Shown: in pieces, positions 1 to 64,000 of the stretch | How the letters are laid out: each line of letters opens with the position of its first letter | Numbering within the stretch: the first letter of the stretch is position 1 | Source of the DNA: Desulfococcus multivorans | GTDB taxonomy: Bacteria; Desulfobacterota; Desulfobacteria; Desulfobacterales; Desulfococcaceae | Reading direction: 5' to 3' | Assembly (NCBI RefSeq): GCF_001854245.1 | Contig: NZ_CP015381.1 | Span: 3,755,001 to 3,819,000 of the forward strand | Length of the DNA stretch: 64,000 bases | Translations under genes and position numbers: made by a program | The notes under the pieces: generated by a model | What the model was told of the DNA's origin: nothing | The model's database searches: none | What the model saw: only the letters and a program-made list of their open reading frames with translations

Positions 1-239
1 GTGATTATGGGGTCATCGGCATGCTGACCGACGCTTTGAAAAGCGACCGCGTCGACCTGGTGATCCTGAACACGGCTCCGCTGCCGCTGCAAATTCGCGT
101 CCTGAAAAAGAACCGGCTCCTTGTCGACAACGCACCATACATCCGGCATGCATTTGAATCCAGGACCATTGCCGTGTATATCGACTTCGCGCGATTCGAA
201 GCCCGGCTTCTCGAAAGACGATTTTCCCTGAACCCTTGA
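1..239 (+). CDS. MNT-type nucleotidyltransferase, C-terminal fragment at window edge
   Basis: The reading frame is open to the window edge (codons from base 3), so the gene starts upstream. The visible stretch contains DRVDLVILNTAPLPLQIRV, which matches the region after the catalytic core in MntA-like minimal nucleotidyltransferases, antitoxins that AMPylate HEPN toxins. The GSx10DxD catalytic motif must lie outside the window. No intact HEPN partner follows: ATG 267 opens only a 36-codon frame (MFDKTLIRNE...) that runs into low-complexity sequence and may be a decayed HEPN start. Family assignment rests on the C-terminal part alone. Confidence 0.55.
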   Translation, partial: DYGVIGMLTDALKSDRVDLVILNTAPLPLQIRVLKKNRLLVDNAPYIRHAFESRTIAVYIDFARFEARLLERRFSLNP

Positions 240-359
240 ACCGACGACTCTCAAACAGGTGAACTTATGTTTGACAAGACATTGATTCGGAATGAAGCAT
301 TCAACTTCCGGCATTCACATGCCGGTGCCGGAGGACGGAAGCCAGCGGTCGGAACGTCC

Positions 360-422
360 GATGCCATAACACCATAACACCCTAAAGCCCTAACACCCTA
401 AAACCATAATCACTTAACCACT
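360..422. repeat. Low-complexity CCCTAAC/CCATAAC short-period repeat
   Basis: A run of 7-9-base words of the type CCATAACA, CCCTAAAG, CCCTAACA and CACTTAAC fills the gap before the next gene. The same word family recurs at about 9750-9770, 10310-10365, 16800-16850, 22740 and 25980-26035. The rest of the 240-494 gap shows an AT-rich stretch (430-455) that could hold the promoter of the next gene, but no clear -35/-10 pair. Confidence 0.7.
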
Positions 423-494
423 CTTTTTATGATATATATTTATTGTTGGATCAACAATGAAACCGGAAGCACCAAACCGATCTGGGGGTGAACG

Positions 495-1352
495 ATGAGA
501 TGGAAATCCGTTCTTTTGGCATTATGCTGCCTGGCGCTGGTTGTCTCGGAGGTGTTCGCGGAGACGCCTTCGGCCGGGACGATGGAGTTGAATGTCCTGA
601 AAACCATCCAGTTGGAGGCGACGCCCGTTGACGTGGCCATCACCCCTGACGGGCGGCGGCTGTTCGTGCTGACCGACCAGGGGGAGATTCACGTCTATGC
701 GTCGGCCACGGAAATCGAGAGCAGGATCCCCGTGGGGAAACACATCAACCGGATGAAGGCGGGCCCCGGGGGATCCACCCTCATCCTCGGCAGCAGCGAC
801 AGAAAGACGGTGGAGATCGTCGGCGTCGACTTCATCCGGAACATCGACATTTCCGGGGCGCCGTTCAAGGGGCCTGAGAATGCCCCGGTGGTGATCACTG
901 TTTTCGACGAGTTCCAGTGCCCCCACTGCGCCGCCCTGGTACCGGTGCTCGACCAGGTGGTCGAAAAAAACCCCAAGACCGTCAAAGTCGCCTTCAAGCA
1001 CTTCCCCATCACCGGCCACAAATTCGCCCGAAAAGCGGCTATTGCCGCAATTGCCGCGGGCGAACAGGGTAAATTCTGGGAGCTCCACGACCTGCTGTTC
1101 AAGAATTACAACCGGCTCGACGACAAACTCATCGATGAGCTCGCCCTCGGACTCGACCTGGACCGGGAAGCCTATGAGAAGAAGCTGAAGGACCCCGCCC
1201 TCGAGCAGCGGATCGACCAGGACATCCGGGACGGGCAAAAGGCCGGGGTCAGGGGAACGCCCACCATCTTCGTCAACGGCCGCCTCCTGAGGGACCGCCG
1301 CATCGAGGGATTCCAGGCCGCCATCGACAAGGAATTGAAAAGCAGGGAATAA
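495..1352 (+). CDS. Exported DsbA-like thiol-disulfide protein with beta-propeller-like N-terminal repeat
   Basis: 285 residues. Residues 1-22 form a Sec signal peptide ending VFA-E. Residues 43-115 resemble one or two YVTN/NHL-type propeller blades (VAITPDGRRLFVLTDQG). Residues 124-285 are a DsbA/thioredoxin-4 fold with CPHC at 142-145 and a cis-proline loop GTPTIFVNG near the end. The protein should act in the periplasm as a thiol oxidase or isomerase. The propeller-like extension is unusual for DsbA and may bind a partner. The start is preceded by GGGGGTGA about 5 bases upstream. It appears to be monocistronic, with a repeat element beginning 62 bases after the stop. Confidence 0.85.
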   Translation: MRWKSVLLALCCLALVVSEVFAETPSAGTMELNVLKTIQLEATPVDVAITPDGRRLFVLTDQGEIHVYASATEIESRIPVGKHINRMKAGPGGSTLILGSSDRKTVEIVGVDFIRNIDISGAPFKGPENAPVVITVFDEFQCPHCAALVPVLDQVVEKNPKTVKVAFKHFPITGHKFARKAAIAAIAAGEQGKFWELHDLLFKNYNRLDDKLIDELALGLDLDREAYEKKLKDPALEQRIDQDIRDGQKAGVRGTPTIFVNGRLLRDRRIEGFQAAIDKELKSRE

Positions 1353-1353
1353 A

Positions 1354-1391
1354 GGCTGAAGACTGAAGACTAAAGGCTGAAGGCTGAAGGA
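1354..1391. repeat. GGCTGAA/GACTGAA heptad repeat
   Basis: Imperfect 7-base words (GGCTGAA, GACTGAA, GACTAAA) run head to tail between the DsbA-like stop and element A1. The same family, in either orientation, occurs at 2680-2712, 5637-5668, 8130-8150, 18166-18335 and 25900-25975. Confidence 0.75.
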
Positions 1392-1414
1392 AAACAGGGC
1401 CCTTAATTATAAGT

Positions 1415-1660
1415 GGGGTCGGGCCAAGAGAATCTACCGGAATCACATGAAATACATGCCATAACAAGCCCGAATATCGCCTTAGACGGTTATTTTGAGG
1501 GTCAAAAATGCCCGTCTAAGGAAAAACCCGTCGACGCCGATGCCGACCGGATGGCTTAAACGCGCATTTTTGCACCCAAAACCAGCCGTTTAAGCCCTGA
1601 AAACGCCTGTTTTTGGATCAATAATTTATGAATTTCGGATACTTGTCTTGGCCCGACCCC
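1415..1660 (+). repeat. TA-associated hairpin element, subfamily A, copy A1
   Basis: 246 bp. It starts GGGGTCGGGCCAAG and ends CTTGGCCCGACCCC, a perfect 14-base terminal inverted repeat. Inside are two hairpins: 1480-1521 (arms CCTTAGACGG / CCGTCTAAGG) and 1553-1596 (arms GGCTTAAAC / GTTTAAGCC). No protein is encoded. The triplet AGT lies on both outer flanks, which could be a very short target duplication but is not kept in most other copies. The structure resembles a MITE or a REP/BIME-type palindromic element. Confidence 0.9.
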
Positions 1661-1664
1661 AGTT

Positions 1665-2597
1665 TTAAGCATAGGCCCGTTCCAGTCCGGCGAGGTCAAA
1701 CTTCTTCATCTTGAGAAATGCCTGGGTGACGCGGGCCTTTTGCGCCGCCGTGCCGTTTCGCAACATTTCATCCAGGGCGGCGGGCACGATCTGCCACGAA
1801 ATGCCGTATCTGTCCTTGAGCCACCCGCACTGTTCGGCTTCGGGCACTGCGGAGAGTCGTTCCCAGTAGTAATCAATTTCTTCCTGGTCCCGGCAGGACA
1901 CCATGAAAGAGACGGCTTCGTTGAAACCAAAACGATGCTCGCGGGCGCTGTCCATTGCCGCAAACCAGGAGCCCTCGAGCATGAAGTCGGCAAACATGAT
2001 CGTGCCGGGCTCGTCCGGCGCCTGTCCCGGGCCGTAGCGGACCAGGTTTCCGGGTCTGGAATGCCTGAAGACCGACAGGTAAAAGCGCATGGCCGCCTCT
2101 GCATTGCCGCAGTTTTTGCCTACGAAGAGCAGATTCGGCACGATCGGGGGCCGCGGATCCCCGTCGGGACAGGTCAGCATCACCTGCCACGACAGGCCGT
2201 ATCGATCCTGAATCCAGCCGTATCGCCGGCTGAACGGGTACTCGTCAATGGGCATGAGCACCGTGCCGTCTTCGGACAGATTTTCCCAAACCTCATCCAG
2301 TTTCCTTCTCGCATCCTTTTCCGGCGACGGCGACGGCTTGAAGAATAACGGGTCGAAATTGACGATGAACGACACCGACGGGTTGAATTTGAACAGCGGC
2401 CCGGCACTGAAGGCGACGAACCGATGCCCCCACAACACAAAGGAGACGACGTCGCAATCACCGGCGGGGGTGTCATGAAGGGTCATGATATCCGTAACGG
2501 CTGCGTCGGGGAAAACCGAAGCGTAAAAACCGGCAGCCGCCTTGGCGGTATTGTCGAACCACAGGTGTGGTATGATTTTCTGTTGAAGCGTTGCCAT
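1665..2597 (-). CDS. Two-domain VOC (PhnB/glyoxalase-like) protein
   Basis: 310 residues from ATG at 2597, chosen because GAGGAGGAAT lies just upstream; an in-frame ATG at 2639 lacks a ribosome site. Two tandem PhnB-like modules are visible: residues 1-140 ([23 protein letters not shown]) and about 155-290 ([25 protein letters not shown]), each ending with the family signature YGLSWQVML or YGISWQIVP. Such proteins share the vicinal-oxygen-chelate fold; most lack a known substrate. The final codons lie 4 bases from the end of A1. Confidence 0.85.
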
Positions 2598-2732
2598 TGT
2601 ATTCCTCCTCGAGATAAAAGAGGCTGAAGACGTGTCCACCTCAACAGACTATAAGTATGAATCGGGGACGGACCAAGCGGAGGCTGAAGACTGAAGGCTG
2701 AAGGCTGAAGGAAGAGAGGGCCCAGGCCCTCT

Positions 2733-2850
2733 CCCTTAATCCCTTAATCCCTTAATCCCTTAATCCCTTAATCCCTTAATCCCTTAATCCCTTAATCCCT
2801 TAATCCCTTAATCCCTTAATCCCTTAACCACTTAACCACTTAACCACTGA
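2733..2850. repeat. Tandem 8-bp repeat CCCTTAAT
   Basis: CCCTTAAT is repeated 11 times exactly (2733-2820), then grades into CACTTAAC-type 8-mers to about 2850. It is preceded by GGCTGAA heptads (2680-2712). The array lies just beyond the stop codon of the PKD protein gene and is a likely site of length variation by slippage. Confidence 0.95.
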
Positions 2851-2866
2851 TACCACATCCCCCCCA

Positions 2867-5551
2867 TCACGGATTATTGTCCAGATAGGTCGTGGTCGTG
2901 TTGTCGTTCAGGGTCGTGATGAGGGTCACGCCGGCATTGGGATCGGCATTCTGGTAATGGGCGAAGAACTGCCGGTAGATCTTCCGGGCGACGGCCTTGC
3001 CGGAGGCGTCCGTGGGAATGTCGACCAACAGCGGCATGGTGTTGGGATAGACCGCGGGAAAGGGATAGGTTTCTCCGGGACCGATCCAGTCGCACCAGGG
3101 CCCCCGCGTTGATTCGTTCCCCTTGCTGTCCACAAAACTGACGGCGTACCTCACCTGGTAGTTCTCCACCCAGTTTTCAGACGCGCCGTAGGTTCCGCCC
3201 CAGAGCTCCCAGTCGGGATGGATCCAGGGGGCGGTCTGGGGGAAGTAGAGGTCCTCGCCGTCAACAGCCTTCATCTGGAACTGCCGGCTGTAGTCATTGG
3301 CGTAGAAGGCGGATATCGACGCGAAAAACAGCTGATCCTCGGGGATCCCCGCGGCATTCACGTCGATCTCGAAGCTCCCGTCCATGGCCCCCTTCCGGAT
3401 GACGATCCGGTCGGTCCTGGGAACGGCGTGGGCGGTGTCGGTGGAGGCAATATTCCCGACGAGGATGTCCGCCTTGGCCGGCGACTTCAGGACCACATTC
3501 CCCTTGATCGTCCCGCCAAGGGGCCCGACAAGGGCCGGATACTGGCTGAAGGTTATGGCGGCGACCTCGATGGGCACGACGGCGCCCAGGTCGAGGGAGA
3601 AGGTATCGGAATAGTTGACGGGCCGCGTATACCACTGCCCCTTATTCAGGCAGCAGGTGGTGCCCATGTCGGTTCCGCAGTAGGTGTTCACGAGATGCTG
3701 GCTATTCTGGACGGAGATGGCGGCGACCTGATTCTTGACGACCCCGGTCCGCCACACCACCGAGCCGTGGTACTGGGTCTGCATGAGCGACTGATCGTTG
3801 GGCCGTTTCGGCTTGCCGCACCAGGTGTAGAACCAGTCCTTGGTGTCATAGTCCGCGTCCGAGGTCGGGGCGGCGGGGTTCTGGGAATGGAGATCCCAGT
3901 GCATGTAGTTGCCCGAACTGTTGCAGGAAATCCCCCAGTCCGTCAGCGTGTAGGAGGTGGTGTTGCTGTGGGTGTAGCTTCCCAGGATGCCCTGGGCCTG
4001 GTTGAAGCCCACCGAAAAGGTCGAATTCGCGGAGTAGGTGGTCACCGGGTTGGGGGACGTGGGGTCGTTGTTCACCCAGATCCAGAAGTAATCGAATGGA
4101 TTGACCGTTGTGGTGAGTCGGTCTTGGAACCACCCGAACTCATTGCACTTGTCCATGTCGCTCGAGGTGGCTATGAAGGTGCTCCCCGAGCTGTTGGGGT
4201 TGCCCTGGGCGTCGACCTGGAGGAGCAGGAACTGCTGGTTCCCCGTGGGGTTGCCGCCGTTGTCCAGAAAGAGGGTGAAGGTGTAGTTGACGTTTTGGGC
4301 GCCCCCCTGGGTCCGGCCGTCATCCACGTCGTGCCTGCCGGACCAGTTCTGCATCCAGCCCGCGAGGATGCTGTAGTACCACTTGCAGTTGATCAGCCCG
4401 TCCGGGATGGGCGGATCGGCCGTGGCGGAGACCAGCGGTGCCGGGGTCTCTTCCCGGGATTCCCGCAGCGTTTTCAGGAGATGATCGGCATAGCGCAGGT
4501 GGGTTTCCGGGGTGAGTTCGACGTCCGGGTCATAGGGAATCTCGAAGATACGGAAAACGGGCGTGTTCCCCTCCCGAAATCGTTTGAAAAGATACGCGGT
4601 CGATCCGCCGTCGTTCACCATCCCCAAATGGGATGTCAGGGCGTTCTGTTTGTGGTCTTCCGAGACGTTGAAGACGAGGGCCCACTTGCCCTCCCGCAGT
4701 GCCTGCCACAGGAGCCGGTTTCCGGCGAGTTCCCCGGCGGAATGGGCGTTTGCATCCAGGACCGCCGCATGGTAGCCGCCCAGGGGCTGGGACCCGTCGA
4801 ACTGATCCACGATCCCGCGATGGCGGAGGAGATCGAAGGTGGGATGCGCCACCGCCCGATCGATGAGGATCTTCAGGCGCTCCACCGTAACCGCCACGGT
4901 TTTGGGCTCGCTTTTCGCCTTGTGGTCGTCCACCACCAGCTTCACGACATAGGTGCCCGGCATGTCCGGCACGAAGCTGGGCGTGACCGAGGACGGATCG
5001 GAAAGGGCCGCCTTGCTCTTTTTGGGAGCGGTGACGATGGACCATTGGTAGGCCAGGGGGTCTTCGTCCTCATCGCCGGACCCGCCGCCGTCGAGGATCA
5101 CCGTCTCCTTCACGAAGGCATCCTGATTCGGGCCGGCGTCCGCCACCGGCGCACGGTTTTTCGAGCAGTCCACTTGAAACCTGAGGGTCTGCCGATAGGT
5201 CTTGCCCTTCGGCCCGACCACCTCGGCGCGGAAGACGTTCATCCGGGGTCCGTTCACGCTCGCCTTGAGGCCGTCCCCGGCCGAGATCACGCCCTGGGCC
5301 ACGTCGCTCTCGATGTAATGGAAGAGCGCGCCCACGGGCTTCCCGTTCATCCAGGCGTAAAAGGTCTTCCGGTCCTCGTCGGCGGTGAAATTGAACTGGA
5401 TGGTGATCCACACGTTGGACGTCTCGAGGACCTGCATCTCCTCCGGCTCGACGATGTCGAGGGGTGACCCGATCGCCCCCCATGCCGACGCCGCAGGGAA
5501 AACGATGATGAACAAAATGACCATTCCCCACCACTGCATGCTTCTTTTCAT
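2867..5551 (-). CDS. Large secreted PKD-domain protein
   Basis: 894 residues. A Sec signal peptide spans residues 1-26 (hydrophobic run ending SAWGA). Residues about 30-130 look like an Ig-like domain. Residues 136-225 are a PKD domain (APVADAGPNQDAFV... to ...GTYVVKLVVDD). Residues 228-370 are an unidentified globular part. The rest (400-894) is rich in Asn, Ser, Thr and Tyr, as is common in secreted extracellular proteins, and no catalytic motif was recognised. It is probably a surface-associated or secreted adhesin-like protein. The start has AGGAGG upstream (ACAGGAGGATGTTATG). It is convergent with nothing and appears to stand alone. Confidence 0.75.
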   Translation of the reverse strand: MKRSMQWWGMVILFIIVFPAASAWGAIGSPLDIVEPEEMQVLETSNVWITIQFNFTADEDRKTFYAWMNGKPVGALFHYIESDVAQGVISAGDGLKASVNGPRMNVFRAEVVGPKGKTYRQTLRFQVDCSKNRAPVADAGPNQDAFVKETVILDGGGSGDEDEDPLAYQWSIVTAPKKSKAALSDPSSVTPSFVPDMPGTYVVKLVVDDHKAKSEPKTVAVTVERLKILIDRAVAHPTFDLLRHRGIVDQFDGSQPLGGYHAAVLDANAHSAGELAGNRLLWQALREGKWALVFNVSEDHKQNALTSHLGMVNDGGSTAYLFKRFREGNTPVFRIFEIPYDPDVELTPETHLRYADHLLKTLRESREETPAPLVSATADPPIPDGLINCKWYYSILAGWMQNWSGRHDVDDGRTQGGAQNVNYTFTLFLDNGGNPTGNQQFLLLQVDAQGNPNSSGSTFIATSSDMDKCNEFGWFQDRLTTTVNPFDYFWIWVNNDPTSPNPVTTYSANSTFSVGFNQAQGILGSYTHSNTTSYTLTDWGISCNSSGNYMHWDLHSQNPAAPTSDADYDTKDWFYTWCGKPKRPNDQSLMQTQYHGSVVWRTGVVKNQVAAISVQNSQHLVNTYCGTDMGTTCCLNKGQWYTRPVNYSDTFSLDLGAVVPIEVAAITFSQYPALVGPLGGTIKGNVVLKSPAKADILVGNIASTDTAHAVPRTDRIVIRKGAMDGSFEIDVNAAGIPEDQLFFASISAFYANDYSRQFQMKAVDGEDLYFPQTAPWIHPDWELWGGTYGASENWVENYQVRYAVSFVDSKGNESTRGPWCDWIGPGETYPFPAVYPNTMPLLVDIPTDASGKAVARKIYRQFFAHYQNADPNAGVTLITTLNDNTTTTYLDNNP

Positions 5552-5710
5552 AACATCCTCCTGTCATCGGTTACGGTAAGCATCCCGGCCTTTGGGGCCG
5601 CTTTTGAGGCTTGATTCAACGCTCGGGGTTCATTCAGGCTGAAGGCTGAAGACTGAAGGCTGAAGGAGGGCTTCTGCGGCAAATACAGCCCTATCCCCTG
5701 TCCGCCTTCA

Positions 5711-5818
5711 GCCTTAGAGGGGCAATTTTGACCCCAAAAATGCCCCTCTAAGGCAATATTCGGGCCGATTTTGAAGCGATTTTCTTGTAATGCCGGCACA
5801 TTACCTTGGCCCGACCCC
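5711..5818 (-). repeat. Half element of subfamily A, reverse orientation
   Basis: Read on the minus strand, this begins GGGGTCGGGCCAAG at 5818 and runs through hairpin 1 (arms GCCTTAGAGGGGCA / TGCCCCTCTAAGGC, 5711-5753), then stops. It corresponds to the left half of the A elements with diverged sequence between. It is the only copy on the minus strand. GGCTGAA heptads lie beside it at 5637-5668. Confidence 0.75.
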
Positions 5819-5828
5819 AGTCACCCAG

Positions 5829-7472
5829 TCAATACCCGTCTTCGCGGTAGTTGCATTGGCTGTTTTCGCAGGACGGCACCGCCGTCGAGGTGTCGATCTG
5901 GGCGTAGGGGTCGCCGACGATGATGGGATCGCCGTTCTCGTCGTATTGTTGATTCCCATCCTCGTCCACCGCGTATTTCCAGTATTTCGGCGGGTTCAGG
6001 TCGTCATACTGCCTGCCGACGGCCTGGAAGGTGAAATCCGAAACATCCGCCTGATACGGTTTTATCCTGGCCCTGGGGCCGCCCTCCTGGAACACCCGCA
6101 GCACCATGAGGTCGAAGGAGAGGATGACGTCCCTCCCCCACACGATGTCCGGGTTATGCGCCTCGATGCTGGTCCTGGCGCATGCCGCCATGTCGTCGGC
6201 CACCGGGAAGTGCGTGGCCACCGTGAGCTGCGGACGGGGATCGATCCGGCTGAGCAGATAGCCGAAGGCACCCTGGGGCGTATGGGAGCTGTTCTGCACC
6301 ATCTTGGCGAAATCGACGGCATTCGAAAAGCCGTCATACGTAGGCCAATCCGGTTCCGGGGGCTGATACAGGCCGATATTCTTGAAGGCCCACACCTCCG
6401 CCGGCGGGTTCATTTCATGGATGAACACATTCACGCCCGCAGCCTGCCGGATGCTGTGGTATTCGGGTTTGGTGTCGCCCGTGTAGATCATCGACAGGCC
6501 GTTCCACTCGAGCTTGTAGCCCATGGCGCCCTTCCGCGTGTGGATCACCGGGAAATGGGTGATCTTCACGCCGGTTTTCGGGTTGTGATAGGCGACGTTG
6601 TCCCCCGCCGCCCTCCCGTACTTCCGCCAGTCCAGTTCGATGGGGATCACGGCATAGCCGTCGGCGGGATCGTCGTCCCCCACCGGCCTGGGGTCGCAGG
6701 GCAGGCCCCAGCTTTCCCGGGTGAAGGGCGCGTAGCTTTCATAACTGGTGGAGATGAAGCTCTGGCTCTCGGAGTGCCAGCGGCAGGCTTCCCTCAGATT
6801 GCTGCAGAAGGCTCGGACCCCGTCGTCGTAAAGGCGGCGCGGGGGCCTCGGGCTTTTCACCCCCGAGGGGGCGGCCCCCCAGACGACGAGGGGGGACTTG
6901 CGGTCCGCCACGGCGCCAAAGCAATAGATGTGAACCAGGTCGCTGATGTGGTCGCCGTGGAGATGGGTCAGGAAGATCTTGTCCATCCTCCCCAGAGAGA
7001 TCCCCATGGCGTTGTAATTGGCGCACACCCCCGAGCCGCAGTCGAACACGAACTGGTCCGGCGCCGTTCCGGGGCCGGGCCCCACCTCGACGAAGATGCT
7101 CATCATCTGCTGCGCCCGGCGAAGCTGGTTGGGGATGTTCGAGCCCAGGAACGTGATCCGCATTTCGTTCTCTTCGGGAAGCCTGTAGGTTTCCGGTATC
7201 CCGTTGTAAGGGTCCCCCTGGGTCGGCTTCCACTTGGGCAGGTGATCGAAATAGGTGTACTGCTGGGTCTCGTCATACTCCGGCGGGTAGTCGCAGCTCC
7301 CCGTGAGGCAGGTGTCCGGGTCGCAGTCGTCGGTTGTCGGCTCGGAAACCTTCCTCCCCGCGAAGGCGCTCACGGCGCCGCCCATGGTCAGCCCGCCCAG
7401 GGCCAGCCCCGATGTCTTCAATGCCTCCCGCCGCGTATATCCCTTGTGCACGCTTTTCACGTCATCCGTCAT
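5829..7472 (-). CDS. Tat-exported metallo-beta-lactamase-fold hydrolase
   Basis: 547 residues. The N-terminus carries a twin-arginine signal (TRREALK, then a hydrophobic stretch to AVSAFAG). Residues 104-300 hold the MBL core, with the metal motif HLHGDH at about 170-175 and further His/Asp residues (HTRKGAMGYKLEW, YTGDTKPE). It is longer than the typical 250-residue fold, with an extended C-terminus rich in Asp and Tyr. It should be a periplasmic di-metal hydrolase; the substrate is not readable. GAGGAGAGGAG precedes the ATG. A c-di-GMP-I riboswitch lies upstream on the same strand, suggesting second-messenger control. Confidence 0.85.
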   Translation of the reverse strand: MTDDVKSVHKGYTRREALKTSGLALGGLTMGGAVSAFAGRKVSEPTTDDCDPDTCLTGSCDYPPEYDETQQYTYFDHLPKWKPTQGDPYNGIPETYRLPEENEMRITFLGSNIPNQLRRAQQMMSIFVEVGPGPGTAPDQFVFDCGSGVCANYNAMGISLGRMDKIFLTHLHGDHISDLVHIYCFGAVADRKSPLVVWGAAPSGVKSPRPPRRLYDDGVRAFCSNLREACRWHSESQSFISTSYESYAPFTRESWGLPCDPRPVGDDDPADGYAVIPIELDWRKYGRAAGDNVAYHNPKTGVKITHFPVIHTRKGAMGYKLEWNGLSMIYTGDTKPEYHSIRQAAGVNVFIHEMNPPAEVWAFKNIGLYQPPEPDWPTYDGFSNAVDFAKMVQNSSHTPQGAFGYLLSRIDPRPQLTVATHFPVADDMAACARTSIEAHNPDIVWGRDVILSFDLMVLRVFQEGGPRARIKPYQADVSDFTFQAVGRQYDDLNPPKYWKYAVDEDGNQQYDENGDPIIVGDPYAQIDTSTAVPSCENSQCNYREDGY

Positions 7473-7533
7473 GATCGATTCTCCTCTCCTCTTTAGATTT
7501 GGGGGTCAATTGGGTCAATTCAATTGGGCAATT

Positions 7534-7779
7534 GGGGTCGGGCCAAGACAATCTTCCGGAATCACATCAAATAAATGCCATAAAAAGCCCGAATATCGCC
7601 TTAGACGGGCATTTTGAGGGTCAATATTGCCCATCTAAGGAAAAAACCGTCGCCCCCGACGCCCCCCGAATGGCTTAAACGCGCATTTTTGCATCCAAAA
7701 ACAGTTGTTTAAGCCATGAAAACGCCTGTTTTTGGATTGATTATTTATGAATTCCAAGCACTTGACTTGGCCCGACCCC
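7534..7779 (+). repeat. Hairpin element, subfamily A, copy A2
   Basis: 246 bp with intact 14-base terminal inverted repeats. It is preceded by GCAATT, as many copies are. It lies between the riboswitch/terminator (7798-7892) and the start of the MBL-fold gene (7472), so it occupies most of that gene's 5' leader. Hairpin 1 has accumulated changes (GCCCATCTAAGG arm). Confidence 0.9.
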
Positions 7780-7797
7780 ACTCCCCCAAGGCTGCAT

Positions 7798-7831
7798 AAA
7801 AAAAAGCCGGGTCACCCTTGGGCAACCCGGC
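7798..7831 (-). terminator. Rho-independent terminator downstream of riboswitch
   Basis: On the minus strand GCCGGGTTGCCC and GGGTGACCCGGC form a strong GC stem with a short AA loop, followed by eight or more T residues. The 5' arm is the 3' end of the c-di-GMP aptamer (CCGGGTTGCC), so the two structures are mutually exclusive. By this overlap, ligand binding would prevent terminator formation, giving an ON switch (inference). Confidence 0.85.
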
Positions 7832-7892
7832 TGTCTGTTCAGACCCGTGGCTTTCCGTCCCTGTCTCACGGCAGGTTTGGCATTATCAATGG
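7819..7892 (-). promoter_or_regulatory. c-di-GMP-I (GEMM) riboswitch aptamer
   Basis: On the minus strand the conserved GEMM features appear in order: AATGCCAAACC, a P2 stem CCTGCC/GACAGG closed by a GTGA (GNRA) tetraloop, GGACGGAAAGCCACGGGTC, a P3 stem GTCTG/CAGAC, and the 3' receptor strand CCGGGTTGCC. This matches the established class-I c-di-GMP riboswitch consensus. By hand alignment the residue equivalent to Vc2 G20 is G, favouring c-di-GMP over cGAMP, but the alignment is uncertain there. The next gene downstream is the MBL-fold protein. Confidence 0.88.
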
Positions 7893-7904
7893 ATGAAATG
7901 ATCC

Positions 7905-8025
7905 CGGTGGGCTCAAAAAACAAAACGCCCCGAACCGGATCCTGGGAGCCGGTACGGAGCGTTCAGAAGCATCTTCTGGAGGGTCGCTTTCCGGTGCGTC
8001 ATTTCGCCATCCCTTTTAAGGATAG
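7905..8025 (-). promoter_or_regulatory. Possible degenerate second aptamer in the same leader
   Basis: Upstream of the GEMM aptamer on the minus strand, GACGCACCGGAAAGCGACCC followed by a CAGAAG/CTTCTG stem and ACCGGCTCCC loosely mirrors the order GGACGGAAAGCC - P3 - GCCGGGTTGCC. It ends near CGGGGCGTTTTGTTTTTT, a possible weak terminator. Tandem GEMM riboswitches are known, but the core residues here are not well kept, so this is tentative. Confidence 0.3.
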
Positions 8026-8204
8026 AGGTCCACACGCTTCAAGCAGAAATCGCTTATGGGGTTAACATATAATTTTCAGCTCATTTTCTCATAGCAGAAA
8101 AATGAAGTTTTGCAAATAAAATTTTTGAGGCTAAAGACTGAAGACCGAAGACCATAAGGGTGCGCCGGTAATCACATAACCACATAAAACCTTAACTAAT
8201 AAGT

Positions 8205-8450
8205 GGGGTCGGGCGAAGAGAATCTCCCGGAATCACATGAAATACATGCCATAAAAAGCCCGAATATCGCCTTAGACGGGCATTTTGAGGGTCAAAAATG
8301 CCCGTCTAAGGAAAAATCCGTCGACCCCGATGCCGACCGGATGGCTTAAACGCGCATTTTTGAACCCAAAACCAGCCGTTTAAGCCCTGAAAACGCCTGT
8401 TTTTGGATCAATAATTTATGAATTTCGGATACTTGACTTGGCCCGACCCC
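8205..8450 (+). repeat. Hairpin element, subfamily A, copy A3
   Basis: 246 bp. The left end has one change (GGGGTCGGGCGAAG) and the right end is perfect. Sequence is nearly identical to A1 in the right half, including AATTTCGGATACTTG. Its right end abuts the HEPN gene fragment at 8451. Confidence 0.9.
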
Positions 8451-8531
8451 TACACCCATCTGACTTAAAATGTAGTCGATCTCGTCCAGAATATGACGGA
8501 TGTACTCATGCGGCGATAGGGACACGCTCAA
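8451..8531 (-). pseudogene. HEPN toxin gene truncated by element A3
   Basis: The minus-strand frame starting about 8531 reads SPHEYIRHILDEIDYILSQM, a typical N-terminus of DUF86/HepT-like HEPN toxins. It then runs directly into the right end of A3, continuing in frame as GVGVGPSQ and stopping inside the element. The remaining roughly 90 residues, including the RX4-6H RNase motif, are gone. Its start overlaps the end of the MNT gene (8506), the usual MNT-HEPN operon spacing. Confidence 0.75.
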
Positions 8532-8811
8532 CCTCCTTCAGAATATGGGGCCCGATGTATGGACTGAGCGCCTCAGGCGTAATCAGCTCGACCTTGCGGC
8601 CCAATATTTTTTCAAGCAGAAACGCGACCTCCATAAAATTATCGAAGGTGTGCCGGTCGGGCATGAATTCCACAAGAATATCGATGTCACTCATCGGGGT
8701 CTGATCGCCTCGGACAAATGAACCGAATAACCCTATATTTTTAACACCATATAAGGAAAGCTGCTTTTGTTCATCCAAAATGCGCTGAAATATGATCTCC
8801 TTGGTGATCAT
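8506..8811 (-). CDS. MNT-type minimal nucleotidyltransferase antitoxin
   Basis: 101 residues from ATG 8811 (AAGGATG lies upstream; longer in-frame starts lack a ribosome site). It carries the nucleotidyltransferase signature GSFVRGDQTPMSDIDILVEF (GSx10DxD) at about residues 33-52. In characterised pairs such proteins AMPylate and silence the HEPN RNase. Here the partner is reduced to 20 codons by element A3, leaving an orphan antitoxin. Confidence 0.85.
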   Translation of the reverse strand: MITKEIIFQRILDEQKQLSLYGVKNIGLFGSFVRGDQTPMSDIDILVEFMPDRHTFDNFMEVAFLLEKILGRKVELITPEALSPYIGPHILKEVERVPIAA

Positions 8812-8906
8812 CGTACATCCTTTCATGAACTGCCGTCCATCCATCCCGCTTGTTCTGCATGACATGTTTTGGGGTGTGAAATCAATAGGGTGCTTTGGTT
8901 GTCAGT

Positions 8907-9151
8907 GGGGTCAGGCCAAGACAATATTCCGGAATCACATCAAATACATTCCATACAAAGCCCGAATATCGCCTTAGACGGGCATTTTGAGGGTCAAAAA
9001 TGCCCGTCTAAGGAAAAATCCGTCGACCCGATGCCGACCGAATGGCTTAAACGCGCATTTTTGCACCCGAAAACAGCCGTTTAAGCCCTGAAAACGCCTG
9101 TTTTTGGATCAATAAGTTATGAATTTCGGATACTTGACTTGGCCCGACCCC
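8907..9151 (+). repeat. Hairpin element, subfamily A, copy A4
   Basis: 245 bp. The left end reads GGGGTCAGGCCAAG (one change), the right end is perfect. Both outer flanks carry AGT. The right end replaces the 3' part of an IS110 transposase gene. Confidence 0.9.
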
Positions 9152-9512
9152 AGTTTGAAATCGCGGTCAACTCGCCGGCACGATGGAGACGGGCCAGTGT
9201 TTTGGCATCCCGGGTGTCGTTTTTGATCCGATCACCGCTTTTCTTAGGGATCATTGAAGGGGCCGCCACCATGCAGCTGAATCCTTTGCCGGTCAAATGA
9301 CGATGGATGCCGTAACCGCAGGGACCTGCTTCGTAGACAAAGTGCAGCTCGCTTGCAGTGGAAACCATTTTACGACAGAATTTATCCAATGCCTCAAAAT
9401 CGTTGTTGATCGCGCCGTAGACCCGGACCGGATCCCGGGAACCCTCTTCAGCGATAGCAATGGTGATCGAATTTTTGTGGACATCCATGCCGATAAATTT
9501 TACAGTGTTCAT
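9152..9512 (-). pseudogene. IS110-family transposase, 5' fragment
   Basis: About 120 codons from ATG 9512 with AAGGAGG upstream. The protein starts MNTVKFIGMDVHK and contains NDTRDAKTLARLHRAGELT, both hallmarks of the DEDD RuvC-like N-terminal domain of IS110/IS1111 transposases. The frame leaves homology at GELTAIS, where element A4 begins, so the C-terminal catalytic serine domain is missing and the protein cannot be active. Confidence 0.88.
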
Positions 9513-9633
9513 GACCTGCCTCCTTGGTTGTGGCTCTGTGTTAGGGCGTTGATACCTTATACATAACCCACGTTTGCAAGGAAGGCAGGTCTTTTTTTTG
9601 GGTAACCACAATATATTCCATCCGAGGATATCA

Positions 9634-9698
9634 GCAGAGATTCATCATGGGCGAGAATGGGTCACCAAAACTCGTCGGAGCCCATGATGAATCTCTGC
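9634..9698. repeat. Perfect 19-bp inverted repeat upstream of the IS110 fragment
   Basis: GCAGAGATTCATCATGGGC (9634-9652) and its exact reverse complement (9680-9698) are separated by 27 bases. It lies in the 5' flank of the IS110 fragment. IS110/IS1111 elements often recognise or insert in palindromic repeats, so it could be a target or part of the element end. It has no T-tract and so is probably not a terminator. Confidence 0.75.
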
Positions 9699-9820
9699 GG
9701 GTTGCGCAGATCCGGACGTTCCGGAAACTCGGATGGTAACTGTCAATCATTATGTCTAACACCCTAACACCGCCCCGAAGGGGCCAACCCGACCCCCTTT
9801 CGGGGATCGGGCGCTTCGGG

Positions 9821-10183
9821 TTAAGCGACGGCCGGGGCCAGGGCGGTCATGGCCGCGGCGTCACCGCCGTGGCTCGCCAGGAAATCGACGATGGTGTCCA
9901 CCACGTCGACGGGGTCCTGGGCCTCCAGGGTGGTCCGCACCGCTTCGGTCTCCTTGTAGAAGATGAAGAGGGCGTCCCTGGGGCTGCCGTTCCGGGTGTC
10001 GACCTTGCCGTCGTCGTCCTTGGGGCGTCCCTTGAAGACGACCGGGCCGAGGCCCACGGGGTTCTCCTCGGTCTTGATGCGGGCGTCCGCCGCCAGGGTC
10101 CAGCCGAGATCGTCGGCGCCGTTTTCCAGAAGACCTGCCGCAATGAGAGAGTCCTGTTCCCAGGTGAGTGCTACGATAGCCAT
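9821..10183 (-). CDS. Hypothetical protein, about 120 residues
   Basis: Start chosen at ATG 10183 with GGAAAGGAG upstream. The sequence begins MAIVALTWEQDSLIAAGLLE and ends with an Ala-rich tail. It has no signal peptide, membrane segment or motif I recognise. Codon use matches the GC-rich neighbours. The stop is followed on its strand by GC-rich hairpins (9770-9815) that may end transcription but lack a T-tract. Confidence 0.6.
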   Translation of the reverse strand: MAIVALTWEQDSLIAAGLLENGADDLGWTLAADARIKTEENPVGLGPVVFKGRPKDDDGKVDTRNGSPRDALFIFYKETEAVRTTLEAQDPVDVVDTIVDFLASHGGDAAAMTALAPAVA

Positions 10184-10310
10184 GATGTTTTCTCCTTTCC
10201 ATGTTGTTGTGGGTTTATCGCCAACGGTCAACCGTTGTCTCTGTCATAGCAGGGCTGGGAAAAGGATGGGGCGAAGGGGGGGAAGGATGGGGTTTTGAAT
10301 GGAAAAAGGG

Positions 10311-10366
10311 GTTAGGGTGTTAAGGTATTAAGGTGTTAGGGTGTTAGAGTTTTAGGTGATTAGCGT
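10311..10366. repeat. GTTAGGGT/GTTAAGGT short-period repeat
   Basis: Words such as TTAGGGTG, TTAAGGTA and TTAGAGTT run in tandem; this is the complement of the CCCTAAC family. The following 10370-10655 has no gene and is AT-rich towards 10620, probably holding the promoter of the MarR gene. Confidence 0.7.
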
Positions 10367-10655
10367 TTCAAACGATCCGGGGGTCGGTTCCAAAATTTAC
10401 AAGAAAATGACGTTTTCTTAGAAGGGGGTTGGCGCACGAAGCAAAGCTTTGTATGCTAATCATATATTTTCGGATCTGGATGCGATGGATGGCGTAATAA
10501 CATATTGGAATAGATTATAAAAAAAGATAAAAAAAATTGCCGATTGGCCTTGCTTCGGATTTAAAAACATTGTGTACAAAATATTTAGGTCTTGATTATC
10601 TCCTTCTCAACTATTAACATCAGGTAATTTTAACCCGAGAAAGTGGGCATTTGAA

Positions 10656-11123
10656 ATGACCCGAAACGATCCGGAGATCCAGGCCATCGTGGCGGCCATT
10701 CGTCGGCTGTACCGCATTGTCTACCATGACGCCGTCCATGCAAGCCGCGGCCATGGCCTCACCAGCTCCCAGAGCGCGGCCTTGAGGATGCTCTTCAAGA
10801 CCGGGCCGCTGTCGTCGGCCGAGCTGAGCCGCAGGCTCCACGTCACCCCCTCCAACATGACGGGCGTCATCGACCGGCTCGAGAAGAAGCGTCTCGTGGA
10901 CCGGGTGCCGGACCGCGCCGATCGCAGGATCGCCCTCATCACGCTGACGGATGTGGGGCTGAAACTGGGGCGGGACCTTCCGGATCCCATCGAAAACAAG
11001 CTCGCCTCCAGGCTGGACAACCTGGACCCGGAGGAGATTCGGGAATACCGTCTCGCCATTGAAAGGATTCTCGACCTGATCGAAGAACCGGAAGGACGGA
11101 GCGCCCCGGCCGGCGACCCGTGA
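10656..11123 (+). CDS. MarR-family transcriptional regulator
   Basis: 155 residues. The winged helix spans about residues 35-105: SAALRMLFKTGPLSSAELSRR, then the recognition helix region HVTPSNMTGVIDRLEKK, then the wing DRADRRIALITLTDVG. The C-terminal helix would form the dimer interface. MarR proteins usually repress neighbouring transport or catabolic genes. Placement 58 bases before the ABC importer, in the same direction, suggests it controls that operon, with its own AT-rich promoter region upstream. Confidence 0.9.
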   Translation: MTRNDPEIQAIVAAIRRLYRIVYHDAVHASRGHGLTSSQSAALRMLFKTGPLSSAELSRRLHVTPSNMTGVIDRLEKKRLVDRVPDRADRRIALITLTDVGLKLGRDLPDPIENKLASRLDNLDPEEIREYRLAIERILDLIEEPEGRSAPAGDP

Positions 11124-11181
11124 CATCGCCATTCAATGATACCCCCATATAACCTTGTCAATTTATCGCAAAGGAGGCTTC

Positions 11182-12768
11182 ATGTCGGTTTTGAAAACAC
11201 TTGAGGAACTGTTCCTGAAAGGCGCCATATCCCGGCGGGAATTCATCTCCCGGGCCGCAGCCCTGGGGCTTATGGCCGCCGTTTCCCCTTCCCTGCTGCC
11301 GCGTCCGGCCGCAGCCGAAACGCCGAAAAAAGGCGGGCGTCTGCGGATGGGCCTCTCGGGGGGATCCACCACCGACTCGCTGGATCCGGCCGCCATCACC
11401 GATATCATGATGCAGCTCTTGATCTACGGCCAGCTGGCCAACAGTCTCGTGGAGATCGACCACGAGAACAAGCCGGTGCCCGAGCTGGCCGAAAGCTGGG
11501 AGGCCTCTCCGGACGCCAAGGCGTGGACCTTCAAACTGCGCAAGGGGGTGGAATTCCACAACGGAAAAACCATGGACGCCGACGACGTCGTCTACTCCAT
11601 CAACCACCACCGGGGTGAAAAGAGCAAGTCCGCGGCCAAGGCCATCGTCAAGGCCATCACCGATATCCGGAAAGACGACAAGCACACCGTCACCTTCATC
11701 CTGGAGGACGGCAACGCCGACTTCCCGTACATCATGAGCGACTACCACCTCTGCATCGTGCCGGCGGGCGGCGACTTTACCGCGGGCATCTTCACCGGCG
11801 CCTATGTCCTGAAGAATTTCGAGCCGGGCGTCCGGGCCTTCGCCGTGCGCCATCCCAATTTTTTCAAATCGGACCGCGGCCACTTCGACGAGGTGGAGAC
11901 CCTCGCCATCAGCGACGTCAACGCACGGACCAACGCGCTCAAAACCGGCCGGATCGACGTCATGAACCGCTGTGAACGAAAGACCGTCCGCCTCCTCGAG
12001 CGCACCCCCAACCTGCAGATTCTGCGGCAGGACGGGTTCAAGCACTACACCTTCGCCATGCAGTGCGATATGAAGCCCTACGACAACAACGACGTCCGGA
12101 TGGCCCTCAAATACGCCGTCGACCGGGAGCAGATGGTCAAGACCATCCTTCGCGGGTACGGCACCGTGGGCAACGACCATCCCATCAGCAGCGCCAACCG
12201 CTTCCATGCCGGGGACCTCCCCCAGCGGCGGTACGATCCGGACAAGGCCCGGTTTCACCTGAAAAAATCCGGACTGAAGGATGCCAAATTCAGGCTCCAC
12301 ACCGCCGAGGCCGCCTTCGTGGGTGCGGTGGATGCAGGCGTCCTCTACCGGGAGCAGGCCGCCAAAGCCGGCATCGACATCGAGGTGGTGCGGGAGCCCA
12401 ACGATGGATACTGGAGCAATGTCTGGATGAAGAAGGAGTGGTGCGCCGTTTTCTGGGGCGGGCGGGTCACCGAGGACATGATGCTGAGCACGGCCTACGC
12501 CGCCGGCGCGCCGTGGAACGACACCTCCTGGGACAACAAACGCTTCAACGCGCTTCTGGCAAGCGCCCGGGCGGAGCTGGACGAGCCCGCACGCCGGCGC
12601 ATGTATGCCGAGATGCAGCAGATCATCCGGGATGACGGCGGCGTGGTGGTGCCCATGTTCGCCGCCGACCTCGCGGCCGCAACAGACCGGCTCGGCCACG
12701 GCAAGATGGCCGTCAACTGGGAGCTGGACGGCTTCCGAGGCCCGGAACGGTGGTGGTTCAAGTCCTGA
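11182..12768 (+). CDS. ABC importer substrate-binding protein (family 5, peptide/nickel type)
   Basis: 528 residues from ATG 11182, preceded by AAAGGAGG. The N-terminus has a twin-arginine motif (SRREFISRAAALGLMAA) and an Ala-rich cleavage region near PAAAE, so it is probably Tat-exported. SBP_bac_5 features are clear: LDPAAITDIMMQLLIYGQL, VPELAESWEASPDAKAWTFKL, RKGVEFHNGKTMDADDVVYS, and LKYAVDREQMVK. It captures the solute in the periplasm for the two permeases and ATPase downstream. Substrate is unknown; the family covers peptides, nickel, opines and glycosides. Confidence 0.92.
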   Translation: MSVLKTLEELFLKGAISRREFISRAAALGLMAAVSPSLLPRPAAAETPKKGGRLRMGLSGGSTTDSLDPAAITDIMMQLLIYGQLANSLVEIDHENKPVPELAESWEASPDAKAWTFKLRKGVEFHNGKTMDADDVVYSINHHRGEKSKSAAKAIVKAITDIRKDDKHTVTFILEDGNADFPYIMSDYHLCIVPAGGDFTAGIFTGAYVLKNFEPGVRAFAVRHPNFFKSDRGHFDEVETLAISDVNARTNALKTGRIDVMNRCERKTVRLLERTPNLQILRQDGFKHYTFAMQCDMKPYDNNDVRMALKYAVDREQMVKTILRGYGTVGNDHPISSANRFHAGDLPQRRYDPDKARFHLKKSGLKDAKFRLHTAEAAFVGAVDAGVLYREQAAKAGIDIEVVREPNDGYWSNVWMKKEWCAVFWGGRVTEDMMLSTAYAAGAPWNDTSWDNKRFNALLASARAELDEPARRRMYAEMQQIIRDDGGVVVPMFAADLAAATDRLGHGKMAVNWELDGFRGPERWWFKS

Positions 12769-12791
12769 TCACGCCCCCTCCGGCACCCGGC

Positions 12792-12848
12792 GCCGCGGAT
12801 ACGGCATCATCCCCCGGCATTCACCCGGGGTGATGCCGCATCCGCGGC
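12792..12848. repeat. Long GC-rich hairpin between binding protein and permease genes
   Basis: The arms GCCGCGGATACGGCATCATC (12792-12811) and GATGCCGCATCCGCGGC (12832-12848) pair over about 24 bases with CCCCGG/CCGGGG extending the stem. There is no T-tract. In importer operons such intercistronic hairpins often protect the binding-protein mRNA 3' end and so raise its level relative to the permeases; that role is inferred here. A smaller palindrome (CCGGCATTCCATGCCGG) follows near 12890. Confidence 0.8.
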
Positions 12849-12941
12849 AACCATACGACACATCGAGACCATTCAAACCGTGGAAGGCCGGCATTCCATG
12901 CCGGAATGGACCGCTTTCCCCTATTGCAACAGGTTTTTCTC

Positions 12942-13898
12942 ATGCAGACGAACACATCTATGATTTTAAGACGGCTCGGGCTGGGCGTCGTCACGCTGCT
13001 GGTTATCTCCGTGCTCATTTTTCTGGGCGTGGAAGCCCTTCCCGGGGACCTCGCCGAGGCGGTCCTGGGCCAGAGCGCCACCCCCGAGACGGTGGAGGCC
13101 TTCCAAAAGGAGCTGAAGCTGGACCTGCCGCCCTACACCCGCTATTTTTCCTGGCTGGTATCCTTCATGCAGGGCGACTTCGGAAACTCCCTGGCCAACG
13201 GCCGGCCCATCGCGGAACTCATCGGCTGGCGCCTCTCCAACACCCTCTTCCTGGCCGGCATCACGGCGCTGATCTCCATTCCCCTTGCCGTGGTCCTGGG
13301 CATCCTCGCCGCGCTCTACCGGAACACCCTCTTCGATCGATTCATCTCTATCGGGACCCTGAGCGCCATCTCCTTTCCGGAGTTTTTCGTCGCCTACATC
13401 CTGATCGCCGTTTTCTCCGTTCAGCTGGCGATGTTCCCAAGCATGTCCAACATCGGCCCGCGGATGTCCCTGCTCCAGAAAATCCATGCCGTGGCCCTGC
13501 CCTGCCTGACCCTCACCCTGGTGGTCATGGCCCACATGATGCGCATGACCCGGGCGGCCATCATCAACGTGCTCACCAGCCCGTTCATCGAAATGGCGCG
13601 CCTGAAAGGGCTCTCGTGGAAGCGGGTGATCCTCCACCACGCCTTCCCCAACGCGCTCTCCCCCATCATCAACGTGGTGGTGCTGAACCTGGCCTACCTG
13701 GTGGTCGGGGTGGTGGTGGTGGAGGTGGTCTTCGTCTACCCGGGGCTGGGGCAGCTCCTGGTCGATTCCGTCGCCAAGCGGGACATCCCGGTGGTCCAGG
13801 CCGTCGGGCTCATCTTCGCCTTCACCTACGTCTTTCTCAATCTGAGCGCCGACATCCTCTCCACCCTCAGCAACCCCAGGTTGAGAAACCCCAAATAG
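12942..13898 (+). CDS. ABC importer permease, DppB type
   Basis: 318 residues with six predicted membrane segments, beginning RRLGLGVVTLLVISVLIFLG. The N-terminal motif for this family (PGDLAEAVLGQSATPETVEAF) and the cytoplasmic EAA loop (FIEMARLKGLSWKRVILHHAFPNAL) that docks to the ATPase are both present. It forms the inner-membrane channel with the DppC-type partner. ATG 12942 was chosen over 12906 because the latter adds a non-membrane leader; no strong ribosome site is seen for either. Confidence 0.9.
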   Translation: MQTNTSMILRRLGLGVVTLLVISVLIFLGVEALPGDLAEAVLGQSATPETVEAFQKELKLDLPPYTRYFSWLVSFMQGDFGNSLANGRPIAELIGWRLSNTLFLAGITALISIPLAVVLGILAALYRNTLFDRFISIGTLSAISFPEFFVAYILIAVFSVQLAMFPSMSNIGPRMSLLQKIHAVALPCLTLTLVVMAHMMRMTRAAIINVLTSPFIEMARLKGLSWKRVILHHAFPNALSPIINVVVLNLAYLVVGVVVVEVVFVYPGLGQLLVDSVAKRDIPVVQAVGLIFAFTYVFLNLSADILSTLSNPRLRNPK

Positions 13899-13996
13899 CC
13901 CGCGGGCCCCGCAGGCCCCGCAGAAAAAGATCGGAAAAAGATCGGAAGAAAAAGACCGCCCATGCAACAGATCAAGAGAGACAAGGAGCCTCCGGA

Positions 13997-14825
13997 ATGA
14001 CCGCAATCAAACTGCTGAAAAAATCCCCCGCCAGCGCCCGCATCGGGATGATCATCATCCTCCTCAACCTCCTGGCCATGATCCTGGCGCCCGTCATCGC
14101 CCCCTATCCGGAAACCGCGGTGGTCGGAGACGTCTGGGTGACGTCGAGCGCCGAAAACCTGCTGGGAACCGATCAGCTGGGCAGGGACATGCTGACGCGC
14201 CTCGCCTACGGCGCCCGCAACACCATCACCATCGCCCTGCTCATCACCCTCATCTCCTTCACCGTCGGGGCCGCCTGCGGGTTCATGGCCGCAACCCTCA
14301 AGGGGTGGACGGACCAGGTGATCAGCCGCATCGTCGACATCATCATGGCCTTCCCCACGCTGATTTTCGCCCTCATGGTCCTTTCGGTCATGGGAACCGC
14401 CATCCCCGTCCTCGTCGTCGTCATCGCCATCCTCGATTCCACCCGCGTCTACCGCCTGGCCCGGGCCGTCGCCATGGACATCGAGGTGATGGAGTTCATC
14501 GAGGTCGCCCGGCTCCGGGGAGAGAAGCTCTGGTGGATCATGCGCCGGGAGATCCTCCCCAACGCCATGCCGCCGCTCATCGCCGAGTTCGGCCTCCGCT
14601 TCTGCTTCGTGTTCCTGTTCATCAGCGCCCTCAGCTTCCTGGGACTGGGCATTCAGCCCCCCGACGGCCGACTGGGGGAGCATGGTTCGCGAGAACGCGG
14701 GCGCCATCACCTTCGGCATCCTCACGCCCCTCTATCCGGCGGCGGCCATCGCCGTTTTGACCATCGGCGTCAACCTGGTGGTCGACTGGTTCCTGCACCA
14801 GAGCAGCCGGCTCAGAAACCATTAA
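13997..14825 (+). pseudogene. ABC importer permease, DppC type, with a 1-base frameshift
   Basis: From ATG 13997 (AAGGAG upstream) the protein is normal DppC through LSFLGLGIQPP at about codon 221. At about 14660 the run CCCCCCGACGGCC carries one base too many. In the shifted frame the expected C-terminus resumes (TADWGSMVRENAGAITFG to SSRLRNH, stop 14823-14825). The gene length is 829 bases, one more than a multiple of three. Without the shift the frame reads straight into the ATPase gene. It is either a real inactivating mutation or a sequencing error. Confidence 0.85.
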
Positions 14826-14887
14826 AGAAAACAGGGCGGCCCGCCATGGATCGGCGGCACCGCCCTCAAGATTCAGGAGACGCACCC

Positions 14888-16504
14888 ATGCCCCATCTTT
14901 TGGACATTAAAAATCTTGTCATCGAAGCGAGAACAGGCGAACAGTGGCGGCCGGTCATCAAGGGCATCGACATGGTCCTCGATCGGGGCGAAGTCCTGGG
15001 CCTTATCGGAGAGTCCGGCGCCGGAAAATCGACCCTCGGCCTGGCGGCCATGGCCTACACCCGCACCGGCTGCCGAATCCGCTCGGGATCCGTCGTCTTC
15101 GACGGCATGGACCTGATTGCCCTCTCCAAACGTGAACAGCGAAAGCTGCGCGGGGTCAGGATCGCCTACGTGGCCCAGAGCGCCGCCGCCGCCTTCAACC
15201 CGGCCCACCAGCTGATCCACCAGTTCGCCGAGCTGCCGGTGCAGCACGGCATCATGTCCTACCCCGAGGCGGAAAAAAAGGCCGTCGACCTCTACCGCAG
15301 GCTCCACCTGCCCGACCCCGAACGGATCGGGTACCGCTACCCCCACCAGGTATCGGGCGGGCAGCTGCAGCGGGCCATGGTGGCCATGGCCATGGCCGGA
15401 GATCCGGATATCATCATCTTCGACGAACCGACCACCGCCCTGGACGTGACCACCCAGATCGAGGTTCTGGCGGCCATCAAGGAGGTGATCCAGGCCCAGC
15501 AGACCGCCGCCATCTACATCACCCACGATCTGGCCGTCGTGGCCCAGCTGGCCGACCGCATCATGGTGCTCCGAAACGGCGACCTGGTGGAGGAGGGCGA
15601 AGCCAGGGAACTTCTGGAAAATCCCCGGCAAGAATACACGCGGGATCTGATCGCCATCCGCTCCCTCCGCGAGGACAAGGATGTCCGGACGCGAAAGACG
15701 GACAACATCCTGGAGATCGAAGGCGTCTCGGCGGCCTACCGCCCGGGCGTCCCGGTGATCCGGGACATCGACCTCTCCATTGCGCCGAAGAAGACCGTGG
15801 CCGTCGTGGGGGAGTCGGGCAGCGGCAAGAGCACCCTCGCCCGGGTCGTCACCGGCCTGCTGCCGCCCTATGAAGGCCGGATCCGCTTCGACGGGCAGGC
15901 GCTGCCGCCGGACTTCAGGAACAGGGACCTGGAGGTGCTCCGCCGCATGCAGATGGTCTACCAGATGCCCGACGTGGCCCTCAATCCCCGCCAGAAGATC
16001 CGGCGGATCATCGGCCGGCCCCTGGAATTCTATTTCGGCACCACCGGGCAGGCCCGGGAGGAGCGCATCCTGGCGTTGCTGGAGATGGTCGAGCTCCCGG
16101 CCAGGTACATCTCCCGGTACCCGTCCGAGCTCTCGGGCGGCGAGAAGCAGCGGATCTGCATCGCCCGCGCCTTGGCGGCCAATCCGGACCTCATCATCTG
16201 CGACGAGGTCACCTCTGCCCTCGACCCGCTGGTGGCCGAGGGGGTCCTGGCCCTGCTGCAGGATCTCCAGAACGAACTGGGCGTTTCCTACCTGTTCATC
16301 ACCCACGACCTGACCACGGTCAAAGCCATCGCCGACGAGATCGTGGTGATGCTCAAAGGGCGCATCGTGGAGCAGGGAAGCAAGCGGGAAATCCTCAAGC
16401 CGCCCCACCACGAATACACTGAACTGCTCCTCTCCTCGGTGCCGGAGATGGACCCGGACTGGCTCGACAATCTGCTCGAGGAACGCGAAACGGAAGAAGC
16501 GTAG
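14888..16504 (+). CDS. Fused double ABC ATPase of a peptide-type importer
   Basis: 538 residues; two complete nucleotide-binding domains (DppD-DppF fusion). Domain 1 (about 1-265): Walker A GESGAGKST, signature VSGGQLQR, Walker B IIIFDEPT, switch His ITHD. Domain 2 (about 275-538): Walker A GESGSGKST, signature LSGGEKQR, Walker B LIICDEVTSALDP, ITHD. The second Walker B has DEV instead of DEP. It energises transport through the two permeases. ATG 14888 follows AGGAGA. The operon ends here; element A5 begins 6 bases after the stop. Confidence 0.92.
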   Translation: MPHLLDIKNLVIEARTGEQWRPVIKGIDMVLDRGEVLGLIGESGAGKSTLGLAAMAYTRTGCRIRSGSVVFDGMDLIALSKREQRKLRGVRIAYVAQSAAAAFNPAHQLIHQFAELPVQHGIMSYPEAEKKAVDLYRRLHLPDPERIGYRYPHQVSGGQLQRAMVAMAMAGDPDIIIFDEPTTALDVTTQIEVLAAIKEVIQAQQTAAIYITHDLAVVAQLADRIMVLRNGDLVEEGEARELLENPRQEYTRDLIAIRSLREDKDVRTRKTDNILEIEGVSAAYRPGVPVIRDIDLSIAPKKTVAVVGESGSGKSTLARVVTGLLPPYEGRIRFDGQALPPDFRNRDLEVLRRMQMVYQMPDVALNPRQKIRRIIGRPLEFYFGTTGQAREERILALLEMVELPARYISRYPSELSGGEKQRICIARALAANPDLIICDEVTSALDPLVAEGVLALLQDLQNELGVSYLFITHDLTTVKAIADEIVVMLKGRIVEQGSKREILKPPHHEYTELLLSSVPEMDPDWLDNLLEERETEEA

Positions 16505-16510
16505 GAAATT

Positions 16511-16756
16511 GGGGTCGGGCCAAGCAAATCTCCCGGAATCACTTCGAATACATGCCATAAAAAGCCAGAATATCGCCTTAGAAGCGCATTTTTGGGGTCA
16601 AAAACGCCGGTCTAAGGGAAAATCCGTCGACCCCGATGCCGCCCGAACGGCTTAAACCGCCATTTTTGCACCCGAAAACAGCCGTTTAAGCCCTGAAAAC
16701 AGCTGTTTTTGGATGAATAATTTATGGATTTCGGACACTTGACTTGGCCCGACCCC
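16511..16756 (+). repeat. Hairpin element, subfamily A, copy A5
   Basis: 246 bp with perfect 14-base terminal inverted repeats, immediately after the ABC operon stop. Hairpin 1 has the AGAAGCGCATTTTTGGGG variant shared with A6. The right flank TACGTAG is also shared with A6, so the two copies may derive from one event. Confidence 0.9.
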
Positions 16757-16840
16757 TACGTAGGTAATTGATAATTATGAATTATGAATTATGAATTGAT
16801 GGTTAGTAACCCCATAATCACCCTAAAATCCTAACACCCT
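16757..16840. repeat. GAATTAT heptads and CCCTAAC words
   Basis: TAATTGATAATTATGAATTATGAATTATGAATT (given here as words GAATTAT) lies at about 16765-16800, followed by CCCTAAAATCCTAACACC-type words to 16840. Both are word families seen elsewhere in the window. No gene is visible. Confidence 0.65.
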
Positions 16841-18129
16841 TACCCCCAATTTATCTCAATAAAAATCCCGCACCCCGCCTTGCATTGTCGTGCCATGTCG
16901 GTGATGGTCTTGCCGGGGAAGCGGGTTTCGAGGACGAGGGCCAGGTTCATTCCCGGGGTGTAGGCGTTGTCGGTGAGAAGGGTGTTGAGCATGGGGGCGA
17001 TGTCGGGGGAGCGCACGGGGTCGCCCGGGGTCCACGGGGCGCGGAGGTCCCAGAAGGTCCTGAGGGGGCGCTGGTCCGCCAGGAGCGCGGCCCGCAGGGC
17101 CGGTGTGGTGGGCGGGGCCGGGTCGAGGGTGAGGCCGATATCCGCGGCCATGGGGTCCGACACCTGCCCCGCGGTCTTGGCAACGGCGGCGATCTCGTCG
17201 CACCCGGCAGTGGAGACGGCGTCGTTGAGGCTGATGTTGACGTGGTTGAGCATCCGGCCCGGCCCCACGGGGGTGCAGGGGACGAGAAAAACAGTGGGCG
17301 CGTCAAAGGGCGCCTCGGTGTACAGCGACCCCACCGGCTGGCCTCCGGTGTCGTTGACGGTGATCCAGAGGCCGGCCCCGCCGTTGCCCTCGGGATCGAT
17401 CCTGAACCGGAGATGGGTGACGCCGTCGAGGATAAGGGGCGGCTCGAGCCCGCTGAGGTCGAGGCCCTCCGGCGGGATCCGCCACCGGCCGTCGGCCCAC
17501 TCCCCCCAGGCTGCATAGTCGCTCCCGGTCCAGGCCCCAAGGGGCGTGAGGTCCCGGACCAGGATCTCCCCGCCGTCGGCCGTAAAGGCCAGGACAGCCG
17601 AGCCCACCCGCCCGGGCGGGATCTGCAAGTTCTCGAAGAAGACCACGGACCGGAGAAGCCCGTCCGCTTCGGTGCGGCCCAGGACGATGAGGGGCGCGTC
17701 AGGGCTGGTTGCAGTCGCGTCGAACAGGCCGCCTTCGCCCCCGGCGTCGCAGTGCCCGGCCAGGGTGCAGCCGATCCGCCGGGGGGTGGTGTCCGGCGGC
17801 GGCACCGCATGGGCCGCGTTGGCCGTGAAGGCGACCCGGGTGGCCGCCAGGAGTTCGTCGGGGGAGTGGCCGTAGCTTCCCATGAAATCGACCATCTCCG
17901 TGGTGCTCTCGGGATCCGCCTGCAGGAGGTCGTACTCGCAGAGCCCCGCCTCCCGGAACATCAGCAGGATGAAGCGTTTGTCCGCGCTCTGCCACGCGGC
18001 CGGACCCACGGTCCTTCCGCCGAAGGTGTCGCCGGTGCTGACGACGCCCTTGTATTCCATTTGCCATCTCTTTTCCGCGCCGGCCTGGATGAGATCGGCC
18101 AGCAGCCGCGAACAGGGTTTGAATGCCAT
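16840..18129 (-). CDS. Hypothetical protein, about 429 residues
   Basis: Start at ATG 18129 with GGAGCAAATTC upstream. The protein opens MAFKPCSRLLADLIQAGAEKRW. It has no signal peptide or membrane span. Phrases such as ADKRFILLMFREAGLCEYDLLQ and IVLGRTEADGLLRSVVFFEN suggest a globular beta-rich protein, and several segments resemble phage or contractile-structure proteins, but I cannot place it in a family. Codon use is GC-rich like the chromosome core. Confidence 0.6.
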   Translation of the reverse strand: MAFKPCSRLLADLIQAGAEKRWQMEYKGVVSTGDTFGGRTVGPAAWQSADKRFILLMFREAGLCEYDLLQADPESTTEMVDFMGSYGHSPDELLAATRVAFTANAAHAVPPPDTTPRRIGCTLAGHCDAGGEGGLFDATATSPDAPLIVLGRTEADGLLRSVVFFENLQIPPGRVGSAVLAFTADGGEILVRDLTPLGAWTGSDYAAWGEWADGRWRIPPEGLDLSGLEPPLILDGVTHLRFRIDPEGNGGAGLWITVNDTGGQPVGSLYTEAPFDAPTVFLVPCTPVGPGRMLNHVNISLNDAVSTAGCDEIAAVAKTAGQVSDPMAADIGLTLDPAPPTTPALRAALLADQRPLRTFWDLRAPWTPGDPVRSPDIAPMLNTLLTDNAYTPGMNLALVLETRFPGKTITDMARQCKAGCGIFIEINWG

Positions 18130-18165
18130 GAATTTGCTCCTTTCTCTTTTCCCGTCTGTTGAAGG

Positions 18166-18335
18166 TTGAAGGCTGAAAAGGCGCACCTGCGCCAAACAGC
18201 CCCCTTATCCCCCCTTCACCCTTCAGTCTTCAGCCTTCAGCCTCCCAAAGGTTGAAGGCTGGAAAGCCCCACCTGCGACAAACACCGCCCTTCTCCCCCC
18301 TTCAGCCTTCAGTCTTCAGCCTTCAGCCTCCCGAA
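18166..18335. repeat. GGCTGAA/CTTCAGCC heptad block
   Basis: Two nearly identical sub-blocks of GAAGGCTGAA words in one orientation followed by CTTCAGTCTTCAGCC in the other (about 18160-18245 and 18248-18335). The two arms are reverse complements, so each sub-block can fold into a long imperfect hairpin around a short C-rich loop. Confidence 0.75.
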
Positions 18336-18343
18336 GGTGCCTT

Positions 18344-18589
18344 TCAATTGTTGAGGGTGTACGCGTCCAGAAGCCACTCCCGGATCGCCGGCTTGGGGAC
18401 GGCCCATCGCTTGCCGACCCGGAACGCGTCGAGATCGCCGGTCTTGAGTGCCCTGTAGACCGCGCTCTTGCTCAGCTCCAGGATGCCCGGCAGCTCCCGG
18501 GGGGAATAGACCTCCCGCGAAAAGGTTTCGTCAAACCACGGGGGGAACCATGTCGGGGTCAGGGGAGCGAAATCACTGTCGTCTCTCAT
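18344..18589 (-). CDS. Small excisionase-type helix-turn-helix protein
   Basis: 81 residues from ATG 18589 with AGGCC upstream. It contains VYSPRELPGILELSKSAVYR and LDAFRVGKRWAVPKPAIREWL, the standard HTH_17 (excisionase/MerR-like) layout: helix-turn-helix followed by a small wing. Such proteins are DNA-bending recombination directionality factors or small regulators. A paralogue lies at 19006-19245 on the same strand, with element A6 between. Confidence 0.8.
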   Translation of the reverse strand: MRDDSDFAPLTPTWFPPWFDETFSREVYSPRELPGILELSKSAVYRALKTGDLDAFRVGKRWAVPKPAIREWLLDAYTLNN

Positions 18590-18619
18590 GAAAAGGCCTC
18601 CTTTCTTCAGTTGGCAGTT

Positions 18620-18865
18620 GGGGTCGGGCCAAGCAAATCTCCCGGAATCACTTCGGATACATGCCATAAAAAGCCCGAATATCGCCTTAGAAGCGCATTT
18701 TTGGGGTCAAAAACGCCGGTCTAAGGGAAAATCCGTCGACCCCGATGCCGCCCGAATGGCTTAAACCGGCGTTTTTGCACCCGAAAACAGCCGTTTAAGC
18801 CCTGAAAACGCCTGTTTTTGGATGAATAACTTATGGATTTCGGACACTTGACTTGGCCCGACCCC
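18620..18865 (+). repeat. Hairpin element, subfamily A, copy A6
   Basis: 246 bp with perfect terminal inverted repeats. It begins 30 bases upstream of the HTH gene start, so it probably lies in that gene's promoter region. It shares internal variants and the right flank TACGTAG with A5. Confidence 0.9.
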
Positions 18866-19005
18866 TACGTAGCATAAATTTTGTAATGGGTTGCGAAAGG
18901 AGGGACTTTTGAGAAAAAAATTCGCGGCGGCGTGAACGAGGCAAGGAGCGCGGCCCCTCGCCCCAGCCCCTGGGGGGCTCAATCCTTGGGGAGCTCAATT
19001 ATCGA

Positions 19006-19245
19006 TCATTCAACCCTTCCCCCATCCCGCGGATACTCCGCCAACAGCCATTCCCGGATTGCCGGCCTGGGGATCAGCAGGCGGCCCCCGAGCTTGATGG
19101 CATCGAGTTTGCCATAGGAGATGGATCGATAAACGTGGTCCTTGCCCAGTTCCAGGGTTTCGAAGATCTCCTTTGGCGAATAGATGTCCTTACAAAATTT
19201 CCGATCGAACCATTTCTCGAATTCTGTCGGTATGTGCAGTCGCAT
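19006..19245 (-). CDS. Small excisionase-type helix-turn-helix protein, paralogue
   Basis: 79 residues. Motifs IYSPKEIFETLELGKDHVYR and LDAIKLGGRLLIPRPAIREWLL match the protein at 18344-18589 position by position, including the short lead-in with an aromatic FDRKF/FDETF, so the two are duplicates that have diverged. It could be an excisionase or a local regulator. Nothing resembling an integrase is in the window to pair with it. Confidence 0.8.
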   Translation of the reverse strand: MRLHIPTEFEKWFDRKFCKDIYSPKEIFETLELGKDHVYRSISYGKLDAIKLGGRLLIPRPAIREWLLAEYPRDGGRVE

Positions 19246-19627
19246 GAATCATCCTCAATGTATGGGTGGTGGGTGGGCGGGTGCGCCCCCGGCGCCCGAC
19301 CGGGCCGGAGGGGTTTTAGCCGATGGAACAAGCGACCCCGGAACGTCGCGCCGCCCGCGATGCGCGCGTTCATGATCGCGCCTGAGGCACGCCCCGGGCC
19401 CTCCTCTTTCCCGGCAGCTGCCTATCTTATAATTTTAGTTATACCATTTATCTATATTTCAAATACCGAAAAAAGTGTAAAAAGAAAACAAAAAAAAGAA
19501 AAAAAATGCCGTTCACTTTACAAACAATCACACACATCCGTTTCCCCCCAATCCGCTTGACAACGGTCCGACTCTGCCGTTATTTTCACACACGTCTACC
19601 CCGCCCCGCCCCGGAGGATGATTCGAT
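19246..19627. other. Gene-free divergent intergenic region
   Basis: About 380 bases between the divergent HTH and ORF6N genes. The first 150 bases are GC-rich with no sustained reading frame. From 19420 to 19530 it becomes AT-rich with A-runs, a plausible promoter zone for both genes. GGAGGATG at 19613 serves as ribosome site for the ORF6N gene. Confidence 0.5.
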
Positions 19628-20176
19628 ATGAGCGACATGATGAAACCGGAGAGCCTGCAGGACCGCATCATCGAGATCCGGGGCCTGCAGGTGTTGCTGG
19701 ATGCCGACGTCGCCGAGATCTACGGCGTCGAGACCAAACGCGTCAACGAGGCGGTCCGGAACAACCCCGACAAGTTTCCGGCCGGATACGTTCTGCAGCT
19801 GACCCGGCAGGAGTGGGCGGCATTGAAGTCGAAATTTTCGACTTCAAAAAGGGGCGGGAAGGTCAAGCCCCCCAAGGCGTTTCCTGAAAAGGGCCTCTAC
19901 ATGCTGGCCACCATCCTCAAGAGCCCCCAGGCGGTCCGGGCCACCCTCTCGATCATCGAGACCTTTTCCAAGCTCCGGGAACTCAGCCGCAACATCCGGA
20001 CCCTCGCCGCCACCGACGACAAGGACCGGCAGAAGAGCCTGATGCAGCAGAGCGGCGAACTCATCGCCGAGCTCCTGGACGACGACCTCCACACCACCGA
20101 CACCGAAACCTCCATCGAACTCAACTTCGCCGTCCTCAAGTTCAAGCACACGGTCAAGCGGAAAAAGGAATCGTAG
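19628..20176 (+). CDS. ORF6N-domain DNA-binding protein
   Basis: 182 residues. Residues 8-95 form an ORF6N domain: IIEIRGLQVLLDADVAEIYG, VNEAVRNNPDKFPAGYVLQL and GLYMLATILKSPQAVRATLSI are its conserved blocks. The rest is helical and charged. ORF6N/KilA-N proteins occur in phages and mobile islands as anti-repressors or regulators. The gene stands alone, with GGAGGATG nearby. This supports a mobile-element history for the 18-22 kb region. Confidence 0.88.
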   Translation: MSDMMKPESLQDRIIEIRGLQVLLDADVAEIYGVETKRVNEAVRNNPDKFPAGYVLQLTRQEWAALKSKFSTSKRGGKVKPPKAFPEKGLYMLATILKSPQAVRATLSIIETFSKLRELSRNIRTLAATDDKDRQKSLMQQSGELIAELLDDDLHTTDTETSIELNFAVLKFKHTVKRKKES

Positions 20177-20244
20177 GGCGGCCCCTATAGCTGTCTCCCC
20201 TTCTGATCCTTCTTCCCTTCTCTTTATTCTTGTTAGTTGCGGCA

Positions 20245-20301
20245 GGTTTGCGGGTGGTTTGCGCCTGGTTTGCGCCTGCTTTGCGGGAAGGTTTGCGGGC
20301 T
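20245..20301 (+). repeat. About five 11-bp tandem repeats (GGTTTGCGCCT type)
   Basis: GGTTTGCGGGT, GGTTTGCGCCT, GGTTTGCGCCT, GCTTTGCGGGAA and GGTTTGCGGGC follow each other just after the ORF6N gene. They could be binding sites for a repeat-recognising protein or a slippage product. Confidence 0.75.
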
Positions 20302-20410
20302 GCGGTGGAAGCGGCACGACAACCCACCGATTTCATAACGATCACACCCCGACCGCACTATGCGCCTTTGCCTGCGGCAATTTCGGGTTTCTGGAATCGA
20401 AAATGCAATT

Positions 20411-20655
20411 GGGGTCGGGCCAAGACAATCCTCCGGAATCACGTCAAATACATGCCATAAAACGCCCGAATATCGCCTTAGAAGCCCATTTTCGGGGTCA
20501 AAAACACCGGTTTAAGAAAAAATCGTCGCCCCCGATGCCGCCCGAACCGCTTAAACCGTCATTTTTGACCCCGAAAACAGCCGTTTAAGCCCGAAAAACG
20601 CCTGATTTTGGATGAATAATTTTTGAATTTCGGACACTTGTCTTGGCCCGACCCC
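20411..20655 (+). repeat. Hairpin element, subfamily A, copy A7
   Basis: 245 bp with perfect 14-base ends and GCAATT on the left flank. The internal arms are more diverged (TAGAAGCCCATTTTCGGGG). It lies upstream of the first of two adjacent MNT genes. Confidence 0.9.
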
Positions 20656-20756
20656 ATACGATGAGGCGATCCGCTTTCTTCACGAAATTTACCTTTGAGG
20701 TTGATTTGAAACAGAAAGAAGGCTATTTTGATCGTAAAGTCCTCGAAAGAAACGCC

Positions 20757-21089
20757 ATGGAACCTCTCAAAAAAGCCCGTTCAAAAGCCCCGATGTCATC
20801 AAAAGAAGACGTGCTGCGCTATTTGAAAGAGAACAAGCACTTTTTCCAGGAGACGTTCGGCGTCACCCGTATCGGAATTTTCGGAAGCTTCGCACAGGAC
20901 CGGCAGATGGATTCAAGCGATATCGATATGGTCGTGGAATTTGAAAAGGACAAAAAAAACATCCACAATTTTCTTCGTCTGAAAAGGTTCCTGGAACACC
21001 AACTGGAACGAAAAGTAGACCTCGGATTCGAGCATGCCCTGAAACCGGCAGTAAGAGAAAAAATCAGGGGAACAATTCTTTATGGGTGA
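20757..21089 (+). CDS. MNT-type minimal nucleotidyltransferase antitoxin
   Basis: 110 residues from ATG 20757; ATG 20793 is a possible alternative. The catalytic signature GSFAQDRQMDSSDIDMVVEF (GSx10DxD) is intact. The end overlaps the start of a HEPN fragment by 8 bases, the usual arrangement. The frame extends upstream into element A7, but that part has no family similarity. Confidence 0.85.
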   Translation: MEPLKKARSKAPMSSKEDVLRYLKENKHFFQETFGVTRIGIFGSFAQDRQMDSSDIDMVVEFEKDKKNIHNFLRLKRFLEHQLERKVDLGFEHALKPAVREKIRGTILYG

Positions 21090-21180
21090 GAGGGACGTTC
21101 GCCTTTATTGTTCGGATATATTGGAATCCGGAAACGCCATCCTCGAATACATCAAAAATTTTTCCTTTGAGGAATTACTT
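21082..21180 (+). pseudogene. HEPN toxin gene truncated by an element end
   Basis: ATG 21082 opens MGERDVRLYCSDILESGNAI, then EYIKNFSFEELL, a DUF86/HepT-like N-terminus of 33 codons. At 21181 it runs into GTCTTGGCCCGACCCC, the right terminus of the repeat family, and ends at a stop in the following sequence (21238-21240). The catalytic RX4-6H region is missing. Confidence 0.75.
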
Positions 21181-21249
21181 GTCTTGGCCCGACCCCTACG
21201 ACCCTCCCCTACGCCCCCCAATTCCGGGCACTTGACTTGATCCGACCCC
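21181..21249 (+). repeat. Two solo right ends of the hairpin element
   Basis: GTCTTGGCCCGACCCC (21181-21196) and, 40 bases on, GGGCACTTGACTTGATCCGACCCC ending 21249 are right termini without the rest of an element. They look like leftovers of deletions between elements. The second lies just upstream of the next MNT gene. Confidence 0.75.
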
Positions 21250-21284
21250 TATGCCACACTATGCCGCATAAGGAGGTGTCTCAA

Positions 21285-21587
21285 ATGGGCGCTCAACTGA
21301 CGGGCACCGACATCATTGCCCTTTTAAGAGCGGAGAAGCCTTATTTGAACGAGAAATTCGGCGTGGTAAATATCGGCCTTTTTGGCTCATTTGCCAGGGA
21401 ATCTCCCAACGATGACAGCGACATCGACTTGATGGTTGAACTGAAAGAACCGCGGTTCGACTGGCTTGCAGGCCTGCAGATCTACCTTGAAAACAAATTC
21501 GACCGGAAAATAGAGATCGTTCGGAAGGGAAACAGTCTGAACACTCGATTTACCAGGCGAATTGAAAAAGACGTGATTTATGCCTGA
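21285..21587 (+). CDS. MNT-type minimal nucleotidyltransferase antitoxin
   Basis: 100 residues from ATG 21285, chosen for AAGGAGGTG upstream. The signature GSFARESPNDDSDIDLMVEL fits GSx10DxD. The end overlaps the start of the following HEPN fragment by 8 bases. It is a distinct lineage from the MNT protein at 20757. Confidence 0.88.
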   Translation: MGAQLTGTDIIALLRAEKPYLNEKFGVVNIGLFGSFARESPNDDSDIDLMVELKEPRFDWLAGLQIYLENKFDRKIEIVRKGNSLNTRFTRRIEKDVIYA

Positions 21588-21700
21588 TGATCTGGTCATC
21601 GAAAATCTGCAGAGTATCATCGCGTCGGTTGAATTGATTGAAACTCGTTTTTCCGAGATAACCTGCCCAGAAGACTTCATCATGAGCGCCGACGGCAATT
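21580..21700 (+). pseudogene. HEPN toxin gene truncated by element A8
   Basis: ATG 21580 opens MPDDLVIENLQSIIASVELI followed by ETRFSEITCPEDFIMSADG, a recognisable DUF86 N-terminus of about 40 codons. The left end of A8 begins at 21701 and the frame ends inside it at 21750. The central and C-terminal helices, with the RNase motif, are missing. It is the third HEPN gene in this window cut by an element terminus. Confidence 0.82.
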
Positions 21701-21945
21701 GGGGTCGGGCCAAACCAATTACCTGGAATCACATCAAATACATGCCATAAACCGCCCGAATATCGCCTTAGAAGCCCATTTTCGGGGTCAAAAACGCCCG
21801 TCTAAGAAAAAATCGACGCCCCCGATGCCGCCCGAACCGCTTAAACCGTCATTTTTAACCCCAAAAACAGCCGTTTAAGCCCAAAAAACGCCCGTTTTTA
21901 GAATAATTATCTTTTAATTCCAATCTCTTGGCTTGGCCCGACCCC
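21701..21945 (+). repeat. Hairpin element, subfamily A, copy A8
   Basis: 245 bp. The left inner bases read GGGGTCGGGCCAAA and the right end is perfect. GCAATT precedes it, as in A2 and A7. It replaces the 3' two thirds of a HEPN gene. Confidence 0.9.
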
Positions 21946-22023
21946 ACACCCTCCAATCGCCTACAACTTTTTTTATAATTTTTTCTTGACACCCGCCCGC
22001 ATTGATGCCATTAAGTTCACCCG

Positions 22024-22371
22024 ATGAACAAAGCTGAACAAGACATACGGATGCGGATCCTCAGGATCCTGGAATCCGCCGACCACGAGATCACCCAGCG
22101 GGAGATGGCCCGCCGCCTGGGCATCAGCCTGGGCAAGACCAACTACTGCCTCGCCGGCCTCGTGGAAAAAGGCTACATCCGCATCCAGCGCTTCAAGAAC
22201 AGCAACAACAAGGCGGCTTACGCCTACACCCTCACCCCCAAGGGGATCCGGGAGCGCATCCGCCTCACGGTCAACTTCCTGGGCCGGAAGATGCGGGAAT
22301 ACGAGCTCCTGAAACACGAGATCGCCCAACTCGAAAAAGAAGTGGCGACACTGGGCGTCTCAAACAAATAA
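22024..22371 (+). CDS. EPS-associated MarR-type transcriptional regulator
   Basis: 115 residues. A winged helix covers residues 8-80 (ILRILESADHEITQREMARR, then GISLGKTNYCLAGLVEKGYI), followed by a helical tail (LLKHEIAQLEKEVATL). This matches the small MarR family found next to exopolysaccharide loci in Proteobacteria and relatives. It precedes the polysaccharide cluster that begins at 26040 and may regulate it. The defence-like operon between them has probably been inserted later. Confidence 0.8.
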   Translation: MNKAEQDIRMRILRILESADHEITQREMARRLGISLGKTNYCLAGLVEKGYIRIQRFKNSNNKAAYAYTLTPKGIRERIRLTVNFLGRKMREYELLKHEIAQLEKEVATLGVSNK

Positions 22372-22764
22372 GTTAGTATTTCAGCTACTTATAAACTGAT
22401 TGGGGATGTAATTCAGAAGGCGGAGCTATCTCGAGAGGCAGGGCGTCAAGGTTTTAAAGTTTCAGGGTTTTAAGGTTTCAGGGGGGCTGCCGTTTGCATC
22501 GTATCCGAGCCGGCAGCGGGTAATGCGCGGGAATTGACATCGGAATCCACTCGGTTTATCCACATCCCAAAGGACGTTGCAGCTCAATTTCGAATCCAGG
22601 TTGATATCGCCGCAGAAACGCACTTGCTCCGAAAACTCACGACAAGCGACCCCAAACACATCTCCGCCGCCATTACCCGACAGCCCCCTGAAACTCTAAA
22701 ACCCTGAAACGATAAACACATAGCCACTAATCACTGATAACCCCATAACCGCCAAAAAACATTC
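22372..22764. other. Intergenic region with low-complexity words and a possible gene remnant
   Basis: 22450-22485 holds GTTTTAAGGTTTCAG words and 22740-22760 CCATAACC words. In between (about 22515-22700) one plus-strand frame reads FIHIPKDVAAQFRIQVDIAA and looks coding-like, but it has no start with a ribosome site and I do not recognise it. Confidence 0.4.
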
Positions 22765-23865
22765 ATGCCGCCATCCACCCCCGCAGATAAAGACATGCTC
22801 GAAGCCGAAGAAGGCCTCGAACCGGATTCCGGGGAAGTCTATCCTGATGCGGTGGTCAAAATCAGTCGCGATCAATACAGCGCCTTTGAAATCAAGCGGA
22901 TGGCCGAGGAGACCAGGGAGCTTGTCGTCGCCCCGCCGTTCCAGAGAGGTTTGGTCTGGAAACCGGAGCAGAAACGCGAGCTGGTCGAAAGCATCCTGAT
23001 GGGGATTCCCATACCCGTGATCTATGTGTTTGAAGACGAAAACGGCAAAAAGCAGTTGGTCGACGGGCGTCAACGGATCAGCACCATCATCGCTTTCATG
23101 AACAACGAGTTCAGTCTGGCCAATCTCAAGATGCTGCCGGCATTCAACGGCAAAAAATTCCAGGACCTGGAGCCGATTTACAGAAGCAAGGTCGAACGTT
23201 ACCAGATTTCGGTGTATGTTATCGAACCCCCCACACCCGAAAGGGTCAAATACGATATCTTCGACCGGGTAAACCGGGGTGGCACCCGACTCAACAACCA
23301 GGAAATGCGCAATGCGCTCTATATCGGCCAGGCCACCGACCTGTTGGAAGCGTTGAGCAAATCGAAGCGCTTCAAGAAGGCCACCGGAAACGGCATCAAG
23401 CCCACTCGCATGCGTGACCGCTACGTCATTTTACGCTTTCTTGCCTTCTATCTGCTGAAGACCCGTAAATTAGACTTCAAATACAAAAGTGATATCGACG
23501 ACTTGCTCGCCGAAACCATGAAACGCATCAACAGGATGCAAAAAAGTGAAGTCGATACATTGAAAAATGTTTTTCTCACGGCCATGCAACGAAGTCATGC
23601 CGTCCTGGGTCCTGACGGCTTCCGGTTCGCGCCCACGAATGTCAACCGGCGGCCCGTCAATATGGCGCTGTTTGAAGTGCTCACCTATTTTTTCGCCGTA
23701 ACGGCCACCGAAGCCTGCGACGCCGAAAAGCTCCAAGCCGAGCTTGACGCTCTGAAAAATTCCTTTGACCGAAGCGGTTATTTCAGCAGCAAGGTGGACA
23801 GCCGCAGTTCGGTAGATTATCGCTTCGGCGAAGTCGAACGGCTTTCCGGGAGCCTTGAATGCTGA
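22765..23865 (+). CDS. DUF262 (GmrSD/ParB-like) protein
   Basis: 366 residues. The DUF262 core spans about 35-250: PPFQRGLVWKPEQKRELVES, GIPIPVIYVFEDENGKKQLV, then DGRQRISTIIAFM (the DGQQR-type motif) and FDRVNRGGTRLNNQEMRNAL. In GmrS-type proteins this fold binds nucleotide and drives DNA cleavage; on its own, nuclease or NTPase activity is an inference. It is the first gene of a three-gene operon with overlapping stops and starts, a typical layout for anti-phage systems. ATG 22795 is an alternative start. Confidence 0.85.
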   Translation: MPPSTPADKDMLEAEEGLEPDSGEVYPDAVVKISRDQYSAFEIKRMAEETRELVVAPPFQRGLVWKPEQKRELVESILMGIPIPVIYVFEDENGKKQLVDGRQRISTIIAFMNNEFSLANLKMLPAFNGKKFQDLEPIYRSKVERYQISVYVIEPPTPERVKYDIFDRVNRGGTRLNNQEMRNALYIGQATDLLEALSKSKRFKKATGNGIKPTRMRDRYVILRFLAFYLLKTRKLDFKYKSDIDDLLAETMKRINRMQKSEVDTLKNVFLTAMQRSHAVLGPDGFRFAPTNVNRRPVNMALFEVLTYFFAVTATEACDAEKLQAELDALKNSFDRSGYFSSKVDSRSSVDYRFGEVERLSGSLEC

Positions 23866-24899
23866 CGCGTATCAGTATCACCGGCTACAAATGTCTGGAT
23901 CGATGCGAGCCGGCCCTGGCGCCCCTGACGCTGCTGGTCGGTCCCAATGCCTCGGGCAAATCGACGGTGCTCCAGGCCATGCTCCTTTCCTTTTCAGCCT
24001 TCAAGCAACAGCGTCAACCCTACCTCAAAGAGGTGGTAAAACCCTATGCCCAGTTTGAGGAGGTGTATTGCCGCTATTCCAATGCCAAAGAGATACGCAT
24101 TGACATCGATGCCGACGCCGGCCGGTGCACGTTCATCCTGAATCGGTCGGAAGCCAAAAAGACACGGACGCCGAAAATGGTGTTACCGGCATACGAAGAA
24201 TCTCTCTTCTATCTATCGGCCGGCCGTTCCGGCCCCGAGGAAATCTCCGAGCTGAACCAGGAGATGCGTATCGGGCAGCACGGCCAATATGCCGTGGGCT
24301 TTCTGGAACAACGCAAGGACAAGCCGGTTCATGCGGATCTCATCCGGCCCGAAGCCCATGCCAACACCCTCAAGGCCCAACTGGCCTGGTGGCTTTCTTA
24401 CATCATCGGCGTGGAAACGGAAGCCCGGACGGAAAAAATCACCGCCGCAAGCGTCAAGACAACCTTTCACACCGAGGGCATCGAGAGCATTTCGCCCTTC
24501 AATACCGGTGCCGGTAACAGCTTTCTGCTGAAATTGCTCGTCATGTGCCTGACGGCCCAACCCGGCGACCTGCTGTTGATCGAAAACCCGGAAATCCACC
24601 TTCACCCGGGCGCCCAGTCAAGGTTAGGCGGACTGTTTGCCTATATTGCATCGAGAGGGGTTCAGATCCTCGCCGAAACCCACTGCGAGCACCTCATCAA
24701 CCGGATACGTTACGAGACATATAAAAAACAAATATCTCCGGCCGATGTGATCATCCATTACAAACCCGGTGTCCGGGATCCCTTTGAAACCCTGTTCATC
24801 AACGAACGCGGCCACTTCTGTGACAACGACCGGAAAGAAAAGCCGTTTCCAACCGGTTTTTTCGATTCAACACTGGCGGAACTCCTGGAAATCAGCTGA
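23859..24899 (+). CDS. AAA ATPase of the DUF3696 (OLD/SMC-like) type
   Basis: 346 residues. Walker A GPNASGKST lies at about residues 28-36 in an SMC/RecF-like N-terminus (ISITGYKCLDRCEPALAPLT). The signature-like NTGAGNSFLLKLL, Walker B LLLIENPEIHLHP and the His switch ILAETHCEHLINRI follow. A DUF3696-like tail is near the C-terminus. The start overlaps the DUF262 stop by 7 bases and the stop overlaps the next start. It probably senses or powers the DUF262 and downstream effector proteins. Confidence 0.88.
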   Translation: MLTRISITGYKCLDRCEPALAPLTLLVGPNASGKSTVLQAMLLSFSAFKQQRQPYLKEVVKPYAQFEEVYCRYSNAKEIRIDIDADAGRCTFILNRSEAKKTRTPKMVLPAYEESLFYLSAGRSGPEEISELNQEMRIGQHGQYAVGFLEQRKDKPVHADLIRPEAHANTLKAQLAWWLSYIIGVETEARTEKITAASVKTTFHTEGIESISPFNTGAGNSFLLKLLVMCLTAQPGDLLLIENPEIHLHPGAQSRLGGLFAYIASRGVQILAETHCEHLINRIRYETYKKQISPADVIIHYKPGVRDPFETLFINERGHFCDNDRKEKPFPTGFFDSTLAELLEIS

Positions 24900-25600
24900 T
24901 GCAGTTCTCTATAGCCATGGAAGACGATCTGTATGAAGCATTTCACCGTTTCAAACATGGAAACCCGCACGACACCCAGGTGATTGAAAAGCTCCTGCAT
25001 CTCTACAAGCCGCCCCATATTACCAATGTCAGCCAGTTGAAACGGCTGAAAATCGACGATCTTCCGTTGGCATCCCAGCTTGCACAGGCGGGCTTGACTT
25101 CCCAAACCATCGAAGAACTGGCCCAAAAAACCACCTACAAAATTGCACTGTCCCAACAGCACGGATATTTCCCATACGTAAACATTCATGGCGACCTGCT
25201 GCGGAACAACTATACCATAACCTGCAGACCGGGTGAATCACGGGAGAAAGCCCTGCAATACATCCAGGCACTTCTCGAAGATGCGAAAAACGTGATCATC
25301 TGCGACCGATACCTGAAAAACAATTGGGGCACCGCCCAAAGCATATTGGATGTTTTTCCGCAAAAGCAACTGACGATCGAATATGTACATCAGTTGGACC
25401 AAAACATTCTATCCGGTATTAAAAGGCAATGTAGTCAATGGAAAATCAGGAGAACCCGCGACAATGTCTATCAACGTCACCATGATCGCTACCTGCGCAT
25501 CGACAGCCAGATGGAAATCGTGATCACCAGCGGTATTGATTATCTGTTCGACAACAACAAGGAATGCACCCTGGTCTTTCAGACCATTTCGAAGACCTGA
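24899..25600 (+). CDS. Third protein of the DUF262/AAA operon, possible phospholipase-D-like effector
   Basis: 233 residues with no recognised name. The C-terminal third reads YQRHHDRYLRIDSQMEIVIT then SGIDYLFDNNKECTLVF, which resembles the HxD-containing strand and following SG-D-F segment of phospholipase-D-like (MIT C-terminal type) domains. The N-terminal half is helical. The start overlaps the AAA gene stop by one base (TGATG), implying translational coupling. By position it would be the effector or specificity subunit of the operon. Only one candidate catalytic motif is seen. Confidence 0.55.
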   Translation: MQFSIAMEDDLYEAFHRFKHGNPHDTQVIEKLLHLYKPPHITNVSQLKRLKIDDLPLASQLAQAGLTSQTIEELAQKTTYKIALSQQHGYFPYVNIHGDLLRNNYTITCRPGESREKALQYIQALLEDAKNVIICDRYLKNNWGTAQSILDVFPQKQLTIEYVHQLDQNILSGIKRQCSQWKIRRTRDNVYQRHHDRYLRIDSQMEIVITSGIDYLFDNNKECTLVFQTISKT

Positions 25601-25640
25601 GACGAATTTCCATAGGCAATCGGTCAATCGGGCGTCAACC

Positions 25641-25885
25641 GGGGTCGGGCCAAGACAATCGCCTGAAATCACAACCAATACATCCCAAAAACCGCCCGAA
25701 TATCGCCTTAGCCGCCCATTTTCAGGGTCAAAAACACCCGTCTAAGGAAAAAATCGGCAACCCCAACACCCCCGAACCGCTTAAACCGTCATTTTTGACC
25801 CCAAAAACACCCGTTTAAGCTCAAAAAAACCCCAATTTCGAATGAATAACTCATGAATTTCAAACACTTGACTTGGCCCGACCCC
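25641..25885 (+). repeat. Hairpin element, subfamily A, copy A9
   Basis: 245 bp with perfect termini, starting 40 bases after the defence-like operon. This is the most diverged A copy internally (GCCGCCCATTTTCAGGG arm). It is followed by GGCTGAA heptads (25895-25975) and CCCTAAC words up to the gmd start. Confidence 0.9.
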
Positions 25886-26039
25886 AACACAACCTTAGGC
25901 TGAAGGCTATAGACCATGGAGCTGCTTCCGTGCTAAACACCGCACGCATCCCCTTCAGTCTTCAGTCTTCAGCCTCATCACATAAACACTTAACCCCCTA
26001 AAACCTTAAAACCCTAACACCCTAACACCTTTTTATCTT

Positions 26040-27125
26040 ATGAAAAAAGCCCTAATCACCGGTATCACCGGCCAGGACGGCGCCTATCTCGCCGAGTTTC
26101 TGCTTGAGAAGAATTACGAGGTCCACGGCATCAAGCGGCGGGCATCCTCCTTCAATACCGCCCGGGTGGATCACATCTACCAGGACGCCCACGAGGAGGG
26201 GGTCCGGTTCTTCATGCACTACGGCGACCTCACCGACGCCACCAACCTGATCCGCATCATCCAGGAAATCCAGCCGGACGAGATTTACAACCTGGCGGCC
26301 CAGAGCCACGTGAAGGTCTCCTTCGAAACCCCGGAGTACACGGCCAACACCGACGCCCTGGGCACCCTCCGCCTGCTGGAGGCCATCCGCATCCTGGGCC
26401 TCGAGAAAAAGACGCGCATCTACCAGGCCTCCACCAGCGAGATGTACGGCAAGGTCCAGGAGATCCCCCAGACGGAGACCACGCCCTTCTACCCCCGAAG
26501 CCCATACGGCGCGGCCAAGGTCTATGCCTACTGGATCACGGTCAACTACCGGGAGGCGTACAACATCTATGCCTGCAACGGCATCCTCTTCAACCACGAG
26601 TCGCCGATCCGGGGGGAGACCTTTGTCACCCGCAAGATCACCCGGGCCGTGGCCCGCATCAAGCTGGGCCTCCAGGACAAGCTCTACCTGGGCAACCTCG
26701 ACGCCAAGCGCGACTGGGGCTTTGCCGGGGACTACGTCCGCCTGATGTGGATGATGCTCCAGCAGGACACGCCCGACGACTACGTCATCGCCACCGGCGA
26801 GACCCACGCGGTGCGCGAGTTCGTAGAAAAGGCCTTCACGGCGGCGGGCTTCGACATCGGCTGGGCGGGCGAGGGCGTGAACGAAGTCGGCAGGGACGCC
26901 GCCACCGGCCGGGTCCTGGTGCGCATCGACCCCCGCTACTTCCGCCCCACCGAGGTGGACTTCCTCCTGGGCGACCCGTCCAAGGCCCGGGAGAAGCTGG
27001 GCTGGGAACCCCGGGTCTCCTTTGACGAGCTCGTCCGCATGATGGTGGCCGCCGACCTCGAGGAGGCCAAAAAGGACGCCCTGTGCGAGAAGAGCGGCTT
27101 CAGGATCTATCACAACTTCGAATAG
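26040..27125 (+). CDS. gmd: GDP-mannose 4,6-dehydratase
   Basis: 361 residues, full length. Extended short-chain dehydrogenase: NAD(P)-binding [16 protein letters not shown] at 7-22, [20 protein letters not shown] typical of Gmd, catalytic YGAAK (Tyr-x3-Lys) region [12 protein letters not shown], and the substrate loop [17 protein letters not shown]. It converts GDP-D-mannose to GDP-4-keto-6-deoxymannose in the cytoplasm, the first step to GDP-fucose or related sugars. fcl follows 15 bases later. GC-rich, unlike the middle of the cluster. Confidence 0.97.
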
Positions 27126-27140
27126 CCGGGGGAACCTCAC

Positions 27141-28187
27141 ATGGATAAAGACAACCGCATCTTCATCGCCGGCCACCGGGGCCTGGTGGGCAGCGCCCTC
27201 TGCCGGCAGCTCGCGGCCGCCGGACACACGGCCCTCATCACCCGGACCCACGCGGACCTGGACCTGACCGACCCGAACGCCGTGGCCGATTTCTTTTCAC
27301 GAGAGCAGCCCGAATACGTGTTCCTGGCGGCGGCCAAGGTGGGGGGCATCCACGCCAACAACACCTATCCGGCGGACTTCATCTACCAGAACCTGCAGAT
27401 CCAGAACACCGTCATCCACCAGGCCTTTCTCCACGGGGTGAAGCGGCTCCTCTTCCTGGGCAGCTCCTGCATCTACCCCAAGCTCTGTCCCCAGCCCATG
27501 AAAGAGTCCTATCTGATGACCGGGCCCCTGGAGCCCACCAATTCCGCCTATGCAACCGCCAAGATCGCCGGGATCGAGATGTGCCGGGCCTACAACCGGC
27601 AGCACGGCACCCGGTTCATCCCGGTGATGCCCACCAACCTCTACGGCCCCAACGACAACTTCGACCTGGAGACCTCCCACGTCCTGCCGGCCCTCATCCG
27701 CAAGTTCCACCTGGCCAAACTGGCGGCCAACAACGACCGGGACGGCATCGCGGCGGACGAACGCCGATTCGGCCCCATCCCCAGGGAGATCCGGGCCTCG
27801 CTGGAAGACATCGCCGGCCCCCGGGGCGGCATGGTGATGCTGTGGGGCTCGGGAACCCCCAAGCGGGAATTCCTCCACGTGGACGACATGGCCGCGGCCT
27901 GCATCCACCTGATGCGCCTCCCCTGGAAAATCCTCCAGACCGCCGCCGACGACCCCTTCCTCTTCAACATCGGCACCGGCACAGACCTCACCATCCGCGA
28001 ACTGGCCAACGTCATCTCCCACGCCGTCGGCTACCAGGGCGAAATCCTCTTCGACGCCGACAAACCCGACGGCACACCGCGGAAGCTGCTCGACGTCTCA
28101 AGACTCCAGAACCTGGGGTGGCGGGCCAAAATCAGCCTTGAAGAAGGTATTCGCCAGACATATCGATGGTACGCGGAACAGAAGTAA
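27141..28187 (+). CDS. fcl: GDP-L-fucose synthase
   Basis: 348 residues. Rossmann motif GHRGLVGSALCRQL at the N-terminus, FLAAAKVGGIHANNTYPADF and FLGSSCIYPKLCPQPMKES characteristic of GDP-fucose synthase, and the catalytic Tyr-x3-Lys in NSAYATAKIAGIEMC. It epimerises and reduces the Gmd product to GDP-L-fucose. It contains an extra loop (about residues 195-230, NNDRDGIAADERRFG) relative to the E. coli enzyme, seen in many environmental homologues. Forms an operon with gmd. Confidence 0.96.
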   Translation: MDKDNRIFIAGHRGLVGSALCRQLAAAGHTALITRTHADLDLTDPNAVADFFSREQPEYVFLAAAKVGGIHANNTYPADFIYQNLQIQNTVIHQAFLHGVKRLLFLGSSCIYPKLCPQPMKESYLMTGPLEPTNSAYATAKIAGIEMCRAYNRQHGTRFIPVMPTNLYGPNDNFDLETSHVLPALIRKFHLAKLAANNDRDGIAADERRFGPIPREIRASLEDIAGPRGGMVMLWGSGTPKREFLHVDDMAAACIHLMRLPWKILQTAADDPFLFNIGTGTDLTIRELANVISHAVGYQGEILFDADKPDGTPRKLLDVSRLQNLGWRAKISLEEGIRQTYRWYAEQK

Positions 28188-28189
28188 TT

Positions 28190-28296
28190 GATAATTTTGA
28201 ATGTTGAATTTTGAATTATGAATTCACCATTCACCATCCCCCATTCAACATTCAACATTCATAATTCAACATTCACAATTCATAATTCATAACTCT
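28190..28296. repeat. AT-rich heptad palindrome (GAATTTT / ATTCAAC words)
   Basis: The first half is built of TGAATGTT, TGAATTTT and TGAATTAT words; the second half of ATTCAACATTCATAATTC words, their reverse complements. Together they can fold into a long imperfect hairpin of about 100 bases. Similar palindromes occur at 51287-51372, 51730-51885, 52423-52503, 53166-53292 and 58386-58650. Confidence 0.8.
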
Positions 28297-28298
28297 CT

Positions 28299-29339
28299 AT
28301 GCAAACACCATACGCACAAACCCTAACCCAAATCCAATCAAGTCCCCAAACCTGGTTCATCACCGGCGTTTCCGGCTTCATCGGCTCAAATCTGCTCGAA
28401 ACCCTGCTCCGCCTCAACCAACCCGTCATCGGGCTGGACAATTTTTCCACGGGGCATCGGCGAAACCTGGACGAGGTGAAGGGCCGGGTTTCTCCGGAGC
28501 AGTGGGCCGGGTTCCGGTTCATCGAGGGGGATATCCGGGATCTTGAGACCTGCCGGGAGGCCTGCCAGGGCGTGGAGATCGTCCTTCACGAGGCGGCCTT
28601 GGGCTCCGTGCCCCGGTCCATGGAAGACCCGATCTTCACCAACGCCAACAACATCGACGGGTTCCTGAACATGCTGGTGGCGGCCCGGGACGCAAAGGTG
28701 AAGCGGTTCGTGTATGCGGCCTCCAGCTCCACCTACGGGGACCACCCGGGCCTGCCCAAGGTGGAGGACCGGATCGGACGCCCCCTGTCGCCCTATGCCG
28801 TCACCAAATACGTCAACGAGCTCTACGCCGCGGTCTTTGCCGACGCCTACGGCCTGGAGAACATCGGCCTGCGCTACTTCAACATCTTCGGCCCCCGCCA
28901 GGACCCGGACGGCGCCTATGCCGCGGTCATCCCCAAATGGTTCTCCGCCATGCTCACCAACGACCCGGTTTACATCAACGGCGACGGCGAAACCAGCCGG
29001 GACTTCTGCTTCATCGACAACTGCGTCCAGGCCAACCTCCTGGCCGCCCTCACCCGGAACCCCAACGCCGTGAACCAGGTCTACAACGTGGCCTTCGGGG
29101 AACGGACCACCCTGAACGACCTGTTCCACATGATCCAAAACCTGGTGGCCAAAACCCGGCCCGAAGCCGCAACCCTCCAGCCGGTCTACCGGGACTTCCG
29201 GCCCGGGGATGTGAGGCATTCGCTGGCGGATATCGGCAAGGCCAGGGAGTTGCTGGGGTATGGGCCGGGATTTTCGGTGCGGGAGGGGTTGGAGAAGGCG
29301 GGGGGGTGGTATGTGGGGTTTTTTTCGGATTCCCTGTAG
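28299..29339 (+). CDS. UDP-sugar C4-epimerase, WbpP/TviC type
   Basis: 346 residues. NAD-binding [20 protein letters not shown] follows a roughly 18-residue leader. [30 protein letters not shown] and the Ser-Tyr-x3-Lys region [13 protein letters not shown] mark the UDP-GlcNAc/UDP-GlcNAcA 4-epimerase group. It should supply UDP-GalNAc or UDP-GalNAcA for the polysaccharide. It is the last GC-rich gene before the AT-rich insert; transposase remnants begin just after its stop. Confidence 0.9.
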
Positions 29340-29343
29340 AAAA

Positions 29344-30405
29344 TATGAATTCGTTCGGTAAGCGGAGGGCGGAGGGCAGAAAAATGCCCATTTCGCGTAA
29401 TTGTTCGCCAGCCAAATACAATAAAACTGATATTCCTAAACTCATCACAGCAGGCATAGAACAAATCACCGATACTGCGGTGGTCGGTTTCCATACGAAT
29501 GTTGCCGACTCCTGATTTTTAACGGACACGATCGTGGAGGCCGGAATTCCAGCACGCCCCTGTCGTTTATAAAGCTTCTGGTAGATCGTTGTCAGGTCCC
29601 GTTTCTGTCCATCATGTTCATAGTGGATCCTGGACGTTTTCTTCAGCATGACAATCACATCCAGATGCTTCCGCAGGACGGCAATATTTGACTGCATGGT
29701 GAACCACCTGTCCATGAGCAAATAGCGGGCATTGATGCCGGCCTTGAGGATGCGTTCGACCATCGGCCCCAGATGCCCGGTTGCTTTCATGGTGGCATCC
29801 TGTCGCCGTCGATACTCACAGCAGCGTTTATCGACCTGTTTCGTGGCCTCCTGATATCGATTTTTGGTCTTAGCGGATGATAACATTTCGAAATCTAACG
29901 GCAGGGTGCTGACACCGTCGGACCAGCAAACGGTCAACAACCTATAACCTCGCAGGTATTAAACCGGCAACTATCTACATAAACAGACCATATTTTTCTT
30001 GATCAAATATTTTAGGTTGTTAGCAATACTCTTAACAACTTCTTGTTCGGATCTTTAATTGCCGAATTAATATCAACCGGTGCTGTGATCAAAGACCCGG
30101 CTCAACAGCTCCACCTTTTTTGACCGTGAGCGGTCGCAGGTGCTGTCGTCAATGATGAGCATATCCTCACGCTGCTCATCGGTCAGTCGGCTGAAAATGC
30201 CGTGTATTCGTACAGCAAGAATCAATAACAGCCGTCGCCAGTTGAATGTGCAGCCCTTGAGCAAATCATAAGCGGCATCTTTACCGACAATGGCATCTTT
30301 GTTGGTAACAATTTCGCGGAAGAAATTGTTACCGAGAAACGGCAGAGCAAATATCGTTACTATCAAAAAATGATGGTTTCGTAAAAAGCCGTCCGTAAAA
30401 ATTTT
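29344..30405 (-). pseudogene. Decayed IS4-type transposase, main part
   Basis: On the minus strand the parts occur in order: GFLRNHHFLIVTIFALPFLG and KVELLSRVFDHSTG (30073-30400), an insertion of about 110 bases (about 29955-30065) with stops, YLRGYRLLTVCWSDG and KNRYQEATKQVDKRCCEYRR to SIVSVKNQ (about 29520-29960), then a frame-shifted C-terminal piece METDHRSIGDLFYACCDEF (about 29400-29500). A large internal deletion lies between the last two. The 5' codons were separated by an IS66 insertion and continue at 31930. Confidence 0.8.
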
Positions 30406-31891
30406 GTAAGCGATCACGGGGATATCTAACTTCCCCTTCTACAAAATATGATATTTCTCACTAGGTTTTTTATGCACTATCTGGTATTCTAATTTCCATG
30501 ATGAAGTACCGTCCATTCACAGAAGAAGACTGGCAGGCAACCCCTGAACCTGTAAGAAAAGCATTTGAATTTTTGGAACAGCAGGTTGAAATCCTGACCC
30601 GGCGCCTCGATGAACTGGAAAATCGAATCAACAGGAACTCCGGGAATTCAAACAAGCCGCCGTCTTCAGACAATCCCTACAAGAAGAAACCAAAGCGCAA
30701 AGCCGTCCAGAAGCGAGCCGGCGCCAAAAAAGGGCACAAAGGGCATATCCAAAAACGTATGATGCCCACTGAAATTGTCATTCTCAAGCCGGAACGTTGC
30801 CCCTGCGGCAATCGGCATTTTCCAAAAACGAAGCCGTTTTACGTGCATCAGGTCATCGAGCTGCCTGAAATCAAGATGGACGTGACGCACTTTCTCCATT
30901 CAACCGACTGTCCGAAATGCGGCGTCGAAAACAGGGCGGAACTTCAACCCGAAAACAGGACCGGCTTTGGCCCCAGACTGACTGCCCTGATCGGTGATCT
31001 GGCCGGAAATCACGGAAACAGCCGGACCAGCATCCAGGAATTCTGCGATTCGACCCTGAACTTTCACATCAGCCTCGGCGCGGTCCAGAATGTCATCGAT
31101 CGGGTGTCGCAGGCAATCGAGCCTCACTATGAAACCATCGGAACAAAGATCAGACGAGCCCTCAAGGCTCATATCGACGAAACATCTTTTCCCAGGAGCG
31201 GCGACCTCGAGTGGCTCTGGGTCATGGCCAACGATGATGAAGCCTTCTTTAAAATCCATCCAAACCGCTCGAAAGAGGCCTTCGAGGCGTTGATTGAAAA
31301 ATGGAACGGCATCCTGATCAGCGACGACTATGGCGTTTATCAGAAATGGGCCGCCGGGCGACAGACCTGCCTGGCACATCTGATCCGCAGGGCCAAAGGA
31401 TTGAGAGAAAGAAGGGACCCCGGCATTGCCAAATTTGGGGTCTGGTGCATGAGTGAACTTCAACGATTGTGCAACATGGCGAAAAAGCTGCTTACCCAGG
31501 GAGAATGGAACGCCTTTTATGCAAGGCTCTGCCGGTTGATCGGGCTTTATCGTGATGAGAAAAACGATGCCGGACGAATGGCGCGCCGCCTTGACAAGGA
31601 GATTGAATCCCTGTTTGTATTCCTTGACGAGGAGGGCATTGATCCCACCAATAACCATGCCGAAAGAATGCTGCGTTATGCTGTCATCTGGCGAAAGCGA
31701 AGCCAGGGGACTGAGAGTACAAAAGGGCAGCGCTGGGTAGAGCGCATTCTGACACTTCGCCATACCTGCAGACTCAGGTCCAGGAAACTTTTCCCTGTAC
31801 TCGTCGATGCCGTGCAGTGTTTCTTCAAAGAGCTGAATCCAGACATGGCCTGGATTTCCTGATATTTTTCAAGTACCCTCTGATCGCTTAC
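30406..31891 (+). mobile_element. IS66-family insertion sequence, single-gene form
   Basis: 1486 bp. Both ends read GTAAGCGATCA (inverted), the typical IS66 terminus, and are flanked by an identical 8-bp target duplication AAAATTTT (30398-30405 and 31892-31899). It sits in codon 11 or so of the IS4-type transposase gene: joining the flanks restores MKAKHTSYCSKIFTDGFLRN in frame on the minus strand. Confidence 0.92.
30498..31862 (+). CDS. IS66-family transposase
   Basis: 454 residues, apparently intact. The N-terminus has the leucine-zipper-like EFLEQQVEILTRRLDELENR and the IS66 signature SGNSNKPPSSDNPYKK. A zinc-binding motif CPCGN and CPKCG follows (about 95-140). The DDE core includes HIDETSFPRSGDLEWLWVMA, ISDDYGVYQKW and the glutamate block NNHAERMLRYAVIWRKRSQG. 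The small accessory genes of classical IS66 elements are absent, as in the ISBst12-like group. Confidence 0.93.
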   Translation: MMKYRPFTEEDWQATPEPVRKAFEFLEQQVEILTRRLDELENRINRNSGNSNKPPSSDNPYKKKPKRKAVQKRAGAKKGHKGHIQKRMMPTEIVILKPERCPCGNRHFPKTKPFYVHQVIELPEIKMDVTHFLHSTDCPKCGVENRAELQPENRTGFGPRLTALIGDLAGNHGNSRTSIQEFCDSTLNFHISLGAVQNVIDRVSQAIEPHYETIGTKIRRALKAHIDETSFPRSGDLEWLWVMANDDEAFFKIHPNRSKEAFEALIEKWNGILISDDYGVYQKWAAGRQTCLAHLIRRAKGLRERRDPGIAKFGVWCMSELQRLCNMAKKLLTQGEWNAFYARLCRLIGLYRDEKNDAGRMARRLDKEIESLFVFLDEEGIDPTNNHAERMLRYAVIWRKRSQGTESTKGQRWVERILTLRHTCRLRSRKLFPVLVDAVQCFFKELNPDMAWIS

Positions 31892-31930
31892 AAAATTTTT
31901 ACTACAATATGAAGTGTGTTTGGCTTTCAT
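31892..31930 (-). pseudogene. 5' codons of the IS4-type transposase, cut off by IS66
   Basis: ATG 31930 on the minus strand opens MKAKHTSYCSK and meets the IS66 target duplication. Codon register continues exactly on the far side of IS66 at 30405. The region 31931-32296 is AT-rich, has no gene I can support, and contains the words CCAAAGTTTGGCTAACCTCG and GAAAGTTGAG that recur near 42680. Confidence 0.75.
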
Positions 31931-32296
31931 TAAAAACGATATGATGTGGTCAAAAATCCAGATTTTTACTTTTTACGAGACCGTCAAAAAATGAACACTG
32001 TATCCGAGTGTTTTCGAGCACCACACTGGTGAAGCAACGTGTCGATCCGGAAATGATCAAAAAAGTTATGAATTTTGCTGCTGACATGAATAGCATCTTG
32101 AGCTTCGGATCGAATTTTGTCATGTTTCATTTGAGCCCTTTCCTCTTGATATTATATTATTTTGTGGCAAATTCACTATAAATCAAAGAAATCGGCTCTT
32201 AAAGTTTTTTATTTTCTATTTCAAAATGTTAAACAACTTTACTCCAAAGTTTGGCTAACCTCGAAAGTTGAGTAGAAAAGAAATCGGAATACAAAA

Positions 32297-33568
32297 ATGA
32301 GCGAAAACCAAGTAGGTAAAATGAAAAAAATATGCCTCATCAGCCATTGTTTTGATCCAATTTTTGCTGGCTATGCTAAACAAGGGTCGCGCGTTGCCAG
32401 AGCAGTAGCCGATCGCGGTATCTATGATTTTGTCATCGTGACACGTAAATTTGAACAGTTACCTGGAAAAGACCGGGTTAACGGCTTTACAGTAATAAGG
32501 ATCGGCTCACCAATTTTGGATAATATCTCACCCCAACTTGGCTACTTGGCTTTCATCATTTTCCTTGCTTGGCATCTGTTATTTAATGCAAGAAAGTATT
32601 GCATTTTACATTGTTTATCGGGTTTCGCTCCTGCTGGTGTTGCGGGCATTTTAGGGAAATTATTTAATTTGCCAACAATAATCAAGATTGCACAAGGAGA
32701 GGTAAGACCTCGCTCATCTTTTCAGCAAAAACTAAGACTTAATTTATGGCTTCTGCCTGCCAGCTTAGCCGATTGTTTTATCGTTTTAAGTCCTGAAAGC
32801 AAAGAATTTCTCCGCGCTGCTGCCATACCTGATTTCAAAATCAAGCATTTTACAAATGGAGTGGATGTTAATATCTTTAGACAAGTTGAAGATCAAAATC
32901 AGAAAAATATTTTACGAAGGAAATTAAATATTAGAGAGTGCAGCATATTGGTTTTATATGTTGGCCTCATCCATCCTCGAAAAGGTATAGATCTACTATT
33001 GGATGCCTGGGAAAATATTTCAAGAACAATAGATCAGGCGTTTTTGTTGCTCATAGGACCCAAAGGTAATACGTTCAAAACATCACCTTGCGACGATAAT
33101 ACAAATCTATACCAACGATCAATTTCAGAACGACTCAATCGAAAAATTCTGCAAAATACTACTGAATGGCGGGACCAGACACCCAATATCAATGAATATA
33201 TGATGGCGGCAGATGTTTTTGTATTGCCGTCCTTCGCTGAGGGGCAGCCAAATGTACTCCTCGAAGCTATGGCGTCAGGCTTAGCTTGCATAGCAACCGA
33301 TTTAAGCGGAATAAAAGATTTCATAGCTTCTCCAGATCACGGCACGATCGTGAAACAAGGTTCCGCTGATGCATTGGGAAAGGCGCTTTCTGAGATGATA
33401 AATAAATATCCAGAAGTGCGACGAAAAATGGGCAGATTATCTCGAAAGGAAATAGTTAAAAACTGTTCCATTGAATCAGTTGCCATAACTTATGAAGAAC
33501 TTTATGAAAACCTTCAAAGCCGTATAGATGGCACAAAGCATTCCGGCAATATTCAGCTAAAATCATAA
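32297..33568 (+). CDS. Glycosyltransferase, family 4 type
   Basis: 423 residues, GT-B fold. The C-terminal half shows LVLYVGLIHPRKGIDLLLDA and the donor-binding ADVFVLPSFAEGQPNVLLEA (E-x7-E type), followed by MASGLACIATDLSG. ATG 32297 lacks a clear ribosome site; ATG 32321 is an alternative. It adds one sugar to the lipid-linked repeat unit in the cytoplasm. It is AT-rich compared with gmd and fcl, and is the first intact gene of the low-GC insert. Confidence 0.88.
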   Translation: MSENQVGKMKKICLISHCFDPIFAGYAKQGSRVARAVADRGIYDFVIVTRKFEQLPGKDRVNGFTVIRIGSPILDNISPQLGYLAFIIFLAWHLLFNARKYCILHCLSGFAPAGVAGILGKLFNLPTIIKIAQGEVRPRSSFQQKLRLNLWLLPASLADCFIVLSPESKEFLRAAAIPDFKIKHFTNGVDVNIFRQVEDQNQKNILRRKLNIRECSILVLYVGLIHPRKGIDLLLDAWENISRTIDQAFLLLIGPKGNTFKTSPCDDNTNLYQRSISERLNRKILQNTTEWRDQTPNINEYMMAADVFVLPSFAEGQPNVLLEAMASGLACIATDLSGIKDFIASPDHGTIVKQGSADALGKALSEMINKYPEVRRKMGRLSRKEIVKNCSIESVAITYEELYENLQSRIDGTKHSGNIQLKS

Positions 33569-33689
33569 GGCCTTACAGTGCATAAATAATTTGTATCTGC
33601 TCTATTGCTAATTACAAAACGCATCACCATAAATGATAGTTTGATTTGCAAGATCTCAGAGGTTCTACCTCAAACACTTTGCATTTTTT

Positions 33690-33930
33690 AAGGAAGCGAC
33701 CGCCACGACACCGAGGAAGCACCCATCGAAGATGCTCAACGTGATCTCTTTCAGCCGGAACTGGTCTAGTTCATCAATCCAAGGCATGAACTGGTCGAGC
33801 TTGCGGACAAGATTAACTGGCAATGGTTCAAGGATTTCTTCGGCGCTACATATTGCCCGGACAACGTGCTGCTGGGCATAGGTATCAGATTAATGGTGGC
33901 CCTGCAATATCTCAAAACATCTACAACGTT
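33690..33930 (+). pseudogene. IS5/IS1182-type transposase N-terminal fragment
   Basis: One frame reads FQPELV, then a stop, then FINPRHELVELADKINWQWF and FGATYCPDNVLLGIGIRLMV, ALQYLK. This resembles the DUF772 N-terminal domain of IS5-like and IS1182 transposases. The piece is more GC-rich than its surroundings and ends before the flippase start. Confidence 0.65.
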
Positions 33931-33956
33931 AATAACATTGGCCTTGTAGCGTCAAA

Positions 33957-35291
33957 GTGCACCTCATGACATTTACAATAGCTCTGAAAGACAACCCCTT
34001 AATTAGACGGATAGGCAAAAACTTTTCTATTGGTTTTGTCGGATCTGTTCTTTTGCTCATTTTCTCTCTTTTACGCACGACATTGCTAACAAAAAATCTC
34101 CCAATAGCTGATTATGGCCGAATCTTGGTGGTTATGAATTTTTTTAGTTTTATGGCCATGCTTTTCGGACTACGCGTAAATGATTTTATTTATCGATTTT
34201 ACCCACAATTCAATAATCGACTAGGGCATAATGAACTAAAAGGAATTGTATTTATATCTTTTATTTTATCATTTACTGTTGGTTTCGTTATCGCGGTTGG
34301 CACCTATATGTCTGCTTATTGGGTTGCTGAAATTTTTTACAAAGACCCAAGCTATGCACCACTGTTTCGAATTTTCGCAATAGCTGCTTTTTTTATTGCT
34401 TTTGAGGGGTTTTATAGTTCTATTCTTAGACTACATGATCGGTTTATCCTTATCATACTTCCTCAGATAACCGGTGCCGCTTTTTCATTGGGTATAATAG
34501 CATATCAACTAGTATACGCGGGATCCGTTACAATTAAACTTGCGATATGGGCAATAACAGCAGGCATGTTGATAACGGCCCTTTCTGCATTATTGTTTTC
34601 TATCCTATGCATTTTGCCGCTACTGCGCTGTACAAAAGGTACGGGCATTCGATCTTTAAAAAAACATCGTCGAAACATTTTTTCGACTCTTTTTCAGACA
34701 AATCTGACGGGATACTTGAAGCTTGGGTCTGACACAGGAGGTATGTTTTTGTTGGGTATCCTTGCAACACCTAACCAGGTCGCTCTTTATGGAATCGCCA
34801 GGCAACTGGCCAAGGTACTGCAAGTCGTTCAAAATAATGTTCAAAACGCTCTTACTCCTGAAATTGTTTCACTTTGGGCGCAACAAAAGATCAAACAACT
34901 ATATGAATTGATAAATGCCTATTCCAAAATTTCTCTTATTTCAGGCGCTATTATCGCCTGTGTTGCCGCGATAGTGTCCAAACCGATCATATTGGCTTTT
35001 ACCACTCCGGATTACCTTAATGCCTTACCAGTTTTTTATGTATTTATTTTTACAATCTATATGACATTCGTTTCCTTAGTGTTTTTCCCCCTTGCTCTGG
35101 CCATGAATCAAATGGCCAGAAGGAATTTGGTTGTATCAATACGGTTTGTGTATCTTCTCATTGGTATCATTTTGGGCCTAAATGCCATGATGCTGGCCAT
35201 GGTAGAATTGTTTGGCGCGCTGACTACCAGATTATTGAATGATATCCCATTGCTTAGAAATTTGCGACGTATTTATAATACTGAACTGTAA
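33957..35291 (+). CDS. Polysaccharide flippase, Wzx type
   Basis: 444 residues with about 12 hydrophobic segments and the MATE/MOP-superfamily N-terminus (RIGKNFSIGFVGSVLLLIFSLL). The segment TPNQVALYGIARQLAKVLQV is typical of the central Wzx helices. It should flip undecaprenyl-PP-linked repeat units across the inner membrane for Wzy-dependent polymerisation. ATG 33957 is GTG/ATG-adjacent without a strong ribosome site; ATG 33966 is equally possible. Confidence 0.87.
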   Translation: MHLMTFTIALKDNPLIRRIGKNFSIGFVGSVLLLIFSLLRTTLLTKNLPIADYGRILVVMNFFSFMAMLFGLRVNDFIYRFYPQFNNRLGHNELKGIVFISFILSFTVGFVIAVGTYMSAYWVAEIFYKDPSYAPLFRIFAIAAFFIAFEGFYSSILRLHDRFILIILPQITGAAFSLGIIAYQLVYAGSVTIKLAIWAITAGMLITALSALLFSILCILPLLRCTKGTGIRSLKKHRRNIFSTLFQTNLTGYLKLGSDTGGMFLLGILATPNQVALYGIARQLAKVLQVVQNNVQNALTPEIVSLWAQQKIKQLYELINAYSKISLISGAIIACVAAIVSKPIILAFTTPDYLNALPVFYVFIFTIYMTFVSLVFFPLALAMNQMARRNLVVSIRFVYLLIGIILGLNAMMLAMVELFGALTTRLLNDIPLLRNLRRIYNTEL

Positions 35292-35313
35292 AACATATTT
35301 TGGGGATTCAAGA

Positions 35314-36768
35314 ATGAAATTATTAACTATTGGACTTGACGGTGGAGACAAAAGAATCATTCAGGAAATGCCCATGCCGAACCTGCATAAGATATTGGCG
35401 CAAAATATTTGTCTGGATGTTCAAGAAGATCTATGGAGCCGCGGTTGGGCAGAAATTTTGTGCGGTGTTCATGGCCGAGAATCCGGGGCATTTTACGCTA
35501 AACCCAAGCTGGATGGAAGCCACAATACAACTCAGAAGTTCAGTGTTTACGATTACGATCTCAATCCTGATATAAAGCCCCTTTGGGCAAGGTTATGTGA
35601 GAAAGGCCATAGCGTTGGGTTTATGAATGTACCTAGCATGATGCCCGCGCCAACAGTAAATGGATTTGCAGTAGCGGGTGGTGGCGCGGGTGCCGCTACG
35701 AGTGGAGCATCTGTCATTCCTTTGGAAGGCTGCTACCCAAATGAAGCGCGAGATTTGTTAATAAAAAAAGGATATATCGTTGATACTCGGTTTGTTTCTT
35801 GTGGATTGCGCGATGAAAGCGCATTCCTTAATCGGCTTGTTCATATGACTAAGATCAGGACCAATGCTTTTATCTGTCTTCAAGATCGCTTCCATGTGCG
35901 ATTCGGTTTTGTTGCATTTATGGCAATTTGTAGGGTTCAATATTTAGCCATGAGCGAGATCGAAGCATTAATTCAAAATAAGGGGTTGCCTGCAAATTCG
36001 TTTCAGGAAAAGCTTCTTGTTTTTTATGAACAGATTGATGAATATATCGGTAAAATCATGGGCTGTGTCTCACCTGAGCATGTAATGTTTGTATCGGATC
36101 ACGGACAGAGTCCCCGACTTTACAGCGTTAACGTCAATGAATGGTTAACCAAATCAGGTTTTCAGCATCCCAAAGCCAAATCTTCAGGTACCTTTAAGCA
36201 GGCCATAAAAGCCGCTACCGGTATTTTTCCACAAAGCTTTAAAAAACATCTTGTTCGAACGGCCCCTGGACTTAGTGCGAAGCTCGCCGGCATGAATGCC
36301 GATTGGAACCGCACCAAGGCCTTTGGAGTGAGGTATGTGCCCGGTATTTATATCAATGACCAAAGCCGATTTGCAGGTCCTGTGAGCAACGACACAGAAA
36401 GTGTGCATCTTGCGCAGGAGATTGTTGAACAATTCAACGGCAACGAAGAGGCGAAAAAAAACAACTTGAAAGCGCGAATATACCGGAATCAATACAATCA
36501 GTCAAGATATGAAGCTCTGTTACCGGACATCTGGATCGACCATCCCGACGCCTATTTTTTCGAACAAAATGGAGCGTTCATTGAACCAAACAAGGACTAC
36601 GGGCCTATCAAAAACCTTGCTCGCGTTGAGCGAGACATGTTTACGGGCATCAAGGGAAGACATCCCCTCTTTTGCGTTGATCCGGCCTTAGCCGGCCTGA
36701 TTCGGAAAAGCGACGAACCCAGCCTTACCTTGGCCTACAAGCTTATTTTGAGAGGCATGGAATTATGA
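35314..36768 (+). CDS. Alkaline-phosphatase-superfamily hydrolase
   Basis: 484 residues from ATG 35314 (GGGGATTC upstream). The N-terminus KLLTIGLDGGDKRIIQEMPM carries the first metal-ligand Asp, and FVSDHGQSPRLYSVN the conserved SDHG metal motif of type-I phosphodiesterases/nucleotide pyrophosphatases. Members in polysaccharide loci may be phosphoglycerol or phosphoethanolamine transferases or hydrolases that decorate or trim the glycan. No membrane anchor is seen. It overlaps the next gene by 4 bases (ATGA). Confidence 0.82.
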   Translation: MKLLTIGLDGGDKRIIQEMPMPNLHKILAQNICLDVQEDLWSRGWAEILCGVHGRESGAFYAKPKLDGSHNTTQKFSVYDYDLNPDIKPLWARLCEKGHSVGFMNVPSMMPAPTVNGFAVAGGGAGAATSGASVIPLEGCYPNEARDLLIKKGYIVDTRFVSCGLRDESAFLNRLVHMTKIRTNAFICLQDRFHVRFGFVAFMAICRVQYLAMSEIEALIQNKGLPANSFQEKLLVFYEQIDEYIGKIMGCVSPEHVMFVSDHGQSPRLYSVNVNEWLTKSGFQHPKAKSSGTFKQAIKAATGIFPQSFKKHLVRTAPGLSAKLAGMNADWNRTKAFGVRYVPGIYINDQSRFAGPVSNDTESVHLAQEIVEQFNGNEEAKKNNLKARIYRNQYNQSRYEALLPDIWIDHPDAYFFEQNGAFIEPNKDYGPIKNLARVERDMFTGIKGRHPLFCVDPALAGLIRKSDEPSLTLAYKLILRGMEL

Positions 36769-37913
36769 AAATCGGTATATTAACTTATCATCGAGTTGTT
36801 AACGATGGCTCTGTTGTGCAGGCCTATTGTCTTGAAAAACTGATTCGTTCTTACTACCCTAACGCAACGATCGAATTAGTGGACTATCGACCTTGGCGTG
36901 GTGAAAAACAGGAACATCTCAAAATCTTGACAAAGCGTTATCCATTTGTACGGTATAGTTACTGGAACAAATTGCGCAGTATCCGTGTTTTTATAAAAAA
37001 TAACTTCCAGGGAAAAAGCCCTTCCTGTATAACTGATAATATAGAAAAGGCTCGCAGATTCATTGATGCACAAAGTTATGATGCTGTAATCGTAGGGAGT
37101 GATACGGTTTGGGAAGGAAGGCCAAGCGGTTTTGCTCCTCACTCTCCCAATATCTATTTCTTACCCGATTTGCCTTCAATTAAAAAAATCGCTTTTGCTT
37201 CATCTGCAGACCCAATCATCTCATCATATGCGAACAATGTGAACCGTGCAGAAAAAATTCGTGCCGCTATTGAAGCGTTCAATTTTATCTCAGTCCGAGA
37301 TGATTCAACAAGAGATTATCTGGTGAACCTGGGGATTTCCTCTGAACGGATTCATTTCATGCCTGATCCGACCTTATTATGGGATTTAAATTCAATAGTT
37401 GATCATTCAATAGCAAAATATTCTAACAATAAGCCATTGGCTGGTATTGCAATCGGCATTGGAAATACATCAGTTAAAGGACAAATGACCGAACAACTTA
37501 TCCAAAACGGTTTTGATGTGATAGATCTTGAACGTCCGAAACAGATAGAAAAGTATTTCTCTCAGCCTCAATCCCTCAACCAACGCCTGGGCCTCTATTC
37601 GAATTTGAATATGATCGTGACCGATCGATTTCATGGAAGTATCTTTACGCTATTATTGGCCGGGGCACCGGTACTTTTTGTGGAAACTTCCTCTAAATGG
37701 CCTGATCGTAACAGCAAAGGAAGGGATCTTTTTCGACGGTTGGGCCTGGAGGAAATGGTTTGGCGTTATGATGTGAATGCACCGGAATCTGGACTTGTTC
37801 GAAACCGATTAAATAGATGGAATGACCTATCCAAACAAATTCAAGGACGAATTCAGTCTTTGCGATATTCAGCGAAAAATACACTTGAGAAAATGTTTCA
37901 ATGCCTTGAATAA
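36765..37913 (+). CDS. Polysaccharide pyruvyl transferase family protein
   Basis: 382 residues. GILTYHRVVNDGSVVQAYCL at the N-terminus, AVIVGSDTVWEGR in the middle and the C-terminal LNMIVTDRFHGSIFTLLLAG with FVETSSKWPDRNSKGRDLFRR match PF04230. It would add a pyruvate ketal from PEP to a sugar, giving an anionic polymer. It is translationally coupled to the upstream hydrolase by an ATGA overlap. Confidence 0.92.
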   Translation: MKIGILTYHRVVNDGSVVQAYCLEKLIRSYYPNATIELVDYRPWRGEKQEHLKILTKRYPFVRYSYWNKLRSIRVFIKNNFQGKSPSCITDNIEKARRFIDAQSYDAVIVGSDTVWEGRPSGFAPHSPNIYFLPDLPSIKKIAFASSADPIISSYANNVNRAEKIRAAIEAFNFISVRDDSTRDYLVNLGISSERIHFMPDPTLLWDLNSIVDHSIAKYSNNKPLAGIAIGIGNTSVKGQMTEQLIQNGFDVIDLERPKQIEKYFSQPQSLNQRLGLYSNLNMIVTDRFHGSIFTLLLAGAPVLFVETSSKWPDRNSKGRDLFRRLGLEEMVWRYDVNAPESGLVRNRLNRWNDLSKQIQGRIQSLRYSAKNTLEKMFQCLE

Positions 37914-38036
37914 TAGCAATGAAAAGTTCACCATTTACGCGAAAATAAAATTTTACAGCCCCGCATTAAAAGTTCGCCTATCACACAGGCGATAGGCCGG
38001 AACAAGGCGATCCCAACGCAATCATAAAGGTTATTA

Positions 38037-39167
38037 ATGTTAACACATGTTATTTTTTTGATTGATTCAATGGTTGGAGGAGGTGCTGAAAGAGCCGTAG
38101 TAGAGATGTTGCGCCATCTGGATCATACTCGTTACAGGCTATCACTCGCGCTTTTCAGGAATGATGGCGATTATATGGATTTAATTCCATCCTATGTGAC
38201 TATAATCGATCTTTCCAGGTATACAGGGCGATCCAATATCATTAAGCGCATTAATGGTATTAGAAAAATGGTAGCAGATAATAATCCGGACATTATTATC
38301 GCCGGTTTGGAGTCGCCAAATTTATCTCTTCTTCGGGCAGCCCCTTTTATTCGAGGCTACTGTCGTATAGTTATTACTGAACATAATAATTTGAGTATGC
38401 GATTAAAAAAAAGTCGCTCAGAATTAATGAAAAAAGCAAAATCTATCGAGATACAAGCTTTATATCGTTTAGCGGATAGAATAATTGCCGTTTCAGATGG
38501 TATTAAAACTGATCTTGTTCACAATTTTAGTTTACCTGATCAGCTGATCTCGGTAATCCATAATCCAATAGATATCGAAAAAATAAAACTAGCGGGAATA
38601 AGCAGTCCGGAAATTTCAGGGAATTATCCTAACAAGCCATTAACCATAATATCTGCCGGAAGGTTGGTACCTCAGAAAGCTTTCCATGAATTGATAAAAG
38701 CTTTTGAAAAGGTGAGGGAACATGTTCCAGCCTTGTTACTAATTTTTGGCGAAGGGCCGCTGCGAACAGAATTGGAACAACAGGTGAGAAGTCTTAACCT
38801 TGAAAAATATGTCAAACTCCCAGGTTTTACGAACAACCTTTGGAGCGAAATGGCTAAAGCTACAATTTATGCATCCTCATCTCATTGGGAGGGATTTCAT
38901 TTGACACTTACTGAAGCGATGGCTTGTGGAATTCCTGTAGTAGCAACAGACTGTGACTACGGCCCAAGGGAGATAATTACACATGGCAAAAATGGATTAG
39001 TTACACCTGTAGGGGATGTGGAAGCCCTTGCGAAACAAATCATTGAGCTTTTATGCAGTGATAAGCGACGCAGAAAATTGGCAAATGAAGGTCTGACGCG
39101 CAGCTATGACTTTGATAGCCGAGTGATTGCCAAAAAATACTCCGAACTTATTGAGGCAGTTCTTTAA
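38037..39167 (+). CDS. Glycosyltransferase, family 4
   Basis: 376 residues. The N-terminus VIFLIDSMVGGGAERAVVEM is the classic GT4 acceptor-domain start with a Gly-rich loop. The donor domain has TIISAGRLVPQKAFHELIKA, LLIFGEGPLRTELEQQV, YASSSHWEGFHLTLTEAMAC and GIPVVATDCDYGPREI. The last matches GalNAc-alpha-1,4-type transferases such as PglH/PglJ. It extends the lipid-linked oligosaccharide. Confidence 0.92.
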   Translation: MLTHVIFLIDSMVGGGAERAVVEMLRHLDHTRYRLSLALFRNDGDYMDLIPSYVTIIDLSRYTGRSNIIKRINGIRKMVADNNPDIIIAGLESPNLSLLRAAPFIRGYCRIVITEHNNLSMRLKKSRSELMKKAKSIEIQALYRLADRIIAVSDGIKTDLVHNFSLPDQLISVIHNPIDIEKIKLAGISSPEISGNYPNKPLTIISAGRLVPQKAFHELIKAFEKVREHVPALLLIFGEGPLRTELEQQVRSLNLEKYVKLPGFTNNLWSEMAKATIYASSSHWEGFHLTLTEAMACGIPVVATDCDYGPREIITHGKNGLVTPVGDVEALAKQIIELLCSDKRRRKLANEGLTRSYDFDSRVIAKKYSELIEAVL

Positions 39168-39503
39168 TCCTACAACCAACACTGCGGGTTCATTTGAAAA
39201 GACGACAATTGCCAGGTTGGCGTATTCACCGCTTATGCGGTAGAAAGCGGTACGCCATGGTTGACAAACGGCTGTTTATCCCCAAGCGTCGATTTACCGA
39301 CGATTATCTGAATCATCGGTAAAAATGCAGGTTGCCTGAACATACCGTTTTTCAAACCAAACCATAACTGACCGTTGAAATGATTACTGATATCAGCAAT
39401 GAAAAGGTACTGGTGGTTAATATATACTTGATGACTAGGCATACGGGGGCAGCCCGGAATTTATTGCCGAGGGTTGAATCCCTACCGTAAATATCAGGCG
39501 AAA
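39168..39503. other. Gene-free gap before the beta-helix gene
   Basis: About 330 bases, more GC-rich than the neighbours around 39230-39330. A 69-codon minus-strand frame (39233-39442) has no recognisable motif. Possibly a decayed gene or mobile-element remnant. Confidence 0.35.
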
Positions 39504-40634
39504 ATGAAAAGAGATAATATCAGATTTATTTCCGGGATCCTCATTTTTAACCTGATTTTTTCATTAATTGGGACTTTTTGCTTCATATACTTATTACTAC
39601 ATTATAATTCCAAGAAAAAAAACAATTATGACTTAGCACTTCTATGCAAGGGCGATTTAGATTGCTCAAGCATTTTACAGAAAGCTATAGATAATTCTGC
39701 AAGCACTGGCGTAGAGTTATACATTCCACCTGGGAGGTATTTAATTACAAAACCTCTCCGGTTGAAATCGCATGTGAAGATTAGAGGGGCAGGCCAATAT
39801 GTTACCTCAATTATTCTGGCGAAACGCAACAAGGATAATTTATCACATTGTGCTTTTTCTTGTGATGAGACTCAAAATGGCATCAAATATGCGGGTCTTC
39901 AAGGCTTGGCTATTATTTACGAGGATGAGCCTTTGCCCGAGATGAGCGGGCTATATTTTCACAAAGCGTCTAGATGCTCCTTCAGCAACCTTGTCATCAA
40001 GAACTTTGGCACCGGCTTTAGATCAGACTTGATTTGGATGTCTAACCTCACCTCTGTTCACTCTGTTCGCTGCCTCATCGGTTTCCAAATAAATCGTGGT
40101 ACTTCTTGCTACCTTCAGAATTGTTATGCAAACGTATGTGTTCAGGGATTTACTTTGACAAAACTCGCTTATTCATCTCTCCAGAATTGCGCTGTTGATC
40201 ATATCAATCAAGGAGGTCTGCGCTTGGGCGACCCGAAATTCAAGCTATCATTTGCATATTATTTCAATAATTGCAAAGGTATCACCATGACGGGTTGTGG
40301 AGCAGAACATAGTTCAGGAGGGTATTTGCAAGCTAAGCGTTCAGTCATTACGCTTGTCGGATGTAGAAGTCACAATATCGGAACTCAATATAACGGCACT
40401 AAAAAACAATATTTGCTTGATTTACCAGATAAATCAAGCAAATTAACATTAATTGGCTGCAGTTTGGGAAATGATAATAGCTGGACAAAAAACAGCAATG
40501 CAGCTGTCTTTCGGGTTGAAAAAGGATCATCAATCTACATGCTAAATAGCAAAGTCTCTAATACAGCCATTGCAAAAAAGGACGTAAGAGGTCAACTTTT
40601 TGATATCTCTGCCAATCCTATTTGTAGCAATTGA
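39504..40634 (+). CDS. Membrane-anchored right-handed beta-helix protein (pectate-lyase-3 type)
   Basis: 376 residues from ATG 39504. An N-terminal membrane anchor (ISGILIFNLIFSLIGTFCFI, YLLL) is followed by a pectate-lyase-superfamily beginning: SSILQKAIDNSASTGVELYI then PPGRYLITKPLRLKSHVKIR with GAG. Repeated Asn/Cys-rich beta-helix turns (SYLQNCYANVCVQ, SLQNCAVDHINQGG) follow. It may be a polysaccharide lyase, epimerase or tailspike-like protein acting on the exported polymer outside the inner membrane. Confidence 0.8.
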   Translation: MKRDNIRFISGILIFNLIFSLIGTFCFIYLLLHYNSKKKNNYDLALLCKGDLDCSSILQKAIDNSASTGVELYIPPGRYLITKPLRLKSHVKIRGAGQYVTSIILAKRNKDNLSHCAFSCDETQNGIKYAGLQGLAIIYEDEPLPEMSGLYFHKASRCSFSNLVIKNFGTGFRSDLIWMSNLTSVHSVRCLIGFQINRGTSCYLQNCYANVCVQGFTLTKLAYSSLQNCAVDHINQGGLRLGDPKFKLSFAYYFNNCKGITMTGCGAEHSSGGYLQAKRSVITLVGCRSHNIGTQYNGTKKQYLLDLPDKSSKLTLIGCSLGNDNSWTKNSNAAVFRVEKGSSIYMLNSKVSNTAIAKKDVRGQLFDISANPICSN

Positions 40635-40691
40635 ATTCCCATATCAACAAAGATGTTGGAGATGCTTAGTACTTACCTGGGCTGATGAAAA

Positions 40692-42032
40692 TCAGTTTAG
40701 AAAAACGGTAGTATTTTGATCCCATTTTTGTTCCGTCTTTCTGGCTATTGACATGATCTCCTTCCTTTTCGATTGAACAGATTGACCGATATTCTTTTTA
40801 TACCATTCGAACACTTTTTTCGTTGGAACTGTTTCAAGCGCCTTTTGGATGACATCATGACTTGTTTTTGAGACAACCGCTGCAAGGCTGAGTAGCATTG
40901 CAGTGAAACCGCTTTTTACTTGATCCTGTTCCAAATTTTTCAATTTGCCAAAAACCGATTCGATGATTTCGCTGCTTCCAAGCAGCCTCTCGCCCGGCTT
41001 TGCCTTCAGCGATTGTTCCTCTATGAAAGTGAGCAGTTCCTCACCGACTCTCTTTGCCCTGTCTGTATGCGGGCTAAAGATCGGATCCTCTTTTAAATCG
41101 ATATGGCTGTCGTGATATATCCCGACAAACTTTATGTAGCCTTCCACCGTCTTGACAACCTCAATGAGATCCTGCCATTCTGTAAGATGATCACGATATT
41201 CGTTCAGCCACCCGAGCTTATCATCAGCCTGCCGAGGAGGGAATCGGTCGTCAGGCTCGGATTTCAGCATGTCCAGATAGCAAAGCTTCTCCTGCCCCCA
41301 TTTCACAAGTTTATCCACATTCATATACCGCGCCTTGCTTCTCTGATTTGGCGGCGCCAAAGCGGATAGACAGGTCTGCTGAACTTTCTTGCCGGTTTGC
41401 GCTGCCAATTGAATAAACTCCGACCAATGCGGGTCATTTTTTAGTTCGCGCTTCAGTATGGCGGCACCTTTATGTTTGATATCATATATGTAGCATGTCT
41501 GTTCATGATCCCGGCAGAATCTTTCAATCCCCGATTTTATGTCGGTTCCATGATCACCGATTATTTCTCTGGGTGGACCGGTTTTCTCGATAGTTTGAGT
41601 AAGTTGCCGGTAAACAATTTCGCCATTGGAATGGGTTACCGGTAGCAAGGCAATTGGTTCGGCATCTTCATATGATAAATACAGCTCGTTCTCCGGTAAC
41701 TTGCTTTGACGGACACCTAAAATAACCAAGCACTTCTCACTACCCGACTGGACTGTATGGTCGACAATCCAGATCCAATCATCGGCCCACTCCTGTTCAC
41801 GATGGAGCTTATAGTACCCGAGACGAAGCAACCACAGGCGACCGCTGTACCACGATGGAACGGGCTGCCCCAGCTCTAAAAAAGATAACATGGAGCCGAT
41901 AACGCGACTTGCTCCTCTCAGACTCGTACAGCCGGATAATACAAATGAAATAAATAGGGTGATATGAGCAACTGAATATTTATGAAACGCAACTCTCTGA
42001 TTGAATTTTGCCTCAATCGCGTTATCCGTCAT
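40692..42032 (-). CDS. DDE-type transposase of the 1.8-kb IS
   Basis: 446 residues. The candidate catalytic residues are Asp in WIWIVDHTVQSGSEKCLVIL, Asp in EIIGDHGTDIKSGIERFC and Glu near SSEIIESVFGKLKNLEQDQV, giving a plausible DDE set. The N-terminal HTH-like portion precedes them. It overlaps the small upstream ORF by 11 bases, suggesting coupled translation or frameshifting. It appears intact. Confidence 0.82.
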   Translation of the reverse strand: MTDNAIEAKFNQRVAFHKYSVAHITLFISFVLSGCTSLRGASRVIGSMLSFLELGQPVPSWYSGRLWLLRLGYYKLHREQEWADDWIWIVDHTVQSGSEKCLVILGVRQSKLPENELYLSYEDAEPIALLPVTHSNGEIVYRQLTQTIEKTGPPREIIGDHGTDIKSGIERFCRDHEQTCYIYDIKHKGAAILKRELKNDPHWSEFIQLAAQTGKKVQQTCLSALAPPNQRSKARYMNVDKLVKWGQEKLCYLDMLKSEPDDRFPPRQADDKLGWLNEYRDHLTEWQDLIEVVKTVEGYIKFVGIYHDSHIDLKEDPIFSPHTDRAKRVGEELLTFIEEQSLKAKPGERLLGSSEIIESVFGKLKNLEQDQVKSGFTAMLLSLAAVVSKTSHDVIQKALETVPTKKVFEWYKKNIGQSVQSKRKEIMSIARKTEQKWDQNTTVFLN

Positions 42033-42276
42033 CGTTTTTTTTTTGCCGATATTCTTGCAGCTCCTCTTCCAGCTTTTTCACCCTTTTATTTAGCTCAGCT
42101 TTTCTCTTCTCCAGATACCGGAGCTTGTTCTGGAGCATCTTGACCTTGTATTTTGCTTCCTGACATTTGGACTTCCAGCTATCTCGACTGTTTTCAAAGA
42201 ATTTAGCCAGCTTCCTTATAGGACTCTTGTAGCCACTATCATCAGGCTTTCCTTTCCCATCAAGCATGGATTGCAC
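42022..42276 (-). CDS. Small coiled-coil protein of the IS
   Basis: 84 residues, strongly charged: KYKVKMLQNKLRYLEKRKAE, LNKRVKKLEEELQEYRQKK forms a clear heptad coiled coil. AGGAGGTGC lies upstream of the ATG. It is the first ORF of the element and may form a transposase complex or an N-terminal dimerisation part. Confidence 0.75.
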   Translation of the reverse strand: MQSMLDGKGKPDDSGYKSPIRKLAKFFENSRDSWKSKCQEAKYKVKMLQNKLRYLEKRKAELNKRVKKLEEELQEYRQKKNDDG

Positions 42277-42463
42277 CTCCTAAAAATGAAGTCTAACATT
42301 ATATCCATACTTTATATGAGAAAAAAAGTTCCGCTTTTTCTTCTTTAATGCTTTACAAGCACTATAAAATTTGAGAATTTCTCGGAATATTTCCAGAATG
42401 AAAATTATGGGCCATTCAATAGTGAATTTTCATCACCCCAGTACTTACCCATAAATTTTACCA

Positions 42464-42605
42464 ACCTTACGGCAAGCAATAATCGTCACAGCCATACGCA
42501 ATAGCAACATTTAAGTATCGGTGTGTTTTTTCATAACGGACCAACATCTTACGAAAACGATTGATCCATGAATGACTCACTTCAACCATCCTGCGCCTAT
42601 CTATC
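42464..42605 (-). pseudogene. IS5-family transposase C-terminal fragment
   Basis: The minus-strand frame reads RRRMVEVSHSWINRFRKMLV then RYEKTHRYLNVAIAY, the conserved C-terminal block of IS5-family transposases (usual form RWVVERTHSWLNRFRRLLVRYEK). Only about 45 codons remain. From 42606 to 42878 no gene is supported; the words GCAAAGTATGGCTAATTCCG, GAAAGTTGAG at 42675-42705 repeat those near 32240. Confidence 0.75.
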
Positions 42606-42878
42606 CAACCCGGATTGGGCTTTCTTGTGCTCATTTTTTTTATGTTCTATTTCGGCCTATGATACAGCTATACTGCAAAGTATGGCTAATTCCGAAAGTT
42701 GAGCAGCCAATTTACCATAATTCTGTGACACTATTTTTTCGCGATTTTTCGAATTCAGGCAATTTGATTTCAGCAGCCGATCTATCCAACTACTATGCAT
42801 ATGTTCATTTTCATTTAAAAAAATCATCATCCTTCGCGCAATTCCTATAAAATCTATTTTTGACAAGAGCGATCTAAA

Positions 42879-43847
42879 ATGGAAACACGATATACTTCTG
42901 AATTTCTTGCTTTAAAAAAACCCATTCTGGTTACCGGTGCTAATCGATCTGGCACCACTTGGGTCGGCAACATTCTCGCTAGATCACCCCATATAAAGTA
43001 CATTCCTGAAATTTTTAATCCAAGTAGTGGGCTTCTAAGAGGGCATCCTGCTACACGTTTCTGGTTCCATCATATCACTGAAGATCCAGAAGAACTGTAT
43101 CGGCCAATGCTTAACAAAATTATAAAAGGGAAGTATCCTTTTATAAATATATTCAGGTTTATGGACGCCAAAAAACGTTTTTCATATAAAGGTGTCAGGT
43201 CTCGATTCAAACTTTTTCTTAATTCTTATATTAACCATGAAGGTAGATATAGATTTCTTATAAAAGACCCTATAGCTCTTTTTTCAACTGAATGGCTCTC
43301 TAAAGAATTTAATATTGATATACTCATAACTATAAGACATCCAGCTGCCTTTGTTTATAGTATTAAACGTGTCAATTGGCGATTTGATGTCGATAATTTT
43401 CTTAAGCAGCGCACCCTGATGGAGGACTATCTCTATCCATTCGAGTCTAAGCTTAGAAAAATAAAAGAGAAAAAAATGGACATCATCGAAGAAGCGAGCA
43501 CTCTTTGGACTTGTTTTTATCATGTCGTAAACCTGTATCGAGAAAATCATCCTGAATGGATATTTAAAAAACACGAAGATCTATCATTAAATCCTATTGA
43601 TGAATTTCAACAAATTTGTATGCGCCTAAATATTCCTTTCTCGATTAATTTACAAAAGGCGATAAAAGAATTCTGCTCATCTAATAATCCTACTGAAGCT
43701 CCTGAAAAAATAATTCATCAATTAAAAAGAAACAGCCGTGAAAATATATCAATATGGAAAAAACGGCTCTCTCAAAATGAAATTCATCGAATTAGAAATA
43801 TAGTTGACAGGTATTCCGCAAACTTTTATTCACCAGCAGAATGGTGA
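42879..43847 (+). CDS. Sulfotransferase-family protein
   Basis: 322 residues. ILVTGANRSGTTWVGNILAR at residues 15-34 is the 5'-phosphosulfate loop binding PAPS. ITIRHPAAFVYSIKR at about 150 holds the 3'-phosphate-binding Arg/Ser. It would transfer sulfate onto the polysaccharide or a lipid-linked intermediate, adding charge together with the pyruvyl transferase. AT-rich. The stop overlaps the next start. Confidence 0.9.
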   Translation: METRYTSEFLALKKPILVTGANRSGTTWVGNILARSPHIKYIPEIFNPSSGLLRGHPATRFWFHHITEDPEELYRPMLNKIIKGKYPFINIFRFMDAKKRFSYKGVRSRFKLFLNSYINHEGRYRFLIKDPIALFSTEWLSKEFNIDILITIRHPAAFVYSIKRVNWRFDVDNFLKQRTLMEDYLYPFESKLRKIKEKKMDIIEEASTLWTCFYHVVNLYRENHPEWIFKKHEDLSLNPIDEFQQICMRLNIPFSINLQKAIKEFCSSNNPTEAPEKIIHQLKRNSRENISIWKKRLSQNEIHRIRNIVDRYSANFYSPAEW

Positions 43848-45163
43848 AAAGGCCTCAAAAAATGTGTTTACTTGCAGTTCTTTTCATGCTGTCTATATGT
43901 GCTTTACCACTGCAACGATTTGTTCTTATAGAATATGGCGCTTCATTTAATTCAGCATATATTTTAATTCTGTGTTTTGATGTTTTAGCTGCCGTTTTGT
44001 TATTTCGGCAGTTAAAAAGAAGACCGCTATCTAGTTTCGCAAGCAATACAATAATTTTCTTATTCTTATTCAACCTATCTTGCTTGATCACATTATTGAT
44101 AACAGGCGAATCTATCGGTGAGTATACTAAAAGCATGGCCCAGTTTAATACCTTCGTGTTTCCATTGTTGATGCTGCAATATTTAAATATTAGTTTGCAA
44201 TCGTTAAATCGGGTGATGTTTTTTTTAACATTATTCATTTTGATTACAGTGACATACGAGATTTTCTGCTATATTTTTAATTTAACTGTACCTATTGTTC
44301 TTGGTGAGCATATTATCGGAATGTCATTATCTAAATTTTCAACAAGTTACCGCTTGTGTGGAACGTTTTATGAACCTTCAATACTCGCCCGAATTTGTTC
44401 TATTTTGTTTGCATATTATCTATATTCTGAGCGAAAAACAACTACCACCTATACCCTTATCTTTCTTTTATTACTTATTTTATTAGGCACTACATCACTA
44501 AGCGGATTATTATGCTTATTATTGGCTTTTTTATTATGGGCTTATGATAAAAAGCTTATCTCGTTCAATTCTTCTTTTCTAATATTTTTTGTAGCATTGA
44601 GTGTTGTATTTTCATATAGTTATGTACCAGATTATTTTTTGCAATATTTTAAGCGGATTTTTAAACTAGTCGACATTGCTAATGATTTAATTTCATTAAA
44701 TTTTGCAGAAAATTATAGACAACGCTCAGAACACTTTAGAATTTTTTCAAACTTTCTATTTTTGTTAATGCAACCTCAAGATATGGTTTTTGGAATTAGT
44801 TTTTCTGGTGTTGATAACTTTGCCATAAATAGCCTACTTGGATCAAATAAAGTATGTTCGATTTTATCCTGGATCATAATATCTTCAGGTGTGGTGGGTT
44901 TAAGTGTTTTTTTATGGTTTATCTCGAGAATATACAGAAGTTGCAAAGGGTTATACAGACGAATACTAACTATTCACTTGTTGATGCTGATGAGTTCAGG
45001 ATCTTTACTAAAGCCAATATTTTGGATAATAATATATTATTGTCTTGTTGCATCATGGGCAGAAGATATTCAGAAGGATGGTACCAGCAGGAAGTTATCA
45101 TGTTTACGAACTTATAAGAATCAAGGTGTGCGAATCAAAAATGCAGAATCTAATTTGGTTTGA
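43841..45163 (+). CDS. Wzy-like polysaccharide polymerase (O-antigen ligase/polymerase fold)
   Basis: 440 residues with about 11 hydrophobic segments and a long periplasmic loop near residues 270-330 (SLNFAENYRQRSEHFRIFSN). Sequence similarity in this family is poor; the call rests on topology, size and being the only such membrane protein in the cluster with a flippase. It would polymerise repeat units at the periplasmic face. It overlaps the sulfotransferase gene by 7 bases. Confidence 0.75.
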   Translation: MVKRPQKMCLLAVLFMLSICALPLQRFVLIEYGASFNSAYILILCFDVLAAVLLFRQLKRRPLSSFASNTIIFLFLFNLSCLITLLITGESIGEYTKSMAQFNTFVFPLLMLQYLNISLQSLNRVMFFLTLFILITVTYEIFCYIFNLTVPIVLGEHIIGMSLSKFSTSYRLCGTFYEPSILARICSILFAYYLYSERKTTTTYTLIFLLLLILLGTTSLSGLLCLLLAFLLWAYDKKLISFNSSFLIFFVALSVVFSYSYVPDYFLQYFKRIFKLVDIANDLISLNFAENYRQRSEHFRIFSNFLFLLMQPQDMVFGISFSGVDNFAINSLLGSNKVCSILSWIIISSGVVGLSVFLWFISRIYRSCKGLYRRILTIHLLMLMSSGSLLKPIFWIIIYYCLVASWAEDIQKDGTSRKLSCLRTYKNQGVRIKNAESNLV

Positions 45164-46268
45164 TCCGGTAAATAATGACCCGCAGTTTATTAAGTTAATC
45201 CATCACATCTTAAAAAGACACATAGATTTTACCTTTGTGATCAACCCACGTTCAGGCTTTTTATTGAACGGAAAGATAATAAACTTTTTACCACCCAACT
45301 TGTCATCAAAAGCACGAAAAAAAGGCTACCTTGCACGATTATCACTCGCAGTTATTTATATCATTAGCTCAATTCGAGCATTATTTCTGATTTTCAGTTG
45401 GAGAAGTCCTGTAATATTTTCAACAGGCATGTGGGTTCCAATAATTGATACAATTATTCTTAAGTGCATGTTGATATTACGAATAAATTTTCATGTTCTT
45501 ATCCATAGGCCCTTGAAACCCGGACAAAATATCAGTAAGACTCTAATGTTTTTTTACTCTTCGCATTACAAATATATAGTATTAAGCAAATTCACTAAAG
45601 ATTATCTCTACAAAACTTTTTATATTCCGCTAAAAAATATCAGCATTCTTCCACACCCTAATTTCAATATAGAGTATGATTCAGTGATAATAGATGAGAG
45701 ATTGCGCAGCAACCTGCTAGAATGGAAAAAAGATCGAAACCTCTTCCTATATATGTCAGGAATACACATGAGTCATGGGATATTAGATTTGGTAGAAATA
45801 ATTGATCAGTCTAGAAAACGAAATTTGCCATACTGTTTCCTCCTTTGTGGTAATCCCAGAAATTTGGAACAATCCGCCATATCAAAACGGATTGAAGCCA
45901 AATTCTCGAACACAGAATTCGTGAAGTGTTCCATGGCGTTTTACTCTGAAATGGAGGCAAAAACATGGCTTTCTGTGGCAACTGCGGTTGTGTTACCGTA
46001 TCAAGAAATAGCACAAAGTGGAGTTCAGGCTCTAGCGCTTGGCCAAGGAGTTCCTGTCATAGCTCGAAATGTTGGTGCTCTTCCAGAGCAAATATATGAC
46101 GGTTTCAATGGCATTGTAGTGGAAGATAATTCCCCAGAAACTTGGTTTAATGCCTTCAGCCGATTGAGTGAAATGAAGGTCGACAAGAGCGCTATCAGGA
46201 AACACTCTGAGAGCATGTATGGCGTCGAGGCAACAATAAATTCTTTTCATGATCTTATGGAGATATAA
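45141..46268 (+). CDS. Glycosyltransferase, GT4-like
   Basis: 375 residues from ATG 45141, overlapping the polymerase stop by 23 bases. The donor half shows FLYMSGIHMSHGILDLVEII, CFLLCGNPRNLEQ, SVATAVVLPYQEIAQSGVQA and VPVIARNVGALPEQIYDGFN. The N-terminal half contains a hydrophobic helix (about 65-90) that may attach it to the membrane. Confidence 0.82.
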   Translation: MQNLIWFDPVNNDPQFIKLIHHILKRHIDFTFVINPRSGFLLNGKIINFLPPNLSSKARKKGYLARLSLAVIYIISSIRALFLIFSWRSPVIFSTGMWVPIIDTIILKCMLILRINFHVLIHRPLKPGQNISKTLMFFYSSHYKYIVLSKFTKDYLYKTFYIPLKNISILPHPNFNIEYDSVIIDERLRSNLLEWKKDRNLFLYMSGIHMSHGILDLVEIIDQSRKRNLPYCFLLCGNPRNLEQSAISKRIEAKFSNTEFVKCSMAFYSEMEAKTWLSVATAVVLPYQEIAQSGVQALALGQGVPVIARNVGALPEQIYDGFNGIVVEDNSPETWFNAFSRLSEMKVDKSAIRKHSESMYGVEATINSFHDLMEI

Positions 46269-46273
46269 TTAGG

Positions 46274-47482
46274 TTGCGAATTATCTACACTCATCAATAC
46301 TTCAATACTCCATCCATGTCCGGCGGTACCCGCTCCTACGAAATAGCCCGGCGACTTGTGACAGCCGGTCATAAAGTTCACATGATCACCAGCGATCGCC
46401 GCAGCAAAAATTCAGGAGATTGGTATCATACAGCAGAAGAAGGAATTCATGTTCATTGGTTGCCTGTGCCGTACGGCAACGCCATGCCCTATCATAAGCG
46501 TATAAAAGCATTTCTTAACTATGCAGCCAAAGCTGGTCCCTATGCCAGCCGCTTTAAAGCCGATGTCATTTTTGCCACTAGCACACCTTTGACAATAGCA
46601 CTTCCCGCTATTTACGCCTCCAAAAGATTAAAAATCCCGATGGTTTTTGAAGTGCGTGATCTTTGGCCGGAATTGCCAATCGCCGTTGGAGCGCTCAAAG
46701 GGCCCCTTATACCGCCTGCCCGCTGGTTAGAACGATTCGCTTACAAAAATTCATCAGAAATCGTTGCGTTATCGCCTGGAATGAAAGAGGGTGTTGTTCG
46801 CGCCGGATACCCATCTGAGCATGTTCATGTTATCCCTAACAGCTGCGATGTCGACCTATTTCAGGTGCCTTCCGAGGTGGGTGCTGCATTCCGCAAGCGT
46901 TTTCCCTGGTTGGACAACCGTCCTTTAGTAATATACGCAGGTACATTTGGTCGGATAAATGGCGTTGGATATCTTGCCCGATTGGCTGCTGAAACGAGGA
47001 AGTTGGCACCTGAGGTGTGTTTTCTTGCCGTTGGAGATGGGTATGAATTCGATATGGTGACCAGGCTTTCGCGCGAACTTGGTGTACTTAACCAGAATTT
47101 TTTCGTGATGCCACAGCTGCCAAAATCCGAAATGCCGGCCCTATTTTCTGCTGCCACGATTTCTACATCCACCGTTATCGATCTCCCTCAAATGTGGGCC
47201 AACTCGGCCAATAAATTTTTTGACTCACTTGCATCAGGCCGACCAGTGGCAATAAACTATGCGGGCTGGCAAGCCGATTTAATAAAAGAAACCGGGGCCG
47301 GGTTGGTCTTACCCCCAAAGGATTTACCCGGAGCAGCTCGATTATTGATAAGTGCGCTGAATAATAAGAATTGGCTAAAAAAAGCAGGAAAAGCAGCCTT
47401 GGCCCTTGCACGTGATCGTTTTGATCGAGATCTATTGGCCAAGCAACTTGAAGCCGTTTTGCTTAAAGCTGTTCATAAATGA
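46274..47482 (+). CDS. Glycosyltransferase, WbuB-like GT4
   Basis: 402 residues. Starts with TTG at 46274 (weak TTAGG upstream) giving RIIYTHQYFNTPSMSGGTRS, the characteristic N-terminus of WbuB-type fucosaminyl transferases. PMVFEVRDLWPELPIAVGAL and VIYAGTFGRINGVGYLARLA are also typical. GC content is intermediate, rising towards the right flank of the insert. It couples to the sugar transferase by an ATGA overlap. Confidence 0.88.
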   Translation: MRIIYTHQYFNTPSMSGGTRSYEIARRLVTAGHKVHMITSDRRSKNSGDWYHTAEEGIHVHWLPVPYGNAMPYHKRIKAFLNYAAKAGPYASRFKADVIFATSTPLTIALPAIYASKRLKIPMVFEVRDLWPELPIAVGALKGPLIPPARWLERFAYKNSSEIVALSPGMKEGVVRAGYPSEHVHVIPNSCDVDLFQVPSEVGAAFRKRFPWLDNRPLVIYAGTFGRINGVGYLARLAAETRKLAPEVCFLAVGDGYEFDMVTRLSRELGVLNQNFFVMPQLPKSEMPALFSAATISTSTVIDLPQMWANSANKFFDSLASGRPVAINYAGWQADLIKETGAGLVLPPKDLPGAARLLISALNNKNWLKKAGKAALALARDRFDRDLLAKQLEAVLLKAVHK

Positions 47483-48090
47483 AAATGAAACGATGTTTTG
47501 ATCTTCTACTGGCAGTTTCCGCCTTCATCGTTTTATCCCCCCTCCTCATCGCCGTCGCCGCCGCAATATACCTCACCATGGGCCGTCCCGTCTTTTTCCG
47601 CCAGACCCGCCCCGGGCTTAACGGCAAGCCCTTCCAACTCATCAAATTCTGCACCATGACCAACGGCTGTGATGCCGACGGATGCCTGTTGCCGGACTGC
47701 GAGCGCCTGACCCGGCTGGGCCGGTGGCTGCGCAGCACCAGCCTGGACGAGTTGCCGGAGCTGTTCAATATCATCAAAGGGGATATGAGCATCGTGGGGC
47801 CGCGGCCCCTGCTGATGCAGTATCTGGACCGCTACACCCCGGAGCAGGCACGGCGCCACGAGGTCAAGCCGGGGTTGACGGGATGGGCGCAGATCCATGG
47901 ACGCAACGACATCTCCTGGGAAGACAAGTTCAACATGGATGTCTGGTATGTGGACCATCAATCCCTGTGGCTGGACATCAACATCATCCTGATGACCGTG
48001 GGCAAGGTGTTGAAGCGGGAAGGGATCAGCCAGGCAGGGGAAGCCACGGCGGCGGAGTTTATGGGTCACGCCGGGACGCAACGCCGCTGA
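47479..48090 (+). CDS. Bacterial sugar transferase (initiating phosphoglycosyl transferase, PglC-like)
   Basis: 203 residues. One N-terminal re-entrant membrane helix (FDLLLAVSAFIVLSPLLIAV), then GRPVFFRQTRPGLNGKPFQL, the catalytic Asp-Glu of LRSTSLDELPELFNIIKGDM, and SIVGPRPLLMQYLDRYTPEQ. It transfers a phospho-sugar, probably a diaminosugar or acetamido sugar, onto undecaprenyl phosphate to start the repeat unit. Base composition changes from AT-rich to GC-rich within the first 15 codons, marking the edge of the exchanged cassette. Codons from 47655 onward are duplicated at 49681. Confidence 0.93.
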   Translation: MKMKRCFDLLLAVSAFIVLSPLLIAVAAAIYLTMGRPVFFRQTRPGLNGKPFQLIKFCTMTNGCDADGCLLPDCERLTRLGRWLRSTSLDELPELFNIIKGDMSIVGPRPLLMQYLDRYTPEQARRHEVKPGLTGWAQIHGRNDISWEDKFNMDVWYVDHQSLWLDINIILMTVGKVLKREGISQAGEATAAEFMGHAGTQRR

Positions 48091-48450
48091 AAAAAGCCAA
48101 AAAACAATCTTGTTTCGTTTTTGCGTGAGGATATTTCATGAAACACATCGCCATTTATGGTTCCGGCGGTTTTGGCCGGGAGGTGGCCTGGCTGGCAGAG
48201 TCCTGCCCGGCGTTCAGGATCGAATGCTTTATTGACGACGATCCCCTGCTGGACAGCAAGATCGTCAACGACATCCCGGTCATGTCGTTCGAGGCCTTCT
48301 GCCGGCATACCTGGGACAATGCAGGGAAGCCTGCGATCGTCAGTGCCGTCGGCGCCCCCAAGGTCCGCCAACAGGTAATGGAAAAAGTCCGCCGGGCCGG
48401 GTTTGCCTTTGATACCCTGATTCACCCCCGAACCGAGATGTCCCGGTGGG
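47655..48450 (+). repeat. Direct repeat, left copy (sugar transferase 3' part + acetyltransferase 5' part)
   Basis: About 796 bases starting ATGACCAACGGCTG and ending at TCCCGGTGGG match 49681-50474 with only scattered substitutions and one small indel. The left copy has a complete transferase and a truncated acetyltransferase; the right copy the opposite. Recombination between them would excise the 2.0-kb DUF2971 segment and leave one intact gene pair. Confidence 0.93.
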
Positions 48451-48473
48451 GAATGACCGGAGATCGACGATGA
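48138..48473 (+). pseudogene. PglD-like acetyltransferase, truncated copy
   Basis: 111 codons beginning HIAIYGSGGFGREVAWLAES, the Rossmann-like N-terminal domain of PglD/NeuD-type sialic or bacillosamine acetyltransferases. It follows the intact copy at 50162 until SRWG, where homology stops and the frame ends MTGDRR. The left-handed beta-helix catalytic domain is absent, so it is not functional as an acetyltransferase. Confidence 0.9.
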
Positions 48474-48769
48474 TGCGGTCAACTTCTATTTCTTCACGGG
48501 CCAGTATTCCCAATCCCAAACTACAGCGAACCTTCGGCAACCAACGGCATAGGCGGTTTTGTGCTTTACCAGGCCTTTTATGCGTGCATTTTGGTTTGAG
48601 CTTTCCAGGCGCCTTCGTTGCCCACCGATCCCGCCGGCAACCTTCTATTGCTTCAAAATAATTGATCGGTATGCTCGTCATCATATCAACCGGTATATGT
48701 CCTGTTGATGGCGTTTATGACCTAAACGATGGCTGGAACTGAAGTTGACCCCGAATCAGAAAAGATGAG
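48451..48769. other. Unassigned segment after the left direct repeat
   Basis: About 320 bases. The minus strand holds a coding-like stretch (CRWLPKVRCSLGLGILAREE, about 48480-48650) that could be a transposase C-terminal remnant, but I do not recognise it. GTTGACCCCGAATCAG occurs at 48747, shortly before the DUF2971 gene. Confidence 0.35.
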
Positions 48770-49513
48770 ATGACGTCCGAAAAAGTCTATAAATACATGA
48801 CGCTGACCTGTGAGAGCATACCTCGTGTCGCAAACATTGTTCGTACCGCAGAATGTTGGTTTTCAAAATTTCATCACCAGAATGACCCGATGGAAGGCGT
48901 TTTTTTTTATTACCCAGCCTTCGAGAAGCTGGCCGAACAAATAACCAATCATAAAAATCTTTATACAATCTGCTCTTTTGGAAATTCAGAAAACAATCCA
49001 ATCTTATGGGCCTATTATACAGGTGGTTTTCGTGGCGTATCCATCGGCATTTCAATCGATCAAAGTTGGGAAAAGATGACGAAAAAAAATAGCAGAACGG
49101 GAGGAAAAAAATTATGGTGTAAAGTTGTCTACAAAAAACAAGCTGAATTTGAAAGCGCTTTTTCCGAGGTTGAAGCCCCTGAATCGATTGCGAAAAAACT
49201 TATATCGCAAAAACTGGACTTCTGGAAACCCGAAAGTGAAATCCGCCTGATATACCAGAACGCTGAGCCGGGTTTGGTTGAAGTAGGTAAAATTATCTCC
49301 CTGACTTTCGGGTGCAATATACCCCTTAAGAAAATAGAGTGTCTGATAAATCAGTTGAAGGAAGCCGATATAGATGCCGTTGCCTTTAACATTGCATCGC
49401 CAAACTCTGAAAAAAGCGGCGATCCTGTCAGTATTGAGAAAATAGAAGGTTTTGAAGAACTCAAGACAAAATTTGAAGAATACCATGAATGGCGCAGCCG
49501 TTTCACCTGGTGA
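48770..49513 (+). CDS. DUF2971 protein
   Basis: 247 residues. VYKYMTLTCESIPRVANIVR, CWFSKFHHQNDPMEG, TICSFGNSENNPILWAYYTG and GFRGVSIGISID are the DUF2971 hallmarks (the FNDPFE-like and LWAHYA-like motifs). Function is unestablished; members often occur in defence and mobile islands. It is foreign to polysaccharide synthesis and enclosed by the 800-base direct repeats. Its composition is AT-richer than the repeats on either side. Confidence 0.85.
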   Translation: MTSEKVYKYMTLTCESIPRVANIVRTAECWFSKFHHQNDPMEGVFFYYPAFEKLAEQITNHKNLYTICSFGNSENNPILWAYYTGGFRGVSIGISIDQSWEKMTKKNSRTGGKKLWCKVVYKKQAEFESAFSEVEAPESIAKKLISQKLDFWKPESEIRLIYQNAEPGLVEVGKIISLTFGCNIPLKKIECLINQLKEADIDAVAFNIASPNSEKSGDPVSIEKIEGFEELKTKFEEYHEWRSRFTW

Positions 49514-49680
49514 GCGTGCGGCAGTGTTTGATTGGAATTTAACACCCTGGAATTTTTAATATTAGATTTGTATAGACACTGATGATCACAGATTCATCCG
49601 CGTCCTTTCAGGTGCATTTCCGACAAATAAATTGAAACTGATTGTATCATTATAACACGGATCATCTGGGGTGGCATTTC

Positions 49681-50106
49681 ATGACCAACGGCTGCGATGC
49701 CGACGGATGCCTGCTGCCGGACTGCGATCGCCTGACCCGGCTGGGCCGGTGGCTGCGCAGCACCAGCCTGGACGAGTTGCCGGAGCTGTTCAATATCATC
49801 AAAGGGGATATGAGCATCGTGGGGCCGCGGCCCCTGCTGATGCAGTATCTGGACCGCTACACCCCGGAGCAGGCACGGCGCCACGAGGTCAAGCCGGGGT
49901 TGACGGGATGGGCGCAGATCCATGGACGCAACGACATCTCCTGGGAAGACAAGTTCAACATGGATGTCTGGTATGTGGACCATCAATCCCTGTGGCTGGA
50001 CATCAACATCATCCTGACGACCGTGGGCAAGGTGTTGAAGCGGGAAGGCATCAGCCGGGCGGGGGAAGCCACGGCAGCGGAGTTCATGGGCCACGCCGGG
50101 ACGTAA
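49681..50106 (+). pseudogene. Sugar transferase, N-terminally truncated copy
   Basis: The frame matches the intact protein at 47479 from MTNGCDADGCLLPDCDRLTR to the end, lacking the first 59 residues, that is the membrane helix and the RQTRPGLNGKP segment. The catalytic Asp-Glu and GPRPLLMQ block are kept. Without the membrane anchor it should be inactive. It ends four codons earlier than the left copy. Confidence 0.9.
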
Positions 50107-50474
50107 CGCCTCTGAAAAAAACAAAAAACAATCTTGTTTCGTTTTTGCGTGAGGATATTTCATGAAACACATCGCCATTTATGGTTCCGGCGGTTTTGGC
50201 CGAGAGGTGGCTTGGCTGGCGGAGTCCTGCCCGGCGTTGAGGATCGAATGCTTTATTGACGACGATCCCCTGCTGGACGGGAAGATCGTCAACGACATCC
50301 CGGTCATGTCGTTTGAGGCCTTCTGCCGGCATACCCGGGACAATGCAGGGAAGCCTGCGATCGTCAGCGCCATTGGGGCCCCCATGGTCCGCCAACAGGT
50401 CATGGAAAAAGTCCGCCGGGCCGGGTTTGCCTTTGAAACCCTGATTCATCCCCGAACGGAGATGTCCCGGTGGG
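49681..50474 (+). repeat. Direct repeat, right copy
   Basis: Partner of 47655-48450. The left edge coincides with ATGACCAACGG and the right edge with TCCCGGTGGG, beyond which the intact acetyltransferase continues (TGGAGATCGGAGAGGGC). The sequence just left of it (49514-49680) holds no gene I can support. Confidence 0.93.
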
Positions 50475-50818
50475 TGGAGATCGGAGAGGGCACGGTGATC
50501 TGCGCCGGGTGTATCCTGACCACCAATATCCGGCTGGGGGAGCACGTCCAGATCAATCTGGACTGCACCATCGGCCACGACGTGGTGATGGCGGATTATG
50601 CCACCCTGGCGCCGGGGGTGCACGTGTCCGGTTTTGTCCACCTGGGAAAACGGGTCTATGTGGGCACAGGCGCGGTGTTTCTGAACGGCACCCGGGACAA
50701 CCCTCTGATTGTGGGCGATGACGCCGTGATCGGCGCGGGGGCCTGCGTAACCAGGGATGTTCCGCCCAATGAAACATGGGGGGGGGTGCCGGCAAGGGAA
50801 CTTCGGAGAAGCAAATAG
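50162..50818 (+). CDS. PglD/NeuD-like sugar O/N-acetyltransferase, intact copy
   Basis: 218 residues. N-terminal UDP-sugar-binding domain (HIAIYGSGGFGREVAWLAES), then left-handed beta-helix hexapeptide repeats: VEIGEGTVICAGCILTTNIR, INLDCTIGHDVVMADYATLA (His-Asp catalytic pair) and PNETWGGVPARELRRSK at the C-terminus. Family members acetylate the 4-amino group of a UDP-amino sugar from acetyl-CoA. With the sugar transferase and the DegT aminotransferase this makes a bacillosamine-like pathway likely. Confidence 0.93.
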   Translation: MKHIAIYGSGGFGREVAWLAESCPALRIECFIDDDPLLDGKIVNDIPVMSFEAFCRHTRDNAGKPAIVSAIGAPMVRQQVMEKVRRAGFAFETLIHPRTEMSRWVEIGEGTVICAGCILTTNIRLGEHVQINLDCTIGHDVVMADYATLAPGVHVSGFVHLGKRVYVGTGAVFLNGTRDNPLIVGDDAVIGAGACVTRDVPPNETWGGVPARELRRSK

Positions 50819-50847
50819 CCCCCCAGGCTTCTCAAATTCCCGCACCG

Positions 50848-51285
50848 TTGAACAGAGAGGATGATCAGCGTGATCCGCGCAATCTGGGAACTGCTGCTGC
50901 CGATCGTTTCGCAGACTGGCAATACCCGGTGATCGAGGACGGCAAGCCCACGAAATACAACTGGGTGGTTCAACACAAGGACAACCTGCGCCTGGGATAC
51001 AAGACCGACATCGGCGCCTTCACCTACATCAACGCCAAATACGGCGTCACCATCGAGGACCATGTCCAGATCGGATCCCACTGCGCCGTCTATTCCGTAT
51101 CCACCATCGACAACAAGACCGGCCCCGTGGTGCTCAAACGAAACTGCAGGATAGGCACCCACAGTACGATCATGCCGGGGGTCACGGTGGGCGAAAACGC
51201 GGTGGTGGGGGGGCATAGTTTTGTGAACCGGAACGTGGGGGAGGGGGCGGTGGTGGTTGGGGTGCCGGCGAAGGGGCGATGGTGA
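50848..51285 (+). CDS. Hexapeptide acyltransferase, possible N-terminal frameshift
   Basis: The readable protein contains DRFADWQYPVIEDGKPTKYN and WVVQHKDNLRLGYKTDIGAF, then hexapeptide turns GVTIEDHVQIGSHCAVYSVS to SFVNRNVGEGAVVVGVPAKG. TTG 50848 would start this frame. However ATG 50861 with AGAGAGG upstream starts another frame, ISVIRAIWELLLPI, that matches the usual N-terminus of this family. A 1-2-base slip in the CTGCTGCTG run (about 50892) would join the two. Either an unusual start or a frameshifted gene. Confidence 0.7.
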   Translation: MNREDDQRDPRNLGTAAADRFADWQYPVIEDGKPTKYNWVVQHKDNLRLGYKTDIGAFTYINAKYGVTIEDHVQIGSHCAVYSVSTIDNKTGPVVLKRNCRIGTHSTIMPGVTVGENAVVGGHSFVNRNVGEGAVVVGVPAKGRW

Positions 51286-51286
51286 A

Positions 51287-51372
51287 TTTTGAATTATGAA
51301 TTATGAATGTTGAATGAAAGGAATGGGCCGTCCATTCATAATTCAAAATTCATAATTCAAAATTATTTTTAT
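51287..51372. repeat. AT-rich heptad palindrome left of the four-helix-bundle gene
   Basis: GAATTTTGAATTATGAATTA words, a 25-base centre (GAAAGGAATGGGCCGTCC), then TTCATAATTCAAAATTCATA words. It forms a long imperfect hairpin 5 bases before the next gene. Confidence 0.8.
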
Positions 51373-51376
51373 TCCT

Positions 51377-51736
51377 ATGAGAAAAAACATCATCCAGGAC
51401 AAGACTTATCAGTTCGCTCTCGATGTGGTTCAGCTTTATATCCAGATTCGGGCTCGGAAGGAGTTTGTTTTGTCCAGGCAGTTGCTTCGGTCGGGTACCA
51501 GTATCGGGGCGAATGTCGAGGAAGCTGTTGCCGCTCAATCCAAAAAGGATTTTATCTCCAAAATGTCGATCGCTTCCAAGGAAGCCAGAGAAACACACTA
51601 CTGGCTCCGCCTGTTCCGCGACAGCCAACTCTGCCCCAACCTCCCCCTGTCGGGGTTGATAGCGGATTCTCAGGAAATCATAAAAATTCTCACCTCGATC
51701 GTCAAAACAGCGCAAAAAAACAATGGTGAATTTTGA
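51377..51736 (+). CDS. Four-helix-bundle protein (23S rRNA intervening-sequence protein type)
   Basis: 119 residues: KTYQFALDVVQLYIQIRARK, LSRQLLRSGTSIGANVEEAV and FISKMSIASKEARETHYWLR are the S23/IVP family blocks. These proteins are encoded in 23S rRNA intervening sequences but also occur as free genes. Its last residues (KKNNGEF) are encoded by the start of the downstream AT-rich repeat. Repeats of the same family on both sides suggest it moved as a unit with them. Confidence 0.9.
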   Translation: MRKNIIQDKTYQFALDVVQLYIQIRARKEFVLSRQLLRSGTSIGANVEEAVAAQSKKDFISKMSIASKEARETHYWLRLFRDSQLCPNLPLSGLIADSQEIIKILTSIVKTAQKNNGEF

Positions 51737-51885
51737 ATTATGAATTTTGAATGGGTGTCTCCATTCCTTTCATTCAACATTCATAATTCAAAATTTATCC
51801 AATAGTTATGAATTATAAATGAACGTCCCCATTCCTTTCATTCATAATTCAACATTCATAATTCATCATTATTCTCATTAGGATC
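51730..51885. repeat. AT-rich heptad repeats right of the four-helix-bundle gene
   Basis: Two palindromic sub-blocks of TGAATTTT/TGAATTAT words and ATTCATAATTC words surround G/C-rich centres (GGGTGTCTCCATTCC and CGTCCCCATTCC). The CCATTCCTTTCATTCA centre is shared with the block at 51287. Confidence 0.8.
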
Positions 51886-51891
51886 TCAACA

Positions 51892-53172
51892 ATGCCCAAA
51901 ACAAATCCCCCCTCCCCCCGCATCTTCCTCTCCCCCCCCCACCTCGGCACCGAGGAGTTCAACTTCGTGCGCGAGGCGTTTGCGTCCAACTACATCGCGC
52001 CCCTGGGGCCTCAGGTGGACGCGTTTGAGCGGGCCTTTTCCGAATACACCGGCATCCCCCACTGCGTGGCCCTTTCCAGCGGCACGGCGGCCATGCACCT
52101 GGCCCTGCGCCATCTGGGGATCGGGCCCGGGGACGAGGTGTTCGCTTCCACCCTCACCTTTATCGGCAGCGTAACGCCCATCGTGTTCGAGGGGGCGGTG
52201 CCGGTGTTCATCGACGCGGACCGCACGTCGTGGAACATGGACCCGGATCTGCTGGCATCGGCCCTGGCAGAACGCGACCGCAAGGGAAAGCTGCCCAAAG
52301 CGGTGGTGCCCACGGACCTCTACGGCCAGTGTTCGGATTACGCGCGAATCTATGCGGTGTGCGAGCGCTACGGTGTGCCGGTGGTGGTAGATGCGGCAGA
52401 AGCCATGGGAGCGAAATATAAAAACAATTATGAATTAGGAATGTTGAATTATGAATTAAACCATTCAACATTCAAAATTCAAAATTCAACATTCAAAATC
52501 CCCCGCCACGCGGGGACCGGTGCTTGGGCATCGGTTTTTTCCTTCAACGGAAACAAGATCATGACGACATCAGGCGGGGGGATGCTGGCGTCCGAGGACA
52601 AGGACCTGATCGCGCATGCCCGGTTTCTGTCCCAGCAGGCCCGGGAGCCGTTTCCGCATTACGAGCACACCGAGATCGGGTACAACTACCGGATGAGCAA
52701 CATCGTGGCGGGCATCGGCCGGGGGCAGCTCATGGTGCTGGACGAGCGGGTGCGGCGCAAGCGGGAGATCTTTGCGTATTATGCCGAGGCGTTGAAGGAT
52801 GTGCCGGGGATCGCGTTCATGCCCGAGGCGGCCTACAACCAGTGCAACCGGTGGCTCACGGTGATCCTGATCACGCCGGAAGTCTTCGGGGCGGACCGGG
52901 AGGCGGTGCGGCTGGCCCTGGAGGCGGAGAACATCGAGTCCCGGCCGGTGTGGAAACCGATGCACCTGCAGCCGGTGTTCAACGTGCCGGGCCTTGGCGC
53001 CGGGGCGTCGGGGAACGGAGGGAAAAGGCGCTATCCGGCCCGGGTGGTGGGCGGCGGGGTTGCCGAGGACCTGTTCGAGAGAGGATTGTGCCTGCCGTCG
53101 GGAACGGCGATGACGGCGGGGGAGTTGGAGCGGGTGGTGGGAGTGATTCGGGGAGTGGGGGGGGAATTATGA
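51892..53172 (+). CDS. DegT/DnrJ/EryC1/StrS-type sugar aminotransferase with a repeat-derived insert
   Basis: 426 residues. PLP-dependent: LSSGTAAMHLALRHLG, PTDLYGQCSDY, VVDAAEAMGAKYK, the Schiff-base Lys in SFNGNKIMTTSGGG (Lys 222), and QLMVLDERVRRKREIFAYYA. It would form a UDP-amino sugar such as the bacillosamine precursor. Residues about 178-204 (NNYELGMLNYELNHSTFKIQ...) replace a short loop and are encoded by the AT-rich heptad repeat; no homologue has such a loop in the usual family layout. The tail is also repeat-derived. Activity with the insert is uncertain. Confidence 0.9.
   Translation: MPKTNPPSPRIFLSPPHLGTEEFNFVREAFASNYIAPLGPQVDAFERAFSEYTGIPHCVALSSGTAAMHLALRHLGIGPGDEVFASTLTFIGSVTPIVFEGAVPVFIDADRTSWNMDPDLLASALAERDRKGKLPKAVVPTDLYGQCSDYARIYAVCERYGVPVVVDAAEAMGAKYKNNYELGMLNYELNHSTFKIQNSTFKIPRHAGTGAWASVFSFNGNKIMTTSGGGMLASEDKDLIAHARFLSQQAREPFPHYEHTEIGYNYRMSNIVAGIGRGQLMVLDERVRRKREIFAYYAEALKDVPGIAFMPEAAYNQCNRWLTVILITPEVFGADREAVRLALEAENIESRPVWKPMHLQPVFNVPGLGAGASGNGGKRRYPARVVGGGVAEDLFERGLCLPSGTAMTAGELERVVGVIRGVGGEL
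52423..52503 (+). repeat. Heptad palindrome inserted in frame in the DegT gene
   Basis: About 81 bases of GAATTAGGAATGTTGAATTA words followed by ATTCAACATTCAAAATTCAA words. It lies between codons for AKYK and RHAG, and its length keeps the reading frame open with no stop. Confidence 0.9.
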
Positions 53173-53292
53173 ATTATGAATTGTGAATTGTGAATGGGGG
53201 GGTGGGGGGTAAGCCTGCAGCCATTCAACGTTCATCATTCAACATTCAAAATTCAACATTCAAAATTCAACATTCAAAATTCAACATTCATC
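53166..53292. repeat. AT-rich heptad block after the DegT gene
   Basis: GAATTATGAATTGTGAATT words, a G-rich centre GGGGGGGTGGGGGGTAAGCC, then ATTCAACGTTCATCATTC and ATTCAAAATTCAAC words. A very similar block including the G-rich centre is at 58555-58650. Confidence 0.8.
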
Positions 53293-53357
53293 TTTATTGA
53301 AGGCTTGCTTTTTGGGTTTCTTGGTGATACGTGCAAAAGTACTAAAGGAGATACAAT

Positions 53358-53639
53358 ATGGGCAAGCTATCAAATATCATTCCGGTGAGCGATTTAAGAC
53401 AAGATGCTGCGAAGCTATTGAAACAATTGCGAAACAGCAAAGAGCCTTTGATAATCACGCAAAGAGGTCGGGCAACGGCGGTAATAATCGGTGTTGATGC
53501 CTATGAGAAATCTGAACGCGAGAAAGAGCTGTTGCGCCTTTTGGCTAAGGGAGATAGGGAAATCGAAACGGGTCAAGGGTATGATCTGGATACAGTTCTT
53601 GCTGAAGCTGACGCCGTTTTGGACAGGGAGCCTTCGTGA
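53358..53639 (+). CDS. Phd/YefM-type antitoxin
   Basis: 93 residues. KLSNIIPVSDLRQDAAKLLK and PLIITQRGRATAVIIGVDAY are the canonical Phd/YefM N-terminal DNA-binding fold. The C-terminal tail would bind and neutralise the RelE/ParE-type toxin. AAAGGAGAT precedes the ATG. The stop overlaps the toxin start (GTGA) by 4 bases. Confidence 0.9.
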   Translation: MGKLSNIIPVSDLRQDAAKLLKQLRNSKEPLIITQRGRATAVIIGVDAYEKSEREKELLRLLAKGDREIETGQGYDLDTVLAEADAVLDREPS

Positions 53640-53878
53640 AGGTCAAATTTACACCTTCTGCCAAAACTCAATTCCTTTCCGCGCTATCATACATTCGAAA
53701 GGACAAACCTTCAGCGGCTATTGATTTTCGTAAACCGGCTGAAAAAATCCTAAGAAGGCTTGAGGACTTTCCTGAATCCGGAAGAATTATACCTGAATTT
53801 CAAGAACTCCCCTACCGAGAAGTGGTCATATCACCTTACCGGTTTTTTTATAAAATCAAAGCCGATGTCGTTTGCTAA
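53636..53878 (+). pseudogene. RelE/ParE-type toxin gene split by a transposon, 5' part
   Basis: GTG 53636 opens KVKFTPSAKTQFLSALSYIR, with EDFPESGRIIPEFQELPYRE and VVISPYRFFYKIKADVV, a RelE/ParE fold. The next codons TGC TAA are transposon DNA. The missing end is found after the transposon at 58335-58385 and reads VVWIVAVWHDAQLPKR with a stop. Joined at the duplicated GTCGTT the gene would give 93 residues, normal for the family. The antitoxin gene remains intact. Confidence 0.93.
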
Positions 53879-53881
53879 GAT

Positions 53882-54011
53882 CCGAATAGTGTAACGCCTA
53901 CATACCAATTTCATGACGGAATACTGTAACGCTTTTCATACCCCGCCCCAAAATACCCCGCCCATAATATTTATCGACTTACCCCGCTACCCCGCCGCCA
54001 CATACCCCGCC
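53882..54011 (+). promoter_or_regulatory. Left-end binding sites: two TGTAACGC boxes and five TACCCCGCC boxes
   Basis: GAATAGTGTAACGC (53884-53897) and GAATACTGTAACGC (53919-53932) are probably transposase sites. TACCCCGCC starts at 53939, 53954, 53988 and 54003, with a TACCCCGCT at 53980. This second, iterated motif is present only at the left end and could bind one of the accessory proteins. Confidence 0.75.
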
Positions 54012-54046
54012 GTTTTCAAAAGATGTTTTCAATCCATGAAATTCGG

Positions 54047-54091
54047 ATTGTAATTTCATGCCCAAATATTCGTCCATGGAGAAATTACAAT
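54047..54091 (+). promoter_or_regulatory. Inverted repeat overlapping the first transposon gene start
   Basis: ATTGTAATTTC (54047-54057) and GAAATTACAAT (54081-54091) are perfect reverse complements; the second arm contains the ATG at 54090. It could be an operator or an RNA hairpin occluding the start. Confidence 0.65.
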
Positions 54092-54569
54092 GCCGAACAG
54101 TCGCCCCCGAAAGCGCCCCTGCAGTATTTGCCGCAAATGGTTTTTGCCGGATGTGCGCCAAAAAGGCCGGCAGGTGACCTGCAGCCCTGAGTGCCGAAAG
54201 GAAAGGCATCGCAGAAAATGCGCGGAATGGAATCGTAGACATTGTGCCAACAGCAAAAGCGATTATTTGAGTAAGAAGCTTGAACAAACTGCCAGTCCTC
54301 CAGAGCCTGATCAGGGTGGATATTTGTCCGGCAGCCGAATCAACCTTCAGCTTCCCCGTGATATTTTACAAGATGAACTCGGCGAAAGAAATCTGATCAT
54401 TATCGATTATTTGATCGAGCAGATTCTGGCACGAGTGCGCCTCGATTCAGGTTTGCCGCCCGCCAAAAACGGTTGTCGAACGTTCGATCGACGCGGCGAT
54501 CCTGAAAGTGTTCCGGAGGTGTTTTTAAGACGCATAAGGAATATAACAGCCTGTAATAAACCTAAATAG
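54090..54569 (+). CDS. Small zinc-finger protein of the transposon
   Basis: 159 residues. PCSICRKWFLPDVRQKGRQV then TCSPECRKERHRRKCAEWNR gives CxxC and CxxxC zinc ligands followed by a basic helix, a pattern seen in small proteins next to many transposases. The C-terminal half (LDSGLPPAKNGCRTFDRRGD) is unassigned. It may be a DNA-binding regulator acting at the iterated left-end sites. The spacer to the next gene (54570-54764) contains repeated GACAAAATAATC and CTGTAATAAAC-like words, no gene. Confidence 0.7.
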   Translation: MPNSRPRKRPCSICRKWFLPDVRQKGRQVTCSPECRKERHRRKCAEWNRRHCANSKSDYLSKKLEQTASPPEPDQGGYLSGSRINLQLPRDILQDELGERNLIIIDYLIEQILARVRLDSGLPPAKNGCRTFDRRGDPESVPEVFLRRIRNITACNKPK

Positions 54570-54764
54570 CGACAAAGTAATCCATTCGGATTTTCAAGAC
54601 GCATTAGGCACATAACCCACTGTAGATAATAATGATACTGACAAAATAATCGAATCCGGTATTTAAGACGCAATCGACTTGGAGCGGGTCGTTGGCCTAT
54701 CGTTGGACCGTCGGAAAAAGAGCCCGGCAAACGGAATTTTTTTCAACGTACAGGATGGAGGTGA

Positions 54765-55118
54765 ATGATGAGGCGACGATTTTCAGCCCGGGAGTTGTTT
54801 GAATTACGAAACGGCATCCCCGTAGACGATCTGATTCAAGACCACCTGCGGATGGCGGCTAAAAGGCGGGAGGGCCAGCTTCGGTTTCTCTGCCCTGTTT
54901 GCAACGAATTCAATACGGCAACCCGGCAGGCAACCAATCTGGCGAGGTGTTTCCGGTGCGAGCGGAACTTCAATACCATCGACCTGGTGATGATCGTCAA
55001 TGGAAGCGATTTTGTCGAGAGCGTTCGTTATCTGAAGCGACTGCTGAAAGAGATCCCGCGCCATGAGGATAGAAGCGGCGCATTGAAGCAGATGCTGCAG
55101 CAGATCGGCACCCCTTGA
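54765..55118 (+). CDS. CHC2-type (primase-like) zinc-finger protein
   Basis: 117 residues. FLCPVCNEFNTATRQATNLA then RCFRCERNFNTIDLVMIVNG matches the CHC2 zinc finger of DnaG primase, including the following helix FVESVRYLKRLL. There is no TOPRIM domain, so it is not a full primase. GGAGGTGA precedes the ATG. By analogy with zinc-finger target selectors (TniQ/TnsD) it may act in target choice, but this is speculation. Confidence 0.82.
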   Translation: MMRRRFSARELFELRNGIPVDDLIQDHLRMAAKRREGQLRFLCPVCNEFNTATRQATNLARCFRCERNFNTIDLVMIVNGSDFVESVRYLKRLLKEIPRHEDRSGALKQMLQQIGTP

Positions 55119-55120
55119 GT

Positions 55121-55702
55121 ATGCAAAAGGAGAAGATGACAGCCGATCGGTTGAGTGAACTGGAGGCCATTATTGATCGTAACCGGCGCAGTTTCTATGT
55201 CATCGGCAAAGCGCTGTACGAGATTCGAGAAAACCGCCTGTACCGGCTTCTTGGTTTCAAGACCTTTGAGGCATATGTCAAGGATCGCTGGTCCATGGGA
55301 AAATCCCACGCCCACCGTTTCATCGAGGCCTATCGTGTCATTGAGAATCTTTCCCCAATCGGGGACATTTTGCCCGAAAACGAATCCCAGGTCCGGCCGT
55401 TGGTACCGCTGACACCGCTTGAACAGCGCAACATCTGGCGCCAATTTTTAGCATCCGGAATGGCGCTCACGGCCAAAAATATCTGCAGGCTCGTTTCCGA
55501 TGCCGGCAGAACCGCAGATCCCGCCAACCGGACGTCCATTATCAGCGATGATTACCGCCAGGCGGTCATGGCGATGCTGGAGCAGGTCAGGCTGGCGCAA
55601 AATGACCAGTGGCAAAGCACCTCGAGGCAGGCCGCTTTACTCTGGAACCGGGTGATCCGGGACAAGATTCTATACAAAATATCCAAAAGCGAGAAGCCGT
55701 AA
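55121..55702 (+). CDS. Transposon accessory protein, plasmid-regulator-like
   Basis: 193 residues from ATG 55121 (a TTG two codons earlier is an alternative). FYVIGKALYEIRENRLYRLL and GFKTFEAYVKDRWSMGKSHA, HRFIEAYRVIENL recall small helical proteins on plasmids and phages that resemble the ParB/KorB DNA-binding part. The rest is helical. It begins within a few bases of the CHC2 gene stop and ends 2 bases before the transposase, so the three are one operon. Confidence 0.6.
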   Translation: MQKEKMTADRLSELEAIIDRNRRSFYVIGKALYEIRENRLYRLLGFKTFEAYVKDRWSMGKSHAHRFIEAYRVIENLSPIGDILPENESQVRPLVPLTPLEQRNIWRQFLASGMALTAKNICRLVSDAGRTADPANRTSIISDDYRQAVMAMLEQVRLAQNDQWQSTSRQAALLWNRVIRDKILYKISKSEKP

Positions 55703-55703
55703 T

Positions 55704-57395
55704 ATGGATCGGTTACCCCTGGATGATCAGTTTTTAATCCTGCTGCACAAAAAGATCATGAACAAACGCGGGTCCGCCAGACGCCGGGCCAAAAAATACT
55801 ACATGGACCAATACCGGAAGACCGGCATCATCCCCGAACCGCTTTTACTGGCAGGCAAGGGGATTATGGAGGGGCGCAGATGCAGCGGGCGAAGACGTTC
55901 CATCGATGAGCGGATGAAACACCGGTTTATCGAAATGGTCAAAGCCTCGAGCGACCCTTCAAGCCAGGGGTTTATTTTTATCACCCAAAAGGCCCGAACG
56001 ATCAAAAATTACCATCGGTGGCTTGAAGAGGAATTTGGCCGGCCCATCTCGCTTTCGGCACTGAGGCGGCTGGTCAAGGCAGAAGGCCTCCAGCGGTATC
56101 TGGATCAACCGGATTTTGGTGAAGAAAAACCGCCAAAACACTGCTTCAAATCTGAATCCGTATTCGATCTGATACAGGTTGACGGAAGTGCTTTTCGATA
56201 TCTCAAGGTACGGGATCAGAACGGCATGTGGCGAAAACCCCAGGTGATCGAATTTTACGATACCCGGTCACGCTACCTGTTTGTTTTGGATATCTATTTT
56301 TCCGAAACAAGCCTGAATGCGGTCGATCTATTTGAGCAATTTCTGTTGAGCACCCCGTTTCCCCGAAAGAAAATCCGTCTCCGCCCGGACAATGCCGGTG
56401 GATTTTTAAATTTGAAGCGCGTGATCACTGCACTGAATACAGAATACTCTCAGCCTGACGGTTTCTATCTGGAACCGGATTTTGCAAGAGCCCGGACGCC
56501 CCGGGACAAGGCCCATCTGGAATCCTCCCATCGCAGTCTGCATCATTTCGAAATCCGGATCATCAAAGCCTTTGCGGACCGCATTGTAAAAACCGAGCCG
56601 GGGTATCTCTTCACCAACAGGAAAAAAGAGAAAATCACGGTGACCTTTCTGGATATCGGCCTTCATGAACTCCGCCAAAAACGCATCATCGAGGCCTACC
56701 GGGAAGAGCACAACACGACGCGGCACTATTTTGCCCATGACGGAAAGACGGCATCCTGGGTCCCGGCCCAAAACATGGCGTCATTTTTGGACAAGGCCTC
56801 CACGTTTTCCTTTGATCCGTCGCACGTCAAGGCGATCATGAAATACGGGTTCAAGAAGATCAAGGTCACCGTATCGAAAAAAGGGACCATCACGTTAAAC
56901 AATCAGAAATACTACGTGGCCGTGGGCGCCGAACATTTTAGCCGCCACAAGGGCACACCGGTCTATGTCTCGGACCTGAAAGACAAACTTTTCATCTTTG
57001 AATACAAATCCGACGGCATGCTGATCGGCGAAGCCCTTCGGCAGAAGCCCTATGAAAAACCGCCGAAGTCATCGGAATTGACATTTGAAGCCAACGAGGT
57101 CGAGCAGATAGCCGCCTTTCTGGAGCAGCAGAACATGGTGGTGGAAAGAGCCGCACTGATCGAAAAACACCGCAAGGGACTGACGCTTGCCGTAGCTGAA
57201 GAGATTTTTAACCATAACAAAACCCGGTATGACGGCTATGCCGGAAAGCTGATGCAATCCCCGAAAAAAATCGGAACGGCCCTGTTCAACGCTTTTATGC
57301 TGGACTGTGAACGCCATCAGCGAAGGAATCATGTGGCGCCGTACGCCTCTTTATGGGACAGACAACATGAAACGAAAAGAGACGTTCATCAATGA
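55704..57395 (+). CDS. DDE integrase-type transposase (TniA/MuA-like)
   Basis: 563 residues. N-terminal HTH-like segments (residues 1-150) are followed by an rve-type catalytic core: first Asp in FDLIQVDGSAFRYLKVRD (about 155), second Asp in KKIRLRPDNAGGFLNLKRVI (about 230) and Glu in RDKAHLESSHRSLHHFEIRI (about 275), a DDE triad. A beta-barrel domain follows (VAVGAEHFSRHKGTPVYVSD). It would bind the TGTAACGC sites and carry out strand transfer. The stop overlaps the ATPase start by 29 bases. Confidence 0.9.
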   Translation: MDRLPLDDQFLILLHKKIMNKRGSARRRAKKYYMDQYRKTGIIPEPLLLAGKGIMEGRRCSGRRRSIDERMKHRFIEMVKASSDPSSQGFIFITQKARTIKNYHRWLEEEFGRPISLSALRRLVKAEGLQRYLDQPDFGEEKPPKHCFKSESVFDLIQVDGSAFRYLKVRDQNGMWRKPQVIEFYDTRSRYLFVLDIYFSETSLNAVDLFEQFLLSTPFPRKKIRLRPDNAGGFLNLKRVITALNTEYSQPDGFYLEPDFARARTPRDKAHLESSHRSLHHFEIRIIKAFADRIVKTEPGYLFTNRKKEKITVTFLDIGLHELRQKRIIEAYREEHNTTRHYFAHDGKTASWVPAQNMASFLDKASTFSFDPSHVKAIMKYGFKKIKVTVSKKGTITLNNQKYYVAVGAEHFSRHKGTPVYVSDLKDKLFIFEYKSDGMLIGEALRQKPYEKPPKSSELTFEANEVEQIAAFLEQQNMVVERAALIEKHRKGLTLAVAEEIFNHNKTRYDGYAGKLMQSPKKIGTALFNAFMLDCERHQRRNHVAPYASLWDRQHETKRDVHQ

Positions 57396-58035
57396 CAAAC
57401 GCCGCGTTTCCTATCTGGCGGCGATCTACAATCGAATCTACCGCGGACAGAGCGTGCTCATCGAAGGCGATTATGGCGTCGGCAAGAGTCGATTTTTAAA
57501 CCTGATCCAGCCTCAGAAACTCCGGGGGGTCCGGGCGGAGACGCTTTTCAATATCCACGAACTGCCGGCATCCATCCTTCAGGAATTGAATTATGACGTG
57601 AAAGCCACCTACCGGAGGACACCGCGTCATTTGAAACAGATCTGCAGCCTGTCCGGATTTTTTATTGTCATGGACGAGAGCAATGATCTGGATCGCCGGG
57701 CATGGCCCTATCTGAAACGCATTATCGATGCCGGGGTTCCCATCGTATTTGCCGGACTGCCCAAGGTCAGAACATATCTGTCGAGCGAACATCCGGATAT
57801 CCTGAGCCGACTTAAAACGCTCGTTCTCTACCCGATCGTCGTGGAAGATTTTATTCTGGAGTACAAAGATTTTGAACCCGAAGCGATCGAGCAAATCTAT
57901 GTCCATACCCGCGGGGACATGCGCAAATTCAAGGAGGTCTGCACCGATTGCCGGGACAAGGCAAAAGAACTGAATCACAGCCTTATCGACCTCAACCTTG
58001 CGCTTGAGTTCCTATCCGACCTGCCCCTCATTTAA
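57367..58035 (+). CDS. AAA ATPase transposition protein (TniB/MuB-like)
   Basis: 222 residues from ATG 57367. Walker A EGDYGVGKSRFL lies at about 38-49, Walker B FFIVMDESNDL at about 97-107, and IVFAGLPKVR the sensor region. MuB/TniB/TnsC-type ATPases bind target DNA and activate the transposase. It is the last gene; a stem GGGAGTC/GACTCCC at 58051-58074 lies beyond the stop without a T-tract. Confidence 0.9.
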   Translation: MKRKETFINDKRRVSYLAAIYNRIYRGQSVLIEGDYGVGKSRFLNLIQPQKLRGVRAETLFNIHELPASILQELNYDVKATYRRTPRHLKQICSLSGFFIVMDESNDLDRRAWPYLKRIIDAGVPIVFAGLPKVRTYLSSEHPDILSRLKTLVLYPIVVEDFILEYKDFEPEAIEQIYVHTRGDMRKFKEVCTDCRDKAKELNHSLIDLNLALEFLSDLPLI

Positions 58036-58334
58036 CATCCCAAAGACCCGGCGGGAGTCGTATCAGGACTCCCGTCATCACCATCCTATCGGCACCTCTT
58101 CCTGAATCACCTTTGCGTCCAGTGGGCGCCTGTCATTTGTGAAACGTGATTCGCTATGCGGCTGCTGTTTCTGTAATTCTTTGAGGATATAGGGGAAAAA
58201 ACAATAGCGTTACACTATTTTGTCAAGCGGGAGAAAATCCTTTTTCCTTCTATTTTGATGATTTTAAATTAGATTCTTACTGAAAAAGGTTGGGTGGGGT
58301 GTTTGTAAAGCGTTACAGTATTCGAATCTTATCA

Positions 58335-58385
58335 GTCGTTTGGATTGTTGCGGTGTGGCATGACGCACAGCTTCCAAAAAGATAA
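58335..58385 (+). pseudogene. 3' part of the split RelE/ParE toxin gene
   Basis: Starts with the second copy of GTCGTT and reads VVWIVAVWHDAQLPKR before TAA at 58383-58385. See the 5' part at 53636. Confidence 0.92.
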
Positions 58386-58650
58386 TTATGAATTAGGAAT
58401 TATAAATTATGAATTAAACCATTCAAAATTCAACATTCAAATCGGTGCAACCGGTGGCTCACGGTGATCCTGATCACGCCGGAGGTGTTCGGGGCGGATC
58501 GGGGCGCCGGGGAACAGGGGGGAAAGGCGGTATCCGGCCCGGGTGGTGGGGGAATTGTGAATTGTGAATTATGAATTATGAATTGTGAATGGGGGGTGGT
58601 GGGGGGAAAGCCTGCATCCATTCAACATTCATCATTCATAATTCATCATT
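58386..58650 (+). pseudogene. Decayed copy of the DegT gene 3' end inside heptad repeats
   Basis: GGTGCAACCGGTGGCTCACG to GCCGGAGGTGTTCGGGGCGG (58443-58502) matches the DegT gene at about 52840-52905, and GGAAAGGCGGTATCCGGCCC with GGGTGGTGGG (58524-58550) matches 53020-53050, with the part between deleted. Heptad blocks on both sides resemble those at 52430 and 53166, including the G-rich centre. It is a duplicated remnant, now on the far side of the toxin-antitoxin/transposon block. Confidence 0.85.
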
Positions 58651-58656
58651 AAAAAA

Positions 58657-58679
58657 GGGGCTTTCGCCCCTTTTTTTTT
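58657..58679 (+). terminator. Rho-independent terminator
   Basis: GGGGC-TTTC-GCCCC followed by nine T residues, with six A residues upstream, so it could end transcription in both directions. It lies directly against element B1 (58681). Confidence 0.85.
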
Positions 58680-58680
58680 G

Positions 58681-58944
58681 GGGGTCGGGCCAAGCCAAAC
58701 CGTTGTTATCCCAGGAATAACGCATGAAAACAGGCCGGGATATCGCCTTAAACGGTCATTTTTGGGGGCAAAATGGTGGGTTTAAGGAGCGGTGACGCGG
58801 CAATGCCGGGAACATCCGCACCCATTCACGATTTCTCACTAAACCCTTCAATTTCACCCTTGAAAATGCCGGTTTAAGGGCCAAATACGGCGATTTTTGA
58901 CCATTTTTTCTTTAAATATCAGGCAGGTTGCTTGGCCCGACCTC
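58681..58944 (+). repeat. Hairpin element, subfamily B, copy B1
   Basis: 264 bp. Starts GGGGTCGGGCCAAG and ends CTTGGCCCGACCTC. Subfamily B keeps the outer repeat and the first hairpin idea (CCTTAAACGGTC / GTGGGTTTAAGG) but has a different middle (CAATGCCGGGAACATCCGCA) and a second fold near GGTTTAAGGGCC. It begins right after the terminator. Confidence 0.9.
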
Positions 58945-58965
58945 GTGAACAAAGCTGCTTTTCCC

Positions 58966-59286
58966 TTAAGCGGCGTAAAGCACTTCGCCGTCTCGGGCGA
59001 AATCGGCTATGAAGGTGTCTCCTTGATCCCACTCATCAGGTGTCAGGGCCGTCGCTTCGAGCGGCGCAAATATTTCGTAAACGGCATCGGTCAGGATATC
59101 GATTCGCTCCCAATAGCCTTTGCCGGCAAAATCCTCGGATATGACAACAATATCGATATCGCTGCCCGCCTGTTGAGCGCCGGCGGCGTAGGATCCGTAA
59201 AGGATAATCCTTGAAGCCCGGATGCCGCGCGCTTCGATAGCCTTACGAAATCGATCGACCAGTTCTACAGCTGCTTTTTTATCCAT
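58966..59286 (-). CDS. mntA: MNT-type minimal nucleotidyltransferase antitoxin
   Basis: 106 residues. GSYAAGAQQAGSDIDIVVIS is the GSx10DxD signature. It follows its HEPN partner in the same operon, starting 22 bases inside the HEPN gene. The longer DELDQ-type C-terminus (TPDEWDQGDTFIADFARDGE) is typical for this subfamily. This is the only apparently intact MNT/HEPN pair in the window. Confidence 0.88.
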   Translation of the reverse strand: MDKKAAVELVDRFRKAIEARGIRASRIILYGSYAAGAQQAGSDIDIVVISEDFAGKGYWERIDILTDAVYEIFAPLEATALTPDEWDQGDTFIADFARDGEVLYAA

Positions 59287-59645
59287 CCAATGACCTCCTC
59301 CCCTTTGGAAAGAATATCTTTGACAACGGGCTCGCTATATATTTTCTGAAGCTTTGCCAGATTTTCGGGGTAACGGGTCGGGATGCTCGACGTGCTCAAT
59401 TTCACAATGAACTTGCCGGGCGCTGCCGGAGGTTTGATGCCGATTTCATTAAGAAGATAGATCAGGTTATGCGATTTCGGTGGAATTTTCCGGAAATTCT
59501 CGTAGTAAAGTCCCTTTAACGCTTTCTCGACAGCGAGGTGGCACATAAAGACGGCATATATATGCCGACCGCCTTTATGCATGTAATAAGCGGTATCCAG
59601 ATCATAATCCGCCTGCCGCAGCCATTCTTCGGTTCGCTTTTCCAT
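59265..59645 (-). CDS. hepT: HEPN toxin
   Basis: 126 residues from ATG 59645 (ATG 59657 is an alternative). EEWLRQADYDLDTAYYMHKG and AVFMCHLAVEKALKGLYYEN are the HEPN helices; RKIPPKSH is the R-X6-H RNase-type motif. In HEPN/MNT pairs the toxin is an RNase silenced by AMPylation of a nearby Tyr. Elements B1 and B2 flank the pair on either side without entering it. Confidence 0.88.
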   Translation of the reverse strand: MEKRTEEWLRQADYDLDTAYYMHKGGRHIYAVFMCHLAVEKALKGLYYENFRKIPPKSHNLIYLLNEIGIKPPAAPGKFIVKLSTSSIPTRYPENLAKLQKIYSEPVVKDILSKGEEVIGWIKKQL

Positions 59646-59714
59646 TATGGATATCATATCAAATCACTGCGAAAGAATTCAACCTGAAAAGCTGCCATTC
59701 AATGCGTTCCAATT

Positions 59715-59978
59715 GGGGTCGGGCCAAGCCAACTCATTGTTATCCTGGGAATAACGCCTCAAAACAGACCGGGATATCGCCGTAAACGGTCATTTTTGGG
59801 GGCAAAATGGTGGGTTTAAGGAGCGGTGACGTGGCAATGCCGGGAACATCCGCACCCATTCACGATTTCTCACTGAACCCTTCAATTTCACCCCTGAAAA
59901 TGGCGGTTTAAGGGTCAAATGTGGCGATTTTTAGCCATTTTTCCTTTAAATATCAGGCAGGTTGGTTGGCCCGACCCC
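59715..59978 (+). repeat. Hairpin element, subfamily B, copy B2
   Basis: 264 bp, almost identical to B6. CCAATT precedes the left end. The right end reads GGTTGGTTGGCCCGACCCC and directly replaces the 5' part of a UPF0175 gene. Confidence 0.9.
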
Positions 59979-60159
59979 CGGCCCCGCAAAAATGGCCATG
60001 GCGGTAAAGCTGTTCGAGATGAAACGACTTTCATCCGGAATGGCTGCGGAATTGGTCGGAATGAGCAGGGTTGCCTTTTTGCTCAACCTTCACCGTTTCA
60101 ATGTGCCCATGGTCGACCTTGAAGAGGATGAACTCCTGATGGATGTGAAAAATGCCTGA
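59979..60159 (+). pseudogene. UPF0175 antitoxin gene lacking its 5' end
   Basis: Reads AMAVKLFEMKRLSSGMAAEL and VGMSRVAFLLNLHRFNVPMV, then DLEEDELLMDVKNA: the C-terminal two thirds of UPF0175, a helix-turn-helix antitoxin-like family usually paired with a PIN (DUF3368) toxin. The N-terminus is lost to the right end of B2, and no PIN gene follows; 60160-60341 holds only GCAAAGGCGCAAAGG-type low-complexity words (60260-60290). Confidence 0.82.
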
Positions 60160-60341
60160 TCCGGGCGCGGACGAGATCTCCCGTCTCGAGCCCATCTTGC
60201 GCGAAGGGTAGTGAGCGGCGTGAGGTTGTTTTTGCTTCGGAAGACTTGTATAAAGGTTTCTCACGCAAAGGCGCAAAGGACGCAAAAAGGATTATATCTT
60301 GCGATCCATTTCATGCTCATTTCAAGCAAAGCCCAATGTAA

Positions 60342-60503
60342 ATGCATAAAAAAGAGTTGATAGAATACTGGCTTCAATCCTCCGACAGAGATTTCCAGAC
60401 GATGATGCATTTGCTTGAAAAAGGTGACTTTACCCAAAAATGGACGGATATCATTAAGGATTTCAGAAAATGGCTAAAGGAAAAACTCCTGAAACAGCTA
60501 TAA
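60342..60503 (+). pseudogene. HEPN gene with internal deletion
   Basis: 53 codons: MHKKELIEYWLQSSDRDFQT, MMHLLEKGDFTQ is a HEPN N-terminus, joined directly to KWTDIIKDFRKWLKEKLLKQ, a HEPN C-terminal helix. The central helices and the RX4-6H motif are missing, so it cannot be an RNase. It overlaps the MNT gene that follows. Confidence 0.75.
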
Positions 60504-60799
60504 AATACATTAACTTTTTGCGGAAACAAGAACCTGGAATCATAAAAGCCTACCTTTTCGGTTCCTATGCCAAAGGTAATGCCGATATCAACAGTGATAT
60601 GGATATCGCCATTATTTTTGAGGATTTCCCGGATTCTTTCGATATGCCGGTCCAATTGATGAAACTGAGAAGGAAATTCGATACCCGAATTGAACCCCAC
60701 CCCTTCAGAAGGAAGGACTTCAATATTTCAAATCCCATGGCAAATGAAATACTGAAAACCGGGATTGAGATTGAGGGGTCTGACCTGGACAACCCATAA
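60470..60799 (+). CDS. MNT-type minimal nucleotidyltransferase antitoxin
   Basis: 109 residues. GSYAKGNADINSDMDIAIIF is the catalytic signature. It overlaps the deleted HEPN gene by 34 bases. It is another orphan antitoxin, as at 8506, 20757 and 21285. GCGCAAAGAAGGC words follow the stop up to element B3. Confidence 0.87.
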   Translation: MAKGKTPETAIKYINFLRKQEPGIIKAYLFGSYAKGNADINSDMDIAIIFEDFPDSFDMPVQLMKLRRKFDTRIEPHPFRRKDFNISNPMANEILKTGIEIEGSDLDNP

Positions 60800-60854
60800 A
60801 TATTCTCACACAAAGGCGCAAAGAAGGCAACGAGAAGATAATGATATGGCAATT

Positions 60855-61049
60855 GGGGTCGGGCCAAGCCAACCCATTGTTATTCTGAAAATAATGCCTC
60901 AAAACAGGCCGAAATATCGCCTTAAACGGTCATTTTTGGGGGCAAAATGGCGGGTCTAACGAATAGTGAAGTGTCAATGCCGGGAGCATCCGCACCCATT
61001 CATGATTTCTCATCAAGCCCTTCAATTTCCCCCTTTAAAAATGGCGGTA
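60855..61049 (+). repeat. Hairpin element, subfamily B, copy B3, right end missing
   Basis: Begins GGGGTCGGGCCAAG after GCAATT and follows the B consensus to AAAATGGCGGT at about 61049. The last 65 bases, including the right terminus, are absent; the HigBA promoter starts at 61057. Confidence 0.88.
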
Positions 61050-61056
61050 ATCACGT

Positions 61057-61090
61057 TTGACGTTATTAACGACATGCGTTAATATTTAAA
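61057..61090 (+). promoter_or_regulatory. higBA promoter and operator, first copy
   Basis: -35 TTGACG (61057-61062) and -10 TAATAT (61080-61085) with a 17-base spacer. The spacer and -10 carry the palindrome TTAACG-ACATG-CGTTAA, a likely HigA operator. The -10 ends 5 bases before ATG 61091, so the transcript would be leaderless. Confidence 0.78.
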
Positions 61091-61369
61091 ATGATTGTAT
61101 CGTTCAAATGTCCGTATACAGAAGCTTTGGCTGAAGGCCGCAGAGAGAAGCGCTTTGTGAACATCGAACGGATTGCGATGCGAGAGCTTCGGCAACTTCA
61201 GATCGCAGCACGCCTTGACGATCTTAAGGTGCCTCCCGGCAATCGTCTGGAAGCCTTGAAAGGCGATCGTACCGGGCAGCACAGTATTCGGATCAACAGT
61301 CAATTTCGCATCTGTTTTCGCTGGACTGCGGCCGGGGCGGCGGATGTCGAAATTGTGGATTACCATTAG
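61091..61369 (+). CDS. higB: HigB-type RelE-fold toxin
   Basis: 92 residues. ALAEGRREKRFVNIERIAMR and LQIAARLDDLKVPPGNRLEA, then GDRTGQHSIRINSQFRICFR are the HigB/plasmid-maintenance-killer signatures. It would be a ribosome-dependent mRNA endonuclease. The upstream promoter overlaps the end of element B3. Spacing to higA is 10 bases. Confidence 0.92.
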   Translation: MIVSFKCPYTEALAEGRREKRFVNIERIAMRELRQLQIAARLDDLKVPPGNRLEALKGDRTGQHSIRINSQFRICFRWTAAGAADVEIVDYH

Positions 61370-61379
61370 GAGTTTCGCC

Positions 61380-61712
61380 ATGCGTGAACTTTTTCCCGTA
61401 ACACCGGGAGAGCTGCTGCTCGAGGAGTTCCTGAAACCGATGGGCATTTCCCGGTATCGTCTGGCCCGCGAGATCGGTGTTCCACCGCAGCGGATCAGTG
61501 CAATTGTCGCGGGCAAGCGACGAATTACCGCGGATACCGATCTGCGCCTTTGCCGGTTTTTGGGTTTATCTAACGGATATTGGCTGCGCGCACAGGCTGC
61601 GTTTGATATCGAGGTTGCGCAGGACGCGCTTTCCGAAACCCTGAAAGCCATCCGTCCCTGGAAAGCCACGATGGGGTCGGGCCAAGCCAAGTCCTTGTTA
61701 TCCCGGAAATAA
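61380..61712 (+). CDS. higA: HigA-type antitoxin, C-terminus encoded by element B4
   Basis: 110 residues from ATG 61380 (AGGAGT upstream). The HTH_3/XRE domain reads TPGELLLEEFLKPMGISRYR, LAREIGVPPQRISAIVAGKR. It binds HigB and its own promoter. At codon 98 the gene enters the left end of B4, and the last 12 residues (GSGQAKSLLSRK and neighbours) plus the stop come from the element. The conserved part ends at about RPWKA, so the fold should be intact. Confidence 0.9.
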   Translation: MRELFPVTPGELLLEEFLKPMGISRYRLAREIGVPPQRISAIVAGKRRITADTDLRLCRFLGLSNGYWLRAQAAFDIEVAQDALSETLKAIRPWKATMGSGQAKSLLSRK

Positions 61713-61936
61713 TGCCTCAAAACAGGCCGAAATATCGGCTTAAACGGCCATTTTTGGGTGCAAAATGGCGGGTCTAACGAATAGTGAAGTGTCAATGCCG
61801 GGAGCATCCGCACCCATTCATGATTTCTCACCAAGCCCTTCAATTTCACCCCTGAAAATGGCGGTTTAAGGGCCAAATACGGCGATTTTTGACCATTTTT
61901 CCTTTAAATATCGAGCAGGTTGCCTGGCCCGACCCC
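61673..61936 (+). repeat. Hairpin element, subfamily B, copy B4
   Basis: 264 bp. Left end GGGGTCGGGCCAAG overlaps the final codons of higA; right end TTGCCTGGCCCGACCCC. It separates the HigBA module from the BrnTA module. Confidence 0.9.
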
Positions 61937-61946
61937 CATGACCCCA

Positions 61947-62177
61947 TCAGGAATGTTGTGCGGCATATTCATCCAGAAGCCTTCGAATCATCTTCTGGTA
62001 TTGGGTATGGTGCTTTTTCGCTTCGCTTTTAAAAAAATCGATGCTGGTTTTGCTCAATGAAATCGTTATCTTTACGGTTTCCTCCTTGAGTGCCAGCTCG
62101 CTGGGCGGCGGCAGAAAATCTTTCACGATTTTCACCTTTCCCATCGGTTCATCCGTGTATTTTATTTTCTCTTTCAT
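61947..62177 (-). CDS. brnA: BrnA-type antitoxin
   Basis: 76 residues. DFLPPPSELALKEETVKITI and SLSKTSIDFFKSEAKKHHTQ, then YQKMIRRLLDEYA, show the BrnA layout with a ribbon-helix-helix DNA-binding part. The start lies 29 bases inside the brnT gene. It should neutralise BrnT and repress the operon. Confidence 0.88.
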   Translation of the reverse strand: MKEKIKYTDEPMGKVKIVKDFLPPPSELALKEETVKITISLSKTSIDFFKSEAKKHHTQYQKMIRRLLDEYAAQHS

Positions 62178-62445
62178 AAATCTGCTTTCCCTTTCGCCAA
62201 TATCCGGCGCCGATGATTTTGATTTTGTCCTGTCGATACGTGAACCGAACGGTCATGATGCCGTCCGCGATCCTGCCCAGGCAATAATATCGCTTCTCAT
62301 CACGGCTATGCTCAAGATCCTCCAGAATCACACGATGCTCATCTAAAAAGGCAAGCTGCGCGAGCGCAAAGGATACACCATGCTTTTTTTGGTTGCTTTT
62401 ATCCTTTTCGCTGTCCCATTCAAAATCAGATTGCCGCTTCATCAT
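62149..62445 (-). CDS. brnT: BrnT-type toxin
   Basis: 98 residues. FEWDSEKDKSNQKKHGVSFA near the N-terminus and RDEKRYYCLGRIADGIMTVR, FTYRQDKIKIIGAGYWRKG are the BrnT RelE-like RNase signatures. The pair is complete and lies in the opposite direction to the HigBA modules on either side. Confidence 0.92.
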   Translation of the reverse strand: MMKRQSDFEWDSEKDKSNQKKHGVSFALAQLAFLDEHRVILEDLEHSRDEKRYYCLGRIADGIMTVRFTYRQDKIKIIGAGYWRKGKQIYERENKIHG

Positions 62446-62524
62446 TTAAAAATATATTTACACCGCCATATTGTCAATATATAAATATGGCTTTTTATAT
62501 GGCTTATCTAAGCAATCGGTGCAA

Positions 62525-62750
62525 TTGGGGTCGGCCCAATGCGGCTTGGCGGCTTCCAAGCAGAAATGCCAGGGCGTTGACCCGTATAACGGTAATCGTT
62601 ATAGATACCGCCTTGCGATTGGCGCAAGTCCTGGGAATGCCGGCCGACTTCCGGCTTGGGCTCCAGCAAGACTGGGATCTTTGGCATGCAATGAACGGTC
62701 CGGGCGCGGGGACGCCGAGGCCTTCGGATTCAACCGGTTCAAAGGGCTGA
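62525..62750 (+). pseudogene. higBA locus deleted to promoter plus higA 3' fragment
   Basis: 62527-62603 repeats the sequence before the second higBA locus (63379-63457): GCGGCTTGGCGGCTTCCAAG, TTGACCCG and the ATAACGGTAATCGTTAT operator. It then jumps to GATACCGCCTTGCGATTGGC, identical to higA at 63937, encoding LRLAQVLGMPADF and LGLQQDWDLW. higB and the first half of higA are deleted. The stretch to 62945 has no gene I can name. Confidence 0.85.
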
Positions 62751-62953
62751 AGACAAAAATCGAAAAGGGGCACGCGGCCCAGTTCCGTCTGCTGACCGAT
62801 TGGTTTCAGAACTGCGGGGAGGCCGTTGATTTCCTTTCAGGAGATCGAGAATGTCAGCCGGGCGTTCGTTGCGTGTATTATAAGCTTGACGCCAGGGGGG
62901 GGTGGCGGTTTGATATTGCGTTCAGCCTATCCAATTGCTATCAATTATGATTT

Positions 62954-63067
62954 GGGGTCGGGCCAAGCCAAGTCCTTGTTATCCCGGAAATAATGCCTCA
63001 AAACAGGCCGAAATATCGGCTTAAACGGCCATTTTTGGGGGCAAAATGGCGGGTTTAAGGAGCGGCA
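62954..63067 (+). repeat. Hairpin element, subfamily B, copy B5, truncated
   Basis: Left part only (GGGGTCGGGCCAAG to GTTTAAGGAGCGGC), then a new left end (B6) begins after CAATT. Its 5' 100 bases are nearly identical to B4. Confidence 0.88.
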
Positions 63068-63070
63068 ATT

Positions 63071-63334
63071 GGGGTCGGGCCAAGCCAACCCTTTGTTATC
63101 CCGGAAATAACGCCTTGAAACAGGCCTGAATATCGCCTTAAACGGTCATTTTTGGGGGCAAAATGGTGGGTTTAAGGAGCGGTGACGTGGCAATGCCGGG
63201 AACATCCGCACCCATTCACGATTTCTCACTGAACCCTTCAATTTCACCCCTGAAAATGGCGGTTTAAGGGTCAAATGCGGCGATTTTTAGCCATTTTTCC
63301 TTTAAATATCAAGCAGGTTGGTTGGCCCGACCCC
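63071..63334 (+). repeat. Hairpin element, subfamily B, copy B6
   Basis: 264 bp, full length, next to the truncated B5. Right end GGTTGGTTGGCCCGACCCC. It is followed by a second, solo right terminus CTTGGCCCGACCCC (63341-63354). Confidence 0.9.
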
Positions 63335-63378
63335 GTGAATCTTGGCCCGACCCCATGAATTCATGGGGTCCAGGTCCA

Positions 63379-63460
63379 GTGGGGTCGGGCCAATGCGGCT
63401 TGGCGGCTTTCAAGCAGAAATGCCAAGGCGTTGACGCGTATAACGGTAATCGTTATAATG
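63379..63460 (+). promoter_or_regulatory. higB: Solo left element end joined to the second higBA promoter
   Basis: GGGGTCGGGCCAA (63380-63392) is followed by a short unique stretch and then TTGACG (-35, 63431-63436) and TATAAT (-10, 63454-63459), 17 bases apart. The palindrome ATAACGG-TAA-TCGTTAT (63440-63456) fills the spacer and is a likely HigA operator. The start codon at 63467 falls on the expected transcription start, so the mRNA is probably leaderless. Confidence 0.82.
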
Positions 63461-63466
63461 TGATAT

Positions 63467-63760
63467 ATGATAAAGTCCTTTCACGACCAAGGTACGGAAG
63501 ACGTTTTTGACGGCGGGAACTCTCGGGAAGCGAGGCGTTGCTGCCCGCGTGACTTGTGGGCGATTGTTCGGCGCAAGCTTGACCAGATCAATCGTGTTCG
63601 AGAAATCGGCGAACTCGCAATCCCACCGGGAAATCGTCTGGAACACCTTAGGGGTGAAAGGAAAGATCAATATGCCATTCGGATAAACCAGCAATTCCGG
63701 ATTTGTTTTATATGGGAGGATGGCCATGCCTACGAGGTCGAAATTGTCGATTATCATTAA
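63467..63760 (+). CDS. higB: HigB-type RelE-fold toxin, second locus
   Basis: 97 residues. IKSFHDQGTEDVFDGGNSRE, LRNAR-like RRKLDQINRVREIGELAIPP and GNRLEHLRGERKDQYAIRIN, then QQFRICFIWEDGHAYEVEIV are HigB features. It shares about half of its residues with the first HigB by eye. The last codons overlap the start of higA. Confidence 0.92.
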   Translation: MIKSFHDQGTEDVFDGGNSREARRCCPRDLWAIVRRKLDQINRVREIGELAIPPGNRLEHLRGERKDQYAIRINQQFRICFIWEDGHAYEVEIVDYH

Positions 63761-64000
63761 TTCGGGCGCGGGACGGCGTTTGCCGAAGCACCGTCCGCCG
63801 ACACACCCCGGCGAGATGCTGCTGGAAGAGTTCCTGAAACCTCTGGGGATTTCTCAGAGCGCGCTGGCGATTCGTCTTGGGATATCCTACCCTCGACTGA
63901 ACGAAATCGTTCGGGGGCGACGCTCCGTGACGCCCGATACCGCCTTGCGATTGGCGCAAGTCCTGGGAATGCCGGCCGACTTCTGGCTTGGGCTCCAGCA
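63726..64000 (+). CDS. higA: HigA-type antitoxin, runs off the window
   Basis: ATG 63726 with GGGAGG 7 bases upstream, overlapping the end of higB in another frame. The protein contains THPGEMLLEEFLKPLGISQS, ALAIRLGISYPRLNEIVRGR and RSVTPDTALRLAQVLGMPAD, an XRE-type helix-turn-helix. The last 64 bases are identical to the remnant at 62602. The 3' end is outside the window. Confidence 0.92.
   Translation, partial: MPTRSKLSIIINSGAGRRLPKHRPPTHPGEMLLEEFLKPLGISQSALAIRLGISYPRLNEIVRGRRSVTPDTALRLAQVLGMPADFWLGLQ

Follow-up and report, generated by a model that had tools for sequence, protein, structure and literature searches.

A duplicated operon segment and its insert

The window, which is the whole 64,000-nucleotide stretch of Desulfococcus multivorans DNA that was analysed, harbours two same-strand copies of a sugar-coat operon segment on its forward strand, at positions 47655-48450 (796 nt) and 49680-50474 (795 nt). 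Aligned along their lengths they differ by 30 substitutions and one 1-nt indel, and blastn returns them as the longest direct repeat in the window. The left copy takes in the last 71% of a whole pglC-like sugar (phosphoglycosyl) transferase gene (47479..48090, +) whose product covers the entire Bac_transf profile (PF02397, 1-179 of 179, 3e-65). It continues into a 3'-truncated sugar acetyltransferase gene (48138..48473, +) that matches PF17836 only, the N-terminal domain of PglD (PglD_N), and has no hexapeptide repeats. The right copy portrays the reverse arrangement. An open frame (49642..50106, +) contains a 5'-truncated sugar transferase that matches PF02397 at positions 72-179 only and, by alignment, is missing 59 residues at the N-terminus relative to the intact protein; it is followed by a whole acetyltransferase gene of the NeuD/PglD type (50162..50818, +) with PglD_N and Hexapep domains and a TIGR03570 score of 199.5 bits against a cut-off of 160.8. 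Profile search and alignment thus bear out the duplication with reciprocal truncations described in the initial annotation, including its exact end at 50474; the length, given there as 800 bases, is 796.

Between the copies lies a single-copy insert of 1,229 nt (48451..49679) with a G+C content of 42.3%, compared to 57.0% in a 400-kb sample of the genome; both repeat copies have 59.7%. Its one gene encodes a DUF2971 protein of 247 amino acids (48770..49513, +). The stretches of the insert on either side of this gene (48451-48769 and 49514-49679) show no likeness to the lost ends of pglD and pglC, and elsewhere in the genome they have only matches of chance length.

The surrounding genes are those of the native operon and its neighbourhood. 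Upstream lies a GT4-type glycosyltransferase gene (46274..47482, +; PF13579/PF13439/PF00534), the product of which is 57% identical to a protein upstream of pglC in the relative G002. Downstream follow a second hexapeptide acyltransferase (50776..51285, +; PF00132), with homologues 61-80% identical in 7 of the 9 relative loci read, and a DegT/DnrJ aminotransferase (51892..53172, +; PF01041, 5.1e-88), with homologues 66-72% identical in 6 of the 9. In relatives G046 and G015 the genes stand in the single-copy order pglC-pglD-acyltransferase-degT at 61-80% protein identity, a short additional ORF separating pglC from pglD in G046 and the acyltransferase from degT in G015. The single-copy operon in relatives that the initial annotation had named as a check is thereby found. 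G002 has GT4-pglC-acyltransferase-degT and lacks pglD. One further locus (L067 of G025) has two pglC matches, one of them partial, and no pglD, so that paralogy of pglC by itself does occur.

A DNA search with positions 47400-50900 matches the own genome at one place only, namely itself. There is no third repeat copy in this genome, and hence no present-day paralogue that could have served as donor. In a wider collection of genome contigs, a search with the PglD protein gave three distant loci, at 61, 51 and 42% identity. Among 58 genomes searched, 16 (the own included) match the operon DNA; the sole other genome of the genus has no match, and the longer matches in relatives are only 67-73% identical, so that neither repeat copy can be assigned as foreign. 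A distant DNA search of plasmids returned 57 records, 54 of them at 60-80% identity, and the 20 listed are sugar transferases or unannotated. The 4% difference between the copies is such as strain variants might show, and two variants of the operon might conceivably have been merged into one contig during assembly. We judge this very improbable: the genome is a single contig of 4,455,399 bases, 99.99% complete and 0.5% contaminated, and strain mixing alone would not account for the physical joining of the insert to pglC-pglD sequence at both of its ends.

The DUF2971 protein

The product of the insert gene scores 27.2 bits against PF11185 (curated cut-off 22), matches no other Pfam family and resembles phrog_1762 (1.9e-21). 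Residues 5-208 of 247 match the PADLOC PDC-S31 profile (PDLC04991, 1.5e-30). Single-protein searches of genome and viral contigs returned no relatives of this protein, whereas two other DUF2971 proteins used as queries yielded 20 viral relatives, and a structural model built with these reached a pLDDT of 84.7 compared to 35.2 from the single sequence. In the resulting alignment N38, D39, W80, Y83 and G89 are present in 21 of 21 rows, and E155, E157 and R159 in 20 of 21 (one gap). Two further conserved positions are histidines in 20 and 19 of the 21 rows, and the window protein carries Y82 and F87 there instead.

In VIA-align 2 the best structural neighbour of the model is DarT, with a Z score of 6.2 over alignments of 136-141 residues at 6-10% sequence identity. 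This score falls short of 8, the level under which the tool advises caution. By our sorting on title, 48 of the 50 listed rows are ADP-ribosyltransferases or Tpt1/KptA. Foldseek found no match in the PDB at E<=0.001 and one unnamed match at that threshold among viral models, and a profile search up to E 1 identified no solved structure among the sequence relatives. Taken together, the PADLOC match and the predicted fold suggest that the cargo is probably a defence gene encoding an ADP-ribosyltransferase-like enzyme; both are new for this protein. The likeness to DarT-type enzymes is one of predicted fold; the sequences are 6-10% identical, and the insert has no second gene to fill the role of a DarG-like partner. 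In the open-access literature we found no paper on the function of DUF2971, PDC-S31 or PF11185; one genome reannotation, in the part available, names DUF2971.

The distribution of the gene is sparse. Apart from the own genome, 388 genomes were searched with the insert DNA, two candidates being scored in each, and nothing beyond matches of about 45 nt emerged; a six-frame search with the single protein revealed no homologue in the 95 other genomes of a set of 96. Neither search (388 other genomes by insert DNA, 95 by protein) found a donor arrangement with DUF2971 beside pglC-pglD. By tblastn, DUF2971 matched Vibrio phage-like records (4 among 50,697) and Rhizobium plasmids (3 among 72,556), all at 25-26% identity.

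Divergence of the copies and origin of the locus

A Campbell-type locus is marked by a two-copy partial duplicate with reciprocal truncations around a cargo, by an uninterrupted target in relatives and by a single exchange between the copies that restores the target. The first is described above, and G046 and G015 provide the second. Regarding the third, joining the copies by script at 158 points gave a pglC of 200 or 203 amino acids and a pglD of 218 amino acids in 158 of 158 cases; the earlier proposition that one recombination would leave an intact operon thus holds in silico.

Dedicated mobile elements leave other marks. No tyrosine or serine recombinase, which would characterise an integrase-driven island, was found in the insert, where the DUF2971 frame (247 aa) is the longest and the sole one profile-searched, the others being shorter or overlapping. 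There is no second frame of transposase size either, and by eye the ends of the insert are not mutual inverted repeats. Target duplications made by transposons are short, and the duplicated sequence here measures 796 nt. A 6-nt match, ATGACC, near both ends of the insert was weighed as a possible target duplication and discarded, being offset from the left junction and unaccompanied by element ends. Homologous recombination with imported DNA offers the best account of the arrangement, ahead of a dedicated mobile element.

The differences between the copies carry a record of their history. Within coding sequence 9 are nonsynonymous and 18 synonymous. Had one branch been a neutral fragment from the start, 56-59% of the changes should be nonsynonymous, and a count of at most 9 in 27 would have a probability of 0.005-0.015; with both branches neutral P falls to 6e-5, while with both under selection (omega 0.2) it is 0.62. 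The predominance of synonymous differences indicates that the copies diverged largely as working genes under purifying selection and not as fragments in place. A tract of 289 nt (47704..47992, +; partner 49729-50017) is identical in both copies, the nearest differences being at 47703 and 47993. Its p value is 3.5e-5 over all sites and about 2e-4 over synonymous codon positions, which fits a crossover or gene-conversion tract. Relatives allow six amino-acid differences to be polarised (alignment read by eye): the truncated copy holds the derived state at five of them and the intact copy at one, so that some of the decay post-dates truncation. A divergence of about 4%, mostly synonymous and interrupted by an identical tract, agrees with the imported homologous segment of the initial annotation, with the qualification that part of the decay came after the truncation.

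These data bear directly on an origin in place, in which replication slippage or microhomology-mediated repair during capture of the insert would have truncated the copies at once and left the fragments to diverge. Such events are a common origin of partial tandem duplications, and ATGACC near both insert ends could be read in its favour. Nonetheless the nonsynonymous differences are too few for it under either neutral model, and about 4% divergence would demand long residence without recombinational loss. On the strength of the substitution pattern this origin is disfavoured, and we consider it improbable.

A harder case is posed by a whole pglC-pglD pair that was tandemly duplicated within this lineage, remained functional in both copies for a while and later had its junction, from the 3' end of pglD1 into the 5' end of pglC2, replaced by the DUF2971 segment. 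This sequence of events predicts an identical final structure and likewise mostly synonymous divergence with gene conversion between the copies. It requires two events, however, including an insertion that spans the junction, and the nine relative loci read (L061-L069) include no case of two whole pairs; we regard it as rather doubtful.

With moderate confidence we favour the integration into the operon of an imported homologous fragment carrying DUF2971, the cargo being a probable ADP-ribosyltransferase-like defence gene. The donor segment would have consisted of a foreign DUF2971 gene joined to the 3' part of pglC and the 5' part of pglD from a related strain or species. Through this shared homology it would have recombined with a resident GT4-pglC-pglD-acyltransferase-degT operon, either by a single homologous exchange (insertion-duplication) in the case of a circle, or by one homologous exchange and one illegitimate join in the case of a linear fragment. 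The cargo would thereby come to rest between partial copies, the left retaining a whole pglC and the right a whole pglD. We infer the foreign origin of one copy, the single exchange, the circular or linear state of the donor and the use of host recombination enzymes; a circle, a linear fragment with one non-homologous join, and tandem duplication followed by junction replacement all lead to the same final sequence. The homologous integration originally proposed draws support from the anatomy of the locus, the deviant composition of the insert, the restored operon, the single-copy relatives, the signature of purifying selection, the identical tract and the lack of a third copy in the own genome. 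Weighing against it are the low identity of the operon DNA in relatives, which leaves neither copy assignable as foreign, the decay that followed truncation, and the failure of the searches above to find a donor arrangement.

Direct repeats around other defence genes and comparison with known systems

The initial annotation had further suggested that DUF2971 may travel by homologous integration. We surveyed 52 DUF2971 genes (the window's own, as the starting case, was left out), 40 hand-picked AbiEii genes, mostly on longer contigs, and random DNA (20 stretches of 20 kb from the own genome and 20 of 16 kb from seven other genomes of the order) for repeat pairs on the same strand that measure 150 nt or more, are at least 80% identical and have 400-10,000 nt between the copies. 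Direct repeats of any kind enclose 6/52 DUF2971 genes at 5 loci. Duplicated fragments of ordinary genes account for three of these genes at two loci: L149, with two genes, and L169, where three sbcC-type 3' ends occur, one of them whole and the other two decayed. At the others, judged by eye, the repeats are a 188-nt MITE-like sequence (L072), copies of an intron- or reverse-transcriptase-type element (L088) and repeats of no recognised kind (L151). The threshold excluded L073 by distance, L074 (76%) and L089 (74%) by identity, and repeats of 50-149 nt by length.

Repeats of any kind enclose 4/40 AbiEii genes, so that the pattern is not special to DUF2971. In two of the 40 (L182 and L206) the repeats are regulator-gene copies: beyond AbiE lie the end of a TetR-type gene and an HTH regulator copy that has been partly deleted. 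The other two are a transposase-like gene (L179) and a 150-nt repeat (L197). In random DNA 12,762 of 720,000 bases (1.8%) are enclosed, in 4 of 40 stretches (L105, L106, L114 and L133), by pairs that by eye are all of tandem-repeat, repeat-element or transposase type, and no duplication of an ordinary-gene fragment was recognised in these 720 kb. Weaker pairs of 65-74% identity in L114, L115, L120, L125 and L136 lie below the threshold. Binomial probabilities against 1.8% are 3e-4 for DUF2971 and 5e-3 for AbiEii, but comparing defence genes with random DNA is biased and the excess says only that defence genes occupy repeat-rich places. The travel of DUF2971 by homologous integration is accordingly favoured by gene fragments around 3/52 genes and offset by the similar 2/40 for AbiE; as a general claim it is weak.

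A bolder and rather unlikely reading would be that small defence genes devoid of recombinases are repeatedly inserted by way of a travelling host-gene fragment, that this fragment repairs the target gene and so renders insertion harmless, that decayed pieces mark successive arrivals, and that DUF2971/PDC-S31 is an unrecognised ADP-ribosyltransferase defence family. The locus itself is ordinary in kind; its interest lies in a possible route by which defence genes enter without an integrase. Many defence genes sit in islands without a recognisable integrase or transposase, which raises the question of how they arrive. Should partial copies of host genes prove to be arrival scars, scans for fragment duplications around small cargo would provide a countable test of homologous capture, and the predicted ADP-ribosyltransferase-like fold would give DUF2971 a testable chemistry.

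In Campbell-type integration one homologous exchange leaves the cargo between partial copies of the target. The locus shares with it the reciprocally truncated copies, the retained target function and the possibility of excision by one exchange; it differs in that the copies are 4% apart, which points to a donor fragment from another lineage or to an old event. Integrases that target gene 3' ends supply a replacement 3' end, as prophage e14 does in icd. There too the target gene is restored and a fragment left behind, and L169 and L182 resemble this type; the window insert, in contrast, has no recombinase, and its homology is internal to a two-gene operon rather than placed at a gene 3' end. 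Orphan effector-immunity modules (Rhs, CDI) displaced by recombination similarly leave gene fragments beside small competition cargo, although cargo and target genes differ from those in the window.

As judged by titles and the beginnings of abstracts, no directly relevant paper on defence genes with gene-fragment duplications was found. The IS-based megacircle of PMC6350997, in the part of that paper available, has a different arrangement and was set aside. In natural transformation of Streptococcus pneumoniae, as described in the available part of PMC3784515, partly homologous imported DNA gives rise to direct duplications by alternative pairing, as we propose here. The merodiploid duplications described there span about 100-900 kb and involve unequal crossing-over between chromatids at a chromosomally repeated stretch, whereas here the unit measures about 2 kb and the genome search showed no third copy. 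A published model of flanking-gene exchange, as far as the available part of its account describes it, likewise has integrase-less cargo entering by housekeeping recombination at flanking genes; it relies on a double exchange at both flanks that would leave no duplication, in contrast to the paired partial copies that enclose DUF2971.

Anatomy of the duplication and the operon that it interrupts

The source genome is a single contig of 4,455,399 bases, in which the window occupies positions 3,755,001-3,819,000. Within a polysaccharide gene cluster lies a direct repeat, the longest detected in the window, made up of a left copy (47655-48450, 796 nt) and a right copy (49680-50474, 795 nt) with 30 substitutions and a 1-nt indel between them. 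The 3' part of a whole pglC-like sugar transferase gene (47479-48090) falls in the left copy, along with only the first half of a pglD-like acetyltransferase gene; in the right copy the sugar transferase lacks its first 59 residues and the acetyltransferase gene is whole (50162-50818; TIGR03570, 199.5 bits). Alignment of the copies together with their gene content confirms the duplication with reciprocal truncations around a DUF2971 gene that the initial annotation had described. The insert (48451-49679, 1,229 nt) is single-copy in the genome and has a G+C content of 42.3%, as against 57.0% in a 400-kb genome sample and 59.7% in both copies. DUF2971 (48770-49513, forward strand) is its one recognisable gene; inspection of the insert revealed neither a recombinase or transposase nor element ends.

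The upstream neighbour, a glycosyltransferase gene (GT4, 46274-47482), stays beside the left copy and the downstream neighbours, the acyltransferase and degT genes, beside the right. Two relatives, G046 and G015, have the order pglC-pglD-acyltransferase-degT, in both cases with a single small additional ORF within the operon; a third (G002) has GT4-pglC-acyltransferase-degT without pglD. When left and right copies were joined in silico by a script at 158 points, every product encoded a pglC of 200 or 203 aa and a pglD of 218 aa; both genes are whole at 158/158 joins, and the prediction that one recombination would leave a perfect operon is therefore borne out.

The small accessory genes inside this operon differ between relatives: a 23S_rRNA_IVP gene in the window (51377-51736) and, both assigned by eye, a GxxExxY-like ORF in L061 (6684-7055) and a nucleotidyltransferase-like ORF in L064 (5518-6183), the last two being relatives' pglC-degT loci. 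Because different small genes occupy it in different relatives, the operon seems prone to insertion. An AT-rich heptamer-type repeat (AATTATGAATT / AATTCAAAATTC) lies in frame within the DegT aminotransferase gene (52420-52505), adding about 28 residues; intergenic repeats of this type also fill the adjoining gaps. The sole whole pglC encodes Cys (47648-47650) at a position of the KF(R/K)(T/S)M motif that is Arg or Lys in eight relatives, and the encoded initiating transferase may consequently be altered.

The DUF2971 protein and other features of the window

The DUF2971 protein matches the PADLOC model PDC-S31 (1.5e-30), whose name we take to stand for phage-defence candidate, and phrog_1762; searches that started from two other DUF2971 proteins found relatives in 20 viral contigs. 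A structure predicted from a 21-sequence alignment (mean pLDDT 84.7, pTM 0.83) has DarT structures as its best structural neighbours in VIA-align 2 (Z 6.2, rmsd 3.6-4.1, 136-141 residues), followed by Tpt1/KptA and numerous ADP-ribosylating toxins; by our own sorting these groups, DarT included, make up 48 of the 50 listed rows, but Z stays below 8 throughout. Foldseek alone returned no match to the PDB at E<=0.001, and a search of open-access literature found no publication giving DUF2971 the ADP-ribosyltransferase-like fold. N38, D39, W80, Y83 and G89 are invariant in 21/21 rows, and E155, E157 and R159 are kept in 20/21 (one gap). The activity of the window's protein is uncertain, since two otherwise conserved histidines are missing from it.

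Elsewhere in the window, a repeat family with units of about 250-269 bp in two subfamilies (at least 14 copies including partial ones; ends of two members GGGGTCGGGC...GCCCGACCCC) occupies 1411-25890 and 58681-63334, an arrangement reminiscent of a MITE or cassette array; a similar pair occurs in L105, a random control stretch. Within 58681-63760 the copies separate toxin-antitoxin-type genes, in the order nucleotidyltransferase + HEPN, lone nucleotidyltransferase, HigB-like + HTH, BrnT and HigB-like. Downstream of the polysaccharide cluster lies a Mu/Tn7-like transposase and ATPase pair (55704-58035; phrog_310, phrog_296), and a c-di-GMP-I-GGC riboswitch aptamer is found at 7817-7890 on the reverse strand (68.7 bits).

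History of the copies and origin of the insert

Coding differences between the copies comprise 9 nonsynonymous and 18 synonymous changes. Were one copy of each gene a neutral fragment since duplication, 56-59% would be expected to be nonsynonymous, and 9/27 or fewer would have P 0.005-0.015; with both copies selected (omega 0.2) P is 0.62. Most of the divergence therefore built up at a time when each copy still functioned as a gene, either in separate lineages or as two complete tandem pairs. Six amino-acid differences could be polarised by relatives (our own alignment reading); the truncated copy carries the derived state at 5 of them and the intact copy at 1, which points to some decay after truncation and a history that was not purely intact. 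An identical tract of 289 nt (47704-47992) exceeds the length expected from evenly spread differences (P 3.5e-5 for all sites, 2e-4 for synonymous positions) and is best interpreted as the trace of a crossover or of gene conversion.

From these sequences, recombination with an imported homologous segment appears the likeliest among formally similar histories. In this segment DUF2971 would be linked to a homologous stretch of pglC-pglD; integration would take one homologous exchange if the donor were a circle, as in the Campbell-type integration proposed initially, or one homologous exchange and one illegitimate join if it were a linear fragment. A tandem duplication with subsequent replacement of its junction would leave the same sequence as import, so that all three histories would be indistinguishable in the final product. 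No donor arrangement was found: apart from the insert itself, no DNA match to it exceeded about 45 nt in 389 genomes, its own among them.

Recurrence around other genes

Of 291 genomes of the order, 36 contain PF11185, with 53 listed matches, and flanking DNA was read for all 52 matches besides the window's, many on short contigs. Under one criterion (same strand, >=150 nt, >=80% identity, 400-10,000 nt between copies), direct repeats enclose 6/52 DUF2971 genes, 4/40 AbiEii genes and 1.8% of bases in 720 kb of control DNA (40 stretches: 400 kb taken at even intervals from the window's genome and 320 kb from seven others). Pairs occurred in 4/40 control stretches; visual inspection assigned every one to tandem repeats, repeat elements or transposase-type copies, with 0 duplicated fragments of ordinary genes among them.

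Duplicated, ordinary-looking gene fragments enclose 3 of the 6 DUF2971 genes, the remaining 3 being flanked by repeat elements or repeats of no recognised type. At L169 (contig C16 of G262; one gene) the repeated sequence comes from an sbcC-type gene, recognised by its SbcC Walker B domain, whose 3' end is duplicated (221 nt, 94% identity, plus additional pieces). This end is present three times, once whole and twice decayed (717-879, 3327-3762, 6670-7629), and the small cargo genes in between, which include DUF2971, give the impression of insertions that arrived one after another at the gene's end. At L149 two DUF2971 genes lie between copies, some 8 kb from each other, of the 3' end of a gene that is hydrolase-like by eye (293 nt, 92%). 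In a further locus, L074, DUF2971 lies between long repeats (7249-7693 and 9257-9701; about 445 nt, 76%) whose ends are integron attC-like by eye.

Gene-fragment duplications also enclose 2 of the 4 AbiEii genes; in both cases the AbiEii gene and an adjoining AbiEi-like ORF are flanked by a whole regulator gene on one side and a partial copy of it on the other. In L182 (G074, 7028-10478) the 3' end of a TetR-type gene is copied (329 nt, 98.8%); in L206 (G279, 6865-10213) an HTH regulator gene is accompanied by a copy with some 230 nt missing from its start (356 nt, 88% identity, internal deletion), and these two are possibly paralogues rather than a duplicated fragment. Repeats of about 65-105 nt surround AbiEii in five other loci (L175, L177, L194, L197, L208).

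The proposal that DUF2971 travels by homologous integration is thus weakly supported: the pattern recurs (3/52), but it is also seen at 2/40 AbiEii genes, so that DUF2971 is no special case, and the counts are low. The locus adds a new example to a known class of events, and the theme is possibly a general one.
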